From Ciborinia camelliae (lineage: Eukaryota; Ascomycota; Leotiomycetes; Helotiales; Sclerotiniaceae): a stretch of DNA of 64,000 nucleotides. A program made the position numbers and the translations under genes. The notes under the pieces are model-generated. The model had not been told where the DNA came from. It searched no databases and saw nothing but the letters and a program-made list of their open reading frames with translations. This document shows, one piece after another, positions 1 through 64,000 of this stretch (position 1 is the stretch's first letter; each line of letters starts with the position of its first letter). The DNA is taken from the NCBI GenBank assembly GCA_025890175.1, contig JANPYM010000010.1, positions 1,642,427-1,706,426 of the forward strand. The letters run 5' to 3'.

Positions 1-1010
1 ACGCCATATTTTGGTGATGCGATTAAAAGTCTATTGTATCATTTAATTACGACGTGGACGAGAGGTTGGAATATTTATGATGGGAATCAATGGACTTTAT
101 TGCCATTGTTGAAGGGTGCAATGTTGGTTTATGTTTTTATGTTGGGGACTGCAGGGATGAAGGCTAGGTATAGGATGATGTCGAGTATGGCGTTGTTTGT
201 ATATTTTTATGTTGCGAATGATTGTGAGTTTTTTCCTTCTCAAGTTTCACATCCTCTCCACTCTCAAAATTTCCACCTTGGTTATATCTCTTGCAATTAA
301 TTCGAATACTAATTTATCCTCCAGCTGCTTTTGGAATGCAATTCTTCTTCGGAACCTTCCTCTCTGACCTCTCCCAACACCCACCTCACATTCAATGGCT
401 CACAACCGTCACCTGGCCACGTTATTACCTCGCACCAGCACTCATGCTCCTCGGTTTAATCTTCGCCTCCTACCCAGAAGGAAAACCAGAACTCCAACCC
501 TGGTCACAATCCCTCTACAACCTATCACTCTGGATATTCCCCAGCGACCCTGACATTCCACGTTTCTACTCCGGTATTGGACTCGATCTCATCGCCCTCG
601 GTATTCATTTCTCCCCTCTTTGTAAAGATTTCCTCGCCAATCGCTATCTCCTCTGGTTTGGAAAAAATAGTTTCGCCGTTTACTTGATCCATGGAACGTT
701 ATTGAGAACTCTCATGATTTGGATGTTATATGGTGTAACCATGCCCGCTGATGTGGAGAATGAGGAGGGTCAAATGGTTAAAGGCGTTCTCCATATGTGT
801 GGCAGGCTTAGGTGGTATTCAATGCTTACTATTTGGTTCGTCATTTTATATGCATTGGCTAATGCCTGGACTAAGTATGTGGATCCTTGGTGTGGAAGGG
901 TTACTCAGAGATGGGAAAGATATGTTTTTGAAGAGGATGGGGGACATGGAAATGGACATCATGGTAATTCGAATGGGAATGGTGGGCCGGAAAAGGGTTT
1001 ACTTGGTTGA
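1..1010 (+). CDS. Acyltransferase 3 family membrane protein, C-terminal part (5' end outside window)
   Basis: The reading frame is open from base 1. Exons are <1..223 and 325..1010. The intron at 224-324 starts GTGAGT, ends CCAG and joins in phase (one base plus two). The protein is a polytopic membrane protein with hydrophobic helices such as WPRYYLAPALMLLGLIFASY and WFGKNSFAVYLIHG. The motif GKNSFAVYLIHG-LLRT near the end is typical of fungal acyltransferase-3 (O-acyltransferase) proteins, which move acyl groups onto sugars or lipids across a membrane. The tail is hydrophilic and Gly/Asn/His-rich (HGNGHHGNSNGNGG). The N-terminal catalytic-histidine half lies upstream and is not visible, so substrate cannot be inferred. 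Family assignment is from motif recognition. The intron call is well supported by phase. Confidence 0.8.
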
Positions 1011-3561
1011 GAGAGTGGGATGTTAAAGGAAAGATCTTATCATCAGGAGAGAGAAGAATTAGCAGTATATCAGCAGTATATCATGATATCTGATGGAAAC
1101 CGGAGACGACAAACGGATATATGAGGATTTACTTGCTATCAAATCGAAGACATATGGGAGGGCATTTTCTGGGCTGGGCTGGGAAAGGGAAGGGAAGGGA
1201 ATTCTTATACATAAGTTTCTTGGTTGCATGCTTGCATATATGCATACCTACATATAGATGATGGAATGGCATGGCATGGAAATGACACGGAAATCAGACT
1301 TTCAAGCCAAGTAGCTAGATGGGATTGATTGATTGATTGCTTTGGCAAATTGGGGAAGTGGAGTGGAGTGGAGTGGAGATTGCCTATGTATATAGGGTAT
1401 ATATATATATATGAGGGGTGGAATGGGATGGAATGGAATGGATTGGATTGGGTGGGATGGGGGAATGGGGGAATGGGGGAAATGGGGGAAATGGGGGATG
1501 TGTATACTTATATAAATAGGTATTTTATAGATGAGAATGAAGATTTGAGAATGAAGATTTGAGATTTGAGATTAAGATTGAAGGTTTTGATGTATTGTAT
1601 TGTGTTGTGTTGTGTTGTGATATAAGAGTATGGTGGGGATGGGTGATGAGGGTGGGGATGGTGATATGGATGATTAGGGTTAGGGTTGGGGTTTGCGTTG
1701 GTTTGTGTTGGTTTGGAGGAGGAGGAAAGGAGAAGGGGAAGGATGAAGGGGAAGGAGATGAACCGGTAGGTATAAATCTGTTTTAAATCATGTAAATATA
1801 TCGATTTTAAATGGTGTATCGATTTTAAATGGTGTATCGATTTTAAATGGTGTATCGATTTTAAATGGTATATTGATTTCAAATTATTTAATTGAGTATT
1901 AAGGTTATATATGTGTGGATAAGAAGAGGCTTGAGGGGGGTGGATGGATGGATGGAGGAGGGGAAGGGAAAAAAAAAAGGAAAGAGAAAAAAAAGAAAAA
2001 AAAAGGAAAGGGAAGGGAAAAGGGAAAGGGAAGGGAAGAAAAAAGAAAAAGGGGGATATGGGAAGGGATAAAAAAGGGGAGGGGGAGGGGAAGGGAAAGG
2101 GAAAAAAATGTGGAAAAGGAAGAGGGAGGAGGATGTGGGATATGTATAGGGATAGGGGGATGGGGATAGGGATAGGGGGATAGGGTTGGGGGGAATACGA
2201 GGTACGAAGGAGGGAGGAGGGAGGAGGAGAAGATTAATAGGTATAAATCTGTTTCAAATCATGTAAATGTATCGATTTCAAAGAATGTATCGATTACAAT
2301 CTTTCCAATCTTATATGGGGGGATTGGGGAATAGGGGGAAGAAAGAGGAGGGAGAAGGGAAGGGAAGGGATAGGGGGAGGGGAGAGGAACTCGAATGGTT
2401 TGGATCATGGAGATGCGATGGGAGCTATGACTGAGGGATAGAGATGAGGAGGAAAATGGATGGGGTAGGGGGAGGGGTAGGGGAGAGGAGGGAGAAACGT
2501 TTCTCGGTCCAAATCAAACAAAAGTTTTGGGAATTCATCTTTTGGGCTGATATCTTTGGGGTATTTTGGAAATGATTTTTTGGGGTGATTTTTGGGATGA
2601 TCTGGGGGTTATTTTATAATTTTATATTATATTATATTATAGAAATAAAGGGAGAAAGGAGGATGGAGAGTAGAGGGGAGGAGAGATAAAACAGAGGACT
2701 TGTCTTGCTCTTGCTCTTGCTTCCGGAGATTGTAGTACTGGAGTAAGTATGTTCCGATCTGAAGATTGAGAATCTCTGGGTCTTTTTTCTTTTGTGAAAT
2801 GGAAATGGAAATGGAAATGGAAATGCGTGTTTAATTGGTGTTTAGATAGGTAGGTGGGTAGGTAGATATCTAGATAGGTAGGTAGTACGAACTCGCTTTG
2901 AAAGAAGGGATGGGAAGGGATGGGGGATCGGGGATTCGGGATTTGGGATTTTATTTGGGGTGGAGTGGAGCGGAGTTTGGAATTTGAAGGAGGGTGTTAA
3001 AAAGGAGGGCTGAGGAGGGTGTTAACCTTTAAAGATTCTTTTGGGAGAGGGGGTAGAGAATAAAGATGGAAATTCATTTATTGGGTGTAATGACTTCGAG
3101 TGGAGTTTGGTTATCTCTTTGGATTTTGGAATGGGTGGATGCATGGGTCAGTAGGAGGGTTGTAGTTTGGGGCGGGTCATGTATGGAAGATATGAATTGT
3201 AGGATTACATTCTGACACTGTTGGAACTTGGAACTTTGTAACCCATTATCTCCAATATCTTCTATCGTTGTGGTAAAGTAAGTAAAGATATCTTAATGTG
3301 ATACAGTATGCAAGTGAGATATTAATCCGGACTTTGGGGGAGAGGGGAGGGGTTAAGCATGGATTTCGGAGTGTTGAAATCTTATATAAAATATAAAGGG
3401 TGATATATTTTGGGATGGAGTGAGTATTGTAAGATTTATTAATAGATAATAGAGACTATTTAGATTAAAATTCCTAGTACAATAAGTAGGTATGACGACG
3501 AAAATCTTCTTCTAAAAAGGGGTTCAGTCTTCAATTGCATAGGGTGGGCTCTGTCTAGCCG
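1011..3561. other. Intergenic low-complexity DNA, no gene seen
   Basis: The stretch is dominated by G/A-rich simple sequence on the + strand (GGAATG and GGGGAAATG runs near 1420-1500; AAGGGAAAGGG-type purine tract 1955-2120; GGGATAGGG runs 2150-2190). Open frames here are made of K/E/G/R codons created by the purine bias and have no protein-like features. A short TTAGGGTTAGGG stretch sits near 1675. The only clear repeat is described separately. Confidence 0.6.
1769..2292. repeat. Duplicated block with an 18-bp tandem array (TATCGATTTTAAATGGTG)
   Basis: Bases 1769-1815 (GGTATAAATCTGTTTTAAAT...) recur at about 2239-2292 (GGTATAAATCTGTTTCAAAT...), in direct orientation. After the first copy an 18-bp unit, TATCGATTTTAAATGGTG, is repeated about four times to 1870. 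The second copy has only two diverged units. The differences between copies are mostly C/T transitions. Confidence 0.7.
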
Positions 3562-4168
3562 TTAACCTCTCCGTTTATAATCACCAATACCGATACCAGC
3601 GGCCATACTTGCCCAATTATAGATACTAAACTGCAAAGTCCCAAGCATAGAACTGGAATGGGTGCCTGTCACACACTATACGTTCATGATATCATCTATA
3701 GGCAAAATGGAAATTATGCTCGGGATTCCTTTCTATTTCCATGGCAGGGTGGAGATTATTCTGCTAGTTACATTCCCAATTTCTCGCCAAGAGGGGTATT
3801 GTGAACCCCATGTTCTCTTCATGATGAGTGAGTGTCATACCCAGTAATCCTTCCATTGCAATTGACATGATTCCAATAATGAATCTGGGCGGCCTCGAGA
3901 TCATAAACAATAATGCAATTGGTATACTGAGCATTGAGACAAAAGTTGAAATTGTAATTTCCGCTCCATGACATTCAATCAGTACATTGAGTATCGGAGC
4001 AGTATAGGATATCGGCGTAGCTGCGCTTGCTGATGTCGCCGTGAACGCCGGCTTGGATTTGACCGCGGACTTGGTCGGCTCGGGAGGGTTGGTGCTCGAA
4101 TATTCCCGGGGAGGTTTGGATGATGACGCCGAGGTTGGGGAAGAGGATTTCGGCTTGGTTGGTTTCAT
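3562..4168 (-). CDS. Small putative membrane protein with Ser/Pro/Lys-rich N-terminus
   Basis: I do not recognise the family. Exons on the minus strand are 4168..3841 and 3665..3562, predicting 143 aa. The intron (3840-3666) begins GTATGA and ends GACAG, and the phase matches. The frame stays open 5' of 4168 but has no upstream ATG, so the first in-frame ATG (4168) was chosen; a GTAAGT at about 4250 may mark a 5'-UTR intron. The N-terminal third is Ser/Pro/Lys/Thr-rich and probably disordered. Then come hydrophobic stretches (ISTFVSMLSIPIALLFMIS, FIIGIMSIAMEGLLG, and MLGTLQF...NWASMAAGIGIG in exon 2), suggesting two or three membrane segments, ending in the basic DYKRRG. The second exon is supported mainly by its in-phase continuation and hydrophobic composition. 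It has no close neighbours that suggest a role. Confidence 0.5.
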
Positions 4169-5067
4169 CGGGGATGGCGAACCCGTGGCATGGTTCTCTA
4201 GGGAGGGCTTGGTAAGATGTTGGAGTTTGTTGGCTTGGTTCACTTACGGATTGCTTGATGATTGTGTGATAACTGAGTGGAGTGATTGTGATTGTATTGG
4301 TTTATTTTATTTCTTCATTTGAAGGGTAAAAAGCTTCAATTTATAGAGATCTACCTCTCTTCAATGTGGTTACGTGACTTATTAATCATTATTGAAGCTG
4401 TGAAATATTAGATATATACTTTGTGCAACCAACAACTGGGGAATAAGATGGAGGAATTGGTAATCATATTCCTGGGTTAGAAAAGGGAATGAGGGGGCGG
4501 AAGCGAAAAATGTGACGCGCGACAATTGATAAGAATAGATTTGGCAAAATAGTACATAGGGAGGGATCCGGTAATCTTGCGGTTGCAACAGTAGATATGG
4601 TAATTTCAAGCGAATTTTGCAGATATACGCCTCATAGTCCTATTTCATTTTGAGAATTTAAGAGTTACATTCCGTCGTGAGCAATTTTGAGGATATGATG
4701 GAACATAATTAATAACAAAAAGACCAGTATATATGTGAGCGAGGTAACCTGTTGATCTTTACATGATCCCTTGAGCTTGGAGCATTCTGTATTGAAAGCT
4801 TTTAGACAAGTCTAACACACCATTGGCCATCGATGCCGGTTACAATGCAACACCCGTTACTCGTCCCACCCTTTTCCCATACACTTTTTTGACAGAGCTA
4901 GTCTAATGAATTATGATACCTAGTATGATACCTAGTATGATAATCTTGAAGTAGAGTGGAGTTGCACGAATTACTAAAGAATAAGGAGGAGAATAAAATC
5001 AGCTCGATAAAGTTTTGTTGAATAAGGTATCTATAGTAGTCCCCTTGGAAAGTTCAGAGTAATTTTC

Positions 5068-5358
5068 TCAATAATTAAGCATCTGGCACTCGCCTCCGCA
5101 ATGGATGCTACGTTCAATTATCGAGAATAGTTCAGAGATTGAAATGCTCTGAGACAATAAAGACAAAATCTGATTTTCCTTTACCTCACAGCCAATTTTA
5201 ATAATTGAAAATAACTGGTCTGGGACCTTGAAATGTTCTATAGTAGAAGCAATCCTAGAACTAAATTTTCTCTCTATTTCAAACGTAGGAGCGGACCTTT
5301 CATACCCCCCTATTTTTGCCAAACTTTCTTTGGTTACATATCTGCTGCTATATGCTCA
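5068..5358 (-). pseudogene. Possible CYTH-domain-like fragment (thiamine-triphosphatase type), very uncertain
   Basis: A minus-strand frame of about 96 codons with no ATG contains TFEIERKFSS. This fits the ExExK signature that starts CYTH/thiamine-triphosphatase domains. Nothing else of that domain is obvious, and the frame ends in CGGECQMLNY. It could be an old gene fragment or a chance match in an open frame. Confidence 0.15.
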
Positions 5359-5801
5359 AAGCTCGGAACAATTGCACTCAGGCTTAAGTGCCTCATGGCA
5401 CTCTTCAATGTCGTAATCTAGGTTCGACGAGTTATGCTGCAGACTCCATACACTCAATAGGACTGGGTTACCAAAACCAGCCACGAAATACCGGGTTGCC
5501 GTATTGAGTGCCCAAGTACCCTAAGAGTCGCCTGGAGTATTGGAACTGTTTGGTAAAAATATCGCTGGCTTCGTGAATATATATACTGGATCGGTGGTAG
5601 CGTCTCCGAAGTATTTGGTCTGGAGAATTGAAAGGCCACCCACGGCAAGGTCAAACCGCAGTTACTCAACACAAGTGACCCACAATGACCATACCACTTT
5701 TAACACATCTGTAATAATTCTTTAGCAAAAGTCTCAGCTCCGAATGAGATATATATTTCAGGTTAGTTATCCCAAGAAGCAATTTGTTATGAAGTCGAAG
5801 C

Positions 5802-6288
5802 AAGTGATAAAATGACGCCGGCGTCAGTGACATGGGCGTCAGTTCAGTAGAATCATAAGAGGGTAGGAGGGGAAGTACCTTTCCGAACCGAATCGGTCGT
5901 TCTAGTAAGGCTGACCGTTTGAGTGGTATCTGTAACCTCAAAAAAGAAGAAAAAGCAAGAGGAGCGGGGAGGTAACAAGAAGTTTATCACAATCATCTCA
6001 TCTCTTCTTCTTTTAGTGTCCCCCCCAAGCTCCATATATCACCCGAATCGGTTACTGGAACGAACGATTTGGTTCGAAAAAGCTAGTGGAAGGGCAGAAG
6101 GGCAGAAGGGCGGAAGGGTAGGAATGTAGGAAGAGTATGAAAGTACCTAGGTAGAATAGCAAAGGTAAGATAAGGATATAGCTTGAAGCTTTATTCTTTT
6201 GGGCATTTTACCTTCGGCCCGAATCAGTTCTGTAGTTAAAATCTTCCACTGAACTGACCCTCAGGAGGAGCGTGTCATTTTATCACTT
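5802..6288. mobile_element. Non-autonomous TIR element (MITE-like), 487 bp
   Basis: The termini are AAGTGATAAAATGAC (5802-5816) and its exact reverse complement (6274-6288). Similarity of the ends extends inward: GGGCGTCAGTTCAGTAGAA near 5834 is mirrored by CTTCCACTGAACTGACCC near 6245. The interior has no transposase, only purine-rich filler and AGGGCAGA repeats. Related sequences lie at 56264-56514 and 56655-56830, and a lone terminus at 22755-22769. A TA target duplication is plausible on the right (CACT|TA) but reads CA on the left. Confidence 0.65.
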
Positions 6289-6290
6289 AC

Positions 6291-6533
6291 CTGAAACCCA
6301 GGCATACCGGGTATGTTGGCTATAAGATCTTGTGGATTGATACTGTCAAAGTTGGAAGTTGGGTTATATTCTAATTGGGTTCGAGATTCTATGAATCTTT
6401 CTGACGATGAATGCCTCTGGCCAAATTGATGCCCCGAGCTATGGTGGGATTCGACATAGATGTCATTGTTGCGATGAATTTTAATGGAGTGAGGTACTGT
6501 AACGGCGTGCGTGTGGTCTGTGCACGTAATCAT
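6291..6533 (-). CDS. Candidate single exon of unknown gene ending at a TIR-supplied splice donor
   Basis: An 81-codon frame starts with ATG at 6533 and ends ...GMPGFQ exactly at CAG|GTAAGT (donor from 6290). The protein is His/Ser/Asn-rich (ITCTDHTHAVTVPHSIKIHR at the start) and hydrophilic, with no known domain. The GTAAGT donor is formed by the terminus of the neighbouring TIR element. No convincing downstream exon was found. It may be a gene disrupted by the insertion or a chance frame. Confidence 0.25.
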
Positions 6534-7601
6534 CTGAATGTAATCCGGTACTTATTAGCTCACTTCATCGATGAATAGGTACACTCTTCATCACCGACTG
6601 GAAAGCCGAAATATTCCTATCTGAGATTTTAACAAATTTCTAGCTCATCTCATCTTTCACTACATTGCTCCTTTTGTTGTATATATCCAGGACTTGGCCG
6701 ACTATATCAGGACTGCTTGTCTCTAGTTTTCTTCTACATGAGTTAGCTGCCTTAAGGTGGAGAGTGGAATGAACTTGATCCGCCAATAGAAAATTGGATG
6801 AAAGTGATATTGAGCCCCGGGCCCCTGCTAGGTACCTAGGACCTCGGGCTATCATATAATATATACCCCTTCTAGTTTAGAACCTAAACCTCGCAAGGCC
6901 AATCACCTCGTGAGCTATTGGCGATGTGAGATGTGACCTACTGTAAGGGGGTGACGGATTTCTAGAACATTATGCGTTTGTCTGCATCGTGGAATGATCC
7001 TGACCGCCAACTGGCACCCAACATAAGCTTTTCATGCAACATACCCCCACCCTTGACGCAGATCATTATTATCCGGTAAATTTCGGTGTTCAATGCACAC
7101 TGCATCAAGTCTCCTTCCTAATCCAATTAACGTTCTCTTTGGCCCGTTTTCCATCGATTGTTCCTGACATTATCCCACATTATCCATCCACTCGGTACTT
7201 CCACAACATGGCGATTCTCGGTACTACGTTTTTTATTGACCGGATTATTTCTTGCAGAATGTAGTAGGTGGTATATGGGAATATATATGTTTGTCACAAG
7301 TAACAAATGTGAATTCTTGGCGACCAACAGCGTGCCCAGAAATGCTTTTCCGATAGGGGTAATCTTCAAGAAAACATCTTTATTAATGGCCGTGAACTTT
7401 GAACAGCGGGAGGCTTGGCCCGTGTTTTCAGGTGATCTTCATATACGTAAACCCAATCCCGGGATCGAATACGAAAGGTTAAAATAAGATTATAAACATC
7501 ATCAATATCCCTTTTGTTGGTTGTACAACCCGATCGCCACTCTCGTTGATCTTTTTTTTTCTCCTGTTAGCTACAAGAAAAATCCAGCCCCAATCCTCAT
7601 C

Positions 7602-8462
7602 ATGGTTGCCTTCTCAAATTGTTTCCAGCTTTCTCTTTCCCTGTTGGCATCTACTGTTGTTGCTATCCCCACATCCTCGCAACTTGAGTCTCGGGCCGTT
7701 ATTGCTTCGGATGCGGTTGTGGGTTTCCCAGAAACAGTTCCTAGTGACGCAGTAGGTACGGCCTATAAGGCATACAAACCATACCTCGATGTCGTCAATG
7801 GTTGCGTTCCGTTCCCCGCAGTGGATGCTTCGGGTAACACAGGGTATGGCTTTCCCCTTCATCTACCTTCTCCACCCTCCCTACGCGAATCATGTTTGGT
7901 TTCTAATGTCTGTTAGTGGTGGTTTGAAACCAACTGGTGGCAGCAATAGCGAATGTAGTAAGAGTACCGGTCAGGTATATGTTCGAGGAGCCCAATCCGG
8001 ATCAAAATACGCTATTATGTATTCCTGGTAAGTTCTTCTCTACATATATCTCCACGCCAATCTTCTCACGCAATTTCCAGGTACATGCCCAAGGACGAGC
8101 CATCAGACGGTCTCGGCCATCGTCACGATTGGGAAGGAGTAATCATCTGGCTCTCCAGCTCAACCGCCACTACCGCCGCCAACATCTTAGCCGTGTGTCC
8201 TTCCGCCCACGGAGGTTGGGATTGTTCCACCAATGGTTACTCCCTCTCTGGTACCAGCCCTCTCATCAAGTATGAAAGTATCTGGCCCATCAATCACGCC
8301 TGCGGCCTTACCAGTACTGTGGGTGGTCAGCAACCAATGATTGCATGGGAATCTTTACCTGCCGTTGCTCAAACTGCTCTTGAGACTACCGATTTTGGAT
8401 CTGGGAATGTTCCTTTTATTCCTGCTAACTTCGCAAACAACCTTGCGAAAGCTACTTTTTAA
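7602..8462 (+). CDS. Type 1 NLP (necrosis- and ethylene-inducing-like) secreted protein
   Basis: Exons are 7602..7843, 7917..8027 and 8081..8462, for 244 codons plus stop. Introns are GTATGG...TTAG and GTAAGT...CCAG, and the phases fit. The ATG at 7602 precedes a signal peptide (about residues 1-20, hydrophobic core then VVAIP). The NPP1 domain follows, with the conserved heptapeptide GHRHDWE in exon 3 and two cysteines in NGCVPF and SECSK. Two cysteines define type 1 NLPs. Length is normal for the family. NLPs are secreted and bind plant sphingolipids (GIPC) at the plasma membrane of dicots, causing leakage and necrosis. No key residue of the heptapeptide is missing, so the gene looks intact. 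It sits alone in repeat-rich, gene-poor DNA with about 3.4 kb upstream and 4.2 kb downstream lacking confident genes, a setting common for host-interaction genes. Confidence 0.93.
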
Positions 8463-9793
8463 ATTTATGGAAGTTTCCAGCCCGGCGCGCGGAGAAATCT
8501 GGGTTTTATATCTTTATGATATTTGGATGTATTGACGTTCAACTCAATATAATAAAAGCTTACTATTTATCCCAAGATTTGAATTGCACTTTATGTGAGT
8601 ATATCGCTCTTAAATTGACTCGTAACGATTAGGCTTTTGATAAAGATGAAAAGAAGATATTCTTGATACATTCTTTACTAAAAGAAACAACGGATTCTTC
8701 CATCTTGACTTCCATTAACGTTACTTTCCACTTTCCCCTACACTGCTCCCACACATCACATACCTGGTCACAACACTCCCACCCAATACAAAACGTGATC
8801 TCCAACTTGGTATCTAAGAACGAGATGAGGTGGCCTGTGAAATAATCATTAATGATGCCAACCTGACATCATGACAAGTACCGATGACATGCATAAGTGA
8901 GCATGCAGATACAAGGTTTCCAATTGTCCGAACTGCAGCCCAGAGCTGAAAGCTCCCAATATTTGAAAAAATTATCAGTCTTTGAATACCATTTGTTATC
9001 CAGAGCGAAACCAACATTTCGAGTTGATGGAATGAATGTTCCAAATTGTTTGAATGCTCCAGATGGATTAAATGTCCGATGGACTATCAATCTCCGAGAT
9101 GGATTAAATGTCCGAGATGGACTAAATCTCCGAATTAGATCGAATAATTCAAAATAGACTAGACTTTCCAATCAACGTAATTAATTGCATAATTACAAAA
9201 CGAATTCAAAAATCCCATACCTATGCATGCATCATAACCAGACCATGATCCGAAATAATGGAAGCCCTACCTACCTACCTACCTACCTACCTATATATAA
9301 GTAAGTGATACATATACAGGGCAAGACTCTGATACGGAGATCAACCTCTTTCCAGCATTAATCCGAGATCAAAAATCTACGCATTAATTTCCCACCACAC
9401 CCAAGCTCTTTTCTATCCCAATCCTCCATCCTCCTCTGAAATAAAATATTCTTCTCGCTTTCCTCGCAAGACCAAGATACCAAAACTCCACAGGTGCAGG
9501 TGCAGGTGCAGGGCACTATACGCCGAATCCCATGCTCTATCCTCTACCTATTCTCCTCTACCGACTCCTCATTCCGTGATATCAATATTACATGAGAGGT
9601 CTATCAATCCCTCCATATCATCTATATCTACACCTCGAAAACAAGATAAAAGAGAGAGAAAGAGAAAGAAAAAGAAAGAAAAAAACATCTTAAATTGAAA
9701 TGTATGGAAAAGAGACAACGCAAAGAAAACTATATATAAAAATAAAATATAAAAATAAAATAATAAAAAGACAAGGAAAAAAAGATATTCTAA

Positions 9794-9881
9794 TACAATA
9801 CAATACAATACAATACAATACAATACAATACAATACAATATAATACAATACAATACAATACAATACAATACAATACAATAA
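9794..9881. repeat. (ATACA)n pentanucleotide microsatellite
   Basis: About 17 copies of ATACA with one interruption (TATAATAC near 9840). Confidence 0.9.
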
Positions 9882-10143
9882 ATGTGCAACGAAATTCCTT
9901 CCTGCGCTCCAGGATACAAAATCGTCAAATACACTTTGTTCGGAGAAATATGAGAAGATGTGGAGAGAATACATGTAATGCAATGATAGAACGGAGAGAG
10001 TACAGGAAAGATAGGAAGAAAGAAAGGAAGAAAACAGACTTTTAGAGGAAAGAAGAAAGAAAGAAAGAAAGACAGAAAAAGACAGAAAGAAAAGGAGAGA
10101 AGGAGAATCATAAAACAACACCGACACCGTGACCGCATTCTAT

Positions 10144-10322
10144 ACCATTCCACCATTCCACCATTCCACCATTCCACCATTCCACCATTCCACCATTCCA
10201 CCATTCCACCATTCCACCATTCCACCATTCCACCATTCCACCATTCCACCATTCCACCATTCCACCATTCCACCATTCCACCATTCCACCATTCCACCAT
10301 TCCACCATTCCACCATTCCGCC
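10144..10322. repeat. 9-bp minisatellite, unit CATTCCACC
   Basis: About 20 nearly perfect copies. Since 9 is a multiple of 3, long repetitive frames are open on both strands (HHSTIPPF.../WWNGGMVE...). They are artefacts of the repeat. Confidence 0.95.
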
Positions 10323-10665
10323 ATCCCACCATCACCTCTCCTCTCCTCTCCTCTCCTCTCCAATCCCAATTCAAGCCAACCCAACCAACATACTCCGCAT
10401 CAACTCCGCACCTCCCGATTCCGAAATCCCCACCTCCCCACCTCCCCACCTCCTCACCTCCTCACCACTCTCACTCCCACCGCACTCCCACTCCCACCGC
10501 ACTCTCACTCCCACCGCACTCTCCACCCTCCACTCCCACTCCCACCCCCAACCCCAACCCCAACAACAAGCAAATGATTCCAACACCGATCGCGCTCCCC
10601 CTCGTTTAAAAACCCGCGTATTCTCTGTTCTCTCAACGCTTCCTGTTGTTGCCTTTCCTTTTGCC

Positions 10666-11030
10666 TCTCCTCCTTCCCCTCCTTCCCCTCCTTCCCCTCC
10701 TTCCCCTCCTTCCCCTCCTTCCCCTCCTTCCCCTCCTTCCCCTCCTTCCCCTCCTTCCCCTCCTTCCCCTCCTTCCCCTCCTTCCCCTCCTTCCCCTCCT
10801 TCCCCTCCTTCCCCTCCTTCCCCTCCTTCCCCTCCTTCCCCTCCTTCCCCCTCCTTCCCCTCCTTCCCCTCCTTCCCCTCCTTCCCCTCCTTCCCCTCCT
10901 TCCCCTCCTTCCCCTCCTTCCCCTCCTTCCCCTCCTTCCCCTCCTTCCCCTCCTTCCCCTCCTTCCCCTCCTTCCCCTCCTTCCCCTCCTTCCCCTCCTT
11001 CCCCTCCTTCCCCTCCTTCCTTTCCCTCCC
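10666..11030. repeat. 9-bp minisatellite, unit CCCTCCTTC
   Basis: About 40 nearly perfect copies. A single inserted C near 10849 shifts the register, so the encoded-looking repeat changes from PPS to FPS halfway. This frameshift without consequence argues against coding. Confidence 0.95.
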
Positions 11031-11835
11031 CTCCTCTACAGAAAATTGACATCCATCGAACCTAATACGAGCGAGGCCCTTAAGTTAGCTAAGAAAAAAC
11101 AGAAACAGAAAAGAAAACAAAACACATTAAAGCGCAAAACATAAAAAAGACCCAAAAAAAAACAAAGACATACCCAACCAAACTACCACGCACAGTCTTT
11201 GTCGACCAATTCCCAGAAGATGATGAATAATTACTCTCAGACATAATTACTTTGACTTTTTATTTTCCGTGTTTTTCTCTCGTATTTGGATTTTTATCTC
11301 AAGTTTCCGAAATGAGAGGAGTCAAGAAAAAAAAAGGTATCAAGAATAACGAGAATCGCGAGAAAGATGACGAGAAGAAAACAGATGAAAGAAGAGAAAG
11401 AAGAAAGACGAGACGAGAAGGAGGATCCGAGTATAGTATAATTGCGAGAAAAATGAACAAGTGCGTTGCGTTGCGTTGCGTTATGTTGTGTTGTATTATA
11501 TTGTCGGGAAAATGAAATTGATACTGAAATTGATACCGATACTGATCCTTCACCACGAGAAAAGAAAAAACCTGGATCCTAAATACCTTTTGAAGAGATA
11601 AGATAAGATACCACGTAGGAAGGAAAATCGCACAGCATCATAGGGAGCATTAGCATAGCATCATCACCTCTATCCCAAGTACTTACCATGATCAAAAAGC
11701 GACGTAGATGATTATTGCACACACACATCACCCACATCATGTACAATGAATGCAAATCTTATGCAAGGAACCTCGTCAATTGTACACCGCCAGGCTCGAT
11801 TTCTCTAGCTAATCCTCTCTCATCAATACTCGGCG

Positions 11836-12015
11836 ATGACACCTCTAAGCGCGATTGCAACACCAGACGCGCTTCGAGCACTCCTCACAGTTGCCTTCCT
11901 AGCATTTGCTTATTCTGTCTGCGGCTGGGTCGTCTTGAGGTGTCTCCGCGTTACTCGCCGCAGTCGCATATCTTCCAAGCGCTCGCTGCAAAGCCCACCC
12001 CTCCCGCCAATCTGA
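11836..12015 (+). CDS. Candidate 59-aa single-pass membrane microprotein
   Basis: ATG at 11836, stop TGA at 12013-12015. The predicted peptide begins MTPLSAIATPDALR. A hydrophobic helix follows (ALLTVAFLAFAYSVCGWVVL), then a strongly basic tail (RCLRVTRRSRISSKRSL) and a Pro-rich end (QSPPLPPI). This layout (short lumenal/outer N-terminus, one TM, positive cytosolic tail) is coherent. The frame uses more C/G-ending codons than the surrounding AT-rich DNA. I do not recognise a family, and I cannot exclude that it is an exon of a larger gene or a chance frame. Confidence 0.35.
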   Translation: MTPLSAIATPDALRALLTVAFLAFAYSVCGWVVLRCLRVTRRSRISSKRSLQSPPLPPI

Positions 12016-12695
12016 CATGTCTTACATGATCGCTTGTCCTAAAAGGGTTCACAATTCCCATCGAATGAGGAGTCAGAGCCCCTCTTTTCTGACGAAAGAT
12101 CCGAATTAGTAATCTGAAAGTGGTGGAGACTATTGTTTCGGCTGGGTGCAGAGCCGCTGCGCAGATGCTAGTGTAAGCCATTAATTTTGACATCGCGTGT
12201 TGCGGTTCTGTGTTCCAATCAGCTAGACACCAAGATTCCTAAAAACAGAACAGCGTGCATGAACATGTGTTGTTGATCGACAATGGATATATCAGGCTAC
12301 ATGGTGGTTCGTTGGGAGAATCTGGGACATATCAGGCTAAATGTTAACATGGGCATGCAAATGTCGGCATCCCCAACGGGCCACCACATACTTTTGTAAT
12401 CGACTTGTGGTTTTTCAGGTGTATGTTGTACAATGATGTTTGATGCTATGTATCGATGCAAGGTTTTGTTGCAAGTTTTGTCGCAAGTCATAGGTGTAAT
12501 TCCTAAAGAAATCCGGTGACCTAAATCGTGACAGGCGAATGAATGATACCTAATGATGCTCGGATAAAGCCCATTCTTGATGTTACCAATGTAATATATA
12601 TTGCGCCATTGTCGGTATAGATGCTGATGGTCTAAAATATCCCATCTTGTATTAATGTCTCGAGTCAAACGATTGTTCAATGTTATGTCGACAAC
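12016..12695. other. Downstream flank of the C2H2 gene, nothing recognised
   Basis: This stretch lies 3' of the minus-strand zinc-finger gene. The minus frame across 12297-12680 has no protein-like features and probably overlaps the 3' UTR. Confidence 0.5.
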
Positions 12696-14164
12696 TCAAT
12701 ACTTTCGAAACTTTATCGGCTCGTCTTGAAAACTGACCACCTTCTTGACACGAGTCGGTATAGTTGATGATGCGTTAGCTGTCTTATCTTCAACATGAAG
12801 TACACCGTGTTCAGATCTCATATGTGTACTCAGACTGTCTCCGTCTTGATATTGGAGTCCACAAGCAAGGCATTTCAAATCACTTGAGGTGTGAGAAGCA
12901 TCCAAGTGTCTGTAAACGTAGTCCCTACGGACAAACTTCTTGGGGCAAAGCGAACATCCTAACGGTTCTCCTTCAGATTTATGTATGGTTTTCATGTGTC
13001 GATCTAAAGATCTTTGCATAGGAGTGGGCTTAGGGCAATAAGAAACTGCACAAACGTGTTTTCCTGACGATGACTCCTTTTCGGAATCATCGGAGCCAAA
13101 GAGAGATCCCAAAGAAGATTTGGAAGTTTGAGTGAATTTCAAACATTCGGAAGTGTTTAAAGAGTTGGATAAAGATTTAGATGGTGTGATAATTCCATCT
13201 TGGTAATTGTTTGATGATCCATCGAAATTTGACCGTTGAGGAATAGGAATGGCAAACTTATCCTCTATTAATACATGCAGCTGTGTTTCATTGGATGATC
13301 ACTTACAAAAGGTTTTGGTTTCTTCTGAGAGACAACTGCAATATCTGGGGATTGTTCTCGTTTGCGCTTTTCGCTGGCCACAAGAGTCTGTGCAGGGATG
13401 GCTTTGGGTGGTATTTGTGGGACCTTCTTGGTAGACTTCGTAATAGCAAGTGGCCTTTGCTCCTCTTCCAATCTTTTGTTTTGTTTTTCGACTGGCAGCA
13501 GCGGAGTCGTTGTGGGCTTCTGTGGAGTTTGCTTGTCGTTACAGTTCGAGCTCTTGCGGATTAATGCGGGCGAGTTGTGGATAAAGTCTTCATCGCTGGC
13601 ATCGGCAAGTAAAGATTCAACCACAGCTCTAGTGTTGGGATGCTCAACGCATAAGCGCAGAAGAATTTTACCAAGTTGATCAGCACCAGAGGCAGTAATA
13701 GCGTCTGCGAGGGGTTGAAAGAATCGTCTTTTGTCGGGTTCAATTGATTTGAGTATGATTGAAGACAGTGAAACCCCGGATTGGAAAGACTCCCTCTTCA
13801 AAGGCTTCGGATTGGTCGAAGAACGAATTTGAGGTTGATTATCGATTCCGATTGGTTTTTCAGACGAGAGAATACAAGTTGTATTGGTAGAGGCTTCCTT
13901 AGCTGAATCAAAACTAGTGGCTTTTGTGATGTCTTCATCATAATAAGATGTGATATGATTGTAGTCCCAAGCAGGCGGCGCCGTAGCTGGCGATATTAAA
14001 ATTCCCGCGTTAATGACAGTAGAAGTAGCAGGAGCCTTTTCTATGGCAGCATCTTGCAATGCCTTAGCCTTGGCCTCTTGCAATGCTTTAAAATGTTCTG
14101 CCTTTTTCTGTGTTAAAAGAAGTTTGATGTCTAATGGTTTTCCACCATAGAATTGGTCAGTCAT
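12696..14164 (-). CDS. C2H2 zinc-finger protein with three C-terminal fingers
   Basis: Exons on the minus strand are 14164..13307 and 13256..12696 (286 + 186 codons, 472 aa). The 50-nt intron starts GTAAGT and ends ATAAG, phase 0. The N-terminal 300 residues are hydrophilic with a coiled-coil-like Ala/Lys segment near residue 20-45 (KKAEHFKALQEAKAKALQDA) and a basic KRKREQSPD...QKKPKP stretch near the end of exon 1 that could be a nuclear signal. Exon 2 carries three fingers: CAVSYC...HMKTIH, CSLCPKKF...HLDASH and CLACGLQY...HMRSEH, with normal C2H2 spacing. It is probably a DNA- or RNA-binding regulator in the nucleus; the target is unknown. The acceptor choice (AAG rather than AATAG six bases earlier) was made because it keeps the frame into the fingers; both keep phase, so two residues are uncertain. 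Confidence 0.85.
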
Positions 14165-15674
14165 TGCGGTTCAATATACTCAATATAGAACAAGCCACCA
14201 CTGCAGATGCTTTAAATCAATTTCCACTTAATTTGACAGGTCGAATGAAGTTATCAACCTAAGATCGACCGCAAATATGATAGAATTTTGTATTTTGTTG
14301 GGACTTTGTCGTAAATTCTCGCAATGTCGCAATTTATAGAACAAATTGAAGATGGAAGATGAAGAAAAGGATCAATTCGCAATTATAAATTGAACGAGGA
14401 GATAGAAAGAGAAAGGATAAGAAAAGAAACCAACACGTTGGTTTTTTTTTGGGTTCTTATCGACTCGACTCAACTCACCACTGCCAGTCTTATCACCTTG
14501 TTGAAAAGAGCAAAAGAAAAGAAAAGAAAGGTTCGCATTCGCATTCGCAATATTATTATTTGATGCAGTCGCGTAGAACAATCGCGTTTGGTTCGCAACT
14601 GCCAAATTTGAACGGAGTTTTTATTCCCGAAACGCCAAGTCACGAGATCACCGGTTAAAAGGTTGTTGGAAATAAAACTGAACATTCAAACCCTTTCTTT
14701 CCTCAGATTATTGGAAATAGAACTGAACATTTAAACCTTTCCTTTCCTTTCTTCCTTCCATCTTCATATTTAGATTATCGGAAATAAAATTAAACATTCA
14801 AACCCTTTCTCTTCTCTCTCTTCTCTCGATATTCTGGTTGTTGGAAATAGAACTGAACATTCAAGCCCCTCCTCTCCTCTCCTCTCCTCTCTCTCATCTC
14901 GATACCATGTTATCTCAATTAAAAGAAAAGTCTGCGCATAGTCTTGCTGATAGAGAAGGGGTTCCAATTATTCAGCTCTTCTTCCACCATCCTCATATAT
15001 CGTAGGAGAAAATATGTGCACCATTCTAATATTAACTTGCATGGGCATGTCAATTATAGACAATACAAGTTTGCATCTGGATTCTGGGTTTTCTGGAATA
15101 ATGTAGCTACGCACTTCTTTCTCGCGGCGATTCTGGGCTGGAAGTCTCTCGTGGCATGTTGAATTTATTGCAAGTCGCAACATCTTTTCTGCCCTTACAT
15201 TGAGATATTGTAATTTCCATATGCCAGGCTTATTGGTGGCGTGGTGGCAAAAAAAGAAATTCATCTTTTGAGACCTACCTATAGACTATTCTGTATGTCT
15301 TACCATCAACTCCTGCATTTGAATCGGCTAGATCACGCTTTTAGCACGCGTAATTTCTTTCCATGATATGATGGTCGATAGTTTTCAGCCATCGTCTTCG
15401 AAGCTGGCCTGAGTCAACTTTGTGTCGTTCGTATCTTTTTACTTTTCTGTATTTTTGTTAGAGACATATGGATTTCTTCTTACCCCTTGATGCCTCCAAG
15501 CATTTGCCCAGGCCTTCAATTATTTAGTATTTCAATATTCTCTACCTTACTCCATTTCTTACTCCCCTTCATTCTCATCTTTAATTGTCCTTCTTTTTGC
15601 ATTTAAACTCTCCATCCTTTTGGAGATTCGACAACGCCGGTCTTTAAGCATCACTCGTTTTGCTCAAAGCAATC
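14165..15674. other. Divergent upstream region between C2H2 gene and WSC gene
   Basis: About 1.5 kb shared as upstream DNA by two divergently transcribed genes. It holds an imperfect repeat block (next entry). The last 200 bases before 15675 are C/T-rich (TTTCTTACTCCCCTTCATTC...), typical of a fungal core promoter/leader. No specific binding site can be named. Confidence 0.5.
14660..14870. repeat. Four imperfect copies of TTGGAAATAgAACTGAACATT
   Basis: The core GGAAATA(G/A)AA(C/T)T(G/A)AACATT followed by (C/T)AAACC(C)TTTCT recurs at about 14668, 14711, 14778 and 14840, separated by variable C/T-rich spacers. The spacing (43-67 bp) is irregular, so this is a degraded tandem repeat. Confidence 0.75.
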
Positions 15675-18600
15675 ATGGCACCACGTTCGTTAAGAGATTC
15701 GTTGTTCTTTGCCGCCACTTTTGGTGTTGCAAGTGCAAGCATCAAATTAGAGGGTCGTCAGCATGTGGATCGGGATCTTGCACCCCGTCAGGCCAACTGC
15801 CCACCTCCTGTGACAGTCACTGTTTATCCAAGTTATTGCTCGTCTTCCCCATCTTCAAGTGCTGTGATATCTTCGGCTTTAGCTACATCCAGTGCGGGAT
15901 CCGAATCGATCACAAATACGCCAATCATCTCCAGCCAATCGACTTCAAGCCCTGCTGTGAGCACCAGCCTTCCATTATCAATTTCGAGTAGCGAATTCCC
16001 AGCATCTACTTTGATTCCGATTAGCTCTGGAAGCCTTGCGTCTTCTATTGGCCCAGTTTCATCTCAGGGCAGCGTGGCTCCAAGTATTTCGAGCTCTGCG
16101 GCAGCATCAAGTTTTTCATCATTACTCCCATCATCGATACTTCCATCATCGGTACCAAGTTTCAGTATTTCGGAGTCACTATCATCTTCAGTATATATCT
16201 CGGTTAGCAGTACTTTATCCTCCGAATCTTTCCCTATTAGTAGCAATGTTCTATCCACCACCTCGGGATCATCCTCGGCGGCAGTCAGTACATCAATACC
16301 TGTTACTGGTAGCTCTTCCGAGATATCCAGTTCCTCAGGTGTAGCTACTTCTTCAGGCTCTTTGATCCCATCGTCTTCTGCAGCATCGACAGAATCAATC
16401 TCCATGAGCAGTAGTGTGCCTTCAATGTCCAGTTTTGAATCTGCCGGAAGCTCAACTGTACCAGGGACATCTTCCTTCCTAGGTAGCAGCGCGTCACTTC
16501 CCAGCTCTGTGCCCACATTTTCTAGCTCTTTCTCGGAAATCGGCAGTACTGAAAGCTCTTCAATCGCTATTTCTACATCAGTTCCATATGTATCGTCATC
16601 TGTTTTCAGCTCAGAATTCGGCACATCGACTTCAATTTCGGAATCGGCATCACCAACTAGTAGTTCAGTTGTATCAGAATCGGCCTCAGTATCTTCGATT
16701 TTCAGTTCAGAATTCGGCACTTCAACTTCAATTTCGGAATCGGCATCACCATCCAGTAGCTCAATTATATCCGAATCCGTATCGGCCTCTCCCATTTCTA
16801 GCTCAGAATTGGGCACCTCAACTTCAATTCCTGCTGTCAGTAGCAGTGTTGTGGTTGAGCCATCATCATCCATAGCTGCTAGCTCTTCGGCGCCAGTCCC
16901 TTCGAGCTCTGCCGCTCTTCCATCAAGTTCCGCCGTCGAAACCAATAGCTTCTCAAGCTTCTCATCTGGAGCTGCTAGTTCTTCCCTTCCTCTAGCTTCT
17001 AGTTCGATCCCGTCTATTCCATCGACCTCGAGTGGATACGAATCAGCATCAGCTAGTTCTACAGCACCGATTGTCTCTAGTTTGGTCAGTGAATCAGCAT
17101 CAGCTAGTTCGACAGCACCGATTGTCTCTAGTTTGGTCAGTGAATCAGCATCAGCTAGTTCGACAGCACCGATTGTCTCTAGTTTGGTCAGTGAATCAGC
17201 ATCAGCTTCCAGTTCGTCATTTACATCTTCGATCCCAGCTTCCAGCTTTGAGACTTCATCTTATATCGCTATCAGCTCTACAATTCCGGTCCCTTCGTCC
17301 TCCGTTCCAGAATCTGTATCATCGTTTGAATCTGTGTCACAATCGACAGTGACGCTGAGTTCAATTCCGCTTACATCATCTGGCTTGACCTCGGAATCCA
17401 CAGCTGCGCCTAGTAGTTCGATTAGTTCCTTTGAACCAACGTTCTCCCCATCTCTGACCAGTAGTGCCGCTCCATCATCTGCTGTAGTAACCTCAAGTGC
17501 TGTCTTACCGTCATCCCTCCCAGCAAGCTCAAGTTCTGTCACTACTGGGTCATCGGTTTCTGGACCAACACAGGTTCCATCCATCAATACTCCCGCTGGC
17601 GAATACGAGGAAATGGGTTGCTACCTGGATTCTCTCTCGAATGGTTTCCCATTGACTCCACCTCCCACACCCATCGCTAATAGCACTGATCCATCTGTCG
17701 TTGATACCCCCGGTCACTGCGCATTGTTCTGTTCCACGGCTGACAATGGTGATGCATTCCCATTCATGGGAATTGAACCAGGCCTCTGCTATTGTTCAGA
17801 TGGATTTGATCTAGGTCAACCTGACGGTATTTGCAACTTTCCATGCCCAGGTGATCCATCCCAGTCTTGTGGAGGATCTCCACCACTCAGAAGGTTTACA
17901 CGTCGCGCCGGTTTCCGGTCAATTGTCGCCTACCGACTCGTTCCCCGCGCCGTATCATCTTCTGTTACCAGCTCGTCGCCAGCTACATCATCTTCGGCTC
18001 AATCTTCTGGCAGTATTATATCATCATCTGCAGCCTCTAGCTCTAGTCCTGTGTCTGCATCAGCTAGTCTCACTGAGTCGTCTATCGCCAGTTCTATCAT
18101 TAGCCCATCATCGGCTGCTGCTTCTTCAATTGTCTCTGTATCCTTGAGTGAATCGTCTGCTGTCCCATCTGGCAGTGTCGTCCTTCCATCTTCAGAGGCC
18201 TCTAGTATCGGCTCAAGCTCCGTTACTGCTTCCGGATCGAGTAGCTCCGCTTATTCATCTGGCGTCATTTCGACTAGTGCTGCTAGCCAATCTGCTTCCG
18301 CATCTTCTGCTAGTGGAACCACTTCCGAAGTCTTATCAAGTGCCTCCCAATCTTCTTTGGCCCCTTCATCGGGTGTGATCAGTTCCATTGAGACTTCATC
18401 CTCGCTCAGTTCTAGCTCCGCTGTATCTACGCCAGTTGAAGCATCAACTTCATCAATTGCTGCCTCTTCAAGTATCATGGCCTCGTCCAGCGGAGCCTCT
18501 AGCTCTTTCATAATCTCGGCAAGCTCATCGGGTATTCTAAGCAGCTCCCCAGTTCCAAGTTCGTCCGCCATTTCTGAGTCATCGGGTGTATCTTCGGTTG

Positions 18601-20346
18601 CCACATCCAGTATCAGCAGCATTGAGCCTACAACCTCGCCTGCACAAAGCAGTTCACCAGTCCCGAGCTCAACACCTGCCGTATCTTCGGTTGGTCCATC
18701 TAGTCTAAGCAGTATTGAGGCTACAACCTCAATTGCCCCATCTAGTCTAAGCAGTATTGAGGCTACAACCTCAATTGCCCCATCTAGTCTAAGCAGTATT
18801 GAGGCTACAACCTCAATTGCCTCAACTGGTCTAAGCAGTATCGAATCTACGGCCTCAATTGCTCCATCCAGTTCTATCCCCTCGAGCTCCTCAATTCTCA
18901 GTTCAATTGAGGGAACTTCTTCATCTAGCTCTGTCGGTAGCAGTGTTATATCATCTTCAGCCGAGCCATCTTTGAATCCAAGTAGCACACAAGGCCCAAG
19001 CTCTGTTGTACCAACTAGCTCGACCTTATCATCTGCCGAGCCAAGCAGTATTATACCTCCAGCATCGTCTAGTGCTGCCTCCACTTCAGGGCTTGCTTCC
19101 AGTAGTAGTGAGCCGATCACCCCAGCCTCATCGTCTGCTGTTCCCAGTAGTATTGAGCCTTCAGCCTCATCCAGTGGCGTCAGCACCTCCGAATCTGCTT
19201 CTAGTACTGTTGGACCAACGAGCAGTGTAGCATCTTCAATATCATCCAGCGAAGTTATTAGTTCGTCATTAGCACCATCTTCTAGTGTTGTTGGGCCGTC
19301 CAGCAACCCAATTAGCAGTGTACCATCAAGCTCTCTTGGTGAGACGTCATCGGTCGCTTCATCTGTGACCCCAGGTTCCAGCACTTTATCTAGCAGCATT
19401 CCCCCTAGCAGCTCCTTGGCCTCCACTACTTCCCAACCTCCAACCTCATCTCTTATCCCAGAATCTAGCACCATTTCAAGCAGTGTTTCTCTCACGAGCT
19501 CAACTATTCCCACAACTTCTGAAGCACAAAGTTCATCCAGTGCATCTCCAACAAGTTCCGTGGCTTCCACCACAATTTCTGAAGCTCCAAGTTCATCTTC
19601 GAGCTCTGAACTCCCATCTAGTACACAGCTGTCTTCATCCGCTTCTTCTTCAATTCCACCAATCTCATCGGCACCCCCCTCCTCATTCTCTACCCGTACG
19701 TCGTCATCAAGTTCAAGTTCAAGTACCACATCCACTTGTCCAGCGGCAACAATCACCAATGGTGGTTTTGAATCTGGAGATTTGGCACCATGGGCACCAA
19801 GAAGTGATGGTATCGCGCAGGCCAAGAGCAACGTCATTATCAACAATCCTGACGTGGCTCGAAGCGGTAGCTTTTACCTGTAAGTCTTTGTTCCCTTCCG
19901 TCCTTCATCATACAGCTCTTACGCGTAACTCCCCTTCCATCAACTCAAACTAACTCCTACTTAGCCAAACAACCATGACCCAAGACTTCCTCTCCCTCGT
20001 TCAACAAACCACCGCAATCTGCCCCACCACCAAATCCGTCACGGTAACCGCCTGGGGTCAAGCCCTCAAATCTCATGACTGCTACCTCCAAATCTGCATC
20101 AACAAAGACAGCTACTGTTCTAACCCCACGCCTTTGAAGAAGGGCAAATGGAAGAAGAATAAGCTTGTCTACAAGCCAAGAAAAAATCAAGTAGGCCTGA
20201 CCACCGCAAAGGTCCAGATCTATACCGAGTGCAGAGGTGAAAGCGATGGCGTGGTATTGATCGATGATGTGGTTATTACCAAGACGAAGTTGTCTTCCAG
20301 AGAAATCATACCACAACTTGCGCCCCGAATGGGAACGTTGAGATAG
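15675..20346 (+). CDS. Large secreted Ser/Thr-rich wall protein with WSC domain and C-terminal beta-sandwich-like module
   Basis: Exons are 15675..19879 and 19965..20346 (1,528 aa). The intron has GTAAGT and CTTAG and the phases fit. The start ATG 15675 gives a signal peptide (MAPRSLRDSLFFAATFGVAS) and a likely Kex2-type site after LAPR. Residues about 60-635 are a Ser/Thr/Ala/Pro mucin-like stretch. A WSC domain follows at about residues 640-755 with the expected cysteines (MGCYLD, GHCALFC, GLCYCSDGF, ICNFPCPGD, QSCGG). Another 600-residue Ser-rich stretch leads to CPAATITNGGFESGDLAPW, the usual opening of a carbohydrate-binding CBM4/9- or galactose-binding-like fold, ending VLIDDVVIT. WSC domains bind glycans. 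The protein probably sits extended and heavily O-mannosylated in the cell wall. No GPI signal or TM helix is visible. Internal repeats are listed separately. Confidence 0.9.
17041..17205 (+). repeat. 51-bp coding minisatellite in the mucin region (17-aa unit)
   Basis: Three near-identical copies of a 51-bp unit encode SESASASSTAPIVSSLV. The copies differ by one or two bases. Near-identity suggests recent expansion or homogenisation, so this is probably a length-polymorphic site. Confidence 0.9.
18700..18845 (+). repeat. 42-bp coding minisatellite in the second Ser-rich region (14-aa unit)
   Basis: Three near-identical 42-bp units encode SSLSSIEATTSIAP, followed by a diverged fourth (TGLSSIESTASIAP). 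It is independent of the 51-bp repeat upstream. Confidence 0.9.
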
Positions 20347-21214
20347 ATGCGCGCATGAGATTTTTTAGAGCGCTTTTAGTTTTATTTTATACATTTGCGA
20401 TATGGACTTGTATGTCTATATCGCTAGCGAAGGTGAAGAAAAAGGAGGTAATGAGAGGAGGTGGAGAGATTAGACGCGATTCCTTTTTGGTCTTTGAGGT
20501 TTTTTTTTTCATTTTAGATTTTTAGTCTTATTTTTTTCTTTCTTAGGATGGAGGATGGGGGACGCAACTAGGGATATTGATGGGTATTGGGTATGGGATG
20601 GAAATGGTATGAGGAAGAAATATAATGATGGATTGATGGATCAATGTTTCTTTTATCTTGATGTATTAGTTATGAGGTTGGGTTATATCTATAGGAGTGG
20701 CTTAATTCAAGATGGTATTATCTCTTGATCTTTTGTTTTGCTTATTATGTTGTTGTATTTGTAACACTTTTTAGTTTGAAGAAGAGGGGTATGCCCTACC
20801 CTATTTTTGTCACGCCGCCTTGCTGTTTTTTTTTTGTGTGGGAGAATGATGCGGTTGGTGGGGTTTAGGCGGTGTAGCATCCTGTTACATTTACCTACCT
20901 TACATTGTCAAAATCATCGGGGATAGAGGAGTCATAATTCAATGTCATGAAGTCCATTGCATTGCTCTAATTCAAACATCCTTTCCTCCCGTCGTTATTG
21001 ATTATATATCGCGTCATCATATCATATCATCATATCATTCCTATATCCCAGCGCCTTTCCTTTCTTCCATATCCATATTTTTAACCCCAACTCCAATCCT
21101 TATCCTTTTACATTCAAAGTCATCAATTTATGCCCTCATATCCTATCTCTTTCTTACCCCATGTCTCCAAACGCATGAAATCCATGTCACGCGCTAGTGA
21201 CCGCGACCATTGCC
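20347..21214. other. 3' flank of the WSC gene, no gene seen
   Basis: T- and G/A-rich sequence with short simple repeats (CATCATATCAT near 21015-21035). It separates two convergent genes and presumably holds both 3' UTRs. Confidence 0.5.
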
Positions 21215-22035
21215 TTAAAACGCAGCATCGAATTCTTGGATGGCACCGCTAGCGGCTATGGTATAGTGTTGGGTGACAGATGCTGGATCATTGGTGTAGG
21301 AATGGGTGCGTGATGCGTAGGGGGTAGAGTGGGTGGGGTTGTTGAGATAGGTTTGGATGCGGGTGAGTGAGAGCTGGGATTGTTCGGCGGGGGATGTTTG
21401 GGGAGTGGATGGGGAAGGGGTGCGGTGGTTGGGGCTTGGTTGGGCAGAGGCTTGTTAGTGTTTGTGTCTATGGATCAATTTATGGAGGGGAAGGAGTTGT
21501 GGTGGGAATGGATCGAAGTAACATGTGTGGGCACGATAGGAGGAGATCAATGGGAAGTGGGAAGTGGGAAGTGGAGAGAAAAATGGGAGCGGTGAGATGG
21601 TAGAATAGGGAGGTCGGAGGAGGAGGTAGAGATTTGATGGGTTGATATGAAAGGGAGATAGTTCAATGCAAGAGAAAAAGAAGAAGAGTATGGAAGGTAG
21701 GAGAGTATGTACAAGGAATGATGGGAGGCTACGTGATATATGAAGAAGGTAGTATTGGAAAAAGATAGGAGCAGAGAACAGAAGGGTCGACAGAAAAGAG
21801 CGACGGATTGGTGAAGACAAGAAGTGGTACAACATGAAAGAGGAAGAAGTAAAAGAACAGTGATCCATATAGGAAGAAAGTGGGTAGTGGAGAGAATATG
21901 AACGGGACTGCGAGGTATGGAACAGAACGAGAACAATGTCGCCGGAAAAGACTCAGGAGAAGAAGCATGAAGAGTATGAACTCACTCAGAGCCGGCAGAG
22001 CCTTGTACGGCAACATTGGAACTTTGACTAGCCAT
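21215..22035 (-). CDS. Small paralogous protein, family copy A (89 aa)
   Basis: This is the first of five related small genes. Exons on the minus strand are 22035..21986 (50 nt) and 21434..21215. The intron (551 nt) starts GTGAGT, ends CCAAG and is phase 2. Exon 1 encodes MASQSSNVAVQGSAGS. Exon 2 has a Pro/Ser-rich linker, then AEQSQLSLTRIQTYLNN and a C-terminal helix-like end SGAIQEFDAAF. No signal peptide or TM is seen, so a soluble intracellular protein is likely. A TATA-like box lies about 160 bp upstream. I do not recognise the family. The evidence that it is a gene is the recurrence of exon 1, intron phase, middle motif and C-terminus in the other copies. The acceptor was chosen to satisfy phase; a nearby CAAG is an alternative. 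Confidence 0.6.
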
Positions 22036-22190
22036 GATGATATGGAGCAAGAATTTCGGGGCGAGTTTGGCACGTGTTGCCACACTTTGACTTAAGAATT
22101 TTAAGATTGAGATAGATGGTAATGATAGGTGATTGAGATGAGAAGAATGAATTGAAGAAGAAAAAGATTCATTGCGAAAGAAAGGGATAT

Positions 22191-22200
22191 GTTTATATAG
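22191..22200 (-). promoter_or_regulatory. TATA-like box of copy A
   Basis: On the minus strand this reads CTATATAAAC, about 160 bp upstream of the ATG at 22035. Comparable boxes occur at similar distance in the four other copies. Confidence 0.45.
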
Positions 22201-22754
22201 ATAAAATGTCAATCTTCAATGACTAACTGACTGACCACAAGATTTAAGTGTGCGGATAGAGCCCTCATCCACTTCCCTGTATAGGTATATCGAGTCAAGA
22301 GGCCTAACTTCTTGCAACCTCTACATAATAAGTAAGTCTTCTATAACCACCATCCCTCATCGAACTTCCTGCATATTTTCATAGGTGAATGCATTGCCAG
22401 TGGGCAGTCAAACGACCAACAAAAAGAGGCAATCAACCTCCCAAAGGTTCTGATTGGTGTATTCGTGTTGTACCGCAGCTTAATTAAAATCGGTCCAGAT
22501 TTCAAGGAGATTGGAGAACAGGGCGGCTGCTTTATAGCTTTATAGGAAAAAGCCACTTACACACAAGTATCGAGTAAGGATACGATACAGGGATTATTGA
22601 TTGATGCATCAAGCTTCTTCTCTGTTGTACGGTGGACGCCTCAAAACCTCACAAAGTTTCTAAGTTAAGGATATGCTTATAAGCCACCTTTCTAAGTTAA
22701 GGATACGTCAAGTCTGTCGGTTACACGATTTGATAAAACCACCCCTGTTACTAT

Positions 22755-22769
22755 AAGTGATAAAATGAC
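22755..22769. repeat. Isolated terminus AAGTGATAAAATGAC of the TIR family
   Basis: Identical to the 15-bp ends of the element at 5802-6288, here preceded by TAT. No matching opposite terminus was found nearby, so it is probably a solo fragment. Confidence 0.4.
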
Positions 22770-23401
22770 ACACTATCAAAATCAAAAATCGATCCTCCTC
22801 ATCTCAAAATTACAGGCGCCCTTGGATATGCAACATAAATCCTTTCCCACGGTGCAGAATATACTGATCTGGTCGGTTATATCACTGGACTACAGGGCTT
22901 AATCTGAATTGGCTCGATTTGCTTCTTGATTATAGGGTTTTCTATACCCCGCAAGGCTGTATAGGTCGCCTCCGTACCCGGATATAGAAACTGTTTGGCT
23001 TGAATATTTGTAGTTGCTCATAAGTTGCTCATATTTAATATGATTCTAGTTAAGGCTTTTCTACTGTAATATTCATTCTGACTGTTAAAATTACTATTGT
23101 TTTGCGATTAATCAATAATAACATAGAAAGTTCTGGTTAAGGAACAGTTAGACGGGCAAGGTAGACCGGATGTAGAAAAATACTTTTCTTGAAGGCCTTT
23201 CCACTACTTCCAGTATGTCTAGATTATCAAAATCCAATCGATTCAATTCCTTAGCACTGTGTTAGTACCTAGCTACAAGTTAAAGATTCAAAATAATTAA
23301 TCAGATATACAGCTTTTGTGCTACATTGTTCAACTAAATAAAGCTGGAAGTTGAAGATTACGAATCTTTGGCCCGTCGGTGGACTCGATCGGGAATATCA
23401 C

Positions 23402-23585
23402 ACCGAAATTATTGGTTTGGAAAATGGTTCGCATTTCATTGCCTTACTGACATAGAATTATTGGTTTGGAAAATGGTTTGCAGTTTCGTCGGCTTCTCTT
23501 TCCGTAAATGGGAGACTGACACCGAAATTGTTGGTTTGCAAAATGGTTCGCAAACCAACTCGCAATTCATTGCTTCCCTTTCCTG
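23402..23585. repeat. Three degraded direct repeats (GAAATTATTGGTTTGGAAAA core)
   Basis: Units at about 23402, 23451 and 23520 share (C)GAA(A)TT(A/G)TTGGTTTG(G/C)AAAATGGTT(C/T)GCA, with related tails (TCATTGCCTT / TCATTGCTTC). The 50-70 bp spacing indicates a partly decayed tandem array. Confidence 0.75.
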
Positions 23586-24574
23586 AAAATTAACCCAGAT
23601 TGTTGCGCATCTGCAACCCATTTTTGGCTTAGACCAACCCGCTGCTGAGCTTTACTACCGGCACAGTACTTACAGTTCGACCAGTGCCTATTCCTGAACA
23701 GCTCACTTATTTTACTCAGTTACCTACCTAGTAATTCTTCTCTCAAACCCGCAATTGAACTGTAGGTTGTTTGTCACGTATCTTCTCGCTAATTCCTTCC
23801 CTCCAGCACAGTATGCAATCTTTTACACCACAATTGAAGAAGCACGAGCCACGAAGCAAGCAGGAAGCTCAATGAGGTCATAACTAATGTTAAGTCTTGA
23901 AAGACTGCAAAATAGCGATTTACTGTTGACAACCTTGGTCTTTGGCTGGGTTGGTCATTCTCTCACTATGCCTACCGGTGGAATTCCCGGTTACCGGCAA
24001 GGAGATGGTGATTGAGGTTATTTTGCAAGTTTGCCGTGTTGTAGGGAAGATAAAAGTATTACTATGAGCCGAAGAATCTCATAACTGGCCAATCTTCTAA
24101 ACTGTACCGAGATCGTATTCAGATCGGGCGGTCGGGATTCGGTCCACTTATAGGCCTTTACAGGGTATATACTCTGTATTAGACCTTATAGGGTCTGTTT
24201 CATTAAATTTGAGATCCACACTGGGCTTGACGAGCCTATAGTCTTAGCGAACATAAAGGCTTCAGGCTAAGCCAAGTTTAACCATTTGGGCATTAATTTA
24301 CAGGTTTGGTGAAACCCTGGGTGATTGTAGCCTGCTTACAGTGCCATTAATAGCTACAATAGAGTTTGAAGGAAAGGTAAGGCTGACTCGAAGAACAAAG
24401 ACCGACCAAGTCTCTCAATGAAGGAAACTATACAGCCCTTAGAAAAAATTTAAGTTCTTTTCTTTCCGGCAAATATTCTCCGGAATTAATTTATGTCACT
24501 GGCGGATTCATCTGGTGTATCCGGTGGAAAAGCGACATTGGCTATTTATTCTCAGTTGCAAAATATCGAGAGTA

Positions 24575-24732
24575 CCGTCTAAACTCACATGCAAAAACTT
24601 ACACTAAACCCTTTTTAATCCATAGGTAACTTTGCTAATTCTTCCAATTATATGCTCTGTTTAGCTAAAATGCCCAACCCAGAACTAAATCAGTTAGGTT
24701 TAGTGTGAGTTCTTGCATGTGAGCTTAGACGG
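24575..24732. mobile_element. MITE-like element, 158 bp with about 40-bp terminal inverted repeats and TA flanks
   Basis: Left arm CCGTCTAAACTCACATGC... (from 24575) is mirrored by the right arm ...GCATGTGAGCTTAGACGG (to 24732). Across about 40 bp only three positions differ, all transitions. Both ends are flanked by TA (24573-24574 and 24733-24734), as expected for Tc1/mariner-type insertion. The interior (about 80 bp) is AT-rich and non-coding. Confidence 0.8.
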
Positions 24733-25042
24733 TACTGTGTTTCGCTTTTTTTATACGTCACTAAAAGTGCATCTTGAGCAAGATATTCTCATTAGAAACT
24801 TCGACAACTATGGATGATACCAACTCTCTCGAATATCATTCTGACTCCTATCAATTTACCAAAGAAAGTCTCTTCCCTATTTTCTTCGAACTCGGGCCTG
24901 TTCCCAGCTGAGTCCAGGCTTTCGCCATCTGAATCGTTCCTCTGACCCAAGAACTTGTTTCTTTGCCCTTCTCGTATTCAATCGGACTGAAGCCTCGACA
25001 ACGCCTCTAACATGAAAGATCAACGTAACTTAGTCGTGGCAG

Positions 25043-25528
25043 TTAAGAACCACGGCCATTACCATCGTTACCGTAAAAGGTTGCATGGAACTCTTGCAAC
25101 TTGGTACCCATTCTCGACACTGCAGTGGCAACAGCATCATGTCTAGGAACATGTTGATTGTCGATTGATGTATGAGGAATAGATAGATCTGGGTCTGTGA
25201 CGTAGGAAGAAATGCGGTCGGCGGAGAGGCGAGTAGCTTCGGTGTGGGGGATGCTCGAAGTATGCTCGAGACTAGTGAAAGAGAGTTTGTATTAGAACAA
25301 ATGGTATAGCGGAAGAATGAAAGAGAAATATATTCCGGGCGCAACCAGAAAATTTCCAATGGGTGATTTAAGATAGGAGGATTGACTGAAGTCAAGCGAG
25401 TAAGGAAAGAAAAGCTCATTCAGACTTAACTTGGGAATGAATATGGTGAATGAGCTAAGAATATGAACTAACTCTGAAATGACGGAGCCTTGTAAGGCTC
25501 TAGTAGAACTCTGACTGGTATTTGGCAT
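25043..25528 (-). CDS. Small paralogous protein, family copy B (94 aa)
   Basis: Exons on the minus strand are 25528..25473 (56 nt) and 25271..25043. The intron (201 nt, shortest in the family) has GTTAGT and CTAG, phase 2. Exon 1 gives MPNTSQSSTRALQGSVIS, matching copies D and E in length. Exon 2 carries TEATRLSADRISSYVTD, aligned with copy E (TEARSLSDHRIQHYLSD), then DNQHVPRHDAVATAV and a C-terminal RMGTKLQEFHATFYGNDG. The middle and end motifs are the best evidence that this is an exon. It is hydrophilic without a signal peptide. Function unknown. Its promoter has a TATA-like box about 150 bp upstream. Confidence 0.65.
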
Positions 25529-25674
25529 GCTGACCCTGTAGAATTGGGGTGAGGGTATAGGTATGATTGTATATACTACACGTGATCGCTAGAGACAGAA
25601 GTTGGGAGTATCAAAGAACAATGTGTGAGAAAAACAATTTGAGGAATGACATCCTCTCGTGGATAGAAAATTGG

Positions 25675-25686
25675 TTTATATATATT
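25675..25686 (-). promoter_or_regulatory. TATA-like box of copy B
   Basis: TATATATAAA on the minus strand, about 150 bp upstream of the ATG at 25528. Confidence 0.45.
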
Positions 25687-25699
25687 TCAATTTCAGTTT

Positions 25700-27150
25700 A
25701 TGGGTTCAGTTCTGCCAATATAAGCCAAATCAACGTGTAGATATAAATCATCATTGGCAAGAATACTTGCAATCTTTCATGCAGAAAGTCGGAGGATGCA
25801 GGGCCGGTTCTGGGGTTGCCCCATTCGGCTTGATCTGCATTGATAAATGAATTCATGAACTTTATACGTTTTTGCTTCTTTATATGCTTGATTGACAATC
25901 TCACTAGATTCTGCTGTAAACACACCCTCTCAATGACGAGACTTGACCGATATTTGCTGTGAAATGGGTGTATATAAATGCACCCATTTGCGATGCATGT
26001 ACGGAATTGTAAGATATTCGAAACAACATCTTCAATACTATTAAGAGTATGACTCTAACCATGGTATGTGGGAAGCATAGGGTTGGATTGCTTCGTGGAT
26101 TCTACGATTCCTACAAGCGTAGCCGCACCCGGGCTACGCATGGGCGCTACGCTAAGCTCCGGAAGCGCTCCGCGCTTCAACAGATACAATTATAATTTAA
26201 TTAAATAATTTATAATTCTTCATTGAAGCACTAGTAAAAGTTAAGTATGTATTGAGGTATATGATGTTTTGATCGATTTGATGATGTATAATACAGTTTT
26301 AAGTATAATGATTTCAAAATGCATTTTTGAAAGATTTTTGATGTTGATCTTTGGTGTATTTTTCCTGGTTTGGTAGTACTCGTCTCGAGGCGGACAAACG
26401 ATTAGGGTTCGCTACCTAATCGTAGGACCTACCCTCGTCCAGTAATAGGTGCTTTTAATTGAATCATGTGGCTCGCTTCTAAAATTCTATCGTGAATCTA
26501 GCCACAAGGAAACGCTGTTGAGGCTGGAGAACTCGGTTTTATCAAGCTGACCAATTAGAATAATAGTTTAATTAAAAGCACCTACTACCGGATAAGGGCA
26601 GGTCGGGAGCTGACAGGCCTACGATTACCTAGTACTGTCTACCTTAGTACTAGGAATCTTCATCAGCCACAATTATCCATTCTGTCTGGGGCATAGAACG
26701 CCCGCGCAGAAACTCTACCCCACTTCCGCGTTGGCAGCTGCAGCTTACATGCAGAATCATATAACAAGGGTTACATTAGCTTTCCGCTTTCTACTTGCCT
26801 CGCTAGGAATATCATCATCACATAATTGTTACATGACATACACGTAGTCGAGCATTTTTGGAGTTGTTTGTTCAGGATAGGTAATCTATTACCAAATTTT
26901 AAGCGAGAATTTAAAGGAGAAAGCTTCGGGGTGTTTCTAAAACGAATTTCTCCTCCAAAGCAAACTACCCCGCACTTCAACCCCGGATCCCTGCAAAAGA
27001 AGGAAAAATCATTTCACAACATCACCAAGTGTGCCTATATTTACATTATGTGACTCACCATCCGAGCTTCTGACTTACACGATCCCAGCGAGAAATCTAA
27101 GAGCCAATTCTTTAGTCCGCATTTGAAGTATTGTTACCACCACCTTTGTT
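25700..27150. other. Spacer between copies B and C with palindromic and inverted-repeat DNA
   Basis: No gene seen. A GC-rich island at 26112-26180 (GCGTAGCCGCACCCGGGCTACGC plus CGGAAGCGCTCCGCGCTTC) is made of small palindromes in otherwise AT-rich DNA. An inverted-repeat element follows at 26411-26632. Confidence 0.5.
26411..26632. mobile_element. Degraded inverted-repeat element (about 220 bp)
   Basis: TAATCGTAGG (26417-26426) and its reverse complement CCTACGATTA (26618-26627) bound the element. An inner pair, TAATAGGTGCTTTTAATT (26443-26460) and AATTAAAAGCACCTACTA (26570-26587), matches with one change. Arms are about 45 bp with partly diverged sequence between the two blocks. The interior has no coding potential. 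A second-order MITE-like element unrelated to the one at 24.57 kb. Confidence 0.65.
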
Positions 27151-27950
27151 CTAACCATCATTACTACCAAAGACCTCATCTAACTCCTTCAAAATAGTAT
27201 GCATTCTGTATCCGGCGATCGCGACTCTATTGAGCTGTTTATGGATATCAAGGGGTCCCGCAACCAAAATTGATTGCGGGAGCGTCACGTGTGGTTGCGC
27301 AGGGCGGATATCACCCTTCGTTCGCCCGCAAATTCCAATCGTATATCCTACCGCAACCGAACATTTTTGTACTATGATATCCATCGCATATTTGTATTTT
27401 AGTACTAGCGATATCCATATAAAAAAAGGTTCGTAAGTTTGTAGGTTTTGTAGGTTCGGTAGAGTAGGTTCGTACGATTCTATGATTCGTATGATTCGTA
27501 TGATTCGTAGATTCGTATGATTCGTAGATTCGTATGATTCGTAGATTCGTATGATTCGTAGATTCGTATGATTCGTAGATTCGTATGATTCGTAGATTCG
27601 TATGATTCGTAGATTCGTATGATTCGTAGATTCGTATCGGATATGATTCGTAGATTCGTAAATTTTTATCAACCAAAAAGTAGAATAAAAGGCAACACAT
27701 AAGAAAAGAACTAGTACAATGCAACAAGGTTCAGGTAGACCGGCAAAAAGGAAGTAACACCATATAACCAACTAAATAAGCTTAACTTAGGATGGCAAAG
27801 GAGTATCAATGAGGATGGAAGGTGAGGGGAGAGTTGATCTTTTACAAAGCCCAAGGAAAGAAACAAGAAATGGAAGGAAAGAACTTTAAGGTTCACCCAC
27901 CCAGAGATAGCAGGGTTTTCTACGGCGACATTGGAAGTTTGGCTTGCCAT
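27151..27950 (-). CDS. Small paralogous protein, family copy C (about 72 aa, altered)
   Basis: Exon 1 (27950 down to about 27897) encodes MASQTSNVAVENPAISGW and is clearly homologous to copy A. The C-terminus, HKQLNRVAIAGYRMHTILKE followed by LDEVFGSNDG, matches the end of copies B and E. The family's phase-2 donor (GG|GTGGGT at 27900) has no phase-matching acceptor that keeps the middle region; the model with GTGAAC donor (27896) and acceptor GAAG (27316), both phase 0, gives 72 aa but lacks the LSxxRIxxYL motif. A 17-bp minisatellite lies in the intron. The copy may be expressed in altered form or be decaying. Confidence 0.4.
27481..27660. repeat. 17-bp minisatellite (GATTCGTATGATTCGTA) inside copy C
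   Basis: About nine copies of a 17-bp unit that itself is two imperfect 8-9 bp halves (GATTCGTA / TGATTCGTA). It falls between exon 1 and the putative exon 2 of copy C and opens a long artefactual minus-strand frame (ESTNHTNLRIIRIY...). Confidence 0.9.
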
Positions 27951-28091
27951 AACATCAGAGAAGGTTGATTGCAATATAGGATAGTATATATAAGCACGTG
28001 GTAATTTAATGATTCCCTCTTGATTTCGAAAAATAATTGAGATAGAGAAAGACACTACTTCAATCTAAACATCACTTTGAACTTAGGCTTC

Positions 28092-28101
28092 ATTTATATA
28101 G
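28092..28101 (-). promoter_or_regulatory. TATA-like box of copy C
   Basis: CTATATAAAT on the minus strand, about 145 bp upstream of the ATG at 27950. A second TATATA lies at 27986-27992. Confidence 0.4.
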
Positions 28102-31100
28102 GCGTTTCAAGCAAGGCAAGTTTACTTGGACTTTATATGGTATGGAATAGGTACTCTGAGATGGTGCTCTTCAAATGTTACTCAAACTCTATCTGACTAA
28201 GCAGTTATTGATAAGAATAAGTAGTCATTGATAAGAATTAAGTGATAGTTATTGATAAGAATATGTAGTAGTTACTCTATGCACGTCAGACGGCACTTAA
28301 GAACCATGTTTGCACGTTTTTCATGGAATGCATGGCAAGTTGCACCGTTCAAACAGACATGGATACAGATATCAGCCAAGTTCATTATTGTGGGGTAGCT
28401 AACCCATTTCTTACTTTTGCCCGTTTTGATTGATTAACGACAGTAGCCAAATTTATGAAGTTAATGGGTGACTCGAAGACTCTTTCTACTCCATATTTGT
28501 GTAATCTTCAATTTGAACGATGTTGTCAACCTATCAACCGTGGAAGAAAGTTCTATTGGCGCTCTGGTGTCATATGAACTATAATCTCAACATATCAGCT
28601 GTGGAAGAGAGTTTCATTGACTGGTATAATATGGGCGGATATTTCTCGGCAACCCTGTTCAGAATCCTCTCTTTCTCCATCCTTACCGTAGGATATCTAG
28701 ATACAGTATCACTCTTACGAATCTAACCTGCCGTACTCTCTTTTTCTGTTTCACATGATGGCTTGAATGCTTGCCTACATATCCAGCCTCATCGGTATAG
28801 CGGATGAAAGAGCAAAATGTTACAAATCAAGCACTGCGGCCTCAATTCGAGCAACTGACTAGAGCTATTTCACTTGCGAATTATTGTTTTTGGTGTGACC
28901 CCACCATTGATTTTGCCAAATGAAGCATGGACCAGCTATTCCACAGGTGGGCCAGATGCAAATTCATCTCAATTCCTGGAGTTTAGACATTGTGGGTGAA
29001 AACGGGACCAGGTAGTCACTTCTCAATTGAGTTGGGGTGAAATCTTGGAATATTCAGCCTCATCTACAGTTTCCGGCCCTGTCATATTAATCTCCATCAT
29101 TTCTGAGTATCTCCATATTCAACATGCGTTTATGGCTCGAAATATGTGCTGAAGTCCAAAGAAGCTTACTCCAGGACACCCAAGCACATTTCATTAGACC
29201 TGATCCGGTGTCCTGGTGGATCAAATGAGTGGGATAACCCTTTTCTAGCAATTCTTACCATATCTACCTGATGCCGGCTACTTTTTGGAGCTATTTGTTC
29301 TTATGCTAGCATCCCTTTTAGTTGATATACTACTATATTTGGAAGGTTTTCTGAATTTGCTGAAGAAGACAGCTCACTTCTGACATTTGTGATGGGGTTT
29401 GCAGCCCGACCTTCGCATCTCATGAACAAGGCACTTCGCGTGACATTACCAGCAATCAACTTCGCTTTGGGGAAGAAAGATGTCACACCGATTTTTAATT
29501 AATTAAGAAATTGGTCTATATAGGAGAAATCCGTATTTACAGGGAATATACAGGTTACTGATGGTGAGAGTCCGTGGCGGTGTATGCACATCAGTCAGCC
29601 TTAAAAAGATAAGACGTATAAACTGATGTTGCATTCAGATCTGGGAAGAATATAAACCTGTTGTTCAGTGAATAAATCATAATTGTGCTACATTAACTCG
29701 ATAATACCCTCGATAATAGAATTTTAAGGTTTTTAGAATTGAAGAGAGGCCCTGGTTTGCCAAGGAAGAGGACGACGTGCATTCCGAGACACGTGTGGAA
29801 TACTTTAGACTGTGCAATGAATGAAAAGAGCCCTTGCTCAAAAGTAGCGAAATATATGTTCCACGGAAATGTGCACGCATGATGCGTGTGAACCAAAGTT
29901 TATCATTATGGTTTGTTCATTATACGATAGCAAAACATAATCTGCTACGTGCCACAATACAAATTCGCGAGTGCTGGTCTTTCAATCTTCACCGGGCACC
30001 CTTGAACCTCCATGCGTCAGTCCCGTTTAATTAGAACGCTCTAATATTGTCGATTGCCATAAACCTGGTCTCCAGGATTAACAAAAGTCTGGTGATGGCA
30101 CAATTGAATGGCTGTGAGCTCGCAGTTTGATGTGAAATTATTTTATTTGGTTACTTTCAAAGAATGACAGCCGCTGTACCACTAGAGCTTGTACAACTTG
30201 CTCATATCAATCCACTGGAAGTGACCAACTTGGCTTTTAGCAGCAAACCTTTTTTAACCAATTAGTTTAGGCGGATTGCAATTCACAGAATATACCAAGG
30301 TACATGAGCCAACTCATTTCATTCACAATCTCACGAATTTATAATGAGAGGAGTTTGGAGATACTGGGACATATTTAGTTCTGGTTTGTCCTTGCCATTT
30401 TTTTGATATTGGCTCTGAACTATGATTGGAGGTTCAGCGACTGAGTCTAAGACGAAAGATATCCGGTAATGCCTAGGCTCTCACTTTGGTGCCAATGCTC
30501 TGAGAATGATCAAATCGTGGAAGTTGATGGGGAAATAATGACGGGATATTTCTTTGATCATATATAGTGTTAAAGTTATGGATCACGTATGAAATGAATA
30601 GTGCAAGTGGGGTATAGTATTAGAGTATATAGATTAACTAAAGAAAAGAACTAAGAATCATCGATTCTACCATTGAATAGTTTATATGCTTGAGGTGATG
30701 CTGCTGGTCCATATTAGGCCCAAGGCCGTAATGGTCCTCCGGACCATACTAAGGCTCATACGACACCTTGCTACATTCAACATATAGTACAAGATTAAGA
30801 AACAGTATTTTATGATTGTCCAGGTGTCTTTTATTAAACCGGAGGATACAATTCCTACCATTTCCTTCTGTGACCTTATCAGCCGCCGATGTAACATCAA
30901 CCATCGGAACACGGACTTCAGCAGTAGCCGCTGAAGCAAAAAAGAGGTAATACCGAACAACATCATCTCTCATTAATCACTTGAGAAAAAAATCTATCCA
31001 CCATAACACCAAATTCATTCCCAACACAGAGGAATGAAGCCACTGGCGCCAAGGCTCGTAGACCCTTCGGAAGGTGTTTTCAGGCCATCGGAACCAATAA

Positions 31101-31674
31101 ATTCTTCAAACACCTTGAACATCTTTCGATGGATACAACTTCAAGCTTGTTGTCTGGGACGCCATCCATGAATAAATCGCAAATTGAGAAGAACATAAAA
31201 CACTGAACTCGATTTGCAAGAAAAAAGGCAAATAATCGCAGCGCGAAAAAGTTTCAGGCCAAAAGATCGACAGTCTAGCGTGGGGGGAAGCACACCGAGG
31301 AAATCAGAACGAAACTCACAAATCTATGATTGTATCGGGATGCGGAGACGCAAAGGCGACGAGAAGGTTTCAGAGAAATGGCACAACGTAAGAGGTAAAC
31401 TCGTTTCACTTCAAAGCTTTAAGTTCTTGGATTGCATGCTAACTTCTTTTTGCTCAAAGAATCGACTGCTTCCCCGGATTCAAAAAAAAAGAACTTGAGC
31501 ACATCTACAAGTCCTTGACCTTTATTCAACATGGATCGTTCCATTCCATCACCAAGCCTATACTCCAAACCCCGCCTTCCCCATTATCACATTCGCCTAT
31601 CAATATACCCGACGTCAACCTCCCATAAGTATCGAAAGACCAAAACAACAGGTTTCTGAGAGGCCATGGCCATT
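28102..31674. other. Gene-poor spacer between copies C and D
   Basis: No confident gene. TTATTGATAAGAAT(A) is repeated three times at 28206-28262. CCTATCAACCGTGGAAGAAAG at 28531 and ATATCAGCTGTGGAAGAGAG at 28591 are diverged direct repeats. A minus frame starting at 30973 (MRDDVVRYYLFFASAATAEV) has a plausible opening but quickly loses protein character. The hairpin island at 30.7 kb is listed separately. Confidence 0.5.
30704..30785. repeat. Palindromic island, related to the one at 46.0 kb
   Basis: ATGGTCC-TCC-GGACCAT forms a perfect short hairpin inside a longer palindrome. The 3' part (AAGGCTCATACG...CTTGCTACATTCAACA) resembles the island at 46.0 kb (ACGGCTCATACG...CTGGCTACTCTCAACA). Confidence 0.5.
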
Positions 31675-32469
31675 TCATGCGCCACCAACAGCACTACCAT
31701 CCCCGAAGAATGCGGCATCAAACTCCTTCAAATGCTTTGCAGCAGCTTCCTTGCGAAGATCTGTGTACTTTCCGGCAGATGAGCTGTCCGGATTGATGGA
31801 AGGCGAGACATAAGGGACGGGGTGGTCCAGATTGGTGAGGAAAGTGCAGAGAATTGAGGGTTCGGTATTGGGCGTGGATGTGTCGGTGTGAGAGGGGGAG
31901 ATATTATGCGAAGTGGTATTGTTATTTGTACTAATTGGAGGCATACAATGTTACACAATGATAATCAGTGAGACAATGATAATCGGTGCGGGTGAGAAAG
32001 GACTGAAAAGATGAAATGGTAGTAAGAGAGTATCTGGAGACATGGGGCTCGGCGCACGAAATGCCGCCGGAGAGTTAATATTCGAAGAAAGACTCGAAAA
32101 AATAAAAGCCTTGTGAAAGATAGGATGTATGGAAGAAAAGACATCAAAGTGACTAGATTGGTGTCTGAATAAAAGATTTCGATGAGATTTCGAGGCCACG
32201 AAAAAATGAAAGGAGTTGAGCTGATAGATAATAGAGCAAAGCGGCTAAGCAATCAATAGAACAGCTTGGAACACAGTCAAGCGATTGAGAATGAAGAGGA
32301 TTTGTATGCGTGGAAGGTTGAGAGCACCGATAACTCAAGAAATTGTGAAGTGTGATTCCGGGAATCATAAAGGCAATTGAGGGGTACGAAGAAATGAAAT
32401 CATAAAGACTGACCCAGCCAACACGGAGCCTTGCACTGCCACATTGGAACATTGGCTCATTTCAGACAT
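31675..32469 (-). CDS. Small paralogous protein, family copy D (103 aa)
   Basis: Exons on the minus strand are 32469..32414 (56 nt) and 31930..31675. The intron (483 nt) has GTCAGT and AATTAG, phase 2. Exon 1 encodes MSEMSQCSNVAVQGSVLA. Exon 2 starts TNNNTTSHNISPSHTDTSTP (Ser/Thr/Asn-rich), then a segment with SILCTFLTNLDHPVPYVSP that the other copies lack, and ends KEAAAKHLKEFDAAFFGDG. The (K/Q)EFxAxF end links it to copies A and B, but the middle is diverged. It is the longest copy. Function unknown. Confidence 0.6.
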
Positions 32470-32607
32470 GGCGTTTTTGTGTGTAGGAGTTCTTGATAGA
32501 GTACTTCAAGTAAAATATCGAGGGCCGAAGACGAGGAGAGAAAATCGAGTTTGGAGAAGAGGGTTGAGGATCTGGAACATAATGCTATAGAAAGGAAGAA
32601 GCTAGGT

Positions 32608-32617
32608 ATTTATATAC
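32608..32617 (-). promoter_or_regulatory. TATA-like box of copy D
   Basis: GTATATAAAT on the minus strand, about 143 bp upstream of the ATG at 32469. Confidence 0.45.
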
Positions 32618-32619
32618 AG

Positions 32620-35600
32620 AGTGGAAAAGAAGGCAAATTATGAACAACGCAAACCATCATTCTATGCGATGGGAGGTTATGCTGTAAAATTGAACAGTTG
32701 AGAAACAGAAAGACGTCCAAGGAATATAGAAAGTGTATAAATCACACTCATGTTACATTTTACAGTTACACTAACCATGCACGACATCACATCGTCGCCT
32801 CTGTCCGCAAGGCTTGGCAAGTAGAAGTGGGGCAGTAGGACAGCAAGTATGTTCGAGGTTTGCAACCAATGAGATACCGCAGTCCGAGTCCTGGTATGAA
32901 ACGTTCTGGCACGCTGACACATTGTAGAAATGATATTAGTTGTCGGCGGGGTGTTAACCATTTTAGTCCATGAAGCCGTACCGTTTTTGGTGGGAGGTTG
33001 TCGATTTGACGTTGTCATATATGGTGGCTCCTCACCCTTGGATCATGTCGGCTTGATTACCGAAATGCTCGCGGCATTGGAAGATTGATTGGTGGGAGTC
33101 TTTGGAGGCTTGCAGCTTTTGGTCTCATGCGGAGAAGGCCGAGAGTAGAGCCTGCATATTATCACGATATCATTGGGCTCCTTGCTCAAAGTTCATCGAT
33201 ATTTTCTTGTCCAAAACTTCTCGGAATAGATGATTATAGATCTCTACTTCTTCCACCATTTATCTGAACTATCAGCATTCTCATCAAATTCCAGAACCTC
33301 GAAGACTATCATCACAGTTTTTTTTTGCATGAAGTATAGGTTATCTGCGTATCTGTATTGGAGCGTTGTTGCGCTCTTCTCGACCGCAGTATTCATATTT
33401 TTTGATCCCTCTTATACCACACAGAAATCTTGAATCAGATGGTCTAGGTACCTAGAATTACTTCTTTTTTTCATTTCTATTCCGAATATACTATGTTAAC
33501 CTTAAGGTGATTGCTTGCTACCTAGTCTAGAGCGATCTTTCACCGGTGACCCTGAACGATTATAGGACAAACAAAGATCGACTACAAGGTATAAATCTTG
33601 GGCGCTGCTCACATTTCAAATGAAGGGGTGGGCAGTCGGGACCCATTTAACCGATTTAATCTAATCTTCAACCCCTGAACAAGTCAATTAATTATATGAT
33701 GTAATAGTCCTAATTAAGAATTTCGATCAAGAATATTTCCTGAAAAGGAATAACACCGTTTACCAATTTCAATCCTGGTAGATAATGAAACGAATCTGTC
33801 GCCTCAACCCGATAAAAGAGGGGGAAGGCTTCAGGGGAGGGGGTTTTTCAATGCACTTTGCTGTCCATCCGCTAAGCCTTGACCGTGGTGATGTGGTTGG
33901 TTGTGGACCACTTGATCCACTCCCGTTGAACTTCAAAAACCACACAGGCCATGGGTCCGATTCTCTCCTTCTGGCTGAATACTTTGCTTATGCACTAACG
34001 TATATGATCGCATCATATACCACGTTTTAATTCGCTGCACGATGTCTAACACTTATTAGATTAAATCCCCATGCAGCCCTAAATGCCCTGAAGATGAGTT
34101 CCGACTATGTTCTGAAAGACAAAAATATTGAATATTGTAAAATTCTGTAACAAGAAATACAGATCAATCACATCTGTCTCCTATATCCAGTAAGATTCTT
34201 GGACTTCCTGGGCGATAATTAGCTTGTATATATATGAGTAGACTTTACTGGGCGAGGCTATATTACAGCACTGTTGGAGCATTCTGTCGCCGGGATAAAA
34301 GGTTTCTATGCGAGATAGAACTTCACCATCGGTTTCTCGGTCAAATCCGGTTCTGTGGTCTGAATTTCCGGATAATCTCTATGCTTGCGCGAAAGAGGTG
34401 GTCGTATCCGAGGTTGTCTATTAGTTCCCGTGTCAGCGATATACCTAGATTTAACTTGATCACTAACCTAACTACCTACCAAATCTGGAGATAAAGTCAC
34501 CAAGCCACAAGTTCTGCCATGTCATACAACCTCTTTTGTGGCTGTGCGCACTCTTTTTTTTCGAAAACTCCCTGAAGCTATGGAAGATGCCGCCACTCCC
34601 TCTTGTTGGTATTGCAAGTTCACTATTTGCGTGTGTATGGCATATCCCACCGGCTATTGTCTTATCATTCATGCCCGAGATTGTTATTCCGAAGTATCTG
34701 CCTGGTGTTGTCAAGAACGCATGGAACGGTGAAGTGATGAAGATACTATCTATCTAGAAGGCATCATGTCTTTCACCGCCCGTTCCACCTGCCTTTCTGC
34801 CACCACGTGACAACCAAAACAAAGTTTTCACCGTCTAACACAACGACAATGACAATCTAACTTGGTCGTGATCTTTCCTTACCCTCGAAGTTTGTTGACA
34901 GCACAAATTTAATTCAAAGCTCTTCTTATCTCTAGCTATATTAGAAAGATGGAGTTTTCAGAGAGATCCCATCAAACCTGGAGTCGGGTTAACCTACATG
35001 CTAAAATATAAACATCGCGCCTTGCCATTGGTGTATCCGTCCTCAACGGAGCTTAATACAAAATATGAAGTTCTTCCGAGTCGACTATAGTCTGAGCTAG
35101 TTTCAGGGGTTCACGGTCAGTGTCGTCAAGTTACCGCTCTACAGCTTCAGCCCTACGGTCATAACTCCACCAACCGAGCTTTGACCTACACAAATTTAGG
35201 TTATACGAGCTTCAGGAACGCATGGCTTGTGGGTTGTACATGTCCTTAGATCAGACCTTATGCTGTGGTTCTGTACTACTAGTAGCTATGTCTTAGCGAC
35301 GCTTATTTTTCTCCTTCATTACCAGCAAGGAAAATACTTCCGACTCCTCCGGCAGTCAATGCCAGTCATTGGATCTTGTACAAGAGACAAAATAAACCAT
35401 ACAGCCAACCTTACTTTTCCAGCCCACAGCCCTACATATCTGCCACCAACTGCAAATGTCACCGGATCGACTGATCTCTTCATCATCAGTGTTGTGCGAC
35501 CGGCAGACTACCCGTCGAGATTACCCGGATTCTACCCCTGGATTATCACCAGGGGATATTCTGGCCAATCGGGTATTTCTCCAACGAAATCTAAAACAGT

Positions 35601-36322
35601 CGAACGGGTGCGACTACCAATGAATTTTCCGAGCATATGCTAGTTTTACCAGATTTCACCCCCGGATTATCACCCGTATAAAATCTGGCAGATCAGATAT
35701 TCCTCCGGCGAGGTTTGAAGTGACCGGATGGCTATGTTTGCCAAAGGCTATTCAGCATTCTATCGCTTTCATAATATTTACGAAATCGCTCAAGTTCGTC
35801 TGGGTCTGAAAGCCACCTCAAATCGCTCAAGTCCATACATATTGGCCAGTTTTCCGAAATAATTTAACTTTTCACATGGCTTCAGTGCTCCGCAAGTCGA
35901 TTCCTGAGAGGAATATTTCGCGTTTCTGGAAATATATTCTGGCCGGCCATTATAGCACCTCGTCTCATTCATCGAAACACTTTTGGTAAATCAAGTGATT
36001 ACCAACATGGTGAAACATACGTAATTCTGGACAGTATGCTTGCAAAACCAGCTTTTGAATCTTTGCATGCATCTCTATTTTGGCTTTTTGATAGTGACGG
36101 GAAGGTTTTGTGCTTCAAATTTCTTATAGTTTTAGAAATATTGACAAGATCATTCTACAATAAACCAGAGGTATTGTCATTTTAGAATCAAGTTTTCCAT
36201 TCTCATCAAATTATCAGATCGTTCATATAGTTCATATCGTTCCAATCCACAAACCTGAAATGTTTATGTGCTGCTGCGATAGATACTCGTCTAGACATTC
36301 AATGGTTATGTTGAATGCCTCC
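32620..36322. other. Gene-poor spacer between copies D and E
   Basis: No confident gene in 3.7 kb. Open frames are short and lack ATG context or domain features. One diverged direct duplication is listed at 35.5 kb. Confidence 0.5.
35518..35738. repeat. Diverged direct duplication, unit about 95 bp
   Basis: TTACCCGGATTCTACCCCTG... (35520) and TTACCAGATTTCACCCCCGG... (35646) continue in parallel through GGATTATCACC, ATATTC...ATT(T/C)CTCC and GACCGGATGG/GAACGGGTGC. Differences are largely transitions. Confidence 0.6.
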
Positions 36323-37030
36323 CTATCCATCAAATGTTGAATTGAACTGCTGCAACTTGGCGCTCATTCTGTGCCCTGCAGCCGAGACTTTGTTGGTATG
36401 ATCTCCAGCATGGTGATTGTTCGATGTACATGGGATAGGACAATTATCGTCAGAAAGGTAGTGTTGGATGCGGTGGTCTGAGAGACTTCTTGCTTCGGTT
36501 GAGGAGGTAGTGTATGAGGGATGGTGTGAAATTTTGTTTGTGCTGAATCTATGTTAAAGGAAGATAACGTGAGTGCGTGAAAGCTTTTAAGGACTTAAGG
36601 CCGAGTAGGGAGAGAGGGGGCAAGGCCAAAGAAAAAAGTGCGACCTCAAATAAAGATGAACACAAGAGAGACGAAAGAATGAAAAGACCAATGAAGGAAT
36701 ACAATATGCTATAATGGAGATGGATTATCTGATGGAAGTGACTGGCCTCATAAGACAGAGTGGGTAGCTGCGAAGAAGGAAAGAGAGAACGTGGCCAGAA
36801 CACTGGTCCAAGGTAGTCATGCCCTGCAAGACGAATGAACTCTTGAGGTATAGTAGGCCAAACAGTAAAGGAGAAAGGGAATATCAAGGAACGACTTCGT
36901 ATGTCGAAGCTTTGATCTTATAACCCAGTGATATAATCGAGTGCAGAAAGTAAGAAGGGGGAGTTGAAACTAACTCGGAAGTAACAGAGCCTCGCACCGC
37001 GATGTTAGAGCTCTTGCTGGTGTTCGACAT
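36323..37030 (-). CDS. Small paralogous protein, family copy E (93 aa)
   Basis: Exons on the minus strand are 37030..36975 (56 nt) and 36548..36323. The intron (426 nt) has GTTAGT and ACATAG, phase 2. Exon 1 encodes MSNTSKSSNIAVRGSVTS. Exon 2 contains TEARSLSDHRIQHYLSD and then NKVSAAGHRMSAKLQQFNST before FDG and the TAG stop. It is closest to copy B. The three-part match (exon 1, middle motif, C-terminal helix) makes this one of the two best-supported members. There is no signal peptide, TM segment or known domain. Confidence 0.65.
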
Positions 37031-37164
37031 GATGGCTTGGAGGAGTGAAGGTGGCCAAACTTGTCGGACGTAATCGGTGAGAATTGGCTTGCAATTACAG
37101 TAAAAGTTATGAGAGACCTTGTCGAAAGTTGTTTTGATTGAGAAAACAGCTCGAGGAATTGGAT

Positions 37165-37175
37165 TATCTATATAT
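37165..37175 (-). promoter_or_regulatory. TATA-like box of copy E
   Basis: ATATATAGAT on the minus strand, about 138 bp upstream of the ATG at 37030. Confidence 0.4.
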
Positions 37176-37179
37176 GCAA

Positions 37180-38674
37180 GTGCAAGAAACTCATGCAAGT
37201 CCCTTTTGGGCATCTATGGAGAGCAGTATCGCCTATCAAACATATCTTTTGGCGTTGTCCCCCGCCTGTTCTAGCATTTGGAAGATGATTTTCAAATTAG
37301 ATCAATAATTGCTGGCAGTGACAACTCAAATTCTCAAGCTGCCTGACAAGAATGAACACAGCTCGATGTCCCGCAGAATAAGCAAGGATCAAAATACCTC
37401 CTAAGATTGAATAAGTTTGAGTGTCAAGCCAAATGCATGGATTAAAGTAACGCAGCCCCCAACTTACATCTTGCATGTAACTACTAGAGGCGTACTGCAT
37501 AATAAGCATGGATTAAGAATGCGATGATTCGTAGCTCTTATAGAAGAAGCGAACAACAGAGCGACTTCTGTGCAACCCTGCACAAAAGTGCCAATTGATG
37601 TCTTGGCTGCAACGAAATATACTGGGCACATCAGAAATCTCTTTTGTTAATTGGAATCCTTCATACTCGTACATGCAGCCCGTTATTCATAATTAACAGG
37701 GGCCACCGGTAAAGATCTACACGTTCTATGGACGACCGTGGGATCTGCATCTGGGCTTATGGTGTGCTACCAGGTTGAAACGACTATCAAAATCTTGATA
37801 TTTAAGCAGCGTGACATAGCGCTCTTGTTTCGGCTACGCCGTGCGACCGGGGGATGCGCAGCTGGACTTGCGTTGCTAACTAAGGTTCGTTGAAGATTAA
37901 TGTTTTGCCACCAAAATCTTGATCTCGTCCAATATTATTCTGATTCTTTAAGTAGCGTAGCAATATTGTTGCTATTTTGGCAGTCGATACTGATTTGGCA
38001 CCGTCCGCTTTATCCTAATTGTGGCTTGCGTGGTAGTTCCCGGAGAATACTGCATGAAATCAATCCGGCATCTTGCGTTGATCTTCCTTCATGAGCGCCG
38101 AATTTATAATGCCTCGGGTTTCATCCGTAGTTGGATATTTCATGTAAACTGGGTATCATAATTACAGCAAGTCTTGGGTCAATAATTACGATTTGTCTAA
38201 TTCACTTTCATGTACTCAGACCATTTAGCTAATCACTACTACTTTTTTGTTTTATCCCATGTGAAAGCCGGAAATAACTAGCTGGCTGGGCACCGAATAG
38301 AAACCCCGGCAATTTTCAATTCCTATGTGTACGGTTAGTGGATTCAATACTTTACTTTACTTCGAACCAAAGTGCCGGTAGCTACACGTCATATCCATAC
38401 GGGGTAACATTAGCGTCTATCGGCCCGTGACGTGGCTGGGGTGTAGCAGGGAATATGGAAACGCTTAAGTGATGTAACATTGGAGGAGAGAAAAATGTTG
38501 GATATCACTCGAGTCACAGTTGGTTGTGGATCATTCGTTGCGTAAGCCAGTTCTAACACATATAAGGAGCTTCACCATCGAGAATCAGTCTTTTCAAAAC
38601 AGCGCTGAATTTCCATACCTCGAATTCGATACATATCTGCACATATCAAATTATCTTTCATCTAAGTTCGCAAT
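37180..38674. other. Intergenic, upstream of the alpha/beta hydrolase
   Basis: Nothing gene-like. A TATATAAGG box near 38560 and an A/T leader suit the promoter of the gene starting at 38675. Confidence 0.5.
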
Positions 38675-39526
38675 ATGACTACTTCTTCTCGTCCAACTCT
38701 TGTATTCTTTGCGGGAGCATTCGCCGATCCCTCATGCTTCGATCGTGTTGTGCTTTTGTTTGAGAAAGCAGGCTATCCGACTATCTACGCCCGCATCCCT
38801 TCCTTGAACCCAGACCCATCGGAACTGGCCTCAATATCTTCTACAAACGATGTCTCTACGGCTCGCAAGAACGTTCTGTTGCCCCTCATTGAGGAGCAGC
38901 ACAAAGACGTGATCGTTATTACTCACTCTTACGGAGGGGTTGTTGGAGGCGCTGCTGCTGCTGGTTTGAGCAAATCTGAGCGTAGTTCTCGCAATGAAGC
39001 TGGTGGTATCTTGGGCCTGGTATACTGGGTTGGAAATATTGTTTCTGAAGGTGAAAGCTTGTTTCAGGCTGTAGGTGGCGCATACCCCCCTTTCATCAAG
39101 GCAGGAAATGTGAGTTCGGTCCCAAATCTAATGTTAGACCTCATTGTGATGCTAATGGAAACTTTTCGTTTAATTTAGCCATCTCCAGGTCTTGCCGTTA
39201 TTGAGCCAGTGATGTCGACCCTCTATGCCGCTTCTGATGTTTCTTCGGCATCAGCTCTCGAAGCTGCTATGATTCCCCATGCTCTAGCAGCATTCGAAAC
39301 CCCGGCTCCTGCTCCTGCCTGGGCGGAGACAGCGTTTGATGGACGTCGGGTTTACATTCGTACTTTGGACGATCAATGTAACCCATTGTTTTTACAAGAT
39401 ATCTGGATTGAGAAGAGCAAAGTATCGTGGGATATTGCTGATCTTAAGACATCCCATTGTCCTTTCATCAGCTGTCCCGAGGAACTTGTTTTGAAAACCC
39501 TTACGTTCATCGAGAACTGGGTTTGA
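38675..39526 (+). CDS. Alpha/beta hydrolase (AB hydrolase-1 type, EstC-like)
   Basis: Exons are 38675..39109 and 39179..39526 (260 aa). The intron has GTGAGT, a CTAAT branch and TTTAG, phase 0. The core fold opens with PTLVFFAGAFADPSCFD (oxyanion region). The nucleophile elbow is HSYGG (variant of GxSxG, with VIVITHSYGGVVGG), the acid is probably Asp in RTLDDQCNP and the base His in KTSHCPF. No signal peptide, so a cytosolic esterase/hydrolase of small substrates is likely. Length is typical for this fungal subfamily. Substrate cannot be named; methyl-ester or lactone hydrolysis is common for relatives. It stands alone with no biosynthetic neighbours. Confidence 0.88.
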
Positions 39527-40371
39527 TTGTGAGATTTTGAAAAGGATTGGCAGCATATGCTAAGGTTCGGGCCTATGATCAATATGTATTGATTCTGTAT
39601 GTCAATGCCAGCAAGGTTCATTAAGCAGATAGTTCTTGATCAAAATCTACTAGCTACACCAAAATTGAAAGATGAGCAAACTTTTGATTCGATGACTACA
39701 TATTTTCTATTCCATGCTAGGCAATTGACAATTCACATATCTGAATTTTCAAGAAGGCCAGAACGCTGTTGGAACAAGGTTTAAAATACGTACCTGTACT
39801 CTTGACATATGTAACTAGTAGTTTAGCTCGTGTGGGATTAATCAGAACCTCCTATCTATTGTTGTTAAGGATTAATATGACAAGTACGATTTTAATACCC
39901 ATTTGTGTTATTTCCAGTTCTGGGTAAAGTGACAAAGTAGTTAGTTCTGTAGTCCAACGACAAGGCATTCGGTAGCCACGAGTGCATCACGAACCATTAT
40001 TCTTTTTATCCTACTGGTCTTCCGTATACAGAGTCGATCATTAAATAAAAGTAAACCCTTAATATAGAATGAGAGCATAAATCACAGAAGTCCACAAAAG
40101 TTCGAGGACCAAAGGGTAGAAATTCCCATAAAAGAAGTAAATGTCATGTACCCGAGGTTGATAGTCTAAATGTCTAGGTTCTCTCAACAATATGCTATAT
40201 ATAAGCCAGGCCTTTATGGAGCACTCAATGAAGATAACCAGATATTCATTTCTGCACACGTATTTCTGTATATTTCCTATGCACTTCTTCTAACTTGATC
40301 ATAGGCTCATTAAAAATCTCTTACTTCCGCCAAAATAACTATAGTTTCAACTCCGCAGGCATTGGGTACCT
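39527..40371. other. Intergenic, nothing recognised
   Basis: AT-rich DNA without repeats or credible frames. Confidence 0.4.
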
Positions 40372-41081
40372 ATGGATCTATTCCCCAAGGTGTTGTGTTT
40401 ATGCATTGAAACATGGTTTCAACGCAAGTAGTCGGCAATTTTGGTCACCCATCCATCACTCACTTGCGGCTTGCTAGACTTCCCTGTCACTAACCAAAAT
40501 CTCTACAACAGACTTATTACTGCCCCACATTATCAAGTGAAAAGATGCTCTCGAATTCAATGTCCACCTTCGCCTTGGTTACCAGCCAATACTCATCTTC
40601 ACACTTGGAATATTTATGATGAACCGCCGAGAGAATTCCAGGAGGCTTTTGACATCACCCGTAGCAACAGACTCCGTGAAGCGTTTATTTCAACAGCTTT
40701 GTGGTTCTCACGAGTTAGTTAATCCTCCATACATCTTATTTTCGGTTCACTAACAAGATTAGCTGGAAGCGCGACATGGTGAATATACTCAACGAGTCTG
40801 GGTTTCAGAATGCTCGACTTCAGAAGGTGGAATATGACATGAGTATGGCAAGGTTTTGGAATGATGTGTAAGAAAGAAACCCATGCTATGATTCTTGAAG
40901 ATACATAGAACTTGCTGACATGTTTCATAGCTATATGAGTACCTGGGACGAGTTCGCAAAAATGATTATACAGAAGCCCGAGGAATCATTTCAGCTCAGT
41001 CGCGCGGCCATGGATCAGGTGCGAGATGGATGCGCCATCTGTTGCCCGAAGCTTGTCTGGATTGCTCAGAAAGCTCAGTGA
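40372..41081 (+). CDS. Orphan four-exon gene of unknown function (about 166 aa)
   Basis: I do not recognise it. Exons 40512..40700, 40763..40867 and 40931..41081 join with correct phases. The intron before 40512 has a good CACTAAC branch and ACAACAG acceptor; later ones end GATTAG and TTCATAG, the last starting GTAAGA. The first exon (40372..40427, MDLFPKVLCLC...) and its donor GTAGTC are weak; the donor GTGGTT at 40701 is also non-standard, with cga|GTTAGT nearby as an alternative. The protein is hydrophilic with helix-like stretches (KRDMVNILNESGF, ARLQKVEYDMSMARFWNDV) and a C-terminal CAICC cluster. There is no signal peptide evidence. Confidence 0.45.
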
Positions 41082-41458
41082 ACAGCGAGATAATGATCAA
41101 GAATGAGAGGGGGGGTAATCAATTTCCGATATGTTATACTACGCAATAAGGAAGCAAAATGAGTTTCTATTTTTCCCGTGCTGGCCATGGGCAGAAAAAT
41201 AGTCTATGGGAAAATGCTACAATCCAGTCATTTTCAATCACATCACAGCCCATCAGGCATCCATGATCTCCCATCGAATACTCCCAACCCAGTCTAACCC
41301 CGTCGTCAAACACCCTCATTTTCCTTGATGCTTCCCATGATCCTCACACCTACTCTTCAAATCATCATATCATACCTCTCTCCCTTCAACCCCTCAACCC
41401 CCCAACCTCTTCATACAATCTTCTCCACCTCCATTCCATCGAGTCTCATACCATTTGA

Positions 41459-41770
<312 letters not shown>

Positions 41771-42936
41771 TAAACAATCTTCATGAATATATCTTCTACA
41801 TTACCCCTCTCATTCCTATATCTACACCATGCCATGTCATGCCATGTCATGCTAAATGTACGATCTCGAGAGACGTAATCCAAGACTCCGCCTGTCCAAT
41901 CATCGGAGAGTCAATATCAAAGAAAAGCCCAAGTCGAAGGCAATTTAAGAAAATTCCGCGGACGGAGTCTTTGGTTGTGATTTTGTAGTCGTTGGGGTTT
42001 TCTTAGGTAGGTACCTAGATCTCTAAGAGGGTGAGACTTTGGTGGGAGGAATGAATGGATGGATGGATGGGTGATGGTTTCGACTTTGGAGGATAATTAG
42101 TTAGTGTATTACAAGGAGACTCCCTCCATAAGTGGATGAATATCAACATCAACATAATTTTTTCAAGATATACTTCCCAGAGCCTCACTTCTACAAATAA
42201 TATCCATATCTTGTGCAGGCTGCAGGCTGCAGCCTGATGTAACATATATACAATCTAATACCAACCACTCTCTATATGAGTCTTGAGACCGGACAATTTC
42301 CTAGTAAACATAAACCCCATCTCTGCTGTACATACTATATATATATATATATATACTCAACCATTTGATCAAACCACATACCCCAAAAAACCAGCTATTC
42401 CATTTGCGATCATAAACGAGACCTCATTATTGAATATAGGCAACGAGGATAAGACGTCCGTCATTCATGCCATCAAGTTGCTATCGAATAAGTTCCGAGT
42501 TTATCGGGGGAGGAAGTTAGTTCACGGTTCTTTATTGATTAACATTACTTCCATTTCCATTTCCATCTCCATCTTCGTTATATTTTTAATTCAACCTTCT
42601 ATACAACAAAACACAACAATCCACACACTAATCAACTAAGCCACGATCGGAGGGTCAATTTTGTGACTTTGAGGAATTTAATGAATATGCTAGGATCTCC
42701 ACGTTGCATTTTGGTTATGAAGGATTCATTGATTGCATTCTTCGGAATATTTGATGAAACGTGTATCATGATATGGAGAGGTACATATAGTTCGATAATC
42801 AACGGATTCATCATGTGATTGAAGCAAGCAAGCGGTTGACATTTCGGAGTGGCCAAATTAATTGATCTAGAATTATCGTTGTTGTTAATCTCAACAGGCA
42901 CCCCTTCTCTTAAACGAGGTCGAAAGGGGGAAAGAG

Positions 42937-43161
42937 CTAACGGCAAGGAAATTCCTTGGCATCGTGATCAGTGCCATCCAATGCTCTTTTCATTTTCCCT
43001 CCAAACTCAGAGGGCATATAATTCTGTATCCATCTGCTAGTAGAACAATATGTTGTTCTGCTAGAACTTGGCAGCTGTACCTGACTACACCTCCGATTCG
43101 GAAGCACAGTAAAGTCAAAACCTTGGTAGGAAGTATGTGAAGCGGACACGGAGATTGGCAA
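42937..43161 (-). pseudogene. Possible NmrA/isoflavone-reductase-like gene relic
   Basis: The minus-strand frame contains RWIQNYMPSEFGGKMKRALD. The NYMPSEFGG portion resembles the KR(F/Y)(I/M)PSEFG motif of NmrA-like NAD(P)-binding proteins. No Rossmann GxxGxxG start or neighbouring exons could be joined, and the frame soon ends. It could be a fragment of a former gene or coincidence. Confidence 0.2.
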
Positions 43162-43808
43162 ATCAAATCAAATCATGATCCGGAAAATAAGTTGATTTAA
43201 TATGATATGTTATGTTCCCCATATACTGGGGTAATGGGGTAAATGAAGGGATCACGACTCACGAATGAAGAGTGTTGGAAGAGAAGTGGATGGATGGATA
43301 GATCTTGTACCAAACTAGGAAAGGTTCCAATGTGGGGCCCGTGAAATCTGGCTCTAGCGTCTTGGCATCTGTGGCATCTGCGTCATTACACGACCCTACA
43401 TCTAATGAGAGCTGGGGAGCTCAAGCTGATTGATTCCCTTCTTTGTTCTGAAATAAAATAATTACGTTGAATCATTTGGATATCAAAAACTGTCACTGTC
43501 ACTCAAAACACGATTGATACTATACAATTTCCACAGTATCTCACAATAACTTCATTTTCTCATACAAAAGAGAAATTATTTCCAGATCTTTCATTGAACA
43601 CCTGAAGAACAACAGAATCTTATTAGTGCCTAATCTCACTAGGCATAAATCTTTTCCTTCAGCCTTACCCCAGAGACAACCCACCAAATCCAGCCCACCT
43701 TCAAAAAACAAACCAAAAAGCTTCCGATTCAACCATAACCTTACATACTTGTTCAACATAAACACGACATCAAATCAATAAAAGATTACCTCATAAACGA
43801 AGACCAAA

Positions 43809-44879
43809 ATGACTTCTACACCTACATTGATCGGCATGCCCGAACCTCCATCAAATACTGATACTCCAACCGATGCACCGTAAGATATACTCACCCCACA
43901 ATCTACTCTCCATCAAAATACTAATCTAATCTACTCCAGTGGAACTCCAAACTCTACCACGACCTCCCTCTCCGCCCTCTCCACCACCGCAATCAAAGAT
44001 GGTCATCGCGGATCTGCTCACCCTACCGCGAGCTCCCATCATCAACATACACTCTCGAGCAATACCCTCGAAGCCCAGCGCGCGGATAGAATCTCACGCC
44101 TCGCAGGTCTCGAACGTGTAACAACAGCTACGCCTCAAAATCCCAGCGGTACGGCACCAGCCCCTGGACCGGCTGCTGGTCAAATTCCAGGTTATTTCGA
44201 CCAGGCAGGCAACCCGGTATATACAACTCGCATGTCCACGGTCGGCTCAGCATCTGCGACCGGCTCTACAACTGGCAGAACAACTACTTGGGCTTCGAAC
44301 AGTGCCAAAGGACAAACGGAAGCTGATGATGATGAGATGAGCATGGATATCAATTATCGGGAAATGGACGATCGTGATAGATTTTCCGCATCGGCCATGG
44401 ATGAGGAATTAGACGGGGATGGGATGAGTGATGATACGAGTTTAGTAGGATTTGGGGAAGGCGCCGGAAGTACCGTCAGTGGTCCAACATACAGCAGAAG
44501 CAATCTCCTCGGTAGTCCGATTGCGGTAGGAAAAAGCGGTCTCGCCAAAGAAGTCCAGAGCAGCAACCCGGGCACACCCGTCAGCGCATCCACATCCGCA
44601 ACCACCGAGCAACAAAAGCGCGAGGCGAGGATGCTGGATGGAATTACCGATGATAACACAAGTGGATATGTGGACACGGCCGCTCGGGGTCAAGGAGTGG
44701 GAGTCGCTGGAAATCGCACATCTTCTGGATCGGGACTGGGTACGGGAGTAGGTGCTGAAGCGGCCGAGAGGATCTTAAAAGATAGGATTGAAGATAGTCC
44801 ACAAGCGGCGAGCAGACCACCACTCGGAAGTCCCGACCAAGCGGGTCTCGGCAAGTTTTATTTCGAGGAGAAGAAGTAA
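43809..44879 (+). CDS. Conserved-looking fungal low-complexity protein (336 aa), function unknown
   Basis: Exons are 43809..43879 and 43940..44879. The intron has GTAAGA, CTAAT/CTACT branch candidates and TCCAG, and phases fit. The protein is Ser/Thr/Gly-rich and probably largely disordered. More ordered-looking blocks are QRADRISRLAGLERV (about residues 65-80), GYFDQAGNPVYTTRMSTVGS and an acidic EADDDEMSMDINYREMDDRD. The RMSTVGSASATGS and ERILKDR segments look like conserved patches I associate with uncharacterised ascomycete proteins, without a firm name. It ends KFYFEEKK. Many Ser/Thr-Pro and basic sites make phosphoregulation plausible, but that is inference. Confidence 0.8.
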
Positions 44880-45616
44880 ATTGCTCTCTTTTTGGGGGGG
44901 GAAATTATGGGACGGGGGAAAGTTCATGGATGGGATTTTCCAATTCAATTCTCGATTCTCTGGGTGGTTCAATTTTTGGCTGGCGTTGATGTTTTTTTTT
45001 ACCTTATTCTTTTTTTGTGGGGGGTGAGGGGTCTCCTCCGGCTTTCTACTATGTATGGGTATCAAATGGATGGCGGGTGCGGGTTGGTGTATGGATGGGT
45101 GAATGGATGGATGGGTGAATGGATGGATGGGTGAATGGATGGATGGATGGGTGGATGGATTTGGTGCTAGGTGGCTACCTAGGTTGGCTTCTTCTACATG
45201 ATATGTTACCTACCTTACCTTACTTTGAGACGATATGATAGGATAGGAGAGAATAGGATAGTATAGGATATGATACGGAAAATGCGAGATTTTCACGATA
45301 GGATGGTGTTGAAATGCAAACGTGATGTAAATGTAAATGTGAATGTAAATGTAAATGCATATGTAAATGTAAATGCAAACGTGATGCGAGGCGACTTCTA
45401 AATATCCCTTTTCGTACTTGAAGCAATTCGAATTAAATTAAATTAAATCAAATTCCGTCACACTTCAAACTTCAAACCTATAGTAGGGCTTCTGTTTTGT
45501 TTGGTTTTGTTTGGTTTGGTTTGGTTTTATAGTATATAGAATGAGATTAATGAGATTAATGATTTAATTTCCAAGGTTTTATTTATAATTAAATAGGGGG
45601 GTAGGTATTAGGTATT

Positions 45617-45706
45617 AGATTTGGATTTGGATTTGGATTTGGATTTGGATTTGGATTTGGATTTGGATTTGGATTTGGATTTGGATTTGGATTTGGATTT
45701 GGATTT
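45617..45706. repeat. (TTTGGA)n hexanucleotide microsatellite
   Basis: About 15 uninterrupted copies of TTTGGA. Confidence 0.9.
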
Positions 45707-46007
45707 TAGATTCAACTTGGTTCTTTTCTAGCTTTTCTAGCTATTCTATCTATCTATTATCTAATATCCATACAACAGAAATTTGAAATTTGAAATTGAA
45801 TCTGAATTCAAATTCAAATTTTCAATTTTCGATTCGAAAAAAGCAAAAAGAAGAAAAATATATTTAATAATCATATATATATATATAATATATGTTGAAA
45901 TTAGGTAGATCACGTGAAGGTGCAAGTTGTGTGATGTATTTTGAAATTACTATAGAACTAAGGTTGAACCTTGTATGCTATTTAAGCTTAAGATAGGGCG
46001 CTAAGCC

Positions 46008-46050
46008 GTATTAGGCCTACGGGCCGCTTCGCGGTCCGTACGGCTCATAC
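46008..46050. repeat. GC-rich hairpin, 18-bp arms
   Basis: Left arm GTATTAGGCCTACGGGCC (46008-46025) pairs with GGTCCGTACGGCTCATAC (46033-46050) at 15 of 18 positions around the loop GCTTCGC. The island is GC-rich within strongly AT-rich DNA. The right flank resembles that of the 30.7-kb island. Confidence 0.65.
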
Positions 46051-46170
46051 GGCCCTGGCTACTCTCAACAATATATATAATCCCCTCTTTCTCTTTCCCA
46101 TTATATCTCCAATTCCAGGGGAAAACAAAATATCAATTTTTCTACTTCAAAACCCTTTTTGCACTTCATT

Positions 46171-46201
<31 letters not shown>

Positions 46202-46535
46202 TATACGTGTATAAAAATCGGAATACCGCGAATCACTATATTATATTATAGTAGGTATGTAGGTAGGTAGGTATGTAGGTAAGTAGGTATCATCAAATGC
46301 AACCAACCAACCCATTGCATTGCATTGAACTGTACTGCACAGCACTCTACGAACCTCCCTCCTTTCCGCATTCTCATTTCCCTGTTCGCCTCTCTCCATC
46401 CTCCGACTCTGATCTGATGTGATGTGATCTGATCTGACTGCATTTGTCCAACCACTATCTTTACATACCTACGTACAGGAAACCCAATTTCCCATTCCGA
46501 AATCTCAGTTTGCCCATTCTGCATTCCTTTCCCCA

Positions 46536-49298
46536 TCACTTTTTAAACGTCGCGCTTCTCCCACCCCGACCACCAGACTGTACTCTGCCCAACCCCTTGG
46601 CGGCATCCATACTTTTCTGATACGGATCAAACGGTTTATCTTTCTTAGCCCTGCCACCCTTTCCACCCTTTTCCATTTTCTCTTTCTTGGAATGGAGGAC
46701 CGAGTCTGCTTTGCTGTAGTCGAAATCTTCTTCCTCTTCCGGTTCCTGTTCCTGTTCTTGTTCTTCGGCTTCGGCTTCCTCGACATCTTCAGCCGCTGCG
46801 TTGTCTGCTTCGTTTTTCAATGCTTCTTCTCTCTTCTGCTTCTTCCACAATTTCATCTCCGCTTTACGTGGTAGACGTGGTGCATTCTCGGCACGAGCAT
46901 CGGCTTTACCTTGGCGTCTCTCCGTCTCCGCAGTTGGGGTGTAGTCGAGGGTGATGTCGTATTTGCTGGCGACCTCTTCATTCTCATCGGGGTCGGTGAT
47001 GGCATCGCTCTTTCTTTTGGAGCCGCGTTTGAGAACGAATGGTTCGTCTTTGGCTTTGCTGGGGGTAGGTGTTGCGACTGGCGTTTCGGCTCCGAACATG
47101 GCCAGACGTGATCGATCGGTAAGGGGTGTGGATGAGGCGAAAACTTCTTCCGAGAGTTGTGGTAAGGGGATTGCGAGTCTCATGCTATCTTGATCAAGAT
47201 TTGCGATTGAAGGTTCCCATATACTGCTTCCGAATGCACCTCCCCAGAAAGAAGATGTTTCGGTTGTAAGTTCGGTTTTGTCTACGGGTGTTACGTCGAG
47301 TTTGGATGTTTTTTGAAATGCAGCAGCGGTGGGGTTTGGAGTAGCGGTAGCATTTGGTGATCTTCTGAGGACATCTATTGATTTTGGACCATCTTTTCCG
47401 TTTGCTTTTGCAGACTTGATGAGTTCCAGGAGTTCTCCGGTGCGTGATTTTACATTGTGAGATATGGGTCGAATGATGCCAAGTAAAGCTATCATATCCA
47501 TGGGCATGAATTTTGCTAGGTTAATGATAACAGAATTCGACATGACGAAATTTATGCTCTCATCATCCTTTCTTGCTATCTGATCTCTCCAAGCGTGAAC
47601 GGCTTTGAAAACAGCAAATTGCTCGCTACTCAACAAAGCAGGCGTCTTGTAGATTAATGAGAACCATCCTCCCGGACCTTTTCCAGATTCTGTATTGTAT
47701 ATTTGTCGTTCATATCGAAGTAACGAAGTTTCTTTGGACTTTTGTAAGACCATCTCCAATCGATTTTCTCCAGGTATTTCAGTAAAAGGAACGTCAATTA
47801 GCTCATTCCGTAGATTATCAAAGATGTAAAGAAGGAAATGTGTATCAGATCTAGCATAGAAGAACATCTCTTCCGGAAGTGGCCTAAAAGTTCTGAGTAT
47901 AAAGTCACAAGGTCTGATGGTATAAAGCTTACCTGATTCGCCAATCCGCTAATTGGTATTTCTTGTCGGCATCAAAATCAATATACTTCTTTAGTAAGAA
48001 AGCCAAGCTTCCTCCAGCCAGCCCTAAGCTTCTGCACGCGTAATGGGTATCGAACAAGCCAACGATGTATAGCCCAAGATCTCGTTGGAGCCACACAATA
48101 TCCATATAAGCACCGTGTAGAACCTAACTAGTCAGCAAACATTGATGAGCGTTGGAAAGTATACAGTATACCTTGATTATACTTGGATCAGCAAAAACTT
48201 CATTAAGTACTTGCAGCTGTTGTCTCCATGGCTTGAGGGTATCCACGATCCAATCCTTTTCGCGAGTACTGATTTGCATCAAAGATACGAGACCAACATA
48301 TGAACGAGTATCATGATGCTCCAAGTCGATCGCGATCTCTTTCGCGCCTTTAAGCTCTTCCAGCATCTCCAAAACACCCTCATAAGTATCAACAAATGTC
48401 GCAGATGTGCTTTCGACCGGTAAATATTTTATTGGTTCTGCCTTCTCATACATAGCTTCTGGGTATTGTAATTGTAGGATTTCTGTTTCGTAAGGATGTT
48501 TGTATCTAAATTGCTTGTTAGTAAATCTTATAGTGGTACCCATTTCCCGGAGATTCTTTCTTTTGATCCGTTTTGCTTTGGAGCGACTGGCTCTAGCAGA
48601 CTTGCTTAAGTCTTCTGGCTTCTCTTCTATGCGCCGGGGATCCAAAGGGAGCAATGCGAGGGGAATAAAATCGGTATAATCATACAGTTTCTGATCGTAT
48701 TCGTTTGTGATCATGCAAAGACTATCCTTTAACGACACCTTCGCATGCGGTTTCGTTTTGAGAAGAGGTAACCAAGGTGAAGTATCCTCATTGTCAGGTT
48801 TGACCTCAAATGCGAGTTGCGGCTTCACAAGATTTTGTGTACGGAGCGAGTTGTCGAGGAATCTTTTCTGGGTTTTTGATGTCGCAGCAGGCTGGCAGAT
48901 ATCAGTACATAAATCAATGGCATTTGCGACTCAATCCTCACCTCTTCGACTTGTTTCCTTTTGATAATTCCTGTATATTCATCGAGGCAAGTATCCGTTT
49001 TTTCCAGTAAGGAATCCACAACGTCCACGACACTGCGCCAATTGTTGTCCACGTCTTCAACATCTTCCAAAGTAGGCACTTTAAGACCTGAGACAGAGCC
49101 CGCAGACTTGAGCAACTCATTCGCAAGCGCAAGCAAACGCGCATTCTGTTCGTCGAGAGCACTTCCCACCTCAGGATTTAATGATCGATGAAAACCGAGA
49201 TCTTCTGATGATATCTGACCGGCAGTTTTAATGGTTGATACAAGAGCTGCTTGAACTTCAGCTTGTAAGGACTTGAAGTCCTGCGTATCGTCAGCCAT
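46536..49298 (-). CDS. rrp6: Rrp6-like 3'-5' exoribonuclease of the nuclear exosome
   Basis: Exons on the minus strand are 49298..48942, 48891..48172, 48123..47933 and 47883..46536 (871 aa). Introns have GTGAGG/CCAG, GTATAC/TTAG and GTAAGC/TTTAG, and all phases fit. The N-terminal PMC2NT domain (about residues 5-100, the Rrp47 contact) precedes the DEDD-Y exonuclease. Its motifs are IDLEHHD (Asp about 308, Glu 310), [10 protein letters not shown] (Asp about 367) and [11 protein letters not shown] (Tyr about 432, Asp about 436), so the active site is intact. The HRDC domain follows ([20 protein letters not shown]). The C-terminal third is charged and low-complexity, with [20 protein letters not shown] and a basic GGRGG tail. 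It trims and degrades rRNA, snoRNA and aberrant transcripts in the nucleus. It is divergent from mdm35 across 444 bp. Confidence 0.96.
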
Positions 49299-49742
49299 GG
49301 TTGACGGAATTTAATTGTGTTGTTTGTGCAAAAGATGGCTTGGAATTCTCAGATTCGATTTGCTCAAAAAATGTTCAAAGTTCAACTTTCATACCCCGGT
49401 CATTACCCAGGTATTTTACCGGTGCGAGTGGTGGGTCCCTTCACTAGCGTGTTTTTAAACCCTTGTTGCAGCTTAAGGTTGGGTCCTCCGCATTTTCTGA
49501 AAATCAATCAAATGTTTCGCCTGAACTCCCTTTCATACCTACCTAGTACATCGAGGTCATTTCCATATATGAGGTGTCAACTTCACATGACAAGACAAAG
49601 AACTCAACGCGAACACGAACACAAGAGTGTGATATTATTATACTAGCAAACAAAACAGACAAGAGGCAAGAGGCAACATACAACATACAACACTCACTAC
49701 TCTACTCTACTCTACTCTACACATCAAAATCTCATCATCATT
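49299..49742. promoter_or_regulatory. Shared divergent promoter region, rrp6 and mdm35
   Basis: The 444-bp gap separates two ATGs transcribed outward, so both promoters must lie here. A CTCTA pentamer run (49695-49720) is in the mdm35 leader. No TATA consensus is obvious, as expected for housekeeping genes. Confidence 0.6.
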
Positions 49743-50263
49743 ATGTCGGCTTCACTTGCACCTGAATGTAATGAAGTCAAGGAGTATGTAATGAACTTTA
49801 TCTTCTATTCTATTTTCTTGACCAGTTGTGAGATACTGAACAATTTTCAAGACGATATGATTCGTGCTTCCTGAAGTGGTATAGCGAAAGTAAGTAACAT
49901 CAGCATTGCCGTTTAAAATGGTATACAGTACTAGGCCACCTTACCTAGAGTATATATATATATACCTAGTAGACTAACATCATCATTAGAATACCTTCGA
50001 GGTAAAGGTAAAGATACGAACGATGAGTGCGAATCTTTATTCAAAGATTATAGGAAATGCTTGACAGTAAGTTTGGAAAATCCTTCAGTAGTTCTGAACG
50101 ATTCCCATTCTAATTAATGTAGGGTGCTTTGAAAGAGCGTGGTATCGATAAAATGCTCGAAGATGCACGGGAGGATCATAAGGAAAATGATGCCGTAAAT
50201 TTGCGGCGGCCTTGTAAGTTTTTCATATTCTTTCTGGATCTAATAGCTAATGACCAAGCAGGA
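49743..50263 (+). CDS. mdm35: Mdm35/TRIAP1-like twin CX9C intermembrane-space protein
   Basis: Five exons: 49743..49783, 49852..49889, 49990..50066, 50123..50213 and 50262..50263 (82 aa). Donors are GTATGT, GTAAGT, GTAAGT and GTAAGT, and acceptors TCAAG, ATTAG, TGTAG and AGCAG. The protein begins MSASLAPECNEVKERYDSC. It has two CX9C motifs (ECNEVKERYDSC and ECESLFKDYRKC) that form disulfides by the Mia40 pathway. Mdm35 partners Ups1/Ups2 to move phosphatidic acid and phosphatidylserine between mitochondrial membranes. Length and the WYSEK, GALKERGI and LEDAREDH blocks fit the family. The last intron splits the stop codon (T|GA). If it is retained, the frame runs on for about 16 residues before a stop. 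Confidence 0.93.
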
Positions 50264-51349
50264 TGAAGTATATGTACGGCACCAAATTGTACAAATAGCA
50301 TTCCATACCTATACATGAGAAAGACGTCAGGGAGGTCCTGCAATTGGCATTCTACTCTTATTGAGGGTTTAAATCTATCTCAAATTGTATGATAATGAAT
50401 AGATGGGGGGCACTTTTACTTATCACCACTTTTTGTTGAGGTTTTAAAACTACCTCTACTTTTATGGTAATAAATAGATGGGAGACATTTATACTCATCA
50501 GCAAAATACACCGGCAACATATTACTCATCATTTTCATATCTTTCATGCCAATATAGGACTTTAATAACATACCCGTCAGATCTTGAAAGGGAGATTTTC
50601 ACATTTAAGAGATATTCTAAGTAATTCAAATGGTCTCTTGGGATTAGATACTTATTACTGTATCTGTATCTACCTAGGTACCTATCTAGATACAGTAGGT
50701 ATATCATACTGAAAGTAAATGACCCAAACAGCATCTTCATCACTCATCATTTACATATTTTACCTACCAATGTATAACTTTGATAGCCATCAGATTTCAA
50801 AAGAAAGATTTTCACATTTAGAACCTTAGATATACTTCCGAATGATGTCTTAAGCTTCCCGTCGCCAATGTTCCATACGAACACGTGATTATATCGCTTA
50901 GCCAAGAAAGCTTAATCTTTTTCATCCCTGCAAAAGAACAAATTGTTTTTCAGCCTTCTCTTCTCTGTTCTCTTCCACTTCTCCAGATAAGTATAAATCC
51001 CTGTATTAGGATTGGTTGATGGATAATAAGAATAAGTGTACATACCACATAGAAGATCCAGATCCAGATCCAGATCCAGAAAAAAAAAGAATTCCACCCA
51101 ACTTCTGGACCCTCCGACTTAATGAATATGTGGGAATCTCGAACCCGAACCTTATACTAGTGAAAATACCCTTAACCTTATACATTCATTTCTCATATCA
51201 TTCATTCTCCCTCCGCATTCACCCCTCCTCCCGTCAGCGTCTCCGTCGAGCAACGAGTAACCTTTTAACTCCTGCAGTTGGCAGTAAGCTCTTCTCGAAT
51301 TTCCCACAGAACAATCGTACAGTGATGCGCCAGCAATAGGGAACGATTC
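50264..51349. other. Intergenic with a diverged direct duplication
   Basis: Units at about 50519-50625 and 50736-50845 share CACTCATCATTT(T/A)CATAT, CCAAT(A/G)TA, ATTTTCACATTTA. A third, shorter relation is TAATAAATAGATGGG(A/G)G at 50390 and 50470. GATCCA repeats (51056-51078) and ACCTAGGTACCTA near 50672-50690 are short. No gene was found. Confidence 0.6.
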
Positions 51350-51663
51350 ATGCACCCCTTCTCTATTCTCACACTTGCGATTTTCGTAGCCGGCTACATC
51401 ACTGCGAGGTGGGACCTGGTTACTAGACTTTATGAGCTTGCAATATTTGCATGGGATCACGGAGTAGTGGTTAGCTTTGATATCCCCTGAATATTCTCCA
51501 AGCACCTCACTAATACTACTTTGGCGCATAGACACGCACTCTCAAAGGATTCGCGATTCTTTCCCTTTTCTTCTTTCTGTTCATCATACCAGTGGAAAGG
51601 CTCGCGTCGAGGGAGACGACACTTGTAAATAAGCACTCTACCTACAGCACAAAACGTAACTAA
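51350..51663 (+). CDS. Small two-TM membrane protein (83 aa), 110 bp upstream of gpi1
   Basis: Exons are 51350..51469 and 51532..51663. The 62-nt intron has GTTAGC, a CACTAAT branch and CATAG, phase 0. The first helix is FSILTLAIFVAGYITA, followed by RWDLVTRLYELAIFAWDHGV. The second helix is GFAILSLFFFLFIIP, then VERLASRETTL and a short polar tail. The spliced product is clearly hydrophobic and coherent, and resembles small uncharacterised fungal membrane proteins, though I cannot name the family. The location (mitochondrial or ER) is undetermined. It ends 110 bp before the gpi1 ATG on the same strand, so the two may share a transcript or the stop-to-start gap may hold a very compact promoter. 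Confidence 0.7.
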
Positions 51664-51773
51664 TAATTCAATAGCATCCGCGATCTGGGAACGCCGGCAT
51701 ATCTGCACGAGAACAATTGCGACGAAGGGGTTCTTTTTAAAGGGAAGGAGTTCAATACAGCTGGGAATTTGTC

Positions 51774-54149
51774 ATGCCCGATCATGATGGCTTGATGAGG
51801 ATTTTCTGGCCGGGGGATATTCCAAGAAGTGATTCGCCTGGAGTAATAGTTGGCTGGAGGAACTCGGGCCTCGACATATTCGTGGTTGCGATACTGGAGG
51901 ATGTTGACGTGAGTAGCAGTAAGGCTATGGAAACAGTTTGGACTGACGCAATGGCAGGCGCGCAACGTGGAGAATGCACTGAAAGTCGGAACCCTGTTCC
52001 GAAATGCAAGCCATCCTATCGAACGAATATATGAGTTATGTGGGCAATCTTCACTGCAGGTGCTGGGTCTGGCAAATTCACCAAAAGCCAATGTCGATAA
52101 CCTTCAAATCCGCGCAACTACAGGATCAGCATACAAACTACCCCAGATATCTTGTGCCCGGGCATCAACAAATCAAATAGTCGTATTTGATCGACCTCAG
52201 CCCAATAGGATGCAATACATATCTTTAAAGCCGATATCATTAGCACTGGACGATAAGGCTGAAATGACATTTCATGCACCAGACAGTGTTGATGCTGAGG
52301 AAGAACGAGAGGAATTAAGACAGAGAAAGAGGACTCAGGAACTGGTCGAAAAGTTGAAGTATCACTCGGTCGTGAAACATCCACCATCCCAAAAAGAACT
52401 TGCCTTGCCAAGAATAGTCAATCAAGTCAATTGTGCTTGGGAGGTCCATCAACTATTACAGAAAAATATCTCGCTAGTTGGAGCTCGGTCAAGGAGAAGT
52501 CTGAGCGTATCCGAAAGAGTGGTGGAGTCGGCAACCACGATGCGTGATTTCGTTCTTTTGACAATATGGCAAATGATCACACTCTACATATATCCTATCC
52601 TCAGGCGTGGATTCGTCATTGGCCTCATGTGCCATAGGCTTGCTGCCGAAGCTTTACTGTTGATTTTAGAATGGAGGGCTAAGCCAGATTATGCAGCTCT
52701 GAAAGATATCTCTGCAACCGCACAGCAGGTGGAAATACGCTTACAGCAATTCTGTTATTGGCCTATGCAATACGTCACTCTTCGGAGGAGCAAAAGAGAT
52801 TGGGGTAGTGTGACGACAAGCCATCCGGACTATATAAGATTTTACAATAGTCTTTGGCTAGTCGCAAACGACGTGATAATTGGAATTGCGTTGGGGTCTT
52901 ACATCATTGACAATTCTTCATGGGTTTCAGAAACCATTAGTGATATCCTGAGCACTTATTCTATAGCTGCACTACAAAGGACGATAACTTGGTTGAAGGA
53001 TTGGCCGGCTGGCTTGAAACTTAATACCGAATTGGCTGCTTTCTTAGGTGATTTATTCTTATGGGTCATCGAACATTGGTCAAGTATATTTATCTCCTGC
53101 TCCAATAGACTATACATGAGCTAACTTTCACAGGCTGTATTGAAGCTTTACATCCAGTATTGCCTCATGTTATATGGGTCGTTGGTTTTTCCAGTTTTGC
53201 TGGAGCCAGCATGCCAATCGCCCTGTTTTCCGATTTACTCACCATTCTAACACTTCACATTTACTCGTTTTACATGGCTTCGGCACGTATCTTCAATTGG
53301 CAGTATACGATTCTCCTCTCCTTATTTCAACTATTCCGCGGCAAGAAGCATAACGTTCTTCGAAAACGTATCGACTCTTGTGATTATGATCTCGATCAAT
53401 TATTGCTCGGCACGATTTTGTTCACATTACTCTTCTTTCTCTTGCCTACAGTACTTGTATTCTACTTGGCATTTGCATGTGCACGCATGGCGATCATCTC
53501 ATTAAAAGCCGTTTTAGACGCCTTACTTGCGTGCCTAAATCATTTCCCACTCTTTGCATTAATGTTACGACTTAAAGATTCTCAACGATTGCCAGGTTTG
53601 TTCTCACCCAATGTTTTCAGACTACATCATGCTGACATACAAAGGTGGCATACGATTTGAACTTCGAGATACTCAACAACTTGCAAGTCAAATACCCAGT
53701 ACTCCATGTCCCGCTCCAACGTCTTATATTTATCTCAAAGTATGATTATTCTCCTCTCGTGCGTCTATATTAACATTACTAACACAAAAATCCAATAGTC
53801 CGTCCCACTCACTTTCCGTGCCATGTTCCACCAATATTTCCAACTCGGACACCGTATTCGTAAACACTACGCCTCACCCCGCGTCCTCCTCTGTCTCGCA
53901 ACAGGCAAATTCGTCCCGCCTATCCATCGTAAAAATCTTTACTCTCTTCAATATAGCATGTTACCAGCACGTAGAGCGGGGATCATGGATATGTGGTATG
54001 CATTAACGGCGAGCTCGGATGAGGGAAAGGAAAAGGATAAGAGGAGGGGTAGTGCTGGGTGGTTGAATAAAGGAGTGGCTAGTTTGGCCATGGGGAATGG
54101 AAATTTGAGGAGGGGGAATGGATATATGGCTAGGAGAGGTGGACATTAA
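51774..54149 (+). CDS. gpi1: Gpi1/PIG-Q subunit of the GPI-GlcNAc transferase
   Basis: Exons are 51774..51908, 51958..53083, 53134..53595, 53645..53739 and 53799..54149 (722 aa). Donors GTGAGT, GTATAT, GTTTGT, GTATGA and acceptors GCAG, ACAG, AAAG, ATAG; phases all fit. The start gives MPDHDGLMRIFWPGDIPRSD, a normal Gpi1 N-terminus. The conserved core includes QFCYWPMQYVTLRRS, SHPDYIRFYNSLWLVANDVI, ITWLKDWPAGLKLN, GFSSFAGASMPIALFSDL and RIDSCDYDLDQLLLGTILFT, with several TM helices. Gpi1 is part of the ER complex (with Gpi3, Gpi2, Gpi15, Gpi19, Eri1) that makes GlcNAc-PI, the first step of GPI anchors. The C-terminus is Lys/Gly-rich and hydrophilic (EGKEKDKRRGS). Nothing appears broken. Confidence 0.96.
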
Positions 54150-55192
54150 AAAAAGGGGGTGGGATTGGTGATGGATGAAGGATGAGGAGATGGGGGATGG
54201 GGGATGAAGGAAATAATGAGGATGTTTTTGTATATATGGTTGAACTTGGTTTGAGTGAATGGGATGAGATAAGAAGAGATGAGATGAGATGAAATGAGAT
54301 CAATACAGAGCGAGGGGAGGGGAGGGGTTGGGGCCGATAGGTAGGTTTTGTATGTACTGTAGCATGTAGATACGGATGATTACCTCCCTAGTAGGTACTT
54401 AATAATAATATTTCCAAAATCATAATTATTTAAATTATTTAAATCATTCAAATCATTCAAATCAATTAGATGTGGTTATATATATATCATTTAAATTACA
54501 TAAGCAAATCCTGTTAAAATATAATGTCAAATGACCCAATAAATAGATGATAATTCTATTGGAGTTTTAATGTAAAGTGAATAACGTAATACAGATTAAT
54601 CTTTAATAAAGAATGATCAATTGGTTGATGATATGGATGAGATGGATGAGATGAAATGAAATGAGGTGACTGGAACTGGAATTGTAACTGGAACTGGAAC
54701 TGGAACTGGGAGGGACGTTCATGTTGAGGTGATGTTGGAAGAAGGAAAGGAAGTTGGTTTTGGTTTGGTGTAAGTAATTCCATGACGTCATTATTATATC
54801 ACATCACATCACATCATACCTAGGTATTAATTGATCCAAAGCAAGAACAAGAACAAGAACAAGAACAGAAGGAATTGATGCAGGTGATGTCTGGTTCTGG
54901 TTCTTGCAGGTAGGTATGTAGGTATGGTATGGTATGGTATGGTATGATATTTATATACCTATTTAAACTTCCTTTGATGTTCTCTATTATTTATTCTTTT
55001 TTCATCTTCTTTATATCAATAAATGTCATCTTGAATTCAATTCACATTATTTCTTTGAAGAATCTAAGGAATCTGAAGAATCTGAGGAATCTGAGGAATT
55101 TCTCTCCATAGGTATACAATACAATACAAATACACCCACCTTCCAAATCCAAATCCCAAATCCAAAATCAACCCCCTCAAAAGCACTTCAAA
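54150..55192. other. Intergenic with short repeats, no gene seen
   Basis: G/A-rich 3' flank of gpi1 (GATGGGGGATGGGGGATG, GATGAGATGAGATG), ATTTAAATTATTTAAATC near 54428, GGAACTGGAACTGG at 54670-54705, AAGAACAAGAAC at 54840-54865, GGTATGGTATGG at 54920-54945 and GAATCTGAGGAATC at 55060-55100. Confidence 0.6.
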
Positions 55193-55765
55193 ATGCAATC
55201 CATAACCCGCACTCTCACCCGACAATCGCGCATCCTCCAACCTATCAGAACCATCCAATCCAACCAAGCCATCCGACCCTTCACAACCACCATCGCAGCA
55301 CGAAAAACCGCCACCGAAACCGTCAGGGAAACGGTCAAGAAGGTCGATAAGGCGGTTGCTAGTAAAATCGTTGATGGTATTGAAGTTGGTCGTATGTTTT
55401 TTTTTGGTTTGGCGTTGCTTTGCTTCACTGAACATATCACCATATATCCATATATCCAAACCCAAAGCTAAACTAAAAGCTATACCCAAAGCTAAACCCA
55501 TCCACATTCTCATACTCCATCACTTTAAGTTTCCCATCACCTACCTACCTTTATGTTAATTTATATATACATACACATACATACATACATGCATACATAC
55601 TAACCCCACGCACTACTACTAGAAAGCGCCGCGCAAAAAGCCAAAGCCGTAGCCGGACTAAGCAAAAGCGAAGCGAAAGGGAAAGCCGCGGAGGTGAAGG
55701 GAGAGGTTAAGGGGAAGGCGGAGGAGGTGAAGGGGGAGGTGAAGGGGAAGGCGGAGGAGTTGTAG
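55193..55765 (+). CDS. Probable mitochondrial Lys/Glu/Ala-repeat (LEA/CsbD-like) protein, 113 aa
   Basis: Exons are 55193..55391 and 55623..55765. The 231-nt intron has GTATGT and ACTAG, phase 1, and contains CATA repeats. Residues 1-40 (MQSITRTLTRQSRILQPIRT... IRPFTTTIAAR) are rich in Arg/Ser/Thr without acids, a typical mitochondrial presequence. A helical ETVRETVKKVDKAVASKI segment follows. The C-terminus repeats GKA(A/E)EVKGEVK about three times, like CsbD or LEA stress proteins that stay soluble on drying. No enzyme motif is present. The last repeat and stop codon region appear duplicated in the 3' flank. The name is by composition, not by a firm domain match. Confidence 0.7.
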
Positions 55766-56263
55766 GTTGTTGGTTGGACATTTTGGGAAGGGGGAGGGGG
55801 AGGGGGGAGGAGTTGTAGGTTGTTGGTTGGGAATTTGGGAGGGGGGAGGGGGGGAAGGGGGAGGGTTGATGGGTTGAGGGTTATGGATTGATTGTTGGGA
55901 TGAGGGAGAAGTAAAGGGAGGATGGTATAAAGGCATATATGATTGCTAGTGGGGGACTTGTATTATATTATTATGGTGAAAATGAAGATGATGAAGATGA
56001 AGCACAGGACTGCACTGGACTAGTTTGGCATGGAATAATATTGTATTCAACTTATTTTCTAAATTATATTTACGATACTATAGTATAATCCGTCTTCACC
56101 ATTTATAATGATACAAACACCTATATATAAACCCACGAAGTATATATAATCTATAGATATCTATCCAGATAGGTATATATAGGTAGGTATCTAATATAGA
56201 ATCGAAAGGGTATAAAAGTAAAGCTTGTACTCCCCTTTCTTTTTCTAGCATTCCTGTCCTCCA
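55766..56263. other. 3' flank with duplicated gene-end sequence
   Basis: GGAGGAGTTGTAGGTTGTTGG from the end of the preceding gene recurs at about 55808, separated by GGGGGAGGGGG purine runs. Beyond 55940 the DNA is AT-rich (TATAGATATCTATC near 56150) with nothing recognised. Confidence 0.6.
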
Positions 56264-56514
56264 CTAGGCTTTTCGAACCGATTCGGGTCGTTCTATAATC
56301 GATTCGGGTTGGTTTAGGACTGTTTCGGATCGGAAAAACTGGTAGAAGGGTAGAAGGGTAGAATAAGAAAGATAAAGATAGGGCTTGAAGCTTTTCCTAT
56401 ACACTTCGCCTTCGATTCGAATTAGTTCTGTTACTTCTGTATTTAATTTTTCATTCAATTAAACTGACACTTGCATTAGTAACGCCTAGGAGGGGGAAAG
56501 TCATTTTATCACTT
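56264..56514. mobile_element. Truncated, diverged copy of the 5.8-kb TIR element
   Basis: The right terminus GTCATTTTATCACTT (56500-56514) is identical to that of 5802-6288. Upstream parts match in order: CGAACCGATTCGG..CGTTCTA, GG(T/G)(A/C)GAAGGG repeats, AT(A/-)GGGCTTGAAGCTTTT, TTCGCCTTCGATTCGAATTAGTTCTG and AAACTGAC. The left terminus is missing. Confidence 0.6.
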
Positions 56515-56654
56515 ACCGTACCTTAGATTGATGATGTAGTAAAATCTCTACATCTAACTTATATACAAATGCCCAGGTAGTAAAATCCTACCATTATGAG
56601 CTTTAAACCTTAGGTTCATGATATGGTAAAATCCTAGGTAGGTACTACATCTAG

Positions 56655-56830
56655 AACGATCGATTCGGTTTGAAATAGAGAGTACGAGGATAGAAGAATA
56701 GAAGAGTAGAGAGATAGAAGGATAAGAAAATCGAGTAAAAGAATAGATGGACTATTATGATAATGGGTATTTTAGAAACGAATCGATTGTATAATTAAAA
56801 TACTCTATTAAATTAATACTCGCATCACCA
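56655..56830. repeat. Second fragment of the same TIR family, adjacent
   Basis: AGAACGATCGATTCGGTTTG, AGAAGAATAGAAGAGTAGA and CGAATCGATTGTATAATTAAAA...ACTCGCATC parallel the internal order of the copy at 56264-56514. Termini are not preserved. Confidence 0.45.
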
Positions 56831-56965
56831 ACACCTCTTGGTTTCATCATTTATCTTCATTCAATTACTACAGTCATCTATCAAGTACCTATGTCTTACT
56901 AAGCAAAATCTCCTTGATATAATAAAATAGATACCCCACCTTCAACAAATAACACAAACACTCAA

Positions 56966-57055
56966 GCGGCTTTAGCTCACTTGGGAGAGCGCCAGACTGA
57001 AGTCCACTTCGGTTCATTAATCTGGAGGCACTGTGTTCGATCCACAGAAGCCGCA
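56966..57055 (+). tRNA. tRNA-Phe (GAA) with an intron of about 17-18 nt
   Basis: Acceptor stem GCGGCTT (56966-56972) pairs with AAGCCGC (57048-57054), discriminator A. The D arm is GCTC...GAGC. Anticodon stem CCAGA pairs with TCTGG around CTGAAG, with anticodon GAA and an intron (TCCACTTCGGTTCATTAA region) after the anticodon. The T arm is CTGTG-TTCGATC-CACAG. The intron position just 3' of the anticodon is the canonical one. A T-rich run begins about 35 bp after the gene and may serve as RNA polymerase III terminator. Confidence 0.95.
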
Positions 57056-60000
57056 TTCTGCGAGTTGAGGCCCACCTCAATCATCATTCATTTTTTGCAA
57101 TTTTTTTATTTTCTTTTTCTTTTTGTTTGGTTGGCTTTTTCTGCTTTACAATTCTTTTTCTCTTTGTGATTTATGGTTGATGTTCGGGTAATATATGTGG
57201 GTTGTGGATCTACCCCGCATTTCTATTGGATCAATGTGGGGCTCGAGGTATCTTAGTACTCTCTATCTAGAACATCATGATCAATATATCAAAGTTTATA
57301 ACATTTTGGCATTTTAGGAGGCACCTTCAATCGCATATGTATTTCATCTTGTATAAGTCTATGCATAGGTACATCTGGGCAAAGAACCATACACAGTAGC
57401 ATTGATCTTCATTTATTTATAATCGAGGAGAGTGGTGGGTTGATATCGTAAACACCGTTTGTTTATTCTTTTATCTCTGAGCACGAGTTTCGTTTTAATT
57501 TTAAACTATATCTTTATTTTATCTACCAAGACGAGTGTCTGGTATTGTAAACATGCTTCCCTTCTATGATGCGATTTGGGTATATGCATCAATATATACA
57601 GACTGTATACAGTCGATATATATGCAGCTGATGCAGATCAGATGGTAAACTAAGCATGATACGAAGTGAGATGGACGAGGGTGCCGTTTTAAAGATCCCA
57701 GAAAATTTTTTGGATGTTGTTGATTGTGGTGGGATATATATTTGTTGATGGGTAGCTGAAGATTAGTTGATGATGATAATAATAATAATGATGATGATGA
57801 TATATTGAGTCCTACCATTTCCACCCTCTCATCTGGAAAATGAACGGACATATTTTGATATCCACAGGAGAGGAGGCGCAAAGAAATATCCAAGACTCGT
57901 CGAGAGAGCTAGAGCTGGAACTTGAAGTTTTTCTGCAGAGCTAGGGTCATGGATAAAATGCAAATCGAAATTTTAATCTCTTCACTTATTTTATACACTG
58001 ATTTGATTTTCCTTCCCTTCATATATATATATATATATCATGGCAACTTGAAAATCTCAAATTTTGAAGTCTCGTCGGATAATTATATCGGTAATGAATT
58101 ATGCTATGTGTATGTATCTTTCTTGTCTTTCGACAACTTGGGATTCGATATCTTGAAATTCTATTCTTTCTGTTTGGACATTTTAATAGGAGGTATACAG
58201 AGGGAGCACCCTTAATCTTTCATCATCTCGTCTCATCTTATCTGCTCACCTCGCCTCTCCTTTTATTCTGCACCTCTACGTTTTTTCGTTTTTTGTCGAT
58301 TTAATCATATAACCAGAAATATTCAATTGGAAATTGGAAATATAATCTTTCCAAATTTACACAGGGTGCACATACATCCATCCATTTATCTTTATAGACA
58401 CCAGCCTCTTTTCCCAATAAAAAATAAGATTCCATGACTATAAATTATATATCCCCTTCCATCCCTTCCCATATCATCAAGTATCAAGTATCAAGCACCC
58501 ATTCAAATCAAACAACAAACCCTTAGAAATACCCAGGAAATATTAGTCCGGATTATATATATTACAAACCTATTCCTCCTTCCTTGATTTCTATTCTCCG
58601 AGTTGTATAATACTGTAGGTTGAAATAATAGTCTCAGAGATTCCTTTAGAATATTACTTCATTATATTACATTACATGACATCAGATCCCAGAACGAAAT
58701 TCGATTCGAAGTTTGATTGTTATTTGTGGGTATTATAATTATATTTTGTGTTATATGTTTAATATATGTATGTTTAACATATGTTTGTTTGTGTTGGAGA
58801 TATGGTATAATAATTATGATATGATTCAATGAGGAGGGGATGGAGAAGTGAAGTGAAGTGAAGTGAAGTGAAATGCTTGGAATATCTGTATCACATCATA
58901 ATTCAACCCCCAAGTTCAAACCCCTCTAGAAATTTACCTATCTACATATAATTATCGCAAAGCGTGGATGTACGTACGACTTATAGATATTCTATTATAC
59001 TATTTATATATACATATACATATACTTTACTTTACAACGGATAGGTATACAAATAATTATAATTATAATCAAGTATATACATCTATACTATACCATACCA
59101 TACCATACCATACCATACCATACCATACCATACCATACCATACCATACCATACCATACCATACCATACCATACCATACCATACCATACCATACCATACCA
59201 TACCATACCATACCATACCATACCATACCATACCATACCATACCAACCCTCCTCTCTTTCCCTCTTCTCCCCCCTCTCCCTCCCTCTCCCTCCCCCTTCT
59301 TCTTTCCACATCGAATATAAAAAAAAGACCACCAATGCCAATACCCGTTGTCTCATTAATGATCAATAATCAATACATCAATACATCATCACATCAATAC
59401 ATCACCAAGAAACCCATCCCATCCCATCCCATTCCATTCCCTTTCCACTTCCACTTCCACTTCCACCTTCTCCACCCCAAACAAACAAAACCAAAACGAC
59501 CAATATATTACCTGAAGCTAAATTTCAACCTCAACCTCGACCTCAACCTCGACCTCCGTTCAGAACTCTATGGTTGGTTTCAACTTTCAAGATAGTGGTT
59601 AATGGTTAATGGTTATGAAAAGAAATTCTAGAGATTTATGATGATTGTAGGTGTAGGTGTAAGGGAAAGAAAGAAAGAAAGAAAAAAAAAAGAAAGAAAG
59701 AAAGAAGGTATGATATGATATGATATGAAATCGAGAAATCGCACATTTGAAATATGACCTTGTAAACTGCATTTAGATTATTGGGTAGGTAGGTAGGTAG
59801 GTATGATCTCACAGTTCAAATTTCAGACCAGGAAATGAGCAACAGTCGAGACGTGTAGTGTAATTCACTTTATTAGTCTATAAATAGGTAGGTAAGAGGA
59901 GTTCAACCCCTCACGTGAATTTCTCGCGCGTCTTGCACGTATAAGATGCTTCTACCGAAAGGAAGACGTCCCGCTTGTCGGTAATAAACATATATACCTC

Positions 60001-60327
60001 CTTGGAAAAAGTGTATCTAATGGCTTTCATGCCTGCCAATCCTGTTCGACTCCCCCATCCCTTCATTATCATCTCTGGCTGTGGCAGTTCTCGTAACGTA
60101 ACTTTCAATCAATCAATCAATGTATGCATCCACCCACCCATCCTCGCGCCATATTCAGCAATGCACCTGCACTCGCTACTGCTCTCCCGTAGGTAAGAAG
60201 CCAAACCGCTAAACTCATGTCCGTAGACCCCACGCATTAACTCCAACCAACACCATCGTATGCGTACTCGTACATTTAAAAGCCATGCGAGGAACGAAAC
60301 GTCGCTCCACGCGCGCGCCGTCATTAA
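57056..60327. other. Gene-poor region with microsatellites
   Basis: No confident gene. Simple repeats include TAATAATGATGATG (57775-57800), GAAGT at 58845-58870, AAAG at 59665-59705, and CAACCTCGACCT at 59530-59560, besides the large pentamer array listed below. Minus frames at 57564-57893 are Ser/Ile-rich and compositional. Confidence 0.5.
59086..59245. repeat. (CATAC)n pentanucleotide microsatellite
   Basis: About 32 perfect copies of TACCA/CATAC, with open frames on both strands as an artefact (IPYHT..., VWYGM...). Confidence 0.95.
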
Positions 60328-61380
60328 TCAAAAGAGTTCGAGAGTTCCATCACGAATCTTCCTCTCGAAGGTTATCTTTCCGTATTCGGAAGATAGCGTG
60401 TCGGTACACTCGGTACCAACCATCACGAAATGATAATCGACACTCTTGTAGCCTCGATCCATCATTCTCTCATTCATCCATTTCAACCACGTTCTCGCAT
60501 ATCCAATATCTACCCACTTTCTCTTCTGTCTCGCCGAGAGAGGTTTGAACGTGATGTCATTATCTTCATCGACGATTGTCGAGTTTCGTATCTCATTTAT
60601 GACCACGTAAATGTTCTGCAGGGAGGGGAGTTTTTCTCGAATATTCGCAGCTGCATCGATATGAGTGAAGGTTTTTAGAGGGTTATCCGTAAGGCATGTT
60701 CGACGCATTGCCAAATTTTGAACCTTCATCATATGAGGGCTGGAGAGAAGAGCTTCGTAAAGAACGTGGGATTGTTCCACTTGCTCGGTAAGGTACATGA
60801 TATCGCTTTGAAAGTTGACGTATGTTCCAAAGGCCCACGTATTTTGTGTCCGAGAGAGATACCATTCTCGAGACTCCTGGCAGACGTGTGCGATGTTTGA
60901 AAATGGGAGATGGGATGTTATTGAATCGGTGATCTTTCCGGTATTGCGATTGGTGTTATTCAAATGATGAACTTTGGGGAGGAGATCTTCAGCGAATACA
61001 TATTCCCATATATCCAGGCGAAGCTCGGTTGGTAGTCGTTCGAATGAAGAAAAGCTTTGACCGACGACTTCATCTTGTATTCTGGGTCTCGAATCGATCT
61101 GGGGATACTTTATTTGACGATATTCGGATAGGTTTCTGCAAGCCAAGCCTTGTGACAAGAATGATCGAAGCTCAGATAGGTCCAAGTCTTGGATAAGTTC
61201 AATTATACTATGGTAATCCTTATGACTGTTGTGTTTCTTCAACACAATGTCAAGCCATTGATTTGGACACTTGGAAATCATATCTAGTTTGACATCCATT
61301 TGAAGCTCATGAGGATTTTTGAGGCAGTGTCGTCCAAGTCGTTGGATCAAGCTCTCCGTGGATGGGTTCATAACCTTCAT
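60328..61380 (-). CDS. 2EXR domain protein, single exon (350 aa)
   Basis: The frame is open from 61482, but the first ATG is at 61380, so that start was taken; an upstream exon is possible. After about 110 residues comes FERLPTELRLDIWEYVFAED, the 2EXR/F-box-like start of a family expanded in fungi, followed by IAHVCQESREWYL and NFQSDIMYLTEQ. Such proteins are of unknown biochemical role; the first segment resembles an F-box and could bind Skp1, which is not established. The C-terminal part contains RKWVDIGYARTWLKWMNERM. There are no introns and no secretion or TM signals. Confidence 0.85.
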   Translation of the reverse strand: MKVMNPSTESLIQRLGRHCLKNPHELQMDVKLDMISKCPNQWLDIVLKKHNSHKDYHSIIELIQDLDLSELRSFLSQGLACRNLSEYRQIKYPQIDSRPRIQDEVVGQSFSSFERLPTELRLDIWEYVFAEDLLPKVHHLNNTNRNTGKITDSITSHLPFSNIAHVCQESREWYLSRTQNTWAFGTYVNFQSDIMYLTEQVEQSHVLYEALLSSPHMMKVQNLAMRRTCLTDNPLKTFTHIDAAANIREKLPSLQNIYVVINEIRNSTIVDEDNDITFKPLSARQKRKWVDIGYARTWLKWMNERMMDRGYKSVDYHFVMVGTECTDTLSSEYGKITFERKIRDGTLELF

Positions 61381-63261
61381 GATTGCTGGCTTCAAAAGAG
61401 TAGAATGTATTGAATCGTTTTTTGAACGGTGATGAGGTGTGTATAATGATGAGGAAGTAGAACAGGAAGATGGAGAATCCAAAATGTAACCAAAAATATA
61501 GGACTGAGAAAAACGATAACTCTATACTTCTTATAAAGATATAAGTCCTGGTACCTTGATGATATTGATCAACCCAACAAGGTTGTAACGTGATGTCCAA
61601 AAGATATCGTGAATCATAATGGGAATTGCAAAGTTGGGTACGATGTTAACCATCAAGGTGCTTTTTCTTGGCTTTATGTGATTGCTCCATTGTAACTTCC
61701 ACCTTCGTGACCGGAAAGTGTACAAATGAACTAAAATCTCGTTTTGAAACTGATACCGGTAGTAGACAAATGAAGAAACTGCTCATCTCATTAGATGATT
61801 TTTCAGTCGTGAAGGAGAAAGGAAGAAAATAACCTTACAGCAAATAGATTTACTCTATCCAAATATGGAAACTATGTTCTTGGATCCCGTACCATTATAC
61901 TTTTCTATTTCACATTAGTACATTTATTACAAAGTCCTGTCCATCACTCCATTGCCATGAGGGTTATCATATCATTGCCCTGGGTACATAGTTACCATCA
62001 AATACGTGAGGTTATCATCATGCTCAAGACATATGAAGTTTGATATTCCTTAGTAATCATTACTGTCACATGGACGGATACCAACTTGAGAGAGTGCTTG
62101 GTCACATGAGATCACAACAAAGTTGTTGTGGGTCATGAAGGATCGCATGTACAGTCAATTGTTCACCAAAGCCGATTCAGTTCGGATATCTGATGTTATT
62201 ATTATTGACATCAAATGTTGTGTATACTCCAAATAGGTACTGTAACATGGATGGGGTAACTTCGGAAAGTCTTTTCACCAAATAGGAAGGGTCGATAGAG
62301 TTTGGAGTTTAGGTTAGACTTTAGAGTCTGGACAGACTCGGACTGACCCGTTGAGCCCCTTTTCTTGGCCAGGTCACATGATCAACCACGCATCTCATAT
62401 CCACTGATCATACCCTTGATGGTCAATCTCCTCAGCATTGGCTCATTTTCGGTAGCTGTGGAGAGTCGAGACAAGCTTTTTTCCAAGCCCTCATCAGAAA
62501 ACGGGAAGGTTTGACCACAAAACTTACCATATCATCCAAGACAAGTTGCAATTATTGCTTGGCTTCTATCATCTGTTGATCGTACATCTCACGAGCTTGA
62601 TGTCAATATCAAAAGTGGCAAGTTTGAGATGCTGATACTTGATTTTGCGACAGGAAGAGATGAGGAAACTTCCAATGTCTCTGGGAGATGAGGCACATCA
62701 ATTAAATGCGATCCAAACAAGGATCACGTACCCACCGCGTAAGCCGTATCCATTATTATTCATTTATTATGAACCAGGCCTTGCAGTACTTCCAGCCAGT
62801 GATACCCAAACCTGTCTTGTTCCTTTCCCGGGAGAAACGCTGATGGGTCTACACGATTCTGAAAATAGTGTTTTGAAATCCCCTAGGGTGTGGCTGACAC
62901 TCAAGTTCTATTAAAAGGAAGAAGGCAAAGAAGACTTGCCGTGTGCCGTTGGTCAAAATTGGAACGGTGGAGAAAGAGGTTTGTTATTATGGAGCTGATG
63001 GTAAGTGAAGGAGGAAGCATGTCTCCTCTCTTTGAAGTTCTGGAGAGTATTCTTCGTTTCTTTTTGACTTCATGGTAAGAGGGTACCCTTTTTTCCTTTA
63101 ACTTCAGATCGATTCGGCATACTTTATCCTATTCTCTCTTTTTGCCGAATCATTTGCAAATCTGGGGATCGACAGGAACTCCATTTTCTTGAACTTTGAT
63201 TGGTGAAGGGGTATTATATATAATATCTATACTTGAGTTCGAATCACGGAAGAGGAGCAAG
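61381..63261. other. Intergenic between divergent 2EXR and GH76 genes
   Basis: No gene seen. The frames at 62639-62914 and 61531-61725 are short, without domain signals. GGTTATCATCA recurs near 61968 and 62011. A TATATATAA motif near 63218 is 40 bp before the GH76 ATG. Confidence 0.5.
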
Positions 63262-64000
63262 ATGAGGGTGAGTGGAGGAAAAGTGTTGGCATATACTGCT
63301 GCTATATGCTCAACATGTAGTAGTTTGGTTGGTGCAATTACTATGGATCTAAGCGATGCAGGTACGTTCTATTTATCTACTTTCTCCTGATAGGCCACGA
63401 GCAATATGCTGATAGGATGGCTATCATCAGACAGTATCAAAACCGCCGCGTCCGACGTCGCCTACGACATGATGAAATACTATACTGGAAACCGCACCGG
63501 AGATGTCGCCGGTAACTTACCTGACCCCTATTATTGGTGGGAGGCAGGAGCTATGTTTGGTATAATGGTCGATTATTGGTATTATACGGGGGACACTACC
63601 TATAATGCCGAAGTAAAAGAAGCACTCCTCCATCAAGCCGGTGACGACTACGATTTCATGCCCTTGAATCAAACCAAAACAGAAGGAAATGACGATCAGG
63701 GATTTTGGGGAATGGCTGCCATGACAGCAGCAGAGGCAAATTTTGATAATCCGGACACTGGAACACCTGGTTGGGTAGCAATGGCGCAAGCAGTATTCAA
63801 CGATATGGCATCTCGATGGGATGATACATCATGCGGAGGTGGATTGAGATGGCAGATCTTCACATTTAATTCCGGATACGATTATAAGAACAGTATTGCG
63901 AATGGTTGTTTCTTTAACCTTGGAGCTAGGTTGGCAAGATATACTGGGAATTCATCGTATGCCGATTGGGCCGAGAAGATCTTTGCGTGGGAAGAATCTA
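63262..64000 (+). CDS. GH76 (Dcw1/Dfg5-type) mannan endo-1,6-alpha-mannosidase, 5' part
   Basis: Exons are 63262..63361 and 63431..>64000. The intron has GTACGT and ATCAG, phase 1. The N-terminus ([20 protein letters not shown]) is a signal peptide. The GH76 domain starts [20 protein letters not shown] and contains [12 protein letters not shown] and the catalytic pair in [14 protein letters not shown] (adjacent Asp residues). [11 protein letters not shown] and [19 protein letters not shown] are also characteristic. Fungal Dcw1/Dfg5 proteins are GPI-anchored and are thought to graft GPI-mannoproteins onto wall glucan. The gene runs off the window, so the C-terminal GPI signal cannot be checked. 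Confidence 0.94.

Follow-up and report, generated by a model that had tools for sequence, protein, structure and literature searches.

A probable orphan family of small, two-exon protein-coding genes in Ciborinia camelliae and other Sclerotiniaceae

Families confined to one fungal family are common. Hydrophilins and LEA-like proteins are small, hydrophilic and disordered, the hydrophilins being recognised by a glycine content over 6% and a hydrophilicity index over 1. The family described here, from Ciborinia camelliae (Sclerotiniaceae), the blight fungus of camellia flowers, resembles them in size, hydrophilicity and predicted disorder, but is mostly low in glycine and has no Pfam match. Its closest counterparts are hypothetical proteins deposited for other Sclerotiniaceae and for Ciborinia itself (NHQ30_008181, Bfra_003045/003046, BGAL_0416g00010/00070, EAF04_001545/001557/001559, OCU04_007528/007545, sscle_12g090670 and others), which belong to the same family by sequence similarity over their whole length and carry neither name nor function. 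A family of necrosis-inducing small secreted proteins from C. camelliae, B. cinerea and S. sclerotiorum is similar in that its small proteins are expanded in the same fungi; however, as excerpted, the source derives it from secretomes (PMC7060139), whereas the proteins considered here have no evident signal peptide. The putative a-factor pheromone genes of Leotiomycetes are also alike in encoding fewer than about 100 aa, containing an intron and frequently going unannotated, and are described in the excerpted text as ending in CAAX or CPAX (PMC10569646); by that criterion the pheromone reading was rejected, since such an end occurs in 0 of 26 family proteins.

The window, by which we mean the whole 64,000-nt stretch that was analysed, carries five related loci on the minus strand. 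Their ATGs (22035, 25528, 27950, 32469 and 37030) and N-terminal peptides are exactly as the original prediction gave them, and it also placed correctly the phase-2 GT donors of four genes, which follow 50 nt of coding sequence at 22035 and 56 nt at 25528, 32469 and 37030. For these four genes the models are as follows, with E-values from the profile search described below.

21986..22035, minus strand: g1 (group A) exon 1 of 50 nt with phase-2 donor GTGAGT; N-terminus 11/13 identical to a non-Ciborinia member; E = 0.051
21435..21985, minus strand: g1 intron (predicted), 551 nt, 73.7% pyrimidine, AAG acceptor
21215..21434, minus strand: g1 exon 2 with stop, completing a protein of 89 aa; E = 6e-23
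25473..25528, minus strand: g2 (group B) exon 1 of 56 nt; spliced product equals deposited NHQ30_008181; E = 0.012
25272..25472, minus strand: g2 intron, 201 nt; junctions match the deposited protein
25043..25271, minus strand: g2 exon 2 with stop, completing a protein of 94 aa; E = 1.8e-17
32414..32469, minus strand: g4 exon 1, 56 nt, donor GTCAGT; 8/13 identities; E = 0.0069
31931..32413, minus strand: g4 intron (predicted), 483 nt
31675..31930, minus strand: g4 exon 2 with stop, completing a protein of 103 aa; E = 1.2e-8
36975..37030, minus strand: g5 (group C) exon 1 of 56 nt; E = 2.5e-6
36549..36974, minus strand: g5 intron (predicted), 426 nt
36323..36548, minus strand: g5 exon 2 with stop, completing a protein of 93 aa; E = 1.2e-17

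The g2 model (25528-25043) is identical in every letter to NHQ30_008181, deposited as a 'hypothetical protein'. The weak spots of the models are the AAG acceptor that g1 needs, about 20 nt upstream of which lies a CTAAC branch-like site, and the weak donor of g4. The predicted intron range of 201–551 nt is reproduced by the models (551, 201, 483 and 426 nt), and the remark that these introns are unusually long holds against the median lengths of 62–78 nt given for B. cinerea and S. sclerotiorum in the excerpted genome paper (PMC3158057). The two sequence motifs named in the original prediction are present as well: (T/A)E-xxx-LS-xx-RI-xx-Y is common to three of the loci and (K/Q)(E/Q)(F/L)xxxF terminates all five.

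Membership of the family was assessed in two ways. When all 3,809 ATGs in 94 kb of the contig were compared over 13 positions with the N-termini of non-Ciborinia members, only six reached at least 8 identities, namely the five window genes and a sixth copy 5.9 kb outside the window on the opposite strand; the runners-up, eight ATGs, reached 6/13. A profile built from 21 non-Ciborinia proteins recovered exon 2 of all four genes listed above, from g1 at the strong end to g4 at the weak end, while the best of the reversed peptides used as a control had E = 3.8. The short first exons score weakly in the same search (best g5, worst g1), and exon 2 of the sixth gene is also matched significantly by this other-species profile.

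The locus at 27950 (g3) differs from its neighbours, and its parts and the elements in its intron are these.

27901..27950, minus strand: exon 1 of g3, which is probably a relic copy; its donor, GTGGGT, is weak; 9/13 identities
27151..27226, minus strand: C-terminal remnant of g3, comprising 24 complete codons and a stop
27240..27419, minus strand: element of about 180 bp in the g3 intron with 10-bp inverted ends (TATGGATATC), the ends read from the sequence
27469..27637, strand unassigned: 17-bp tandem array of 9.9 copies in the g3 intron

The central part of the protein is absent; in the profile search exon 1 gave no entry up to E = 10, and the C-terminal piece reaches an E of 2.3 only. A partial copy (80%) of the approximately 180-bp element is present on contig C12 and starts at the element end. 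g3 is probably a decayed Ciborinia copy, and of the five genes originally counted four look intact, with the sixth family member lying beyond the window.

Protein database searches returned 22 members, all from organisms named Botrytis, Botryotinia, Sclerotinia, Stromatinia or Ciborinia and similar in length across genomes. The expectation that the family is lineage-restricted and has homologues in related genomes is therefore borne out for annotated proteins, every one of the 22 being from the Sclerotiniaceae by name. No Pfam family was found for the five proteins at E ≤ 1, and nothing above a curated cut-off; for the 22 members the best E was 0.03, each family being matched by a single member. 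The PDB held no solved-structure relative at E ≤ 10. That no named family has these motifs accordingly stands as far as Pfam and PDB are concerned, but members had already been deposited as hypothetical proteins, g2 itself among them. Our literature search yielded no paper recognisable as treating the family, and the exact strings SNVAVQGS and sscle_12g090670 occurred in 0 papers. Public annotation seems to lack most copies: of the six Ciborinia genes g2 alone came up in the protein searches, which listed no Ciborinia protein for g1, g4, g5 or the sixth gene. The family is largely unannotated because a 50–56-nt first exon precedes a long intron.

In the tree, four groups (A, B, C and D, with support of 97/98, 95/90, 95/90 and 97/92, respectively) each unite Ciborinia with other genera. 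Orthologues from Ciborinia, Botrytis and Sclerotinia/Stromatinia are 53–62% identical in groups A–C and 39% in group D. The divergent g4 sits on a long branch (1.63) and has no orthologue among the deposited family proteins; group D and the sixth gene are joined, a join flagged as long branches meeting. Since groups A–D cross genera, the duplications look old and a recent local expansion is ruled out; the copies split before Botrytis, Sclerotinia/Stromatinia and Ciborinia separated. 'Locally duplicated' is therefore right by position, but not in the sense of recent.

Exon 1 is constrained at the protein level. Its peptide, with a consensus of about M-S-x-x-S-x-S-N-x-A-V-x-G-S-x-x-S-D, is the most conserved of six regions (73% identity between orthologues, 56% between groups). 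Between the copies within Ciborinia, to which the pN/pS comparison is confined, its pN is 0.23 against a pS of 0.70 (172 codon pairs, five genes), well below it, and differences at codon positions 1, 2 and 3 number 73, 53 and 137. Such conservation, with pN far below pS, points to selection on the protein. The contrast is weaker in the exon-2 blocks (pN 0.47 against pS of 0.71 and 0.84), and dS is saturated. That the frames are open merely by chance, or that the transcript is non-coding and its peptides are not made, as the short first exons and an annotation that passed over all but one of six copies might suggest, is highly implausible given the exon-level profile matches, the codon-position bias of exon 1, the similar-length homologues in other genomes and the lack of any Rfam match at gathering scores in 20000-39000, where a structured RNA was sought and rejected.

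The polar first 20 residues contain no hydrophobic run, and no signal peptide was found on reading the peptides. Exon 2 encodes a Ser/Thr-rich linker, the LSxxRIxxY segment and a predicted C-terminal (K/Q)LQxFDAxF helix; GRAVY lies between -0.36 and -0.89 and each protein has 0–2 cysteines. Both AlphaFold2 models show disorder up to about residue 30 and a C-terminal helix, although with mean pLDDT of 57.5 and 55.8 and pTM of 0.28 and 0.24 the helices are tentative. The end had been called amphipathic, a claim that proves weak: of the 26 proteins, 25 have a helical moment over their last 18 residues above the shuffle mean, yet just 3 of them do so with P < 0.05.

Each window gene has a TATA box of its own.

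22194..22199, minus strand: g1 TATA box, 164 bp upstream of the ATG
25679..25684, minus strand: g2 TATA box, 156 bp upstream of the ATG
28095..28100, minus strand: g3 TATA box, 150 bp upstream of the ATG
32611..32616, minus strand: g4 TATA box, 147 bp upstream of the ATG
37169..37174, minus strand: g5 TATA box, 144 bp upstream of the ATG

A TATA at -144 to -164 in 5/5 genes was matched by 0/2000 control sets, in a test made after the pattern had been seen; the nearest TATA of the sixth gene is at -234. Separately, a k-mer scan of the 800 bp upstream found three 8-mers common to at least four of the six genes, against 0.55 expected.

We consider it very likely that the family and its gene models are correct, and likely that these hold jointly with restriction to the Sclerotiniaceae, as an orphan protein-coding family. 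Its genes have two exons, the short first encoding the most conserved peptide, separated by a long phase-2 intron; each would have a TATA promoter of its own and may be expressed conditionally. More tentatively, and with less than even confidence, the product may be soluble, intracellular and mostly disordered, docking to a partner by way of the N-terminal peptide and the C-terminal helix, a role suggested by conservation alone, and probably acting in the fungus's own growth, development or stress rather than through secretion.

Two other functions are conceivable, each of them unlikely. The proteins could be effectors facing the host, exported without a classical signal peptide, with tandem copies diverging in an arms race: they are small products of tandem genes in plant pathogens, the stretch that holds the cluster is poor in genes and contains repeat elements, and the orthologue identity in groups A–C is well below the average of 83% that the excerpted text of PMC3158057 gives for B. 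cinerea compared with S. sclerotiorum. However, an N-terminal hydrophobic run is lacking, as read by eye, cysteines are few, exon 1 is constrained and orthologues are retained across very different host ranges. Alternatively, they could be protectants of the hydrophilin or LEA type, or small proteins of the conidiation type, accumulating in resting cells such as spores and sclerotia. Small size, hydrophilicity, largely disordered models and TATA promoters would suit this, as would the position of the S. sclerotiorum group D gene sscle_12g090670 five gene numbers from SsHP1 (sscle_12g090620), a hydrophobin required for sclerotia according to the excerpted report (PMC12655489). Yet glycine exceeds the 6% of hydrophilins in just 7 of 26 proteins, the LEA and conidiation families give no Pfam match at E ≤ 10, and closeness by gene number is weak evidence. 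A search of the Ciborinia genome for class I hydrophobins (PF01185) gave no match, but none for its 14 controls either, and so carries no weight.

For the Sclerotiniaceae, the orphan family comprises real genes of an ordinary kind, and it is a clean case: old, tandem, syntenic by gene numbers, constrained in exon 1 and without known domains. It is a long shot, but the exon-1 peptide might be a new interaction module with a single origin in the Sclerotiniaceae ancestor, the cluster then being a lineage-specific regulator set for family-defining traits such as sclerotium or apothecium formation, its copies keeping their order close to the region of the SsHP1 hydrophobin. The family profile can be used to re-annotate these pathogens, and a cluster this small can be deleted whole, which would test what a family-specific gene set does.

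The family in the window (C2:1642427-1706426) comprises five two-exon gene models, one of them (g3) probably a relic. In the others exon 1 encodes a short conserved N-terminal peptide and exon 2 a Ser/Thr-rich linker, an LSxxRIxxY segment and a predicted C-terminal helix. A sixth gene lies 5.9 kb past the right end on the same contig (C2).

g1, 22035-21986 / 21434-21215, minus strand, predicted: 89 aa, phase-2 intron of 551 nt
g2, 25528-25473 / 25271-25043, minus strand: 94 aa, phase-2 intron of 201 nt
g3, 27950-27901 / 27226-27151, minus strand, predicted: 41 aa, phase-2 intron of 674 nt
g4, 32469-32414 / 31930-31675, minus strand, predicted: 103 aa, phase-2 intron of 483 nt
g5, 37030-36975 / 36548-36323, minus strand, predicted: 93 aa, phase-2 intron of 426 nt
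sixth gene, C2:1712372 (window coordinate 69946), plus strand: exon-1 match from own-genome searches with g5 and P0005

The predicted spliced product of g2 equals, letter for letter, the deposited C. camelliae protein P0001 ('hypothetical protein NHQ30_008181'); the g2 model therefore agrees with the deposited annotation. The original prediction was correct as to the five ATGs and the four phase-2 donors. Acceptor positions in all five models are putative, that of g1 requiring AAG; the g4 donor is GTCAGT. The introns of g1, g2, g4 and g5 (201-551 nt) are indeed long against the medians of 78 nt for S. sclerotiorum and 62 and 74 nt for two B. cinerea genomes (PMC3158057). The GPI1 intron in the window, near 53110-53160, measures about 50 nt as estimated from flanking Pfam positions. 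In g1, g2, g4, g5 and the sixth gene the intron is 65-74% pyrimidine, compared with a median of about 50% for regional stretches.

Family membership was assessed with a profile from 21 non-Ciborinia proteins, run on 3,815 open stretches (94 kb) with reversed peptides as control. Exon 2 was recovered for g1 (E = 6e-23), g5 (1.2e-17), g2 (1.8e-17), the sixth gene (8e-9) and g4 (1.2e-8), which upholds the proposed family for the four window genes (E ≤ 1.2e-8); the best control E was 3.8. Exon 1 scored 2.5e-6 (g5), 8.7e-6 (sixth gene), 0.0069 (g4), 0.012 (g2) and 0.051 (g1). At least 8 of 13 N-terminal identities to non-Ciborinia members occurred at 6 of 3,809 ATGs, namely those of g1-g5 and the sixth gene and none else.

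The exon-1 peptide of g3, MASQTSNVAVEN, shares 9 of 13 residues with a non-Ciborinia member, its TATA box stands at the distance common to the window genes, and a C-terminal piece, KELDEVF, follows exon 1. Neither the LSxxRIxxY segment nor the linker is present, the non-Ciborinia profile scores the C-terminal piece at E 2.3 with exon 1 unlisted, and the intron contains two repeat features:

27469-27637: 17-bp tandem array
27240-27419: roughly 180-bp element whose ends are inverted over 10 bp, read from the sequence; contig C12 carries a partial copy (80%) that starts precisely at the 27240 end

Given these losses, the poor score and the intron content, g3 is probably a decayed copy. The tandem family is real, its number having been partly misjudged on account of g3 and the sixth gene. 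In the own genome (46.2 Mb, 27 contigs) an exon-1 pattern matched g1 and g5 only, and is therefore too strict for counting copies; another query gave a single weak match on C25 (E 0.49).

Other features of the region are as follows.

24571-24736: inverted-repeat element whose 40-nt arms are 93% complementary, a MITE-like repeat that also matches nine other contigs and further places on C2
26426-26604: another inverted-repeat element, with arms of 38 nt and matches on C25, C21, C22 and C12
15660-19883, plus strand: 1,407-aa open frame with WSC domain, left neighbour of the cluster, holding three long-period tandem-repeat arrays (42, 51, 96 bp)
46536-49298, minus strand: RRP6-like exosome nuclease pieces (PMC2NT, 3'-5' exonuclease, HRDC)
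51967-53660, plus strand: GPI1
10144-11035, 41514-41751, 59085-59245: near-perfect long short-period tandem arrays; their units include CCTCCTTCC (40.7 copies) and ACCATTCC (23.6 copies)
L011 4308-5981, right of the window: X run in open-frame translation, masked or unknown bases

TATAWA lies 144-164 bp upstream of the ATG in all five window genes and at -234 at its nearest in the sixth gene; among 2,000 control sets of 400-bp stretches picked at random, none equalled the five window genes. CACGTG occurs at -41 (g1), -56 (g2) and -50 (g3), approximately 22076, 25584 and 28000, and in none of g4, g5 and the sixth gene; 0 of 2,000 controls reached three aligned. Both motifs were chosen after being seen, so these controls overstate the case.

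Three protein searches (E ≤ 10), the last with 22 aligned members, yielded 22 distinct proteins: 14 from Botrytis/Botryotinia, 4 Sclerotinia, 3 Stromatinia and 1 Ciborinia, organisms named as in the sources, in line with the predicted lineage restriction among annotated proteins. A look-up covering two species places Ciborinia camelliae in Sclerotiniaceae, Helotiales; the remaining listed genera belong to Sclerotiniaceae, as does Monilinia, which was absent from the 22 found by these word-based searches of annotated proteins (E ≤ 10). Such searches depend on shared 5-residue words, and distant or unannotated relatives may escape them. Ciborinia itself contributed a single listed protein, even though g1, g4, g5 and, in the last search, the sixth gene were among the queries, so these four seem to lack annotation of comparable length. 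The family is an orphan without a name, and its kind is ordinary.

The local duplication had been partly misjudged as to age, since groups A-D in a tree of 26 proteins unite Ciborinia copies with other genera: A (97/98), g1 with Botrytis, Sclerotinia and Stromatinia; B (95/90), g2 with Bfra_003046; C (95/90), g5 with Botrytis and Stromatinia; and D (97/92), where Sclerotinia and Stromatinia members join the sixth gene, a union flagged as long branches joining. In this tree g4 sits on a long branch (1.63) and has no orthologue. Members on shared contigs carry these locus-tag numbers:

EAF04_001559 (A), 001557 (C), 001545 (D)
OCU04_007545 (A), 007528 (D)
Bfra_003045 (A), 003046 (B)
BGAL_0416g00010 (A), 00070 (C)

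These tags, rather than contig sequence, fit a single order A, B, C, D across species, as in Ciborinia; the RRP6-like pieces and GPI1 can serve as synteny anchors. Eight pairs from groups A-C that compare Botrytis, Ciborinia and Sclerotinia/Stromatinia with one another are 53-62% identical; identity is 39% for the sixth gene against its relative in S. sclerotiorum, and 84% (A) and 69% (D) between Stromatinia and Sclerotinia. The published B. cinerea-S. sclerotiorum average is 83% (PMC3158057).

Exon 1 is the most conserved region (73% identity between orthologues, 56% between groups), and the linker (47% and 25%) and variable stretch (45% and 8%) are the least, tail excepted. Compared across five Ciborinia copies, pN in exon 1 is 0.23 and pS 0.70 (0.25 and 0.68 with g3 added), with third-position differences raised, which shows protein-level constraint; in the two exon-2 blocks pN is 0.47 and pS, at 0.71 and 0.84, is saturated, so that constraint there is suggested but not shown.

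The proteins are hydrophilic, with 21-33% Ser/Thr, 0-2 Cys and no Trp. Two low-confidence AlphaFold2 models, built with 16 members (mean pLDDT 57.5 and 55.8), predict that the chain is disordered up to about residue 30, with a helix over the LSxxRIxxY segment (residues 36-44 and 32-48) and a longer one at the C-terminus (62-84 and 67-93; block means up to 80). The C-terminal helix, whose motif had been called amphipathic, is not clearly so (P < 0.05 in 3 of 26 proteins). That the proteins are unconventionally exported effectors seems to us unlikely, and a protectant function in resting cells is an equally improbable reading. The one outside hint, a weak one, is that in S. sclerotiorum the group D gene stands five gene numbers from SsHP1, a hydrophobin required for sclerotia (PMC12655489). 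The constrained exon-1 peptide and the recurrent terminal F-xxx-F, with the free linker between them, form the pattern that would be expected of a disordered protein docking through two segments. We tentatively favour a function inside the cells of the fungus over the effector and protectant readings.
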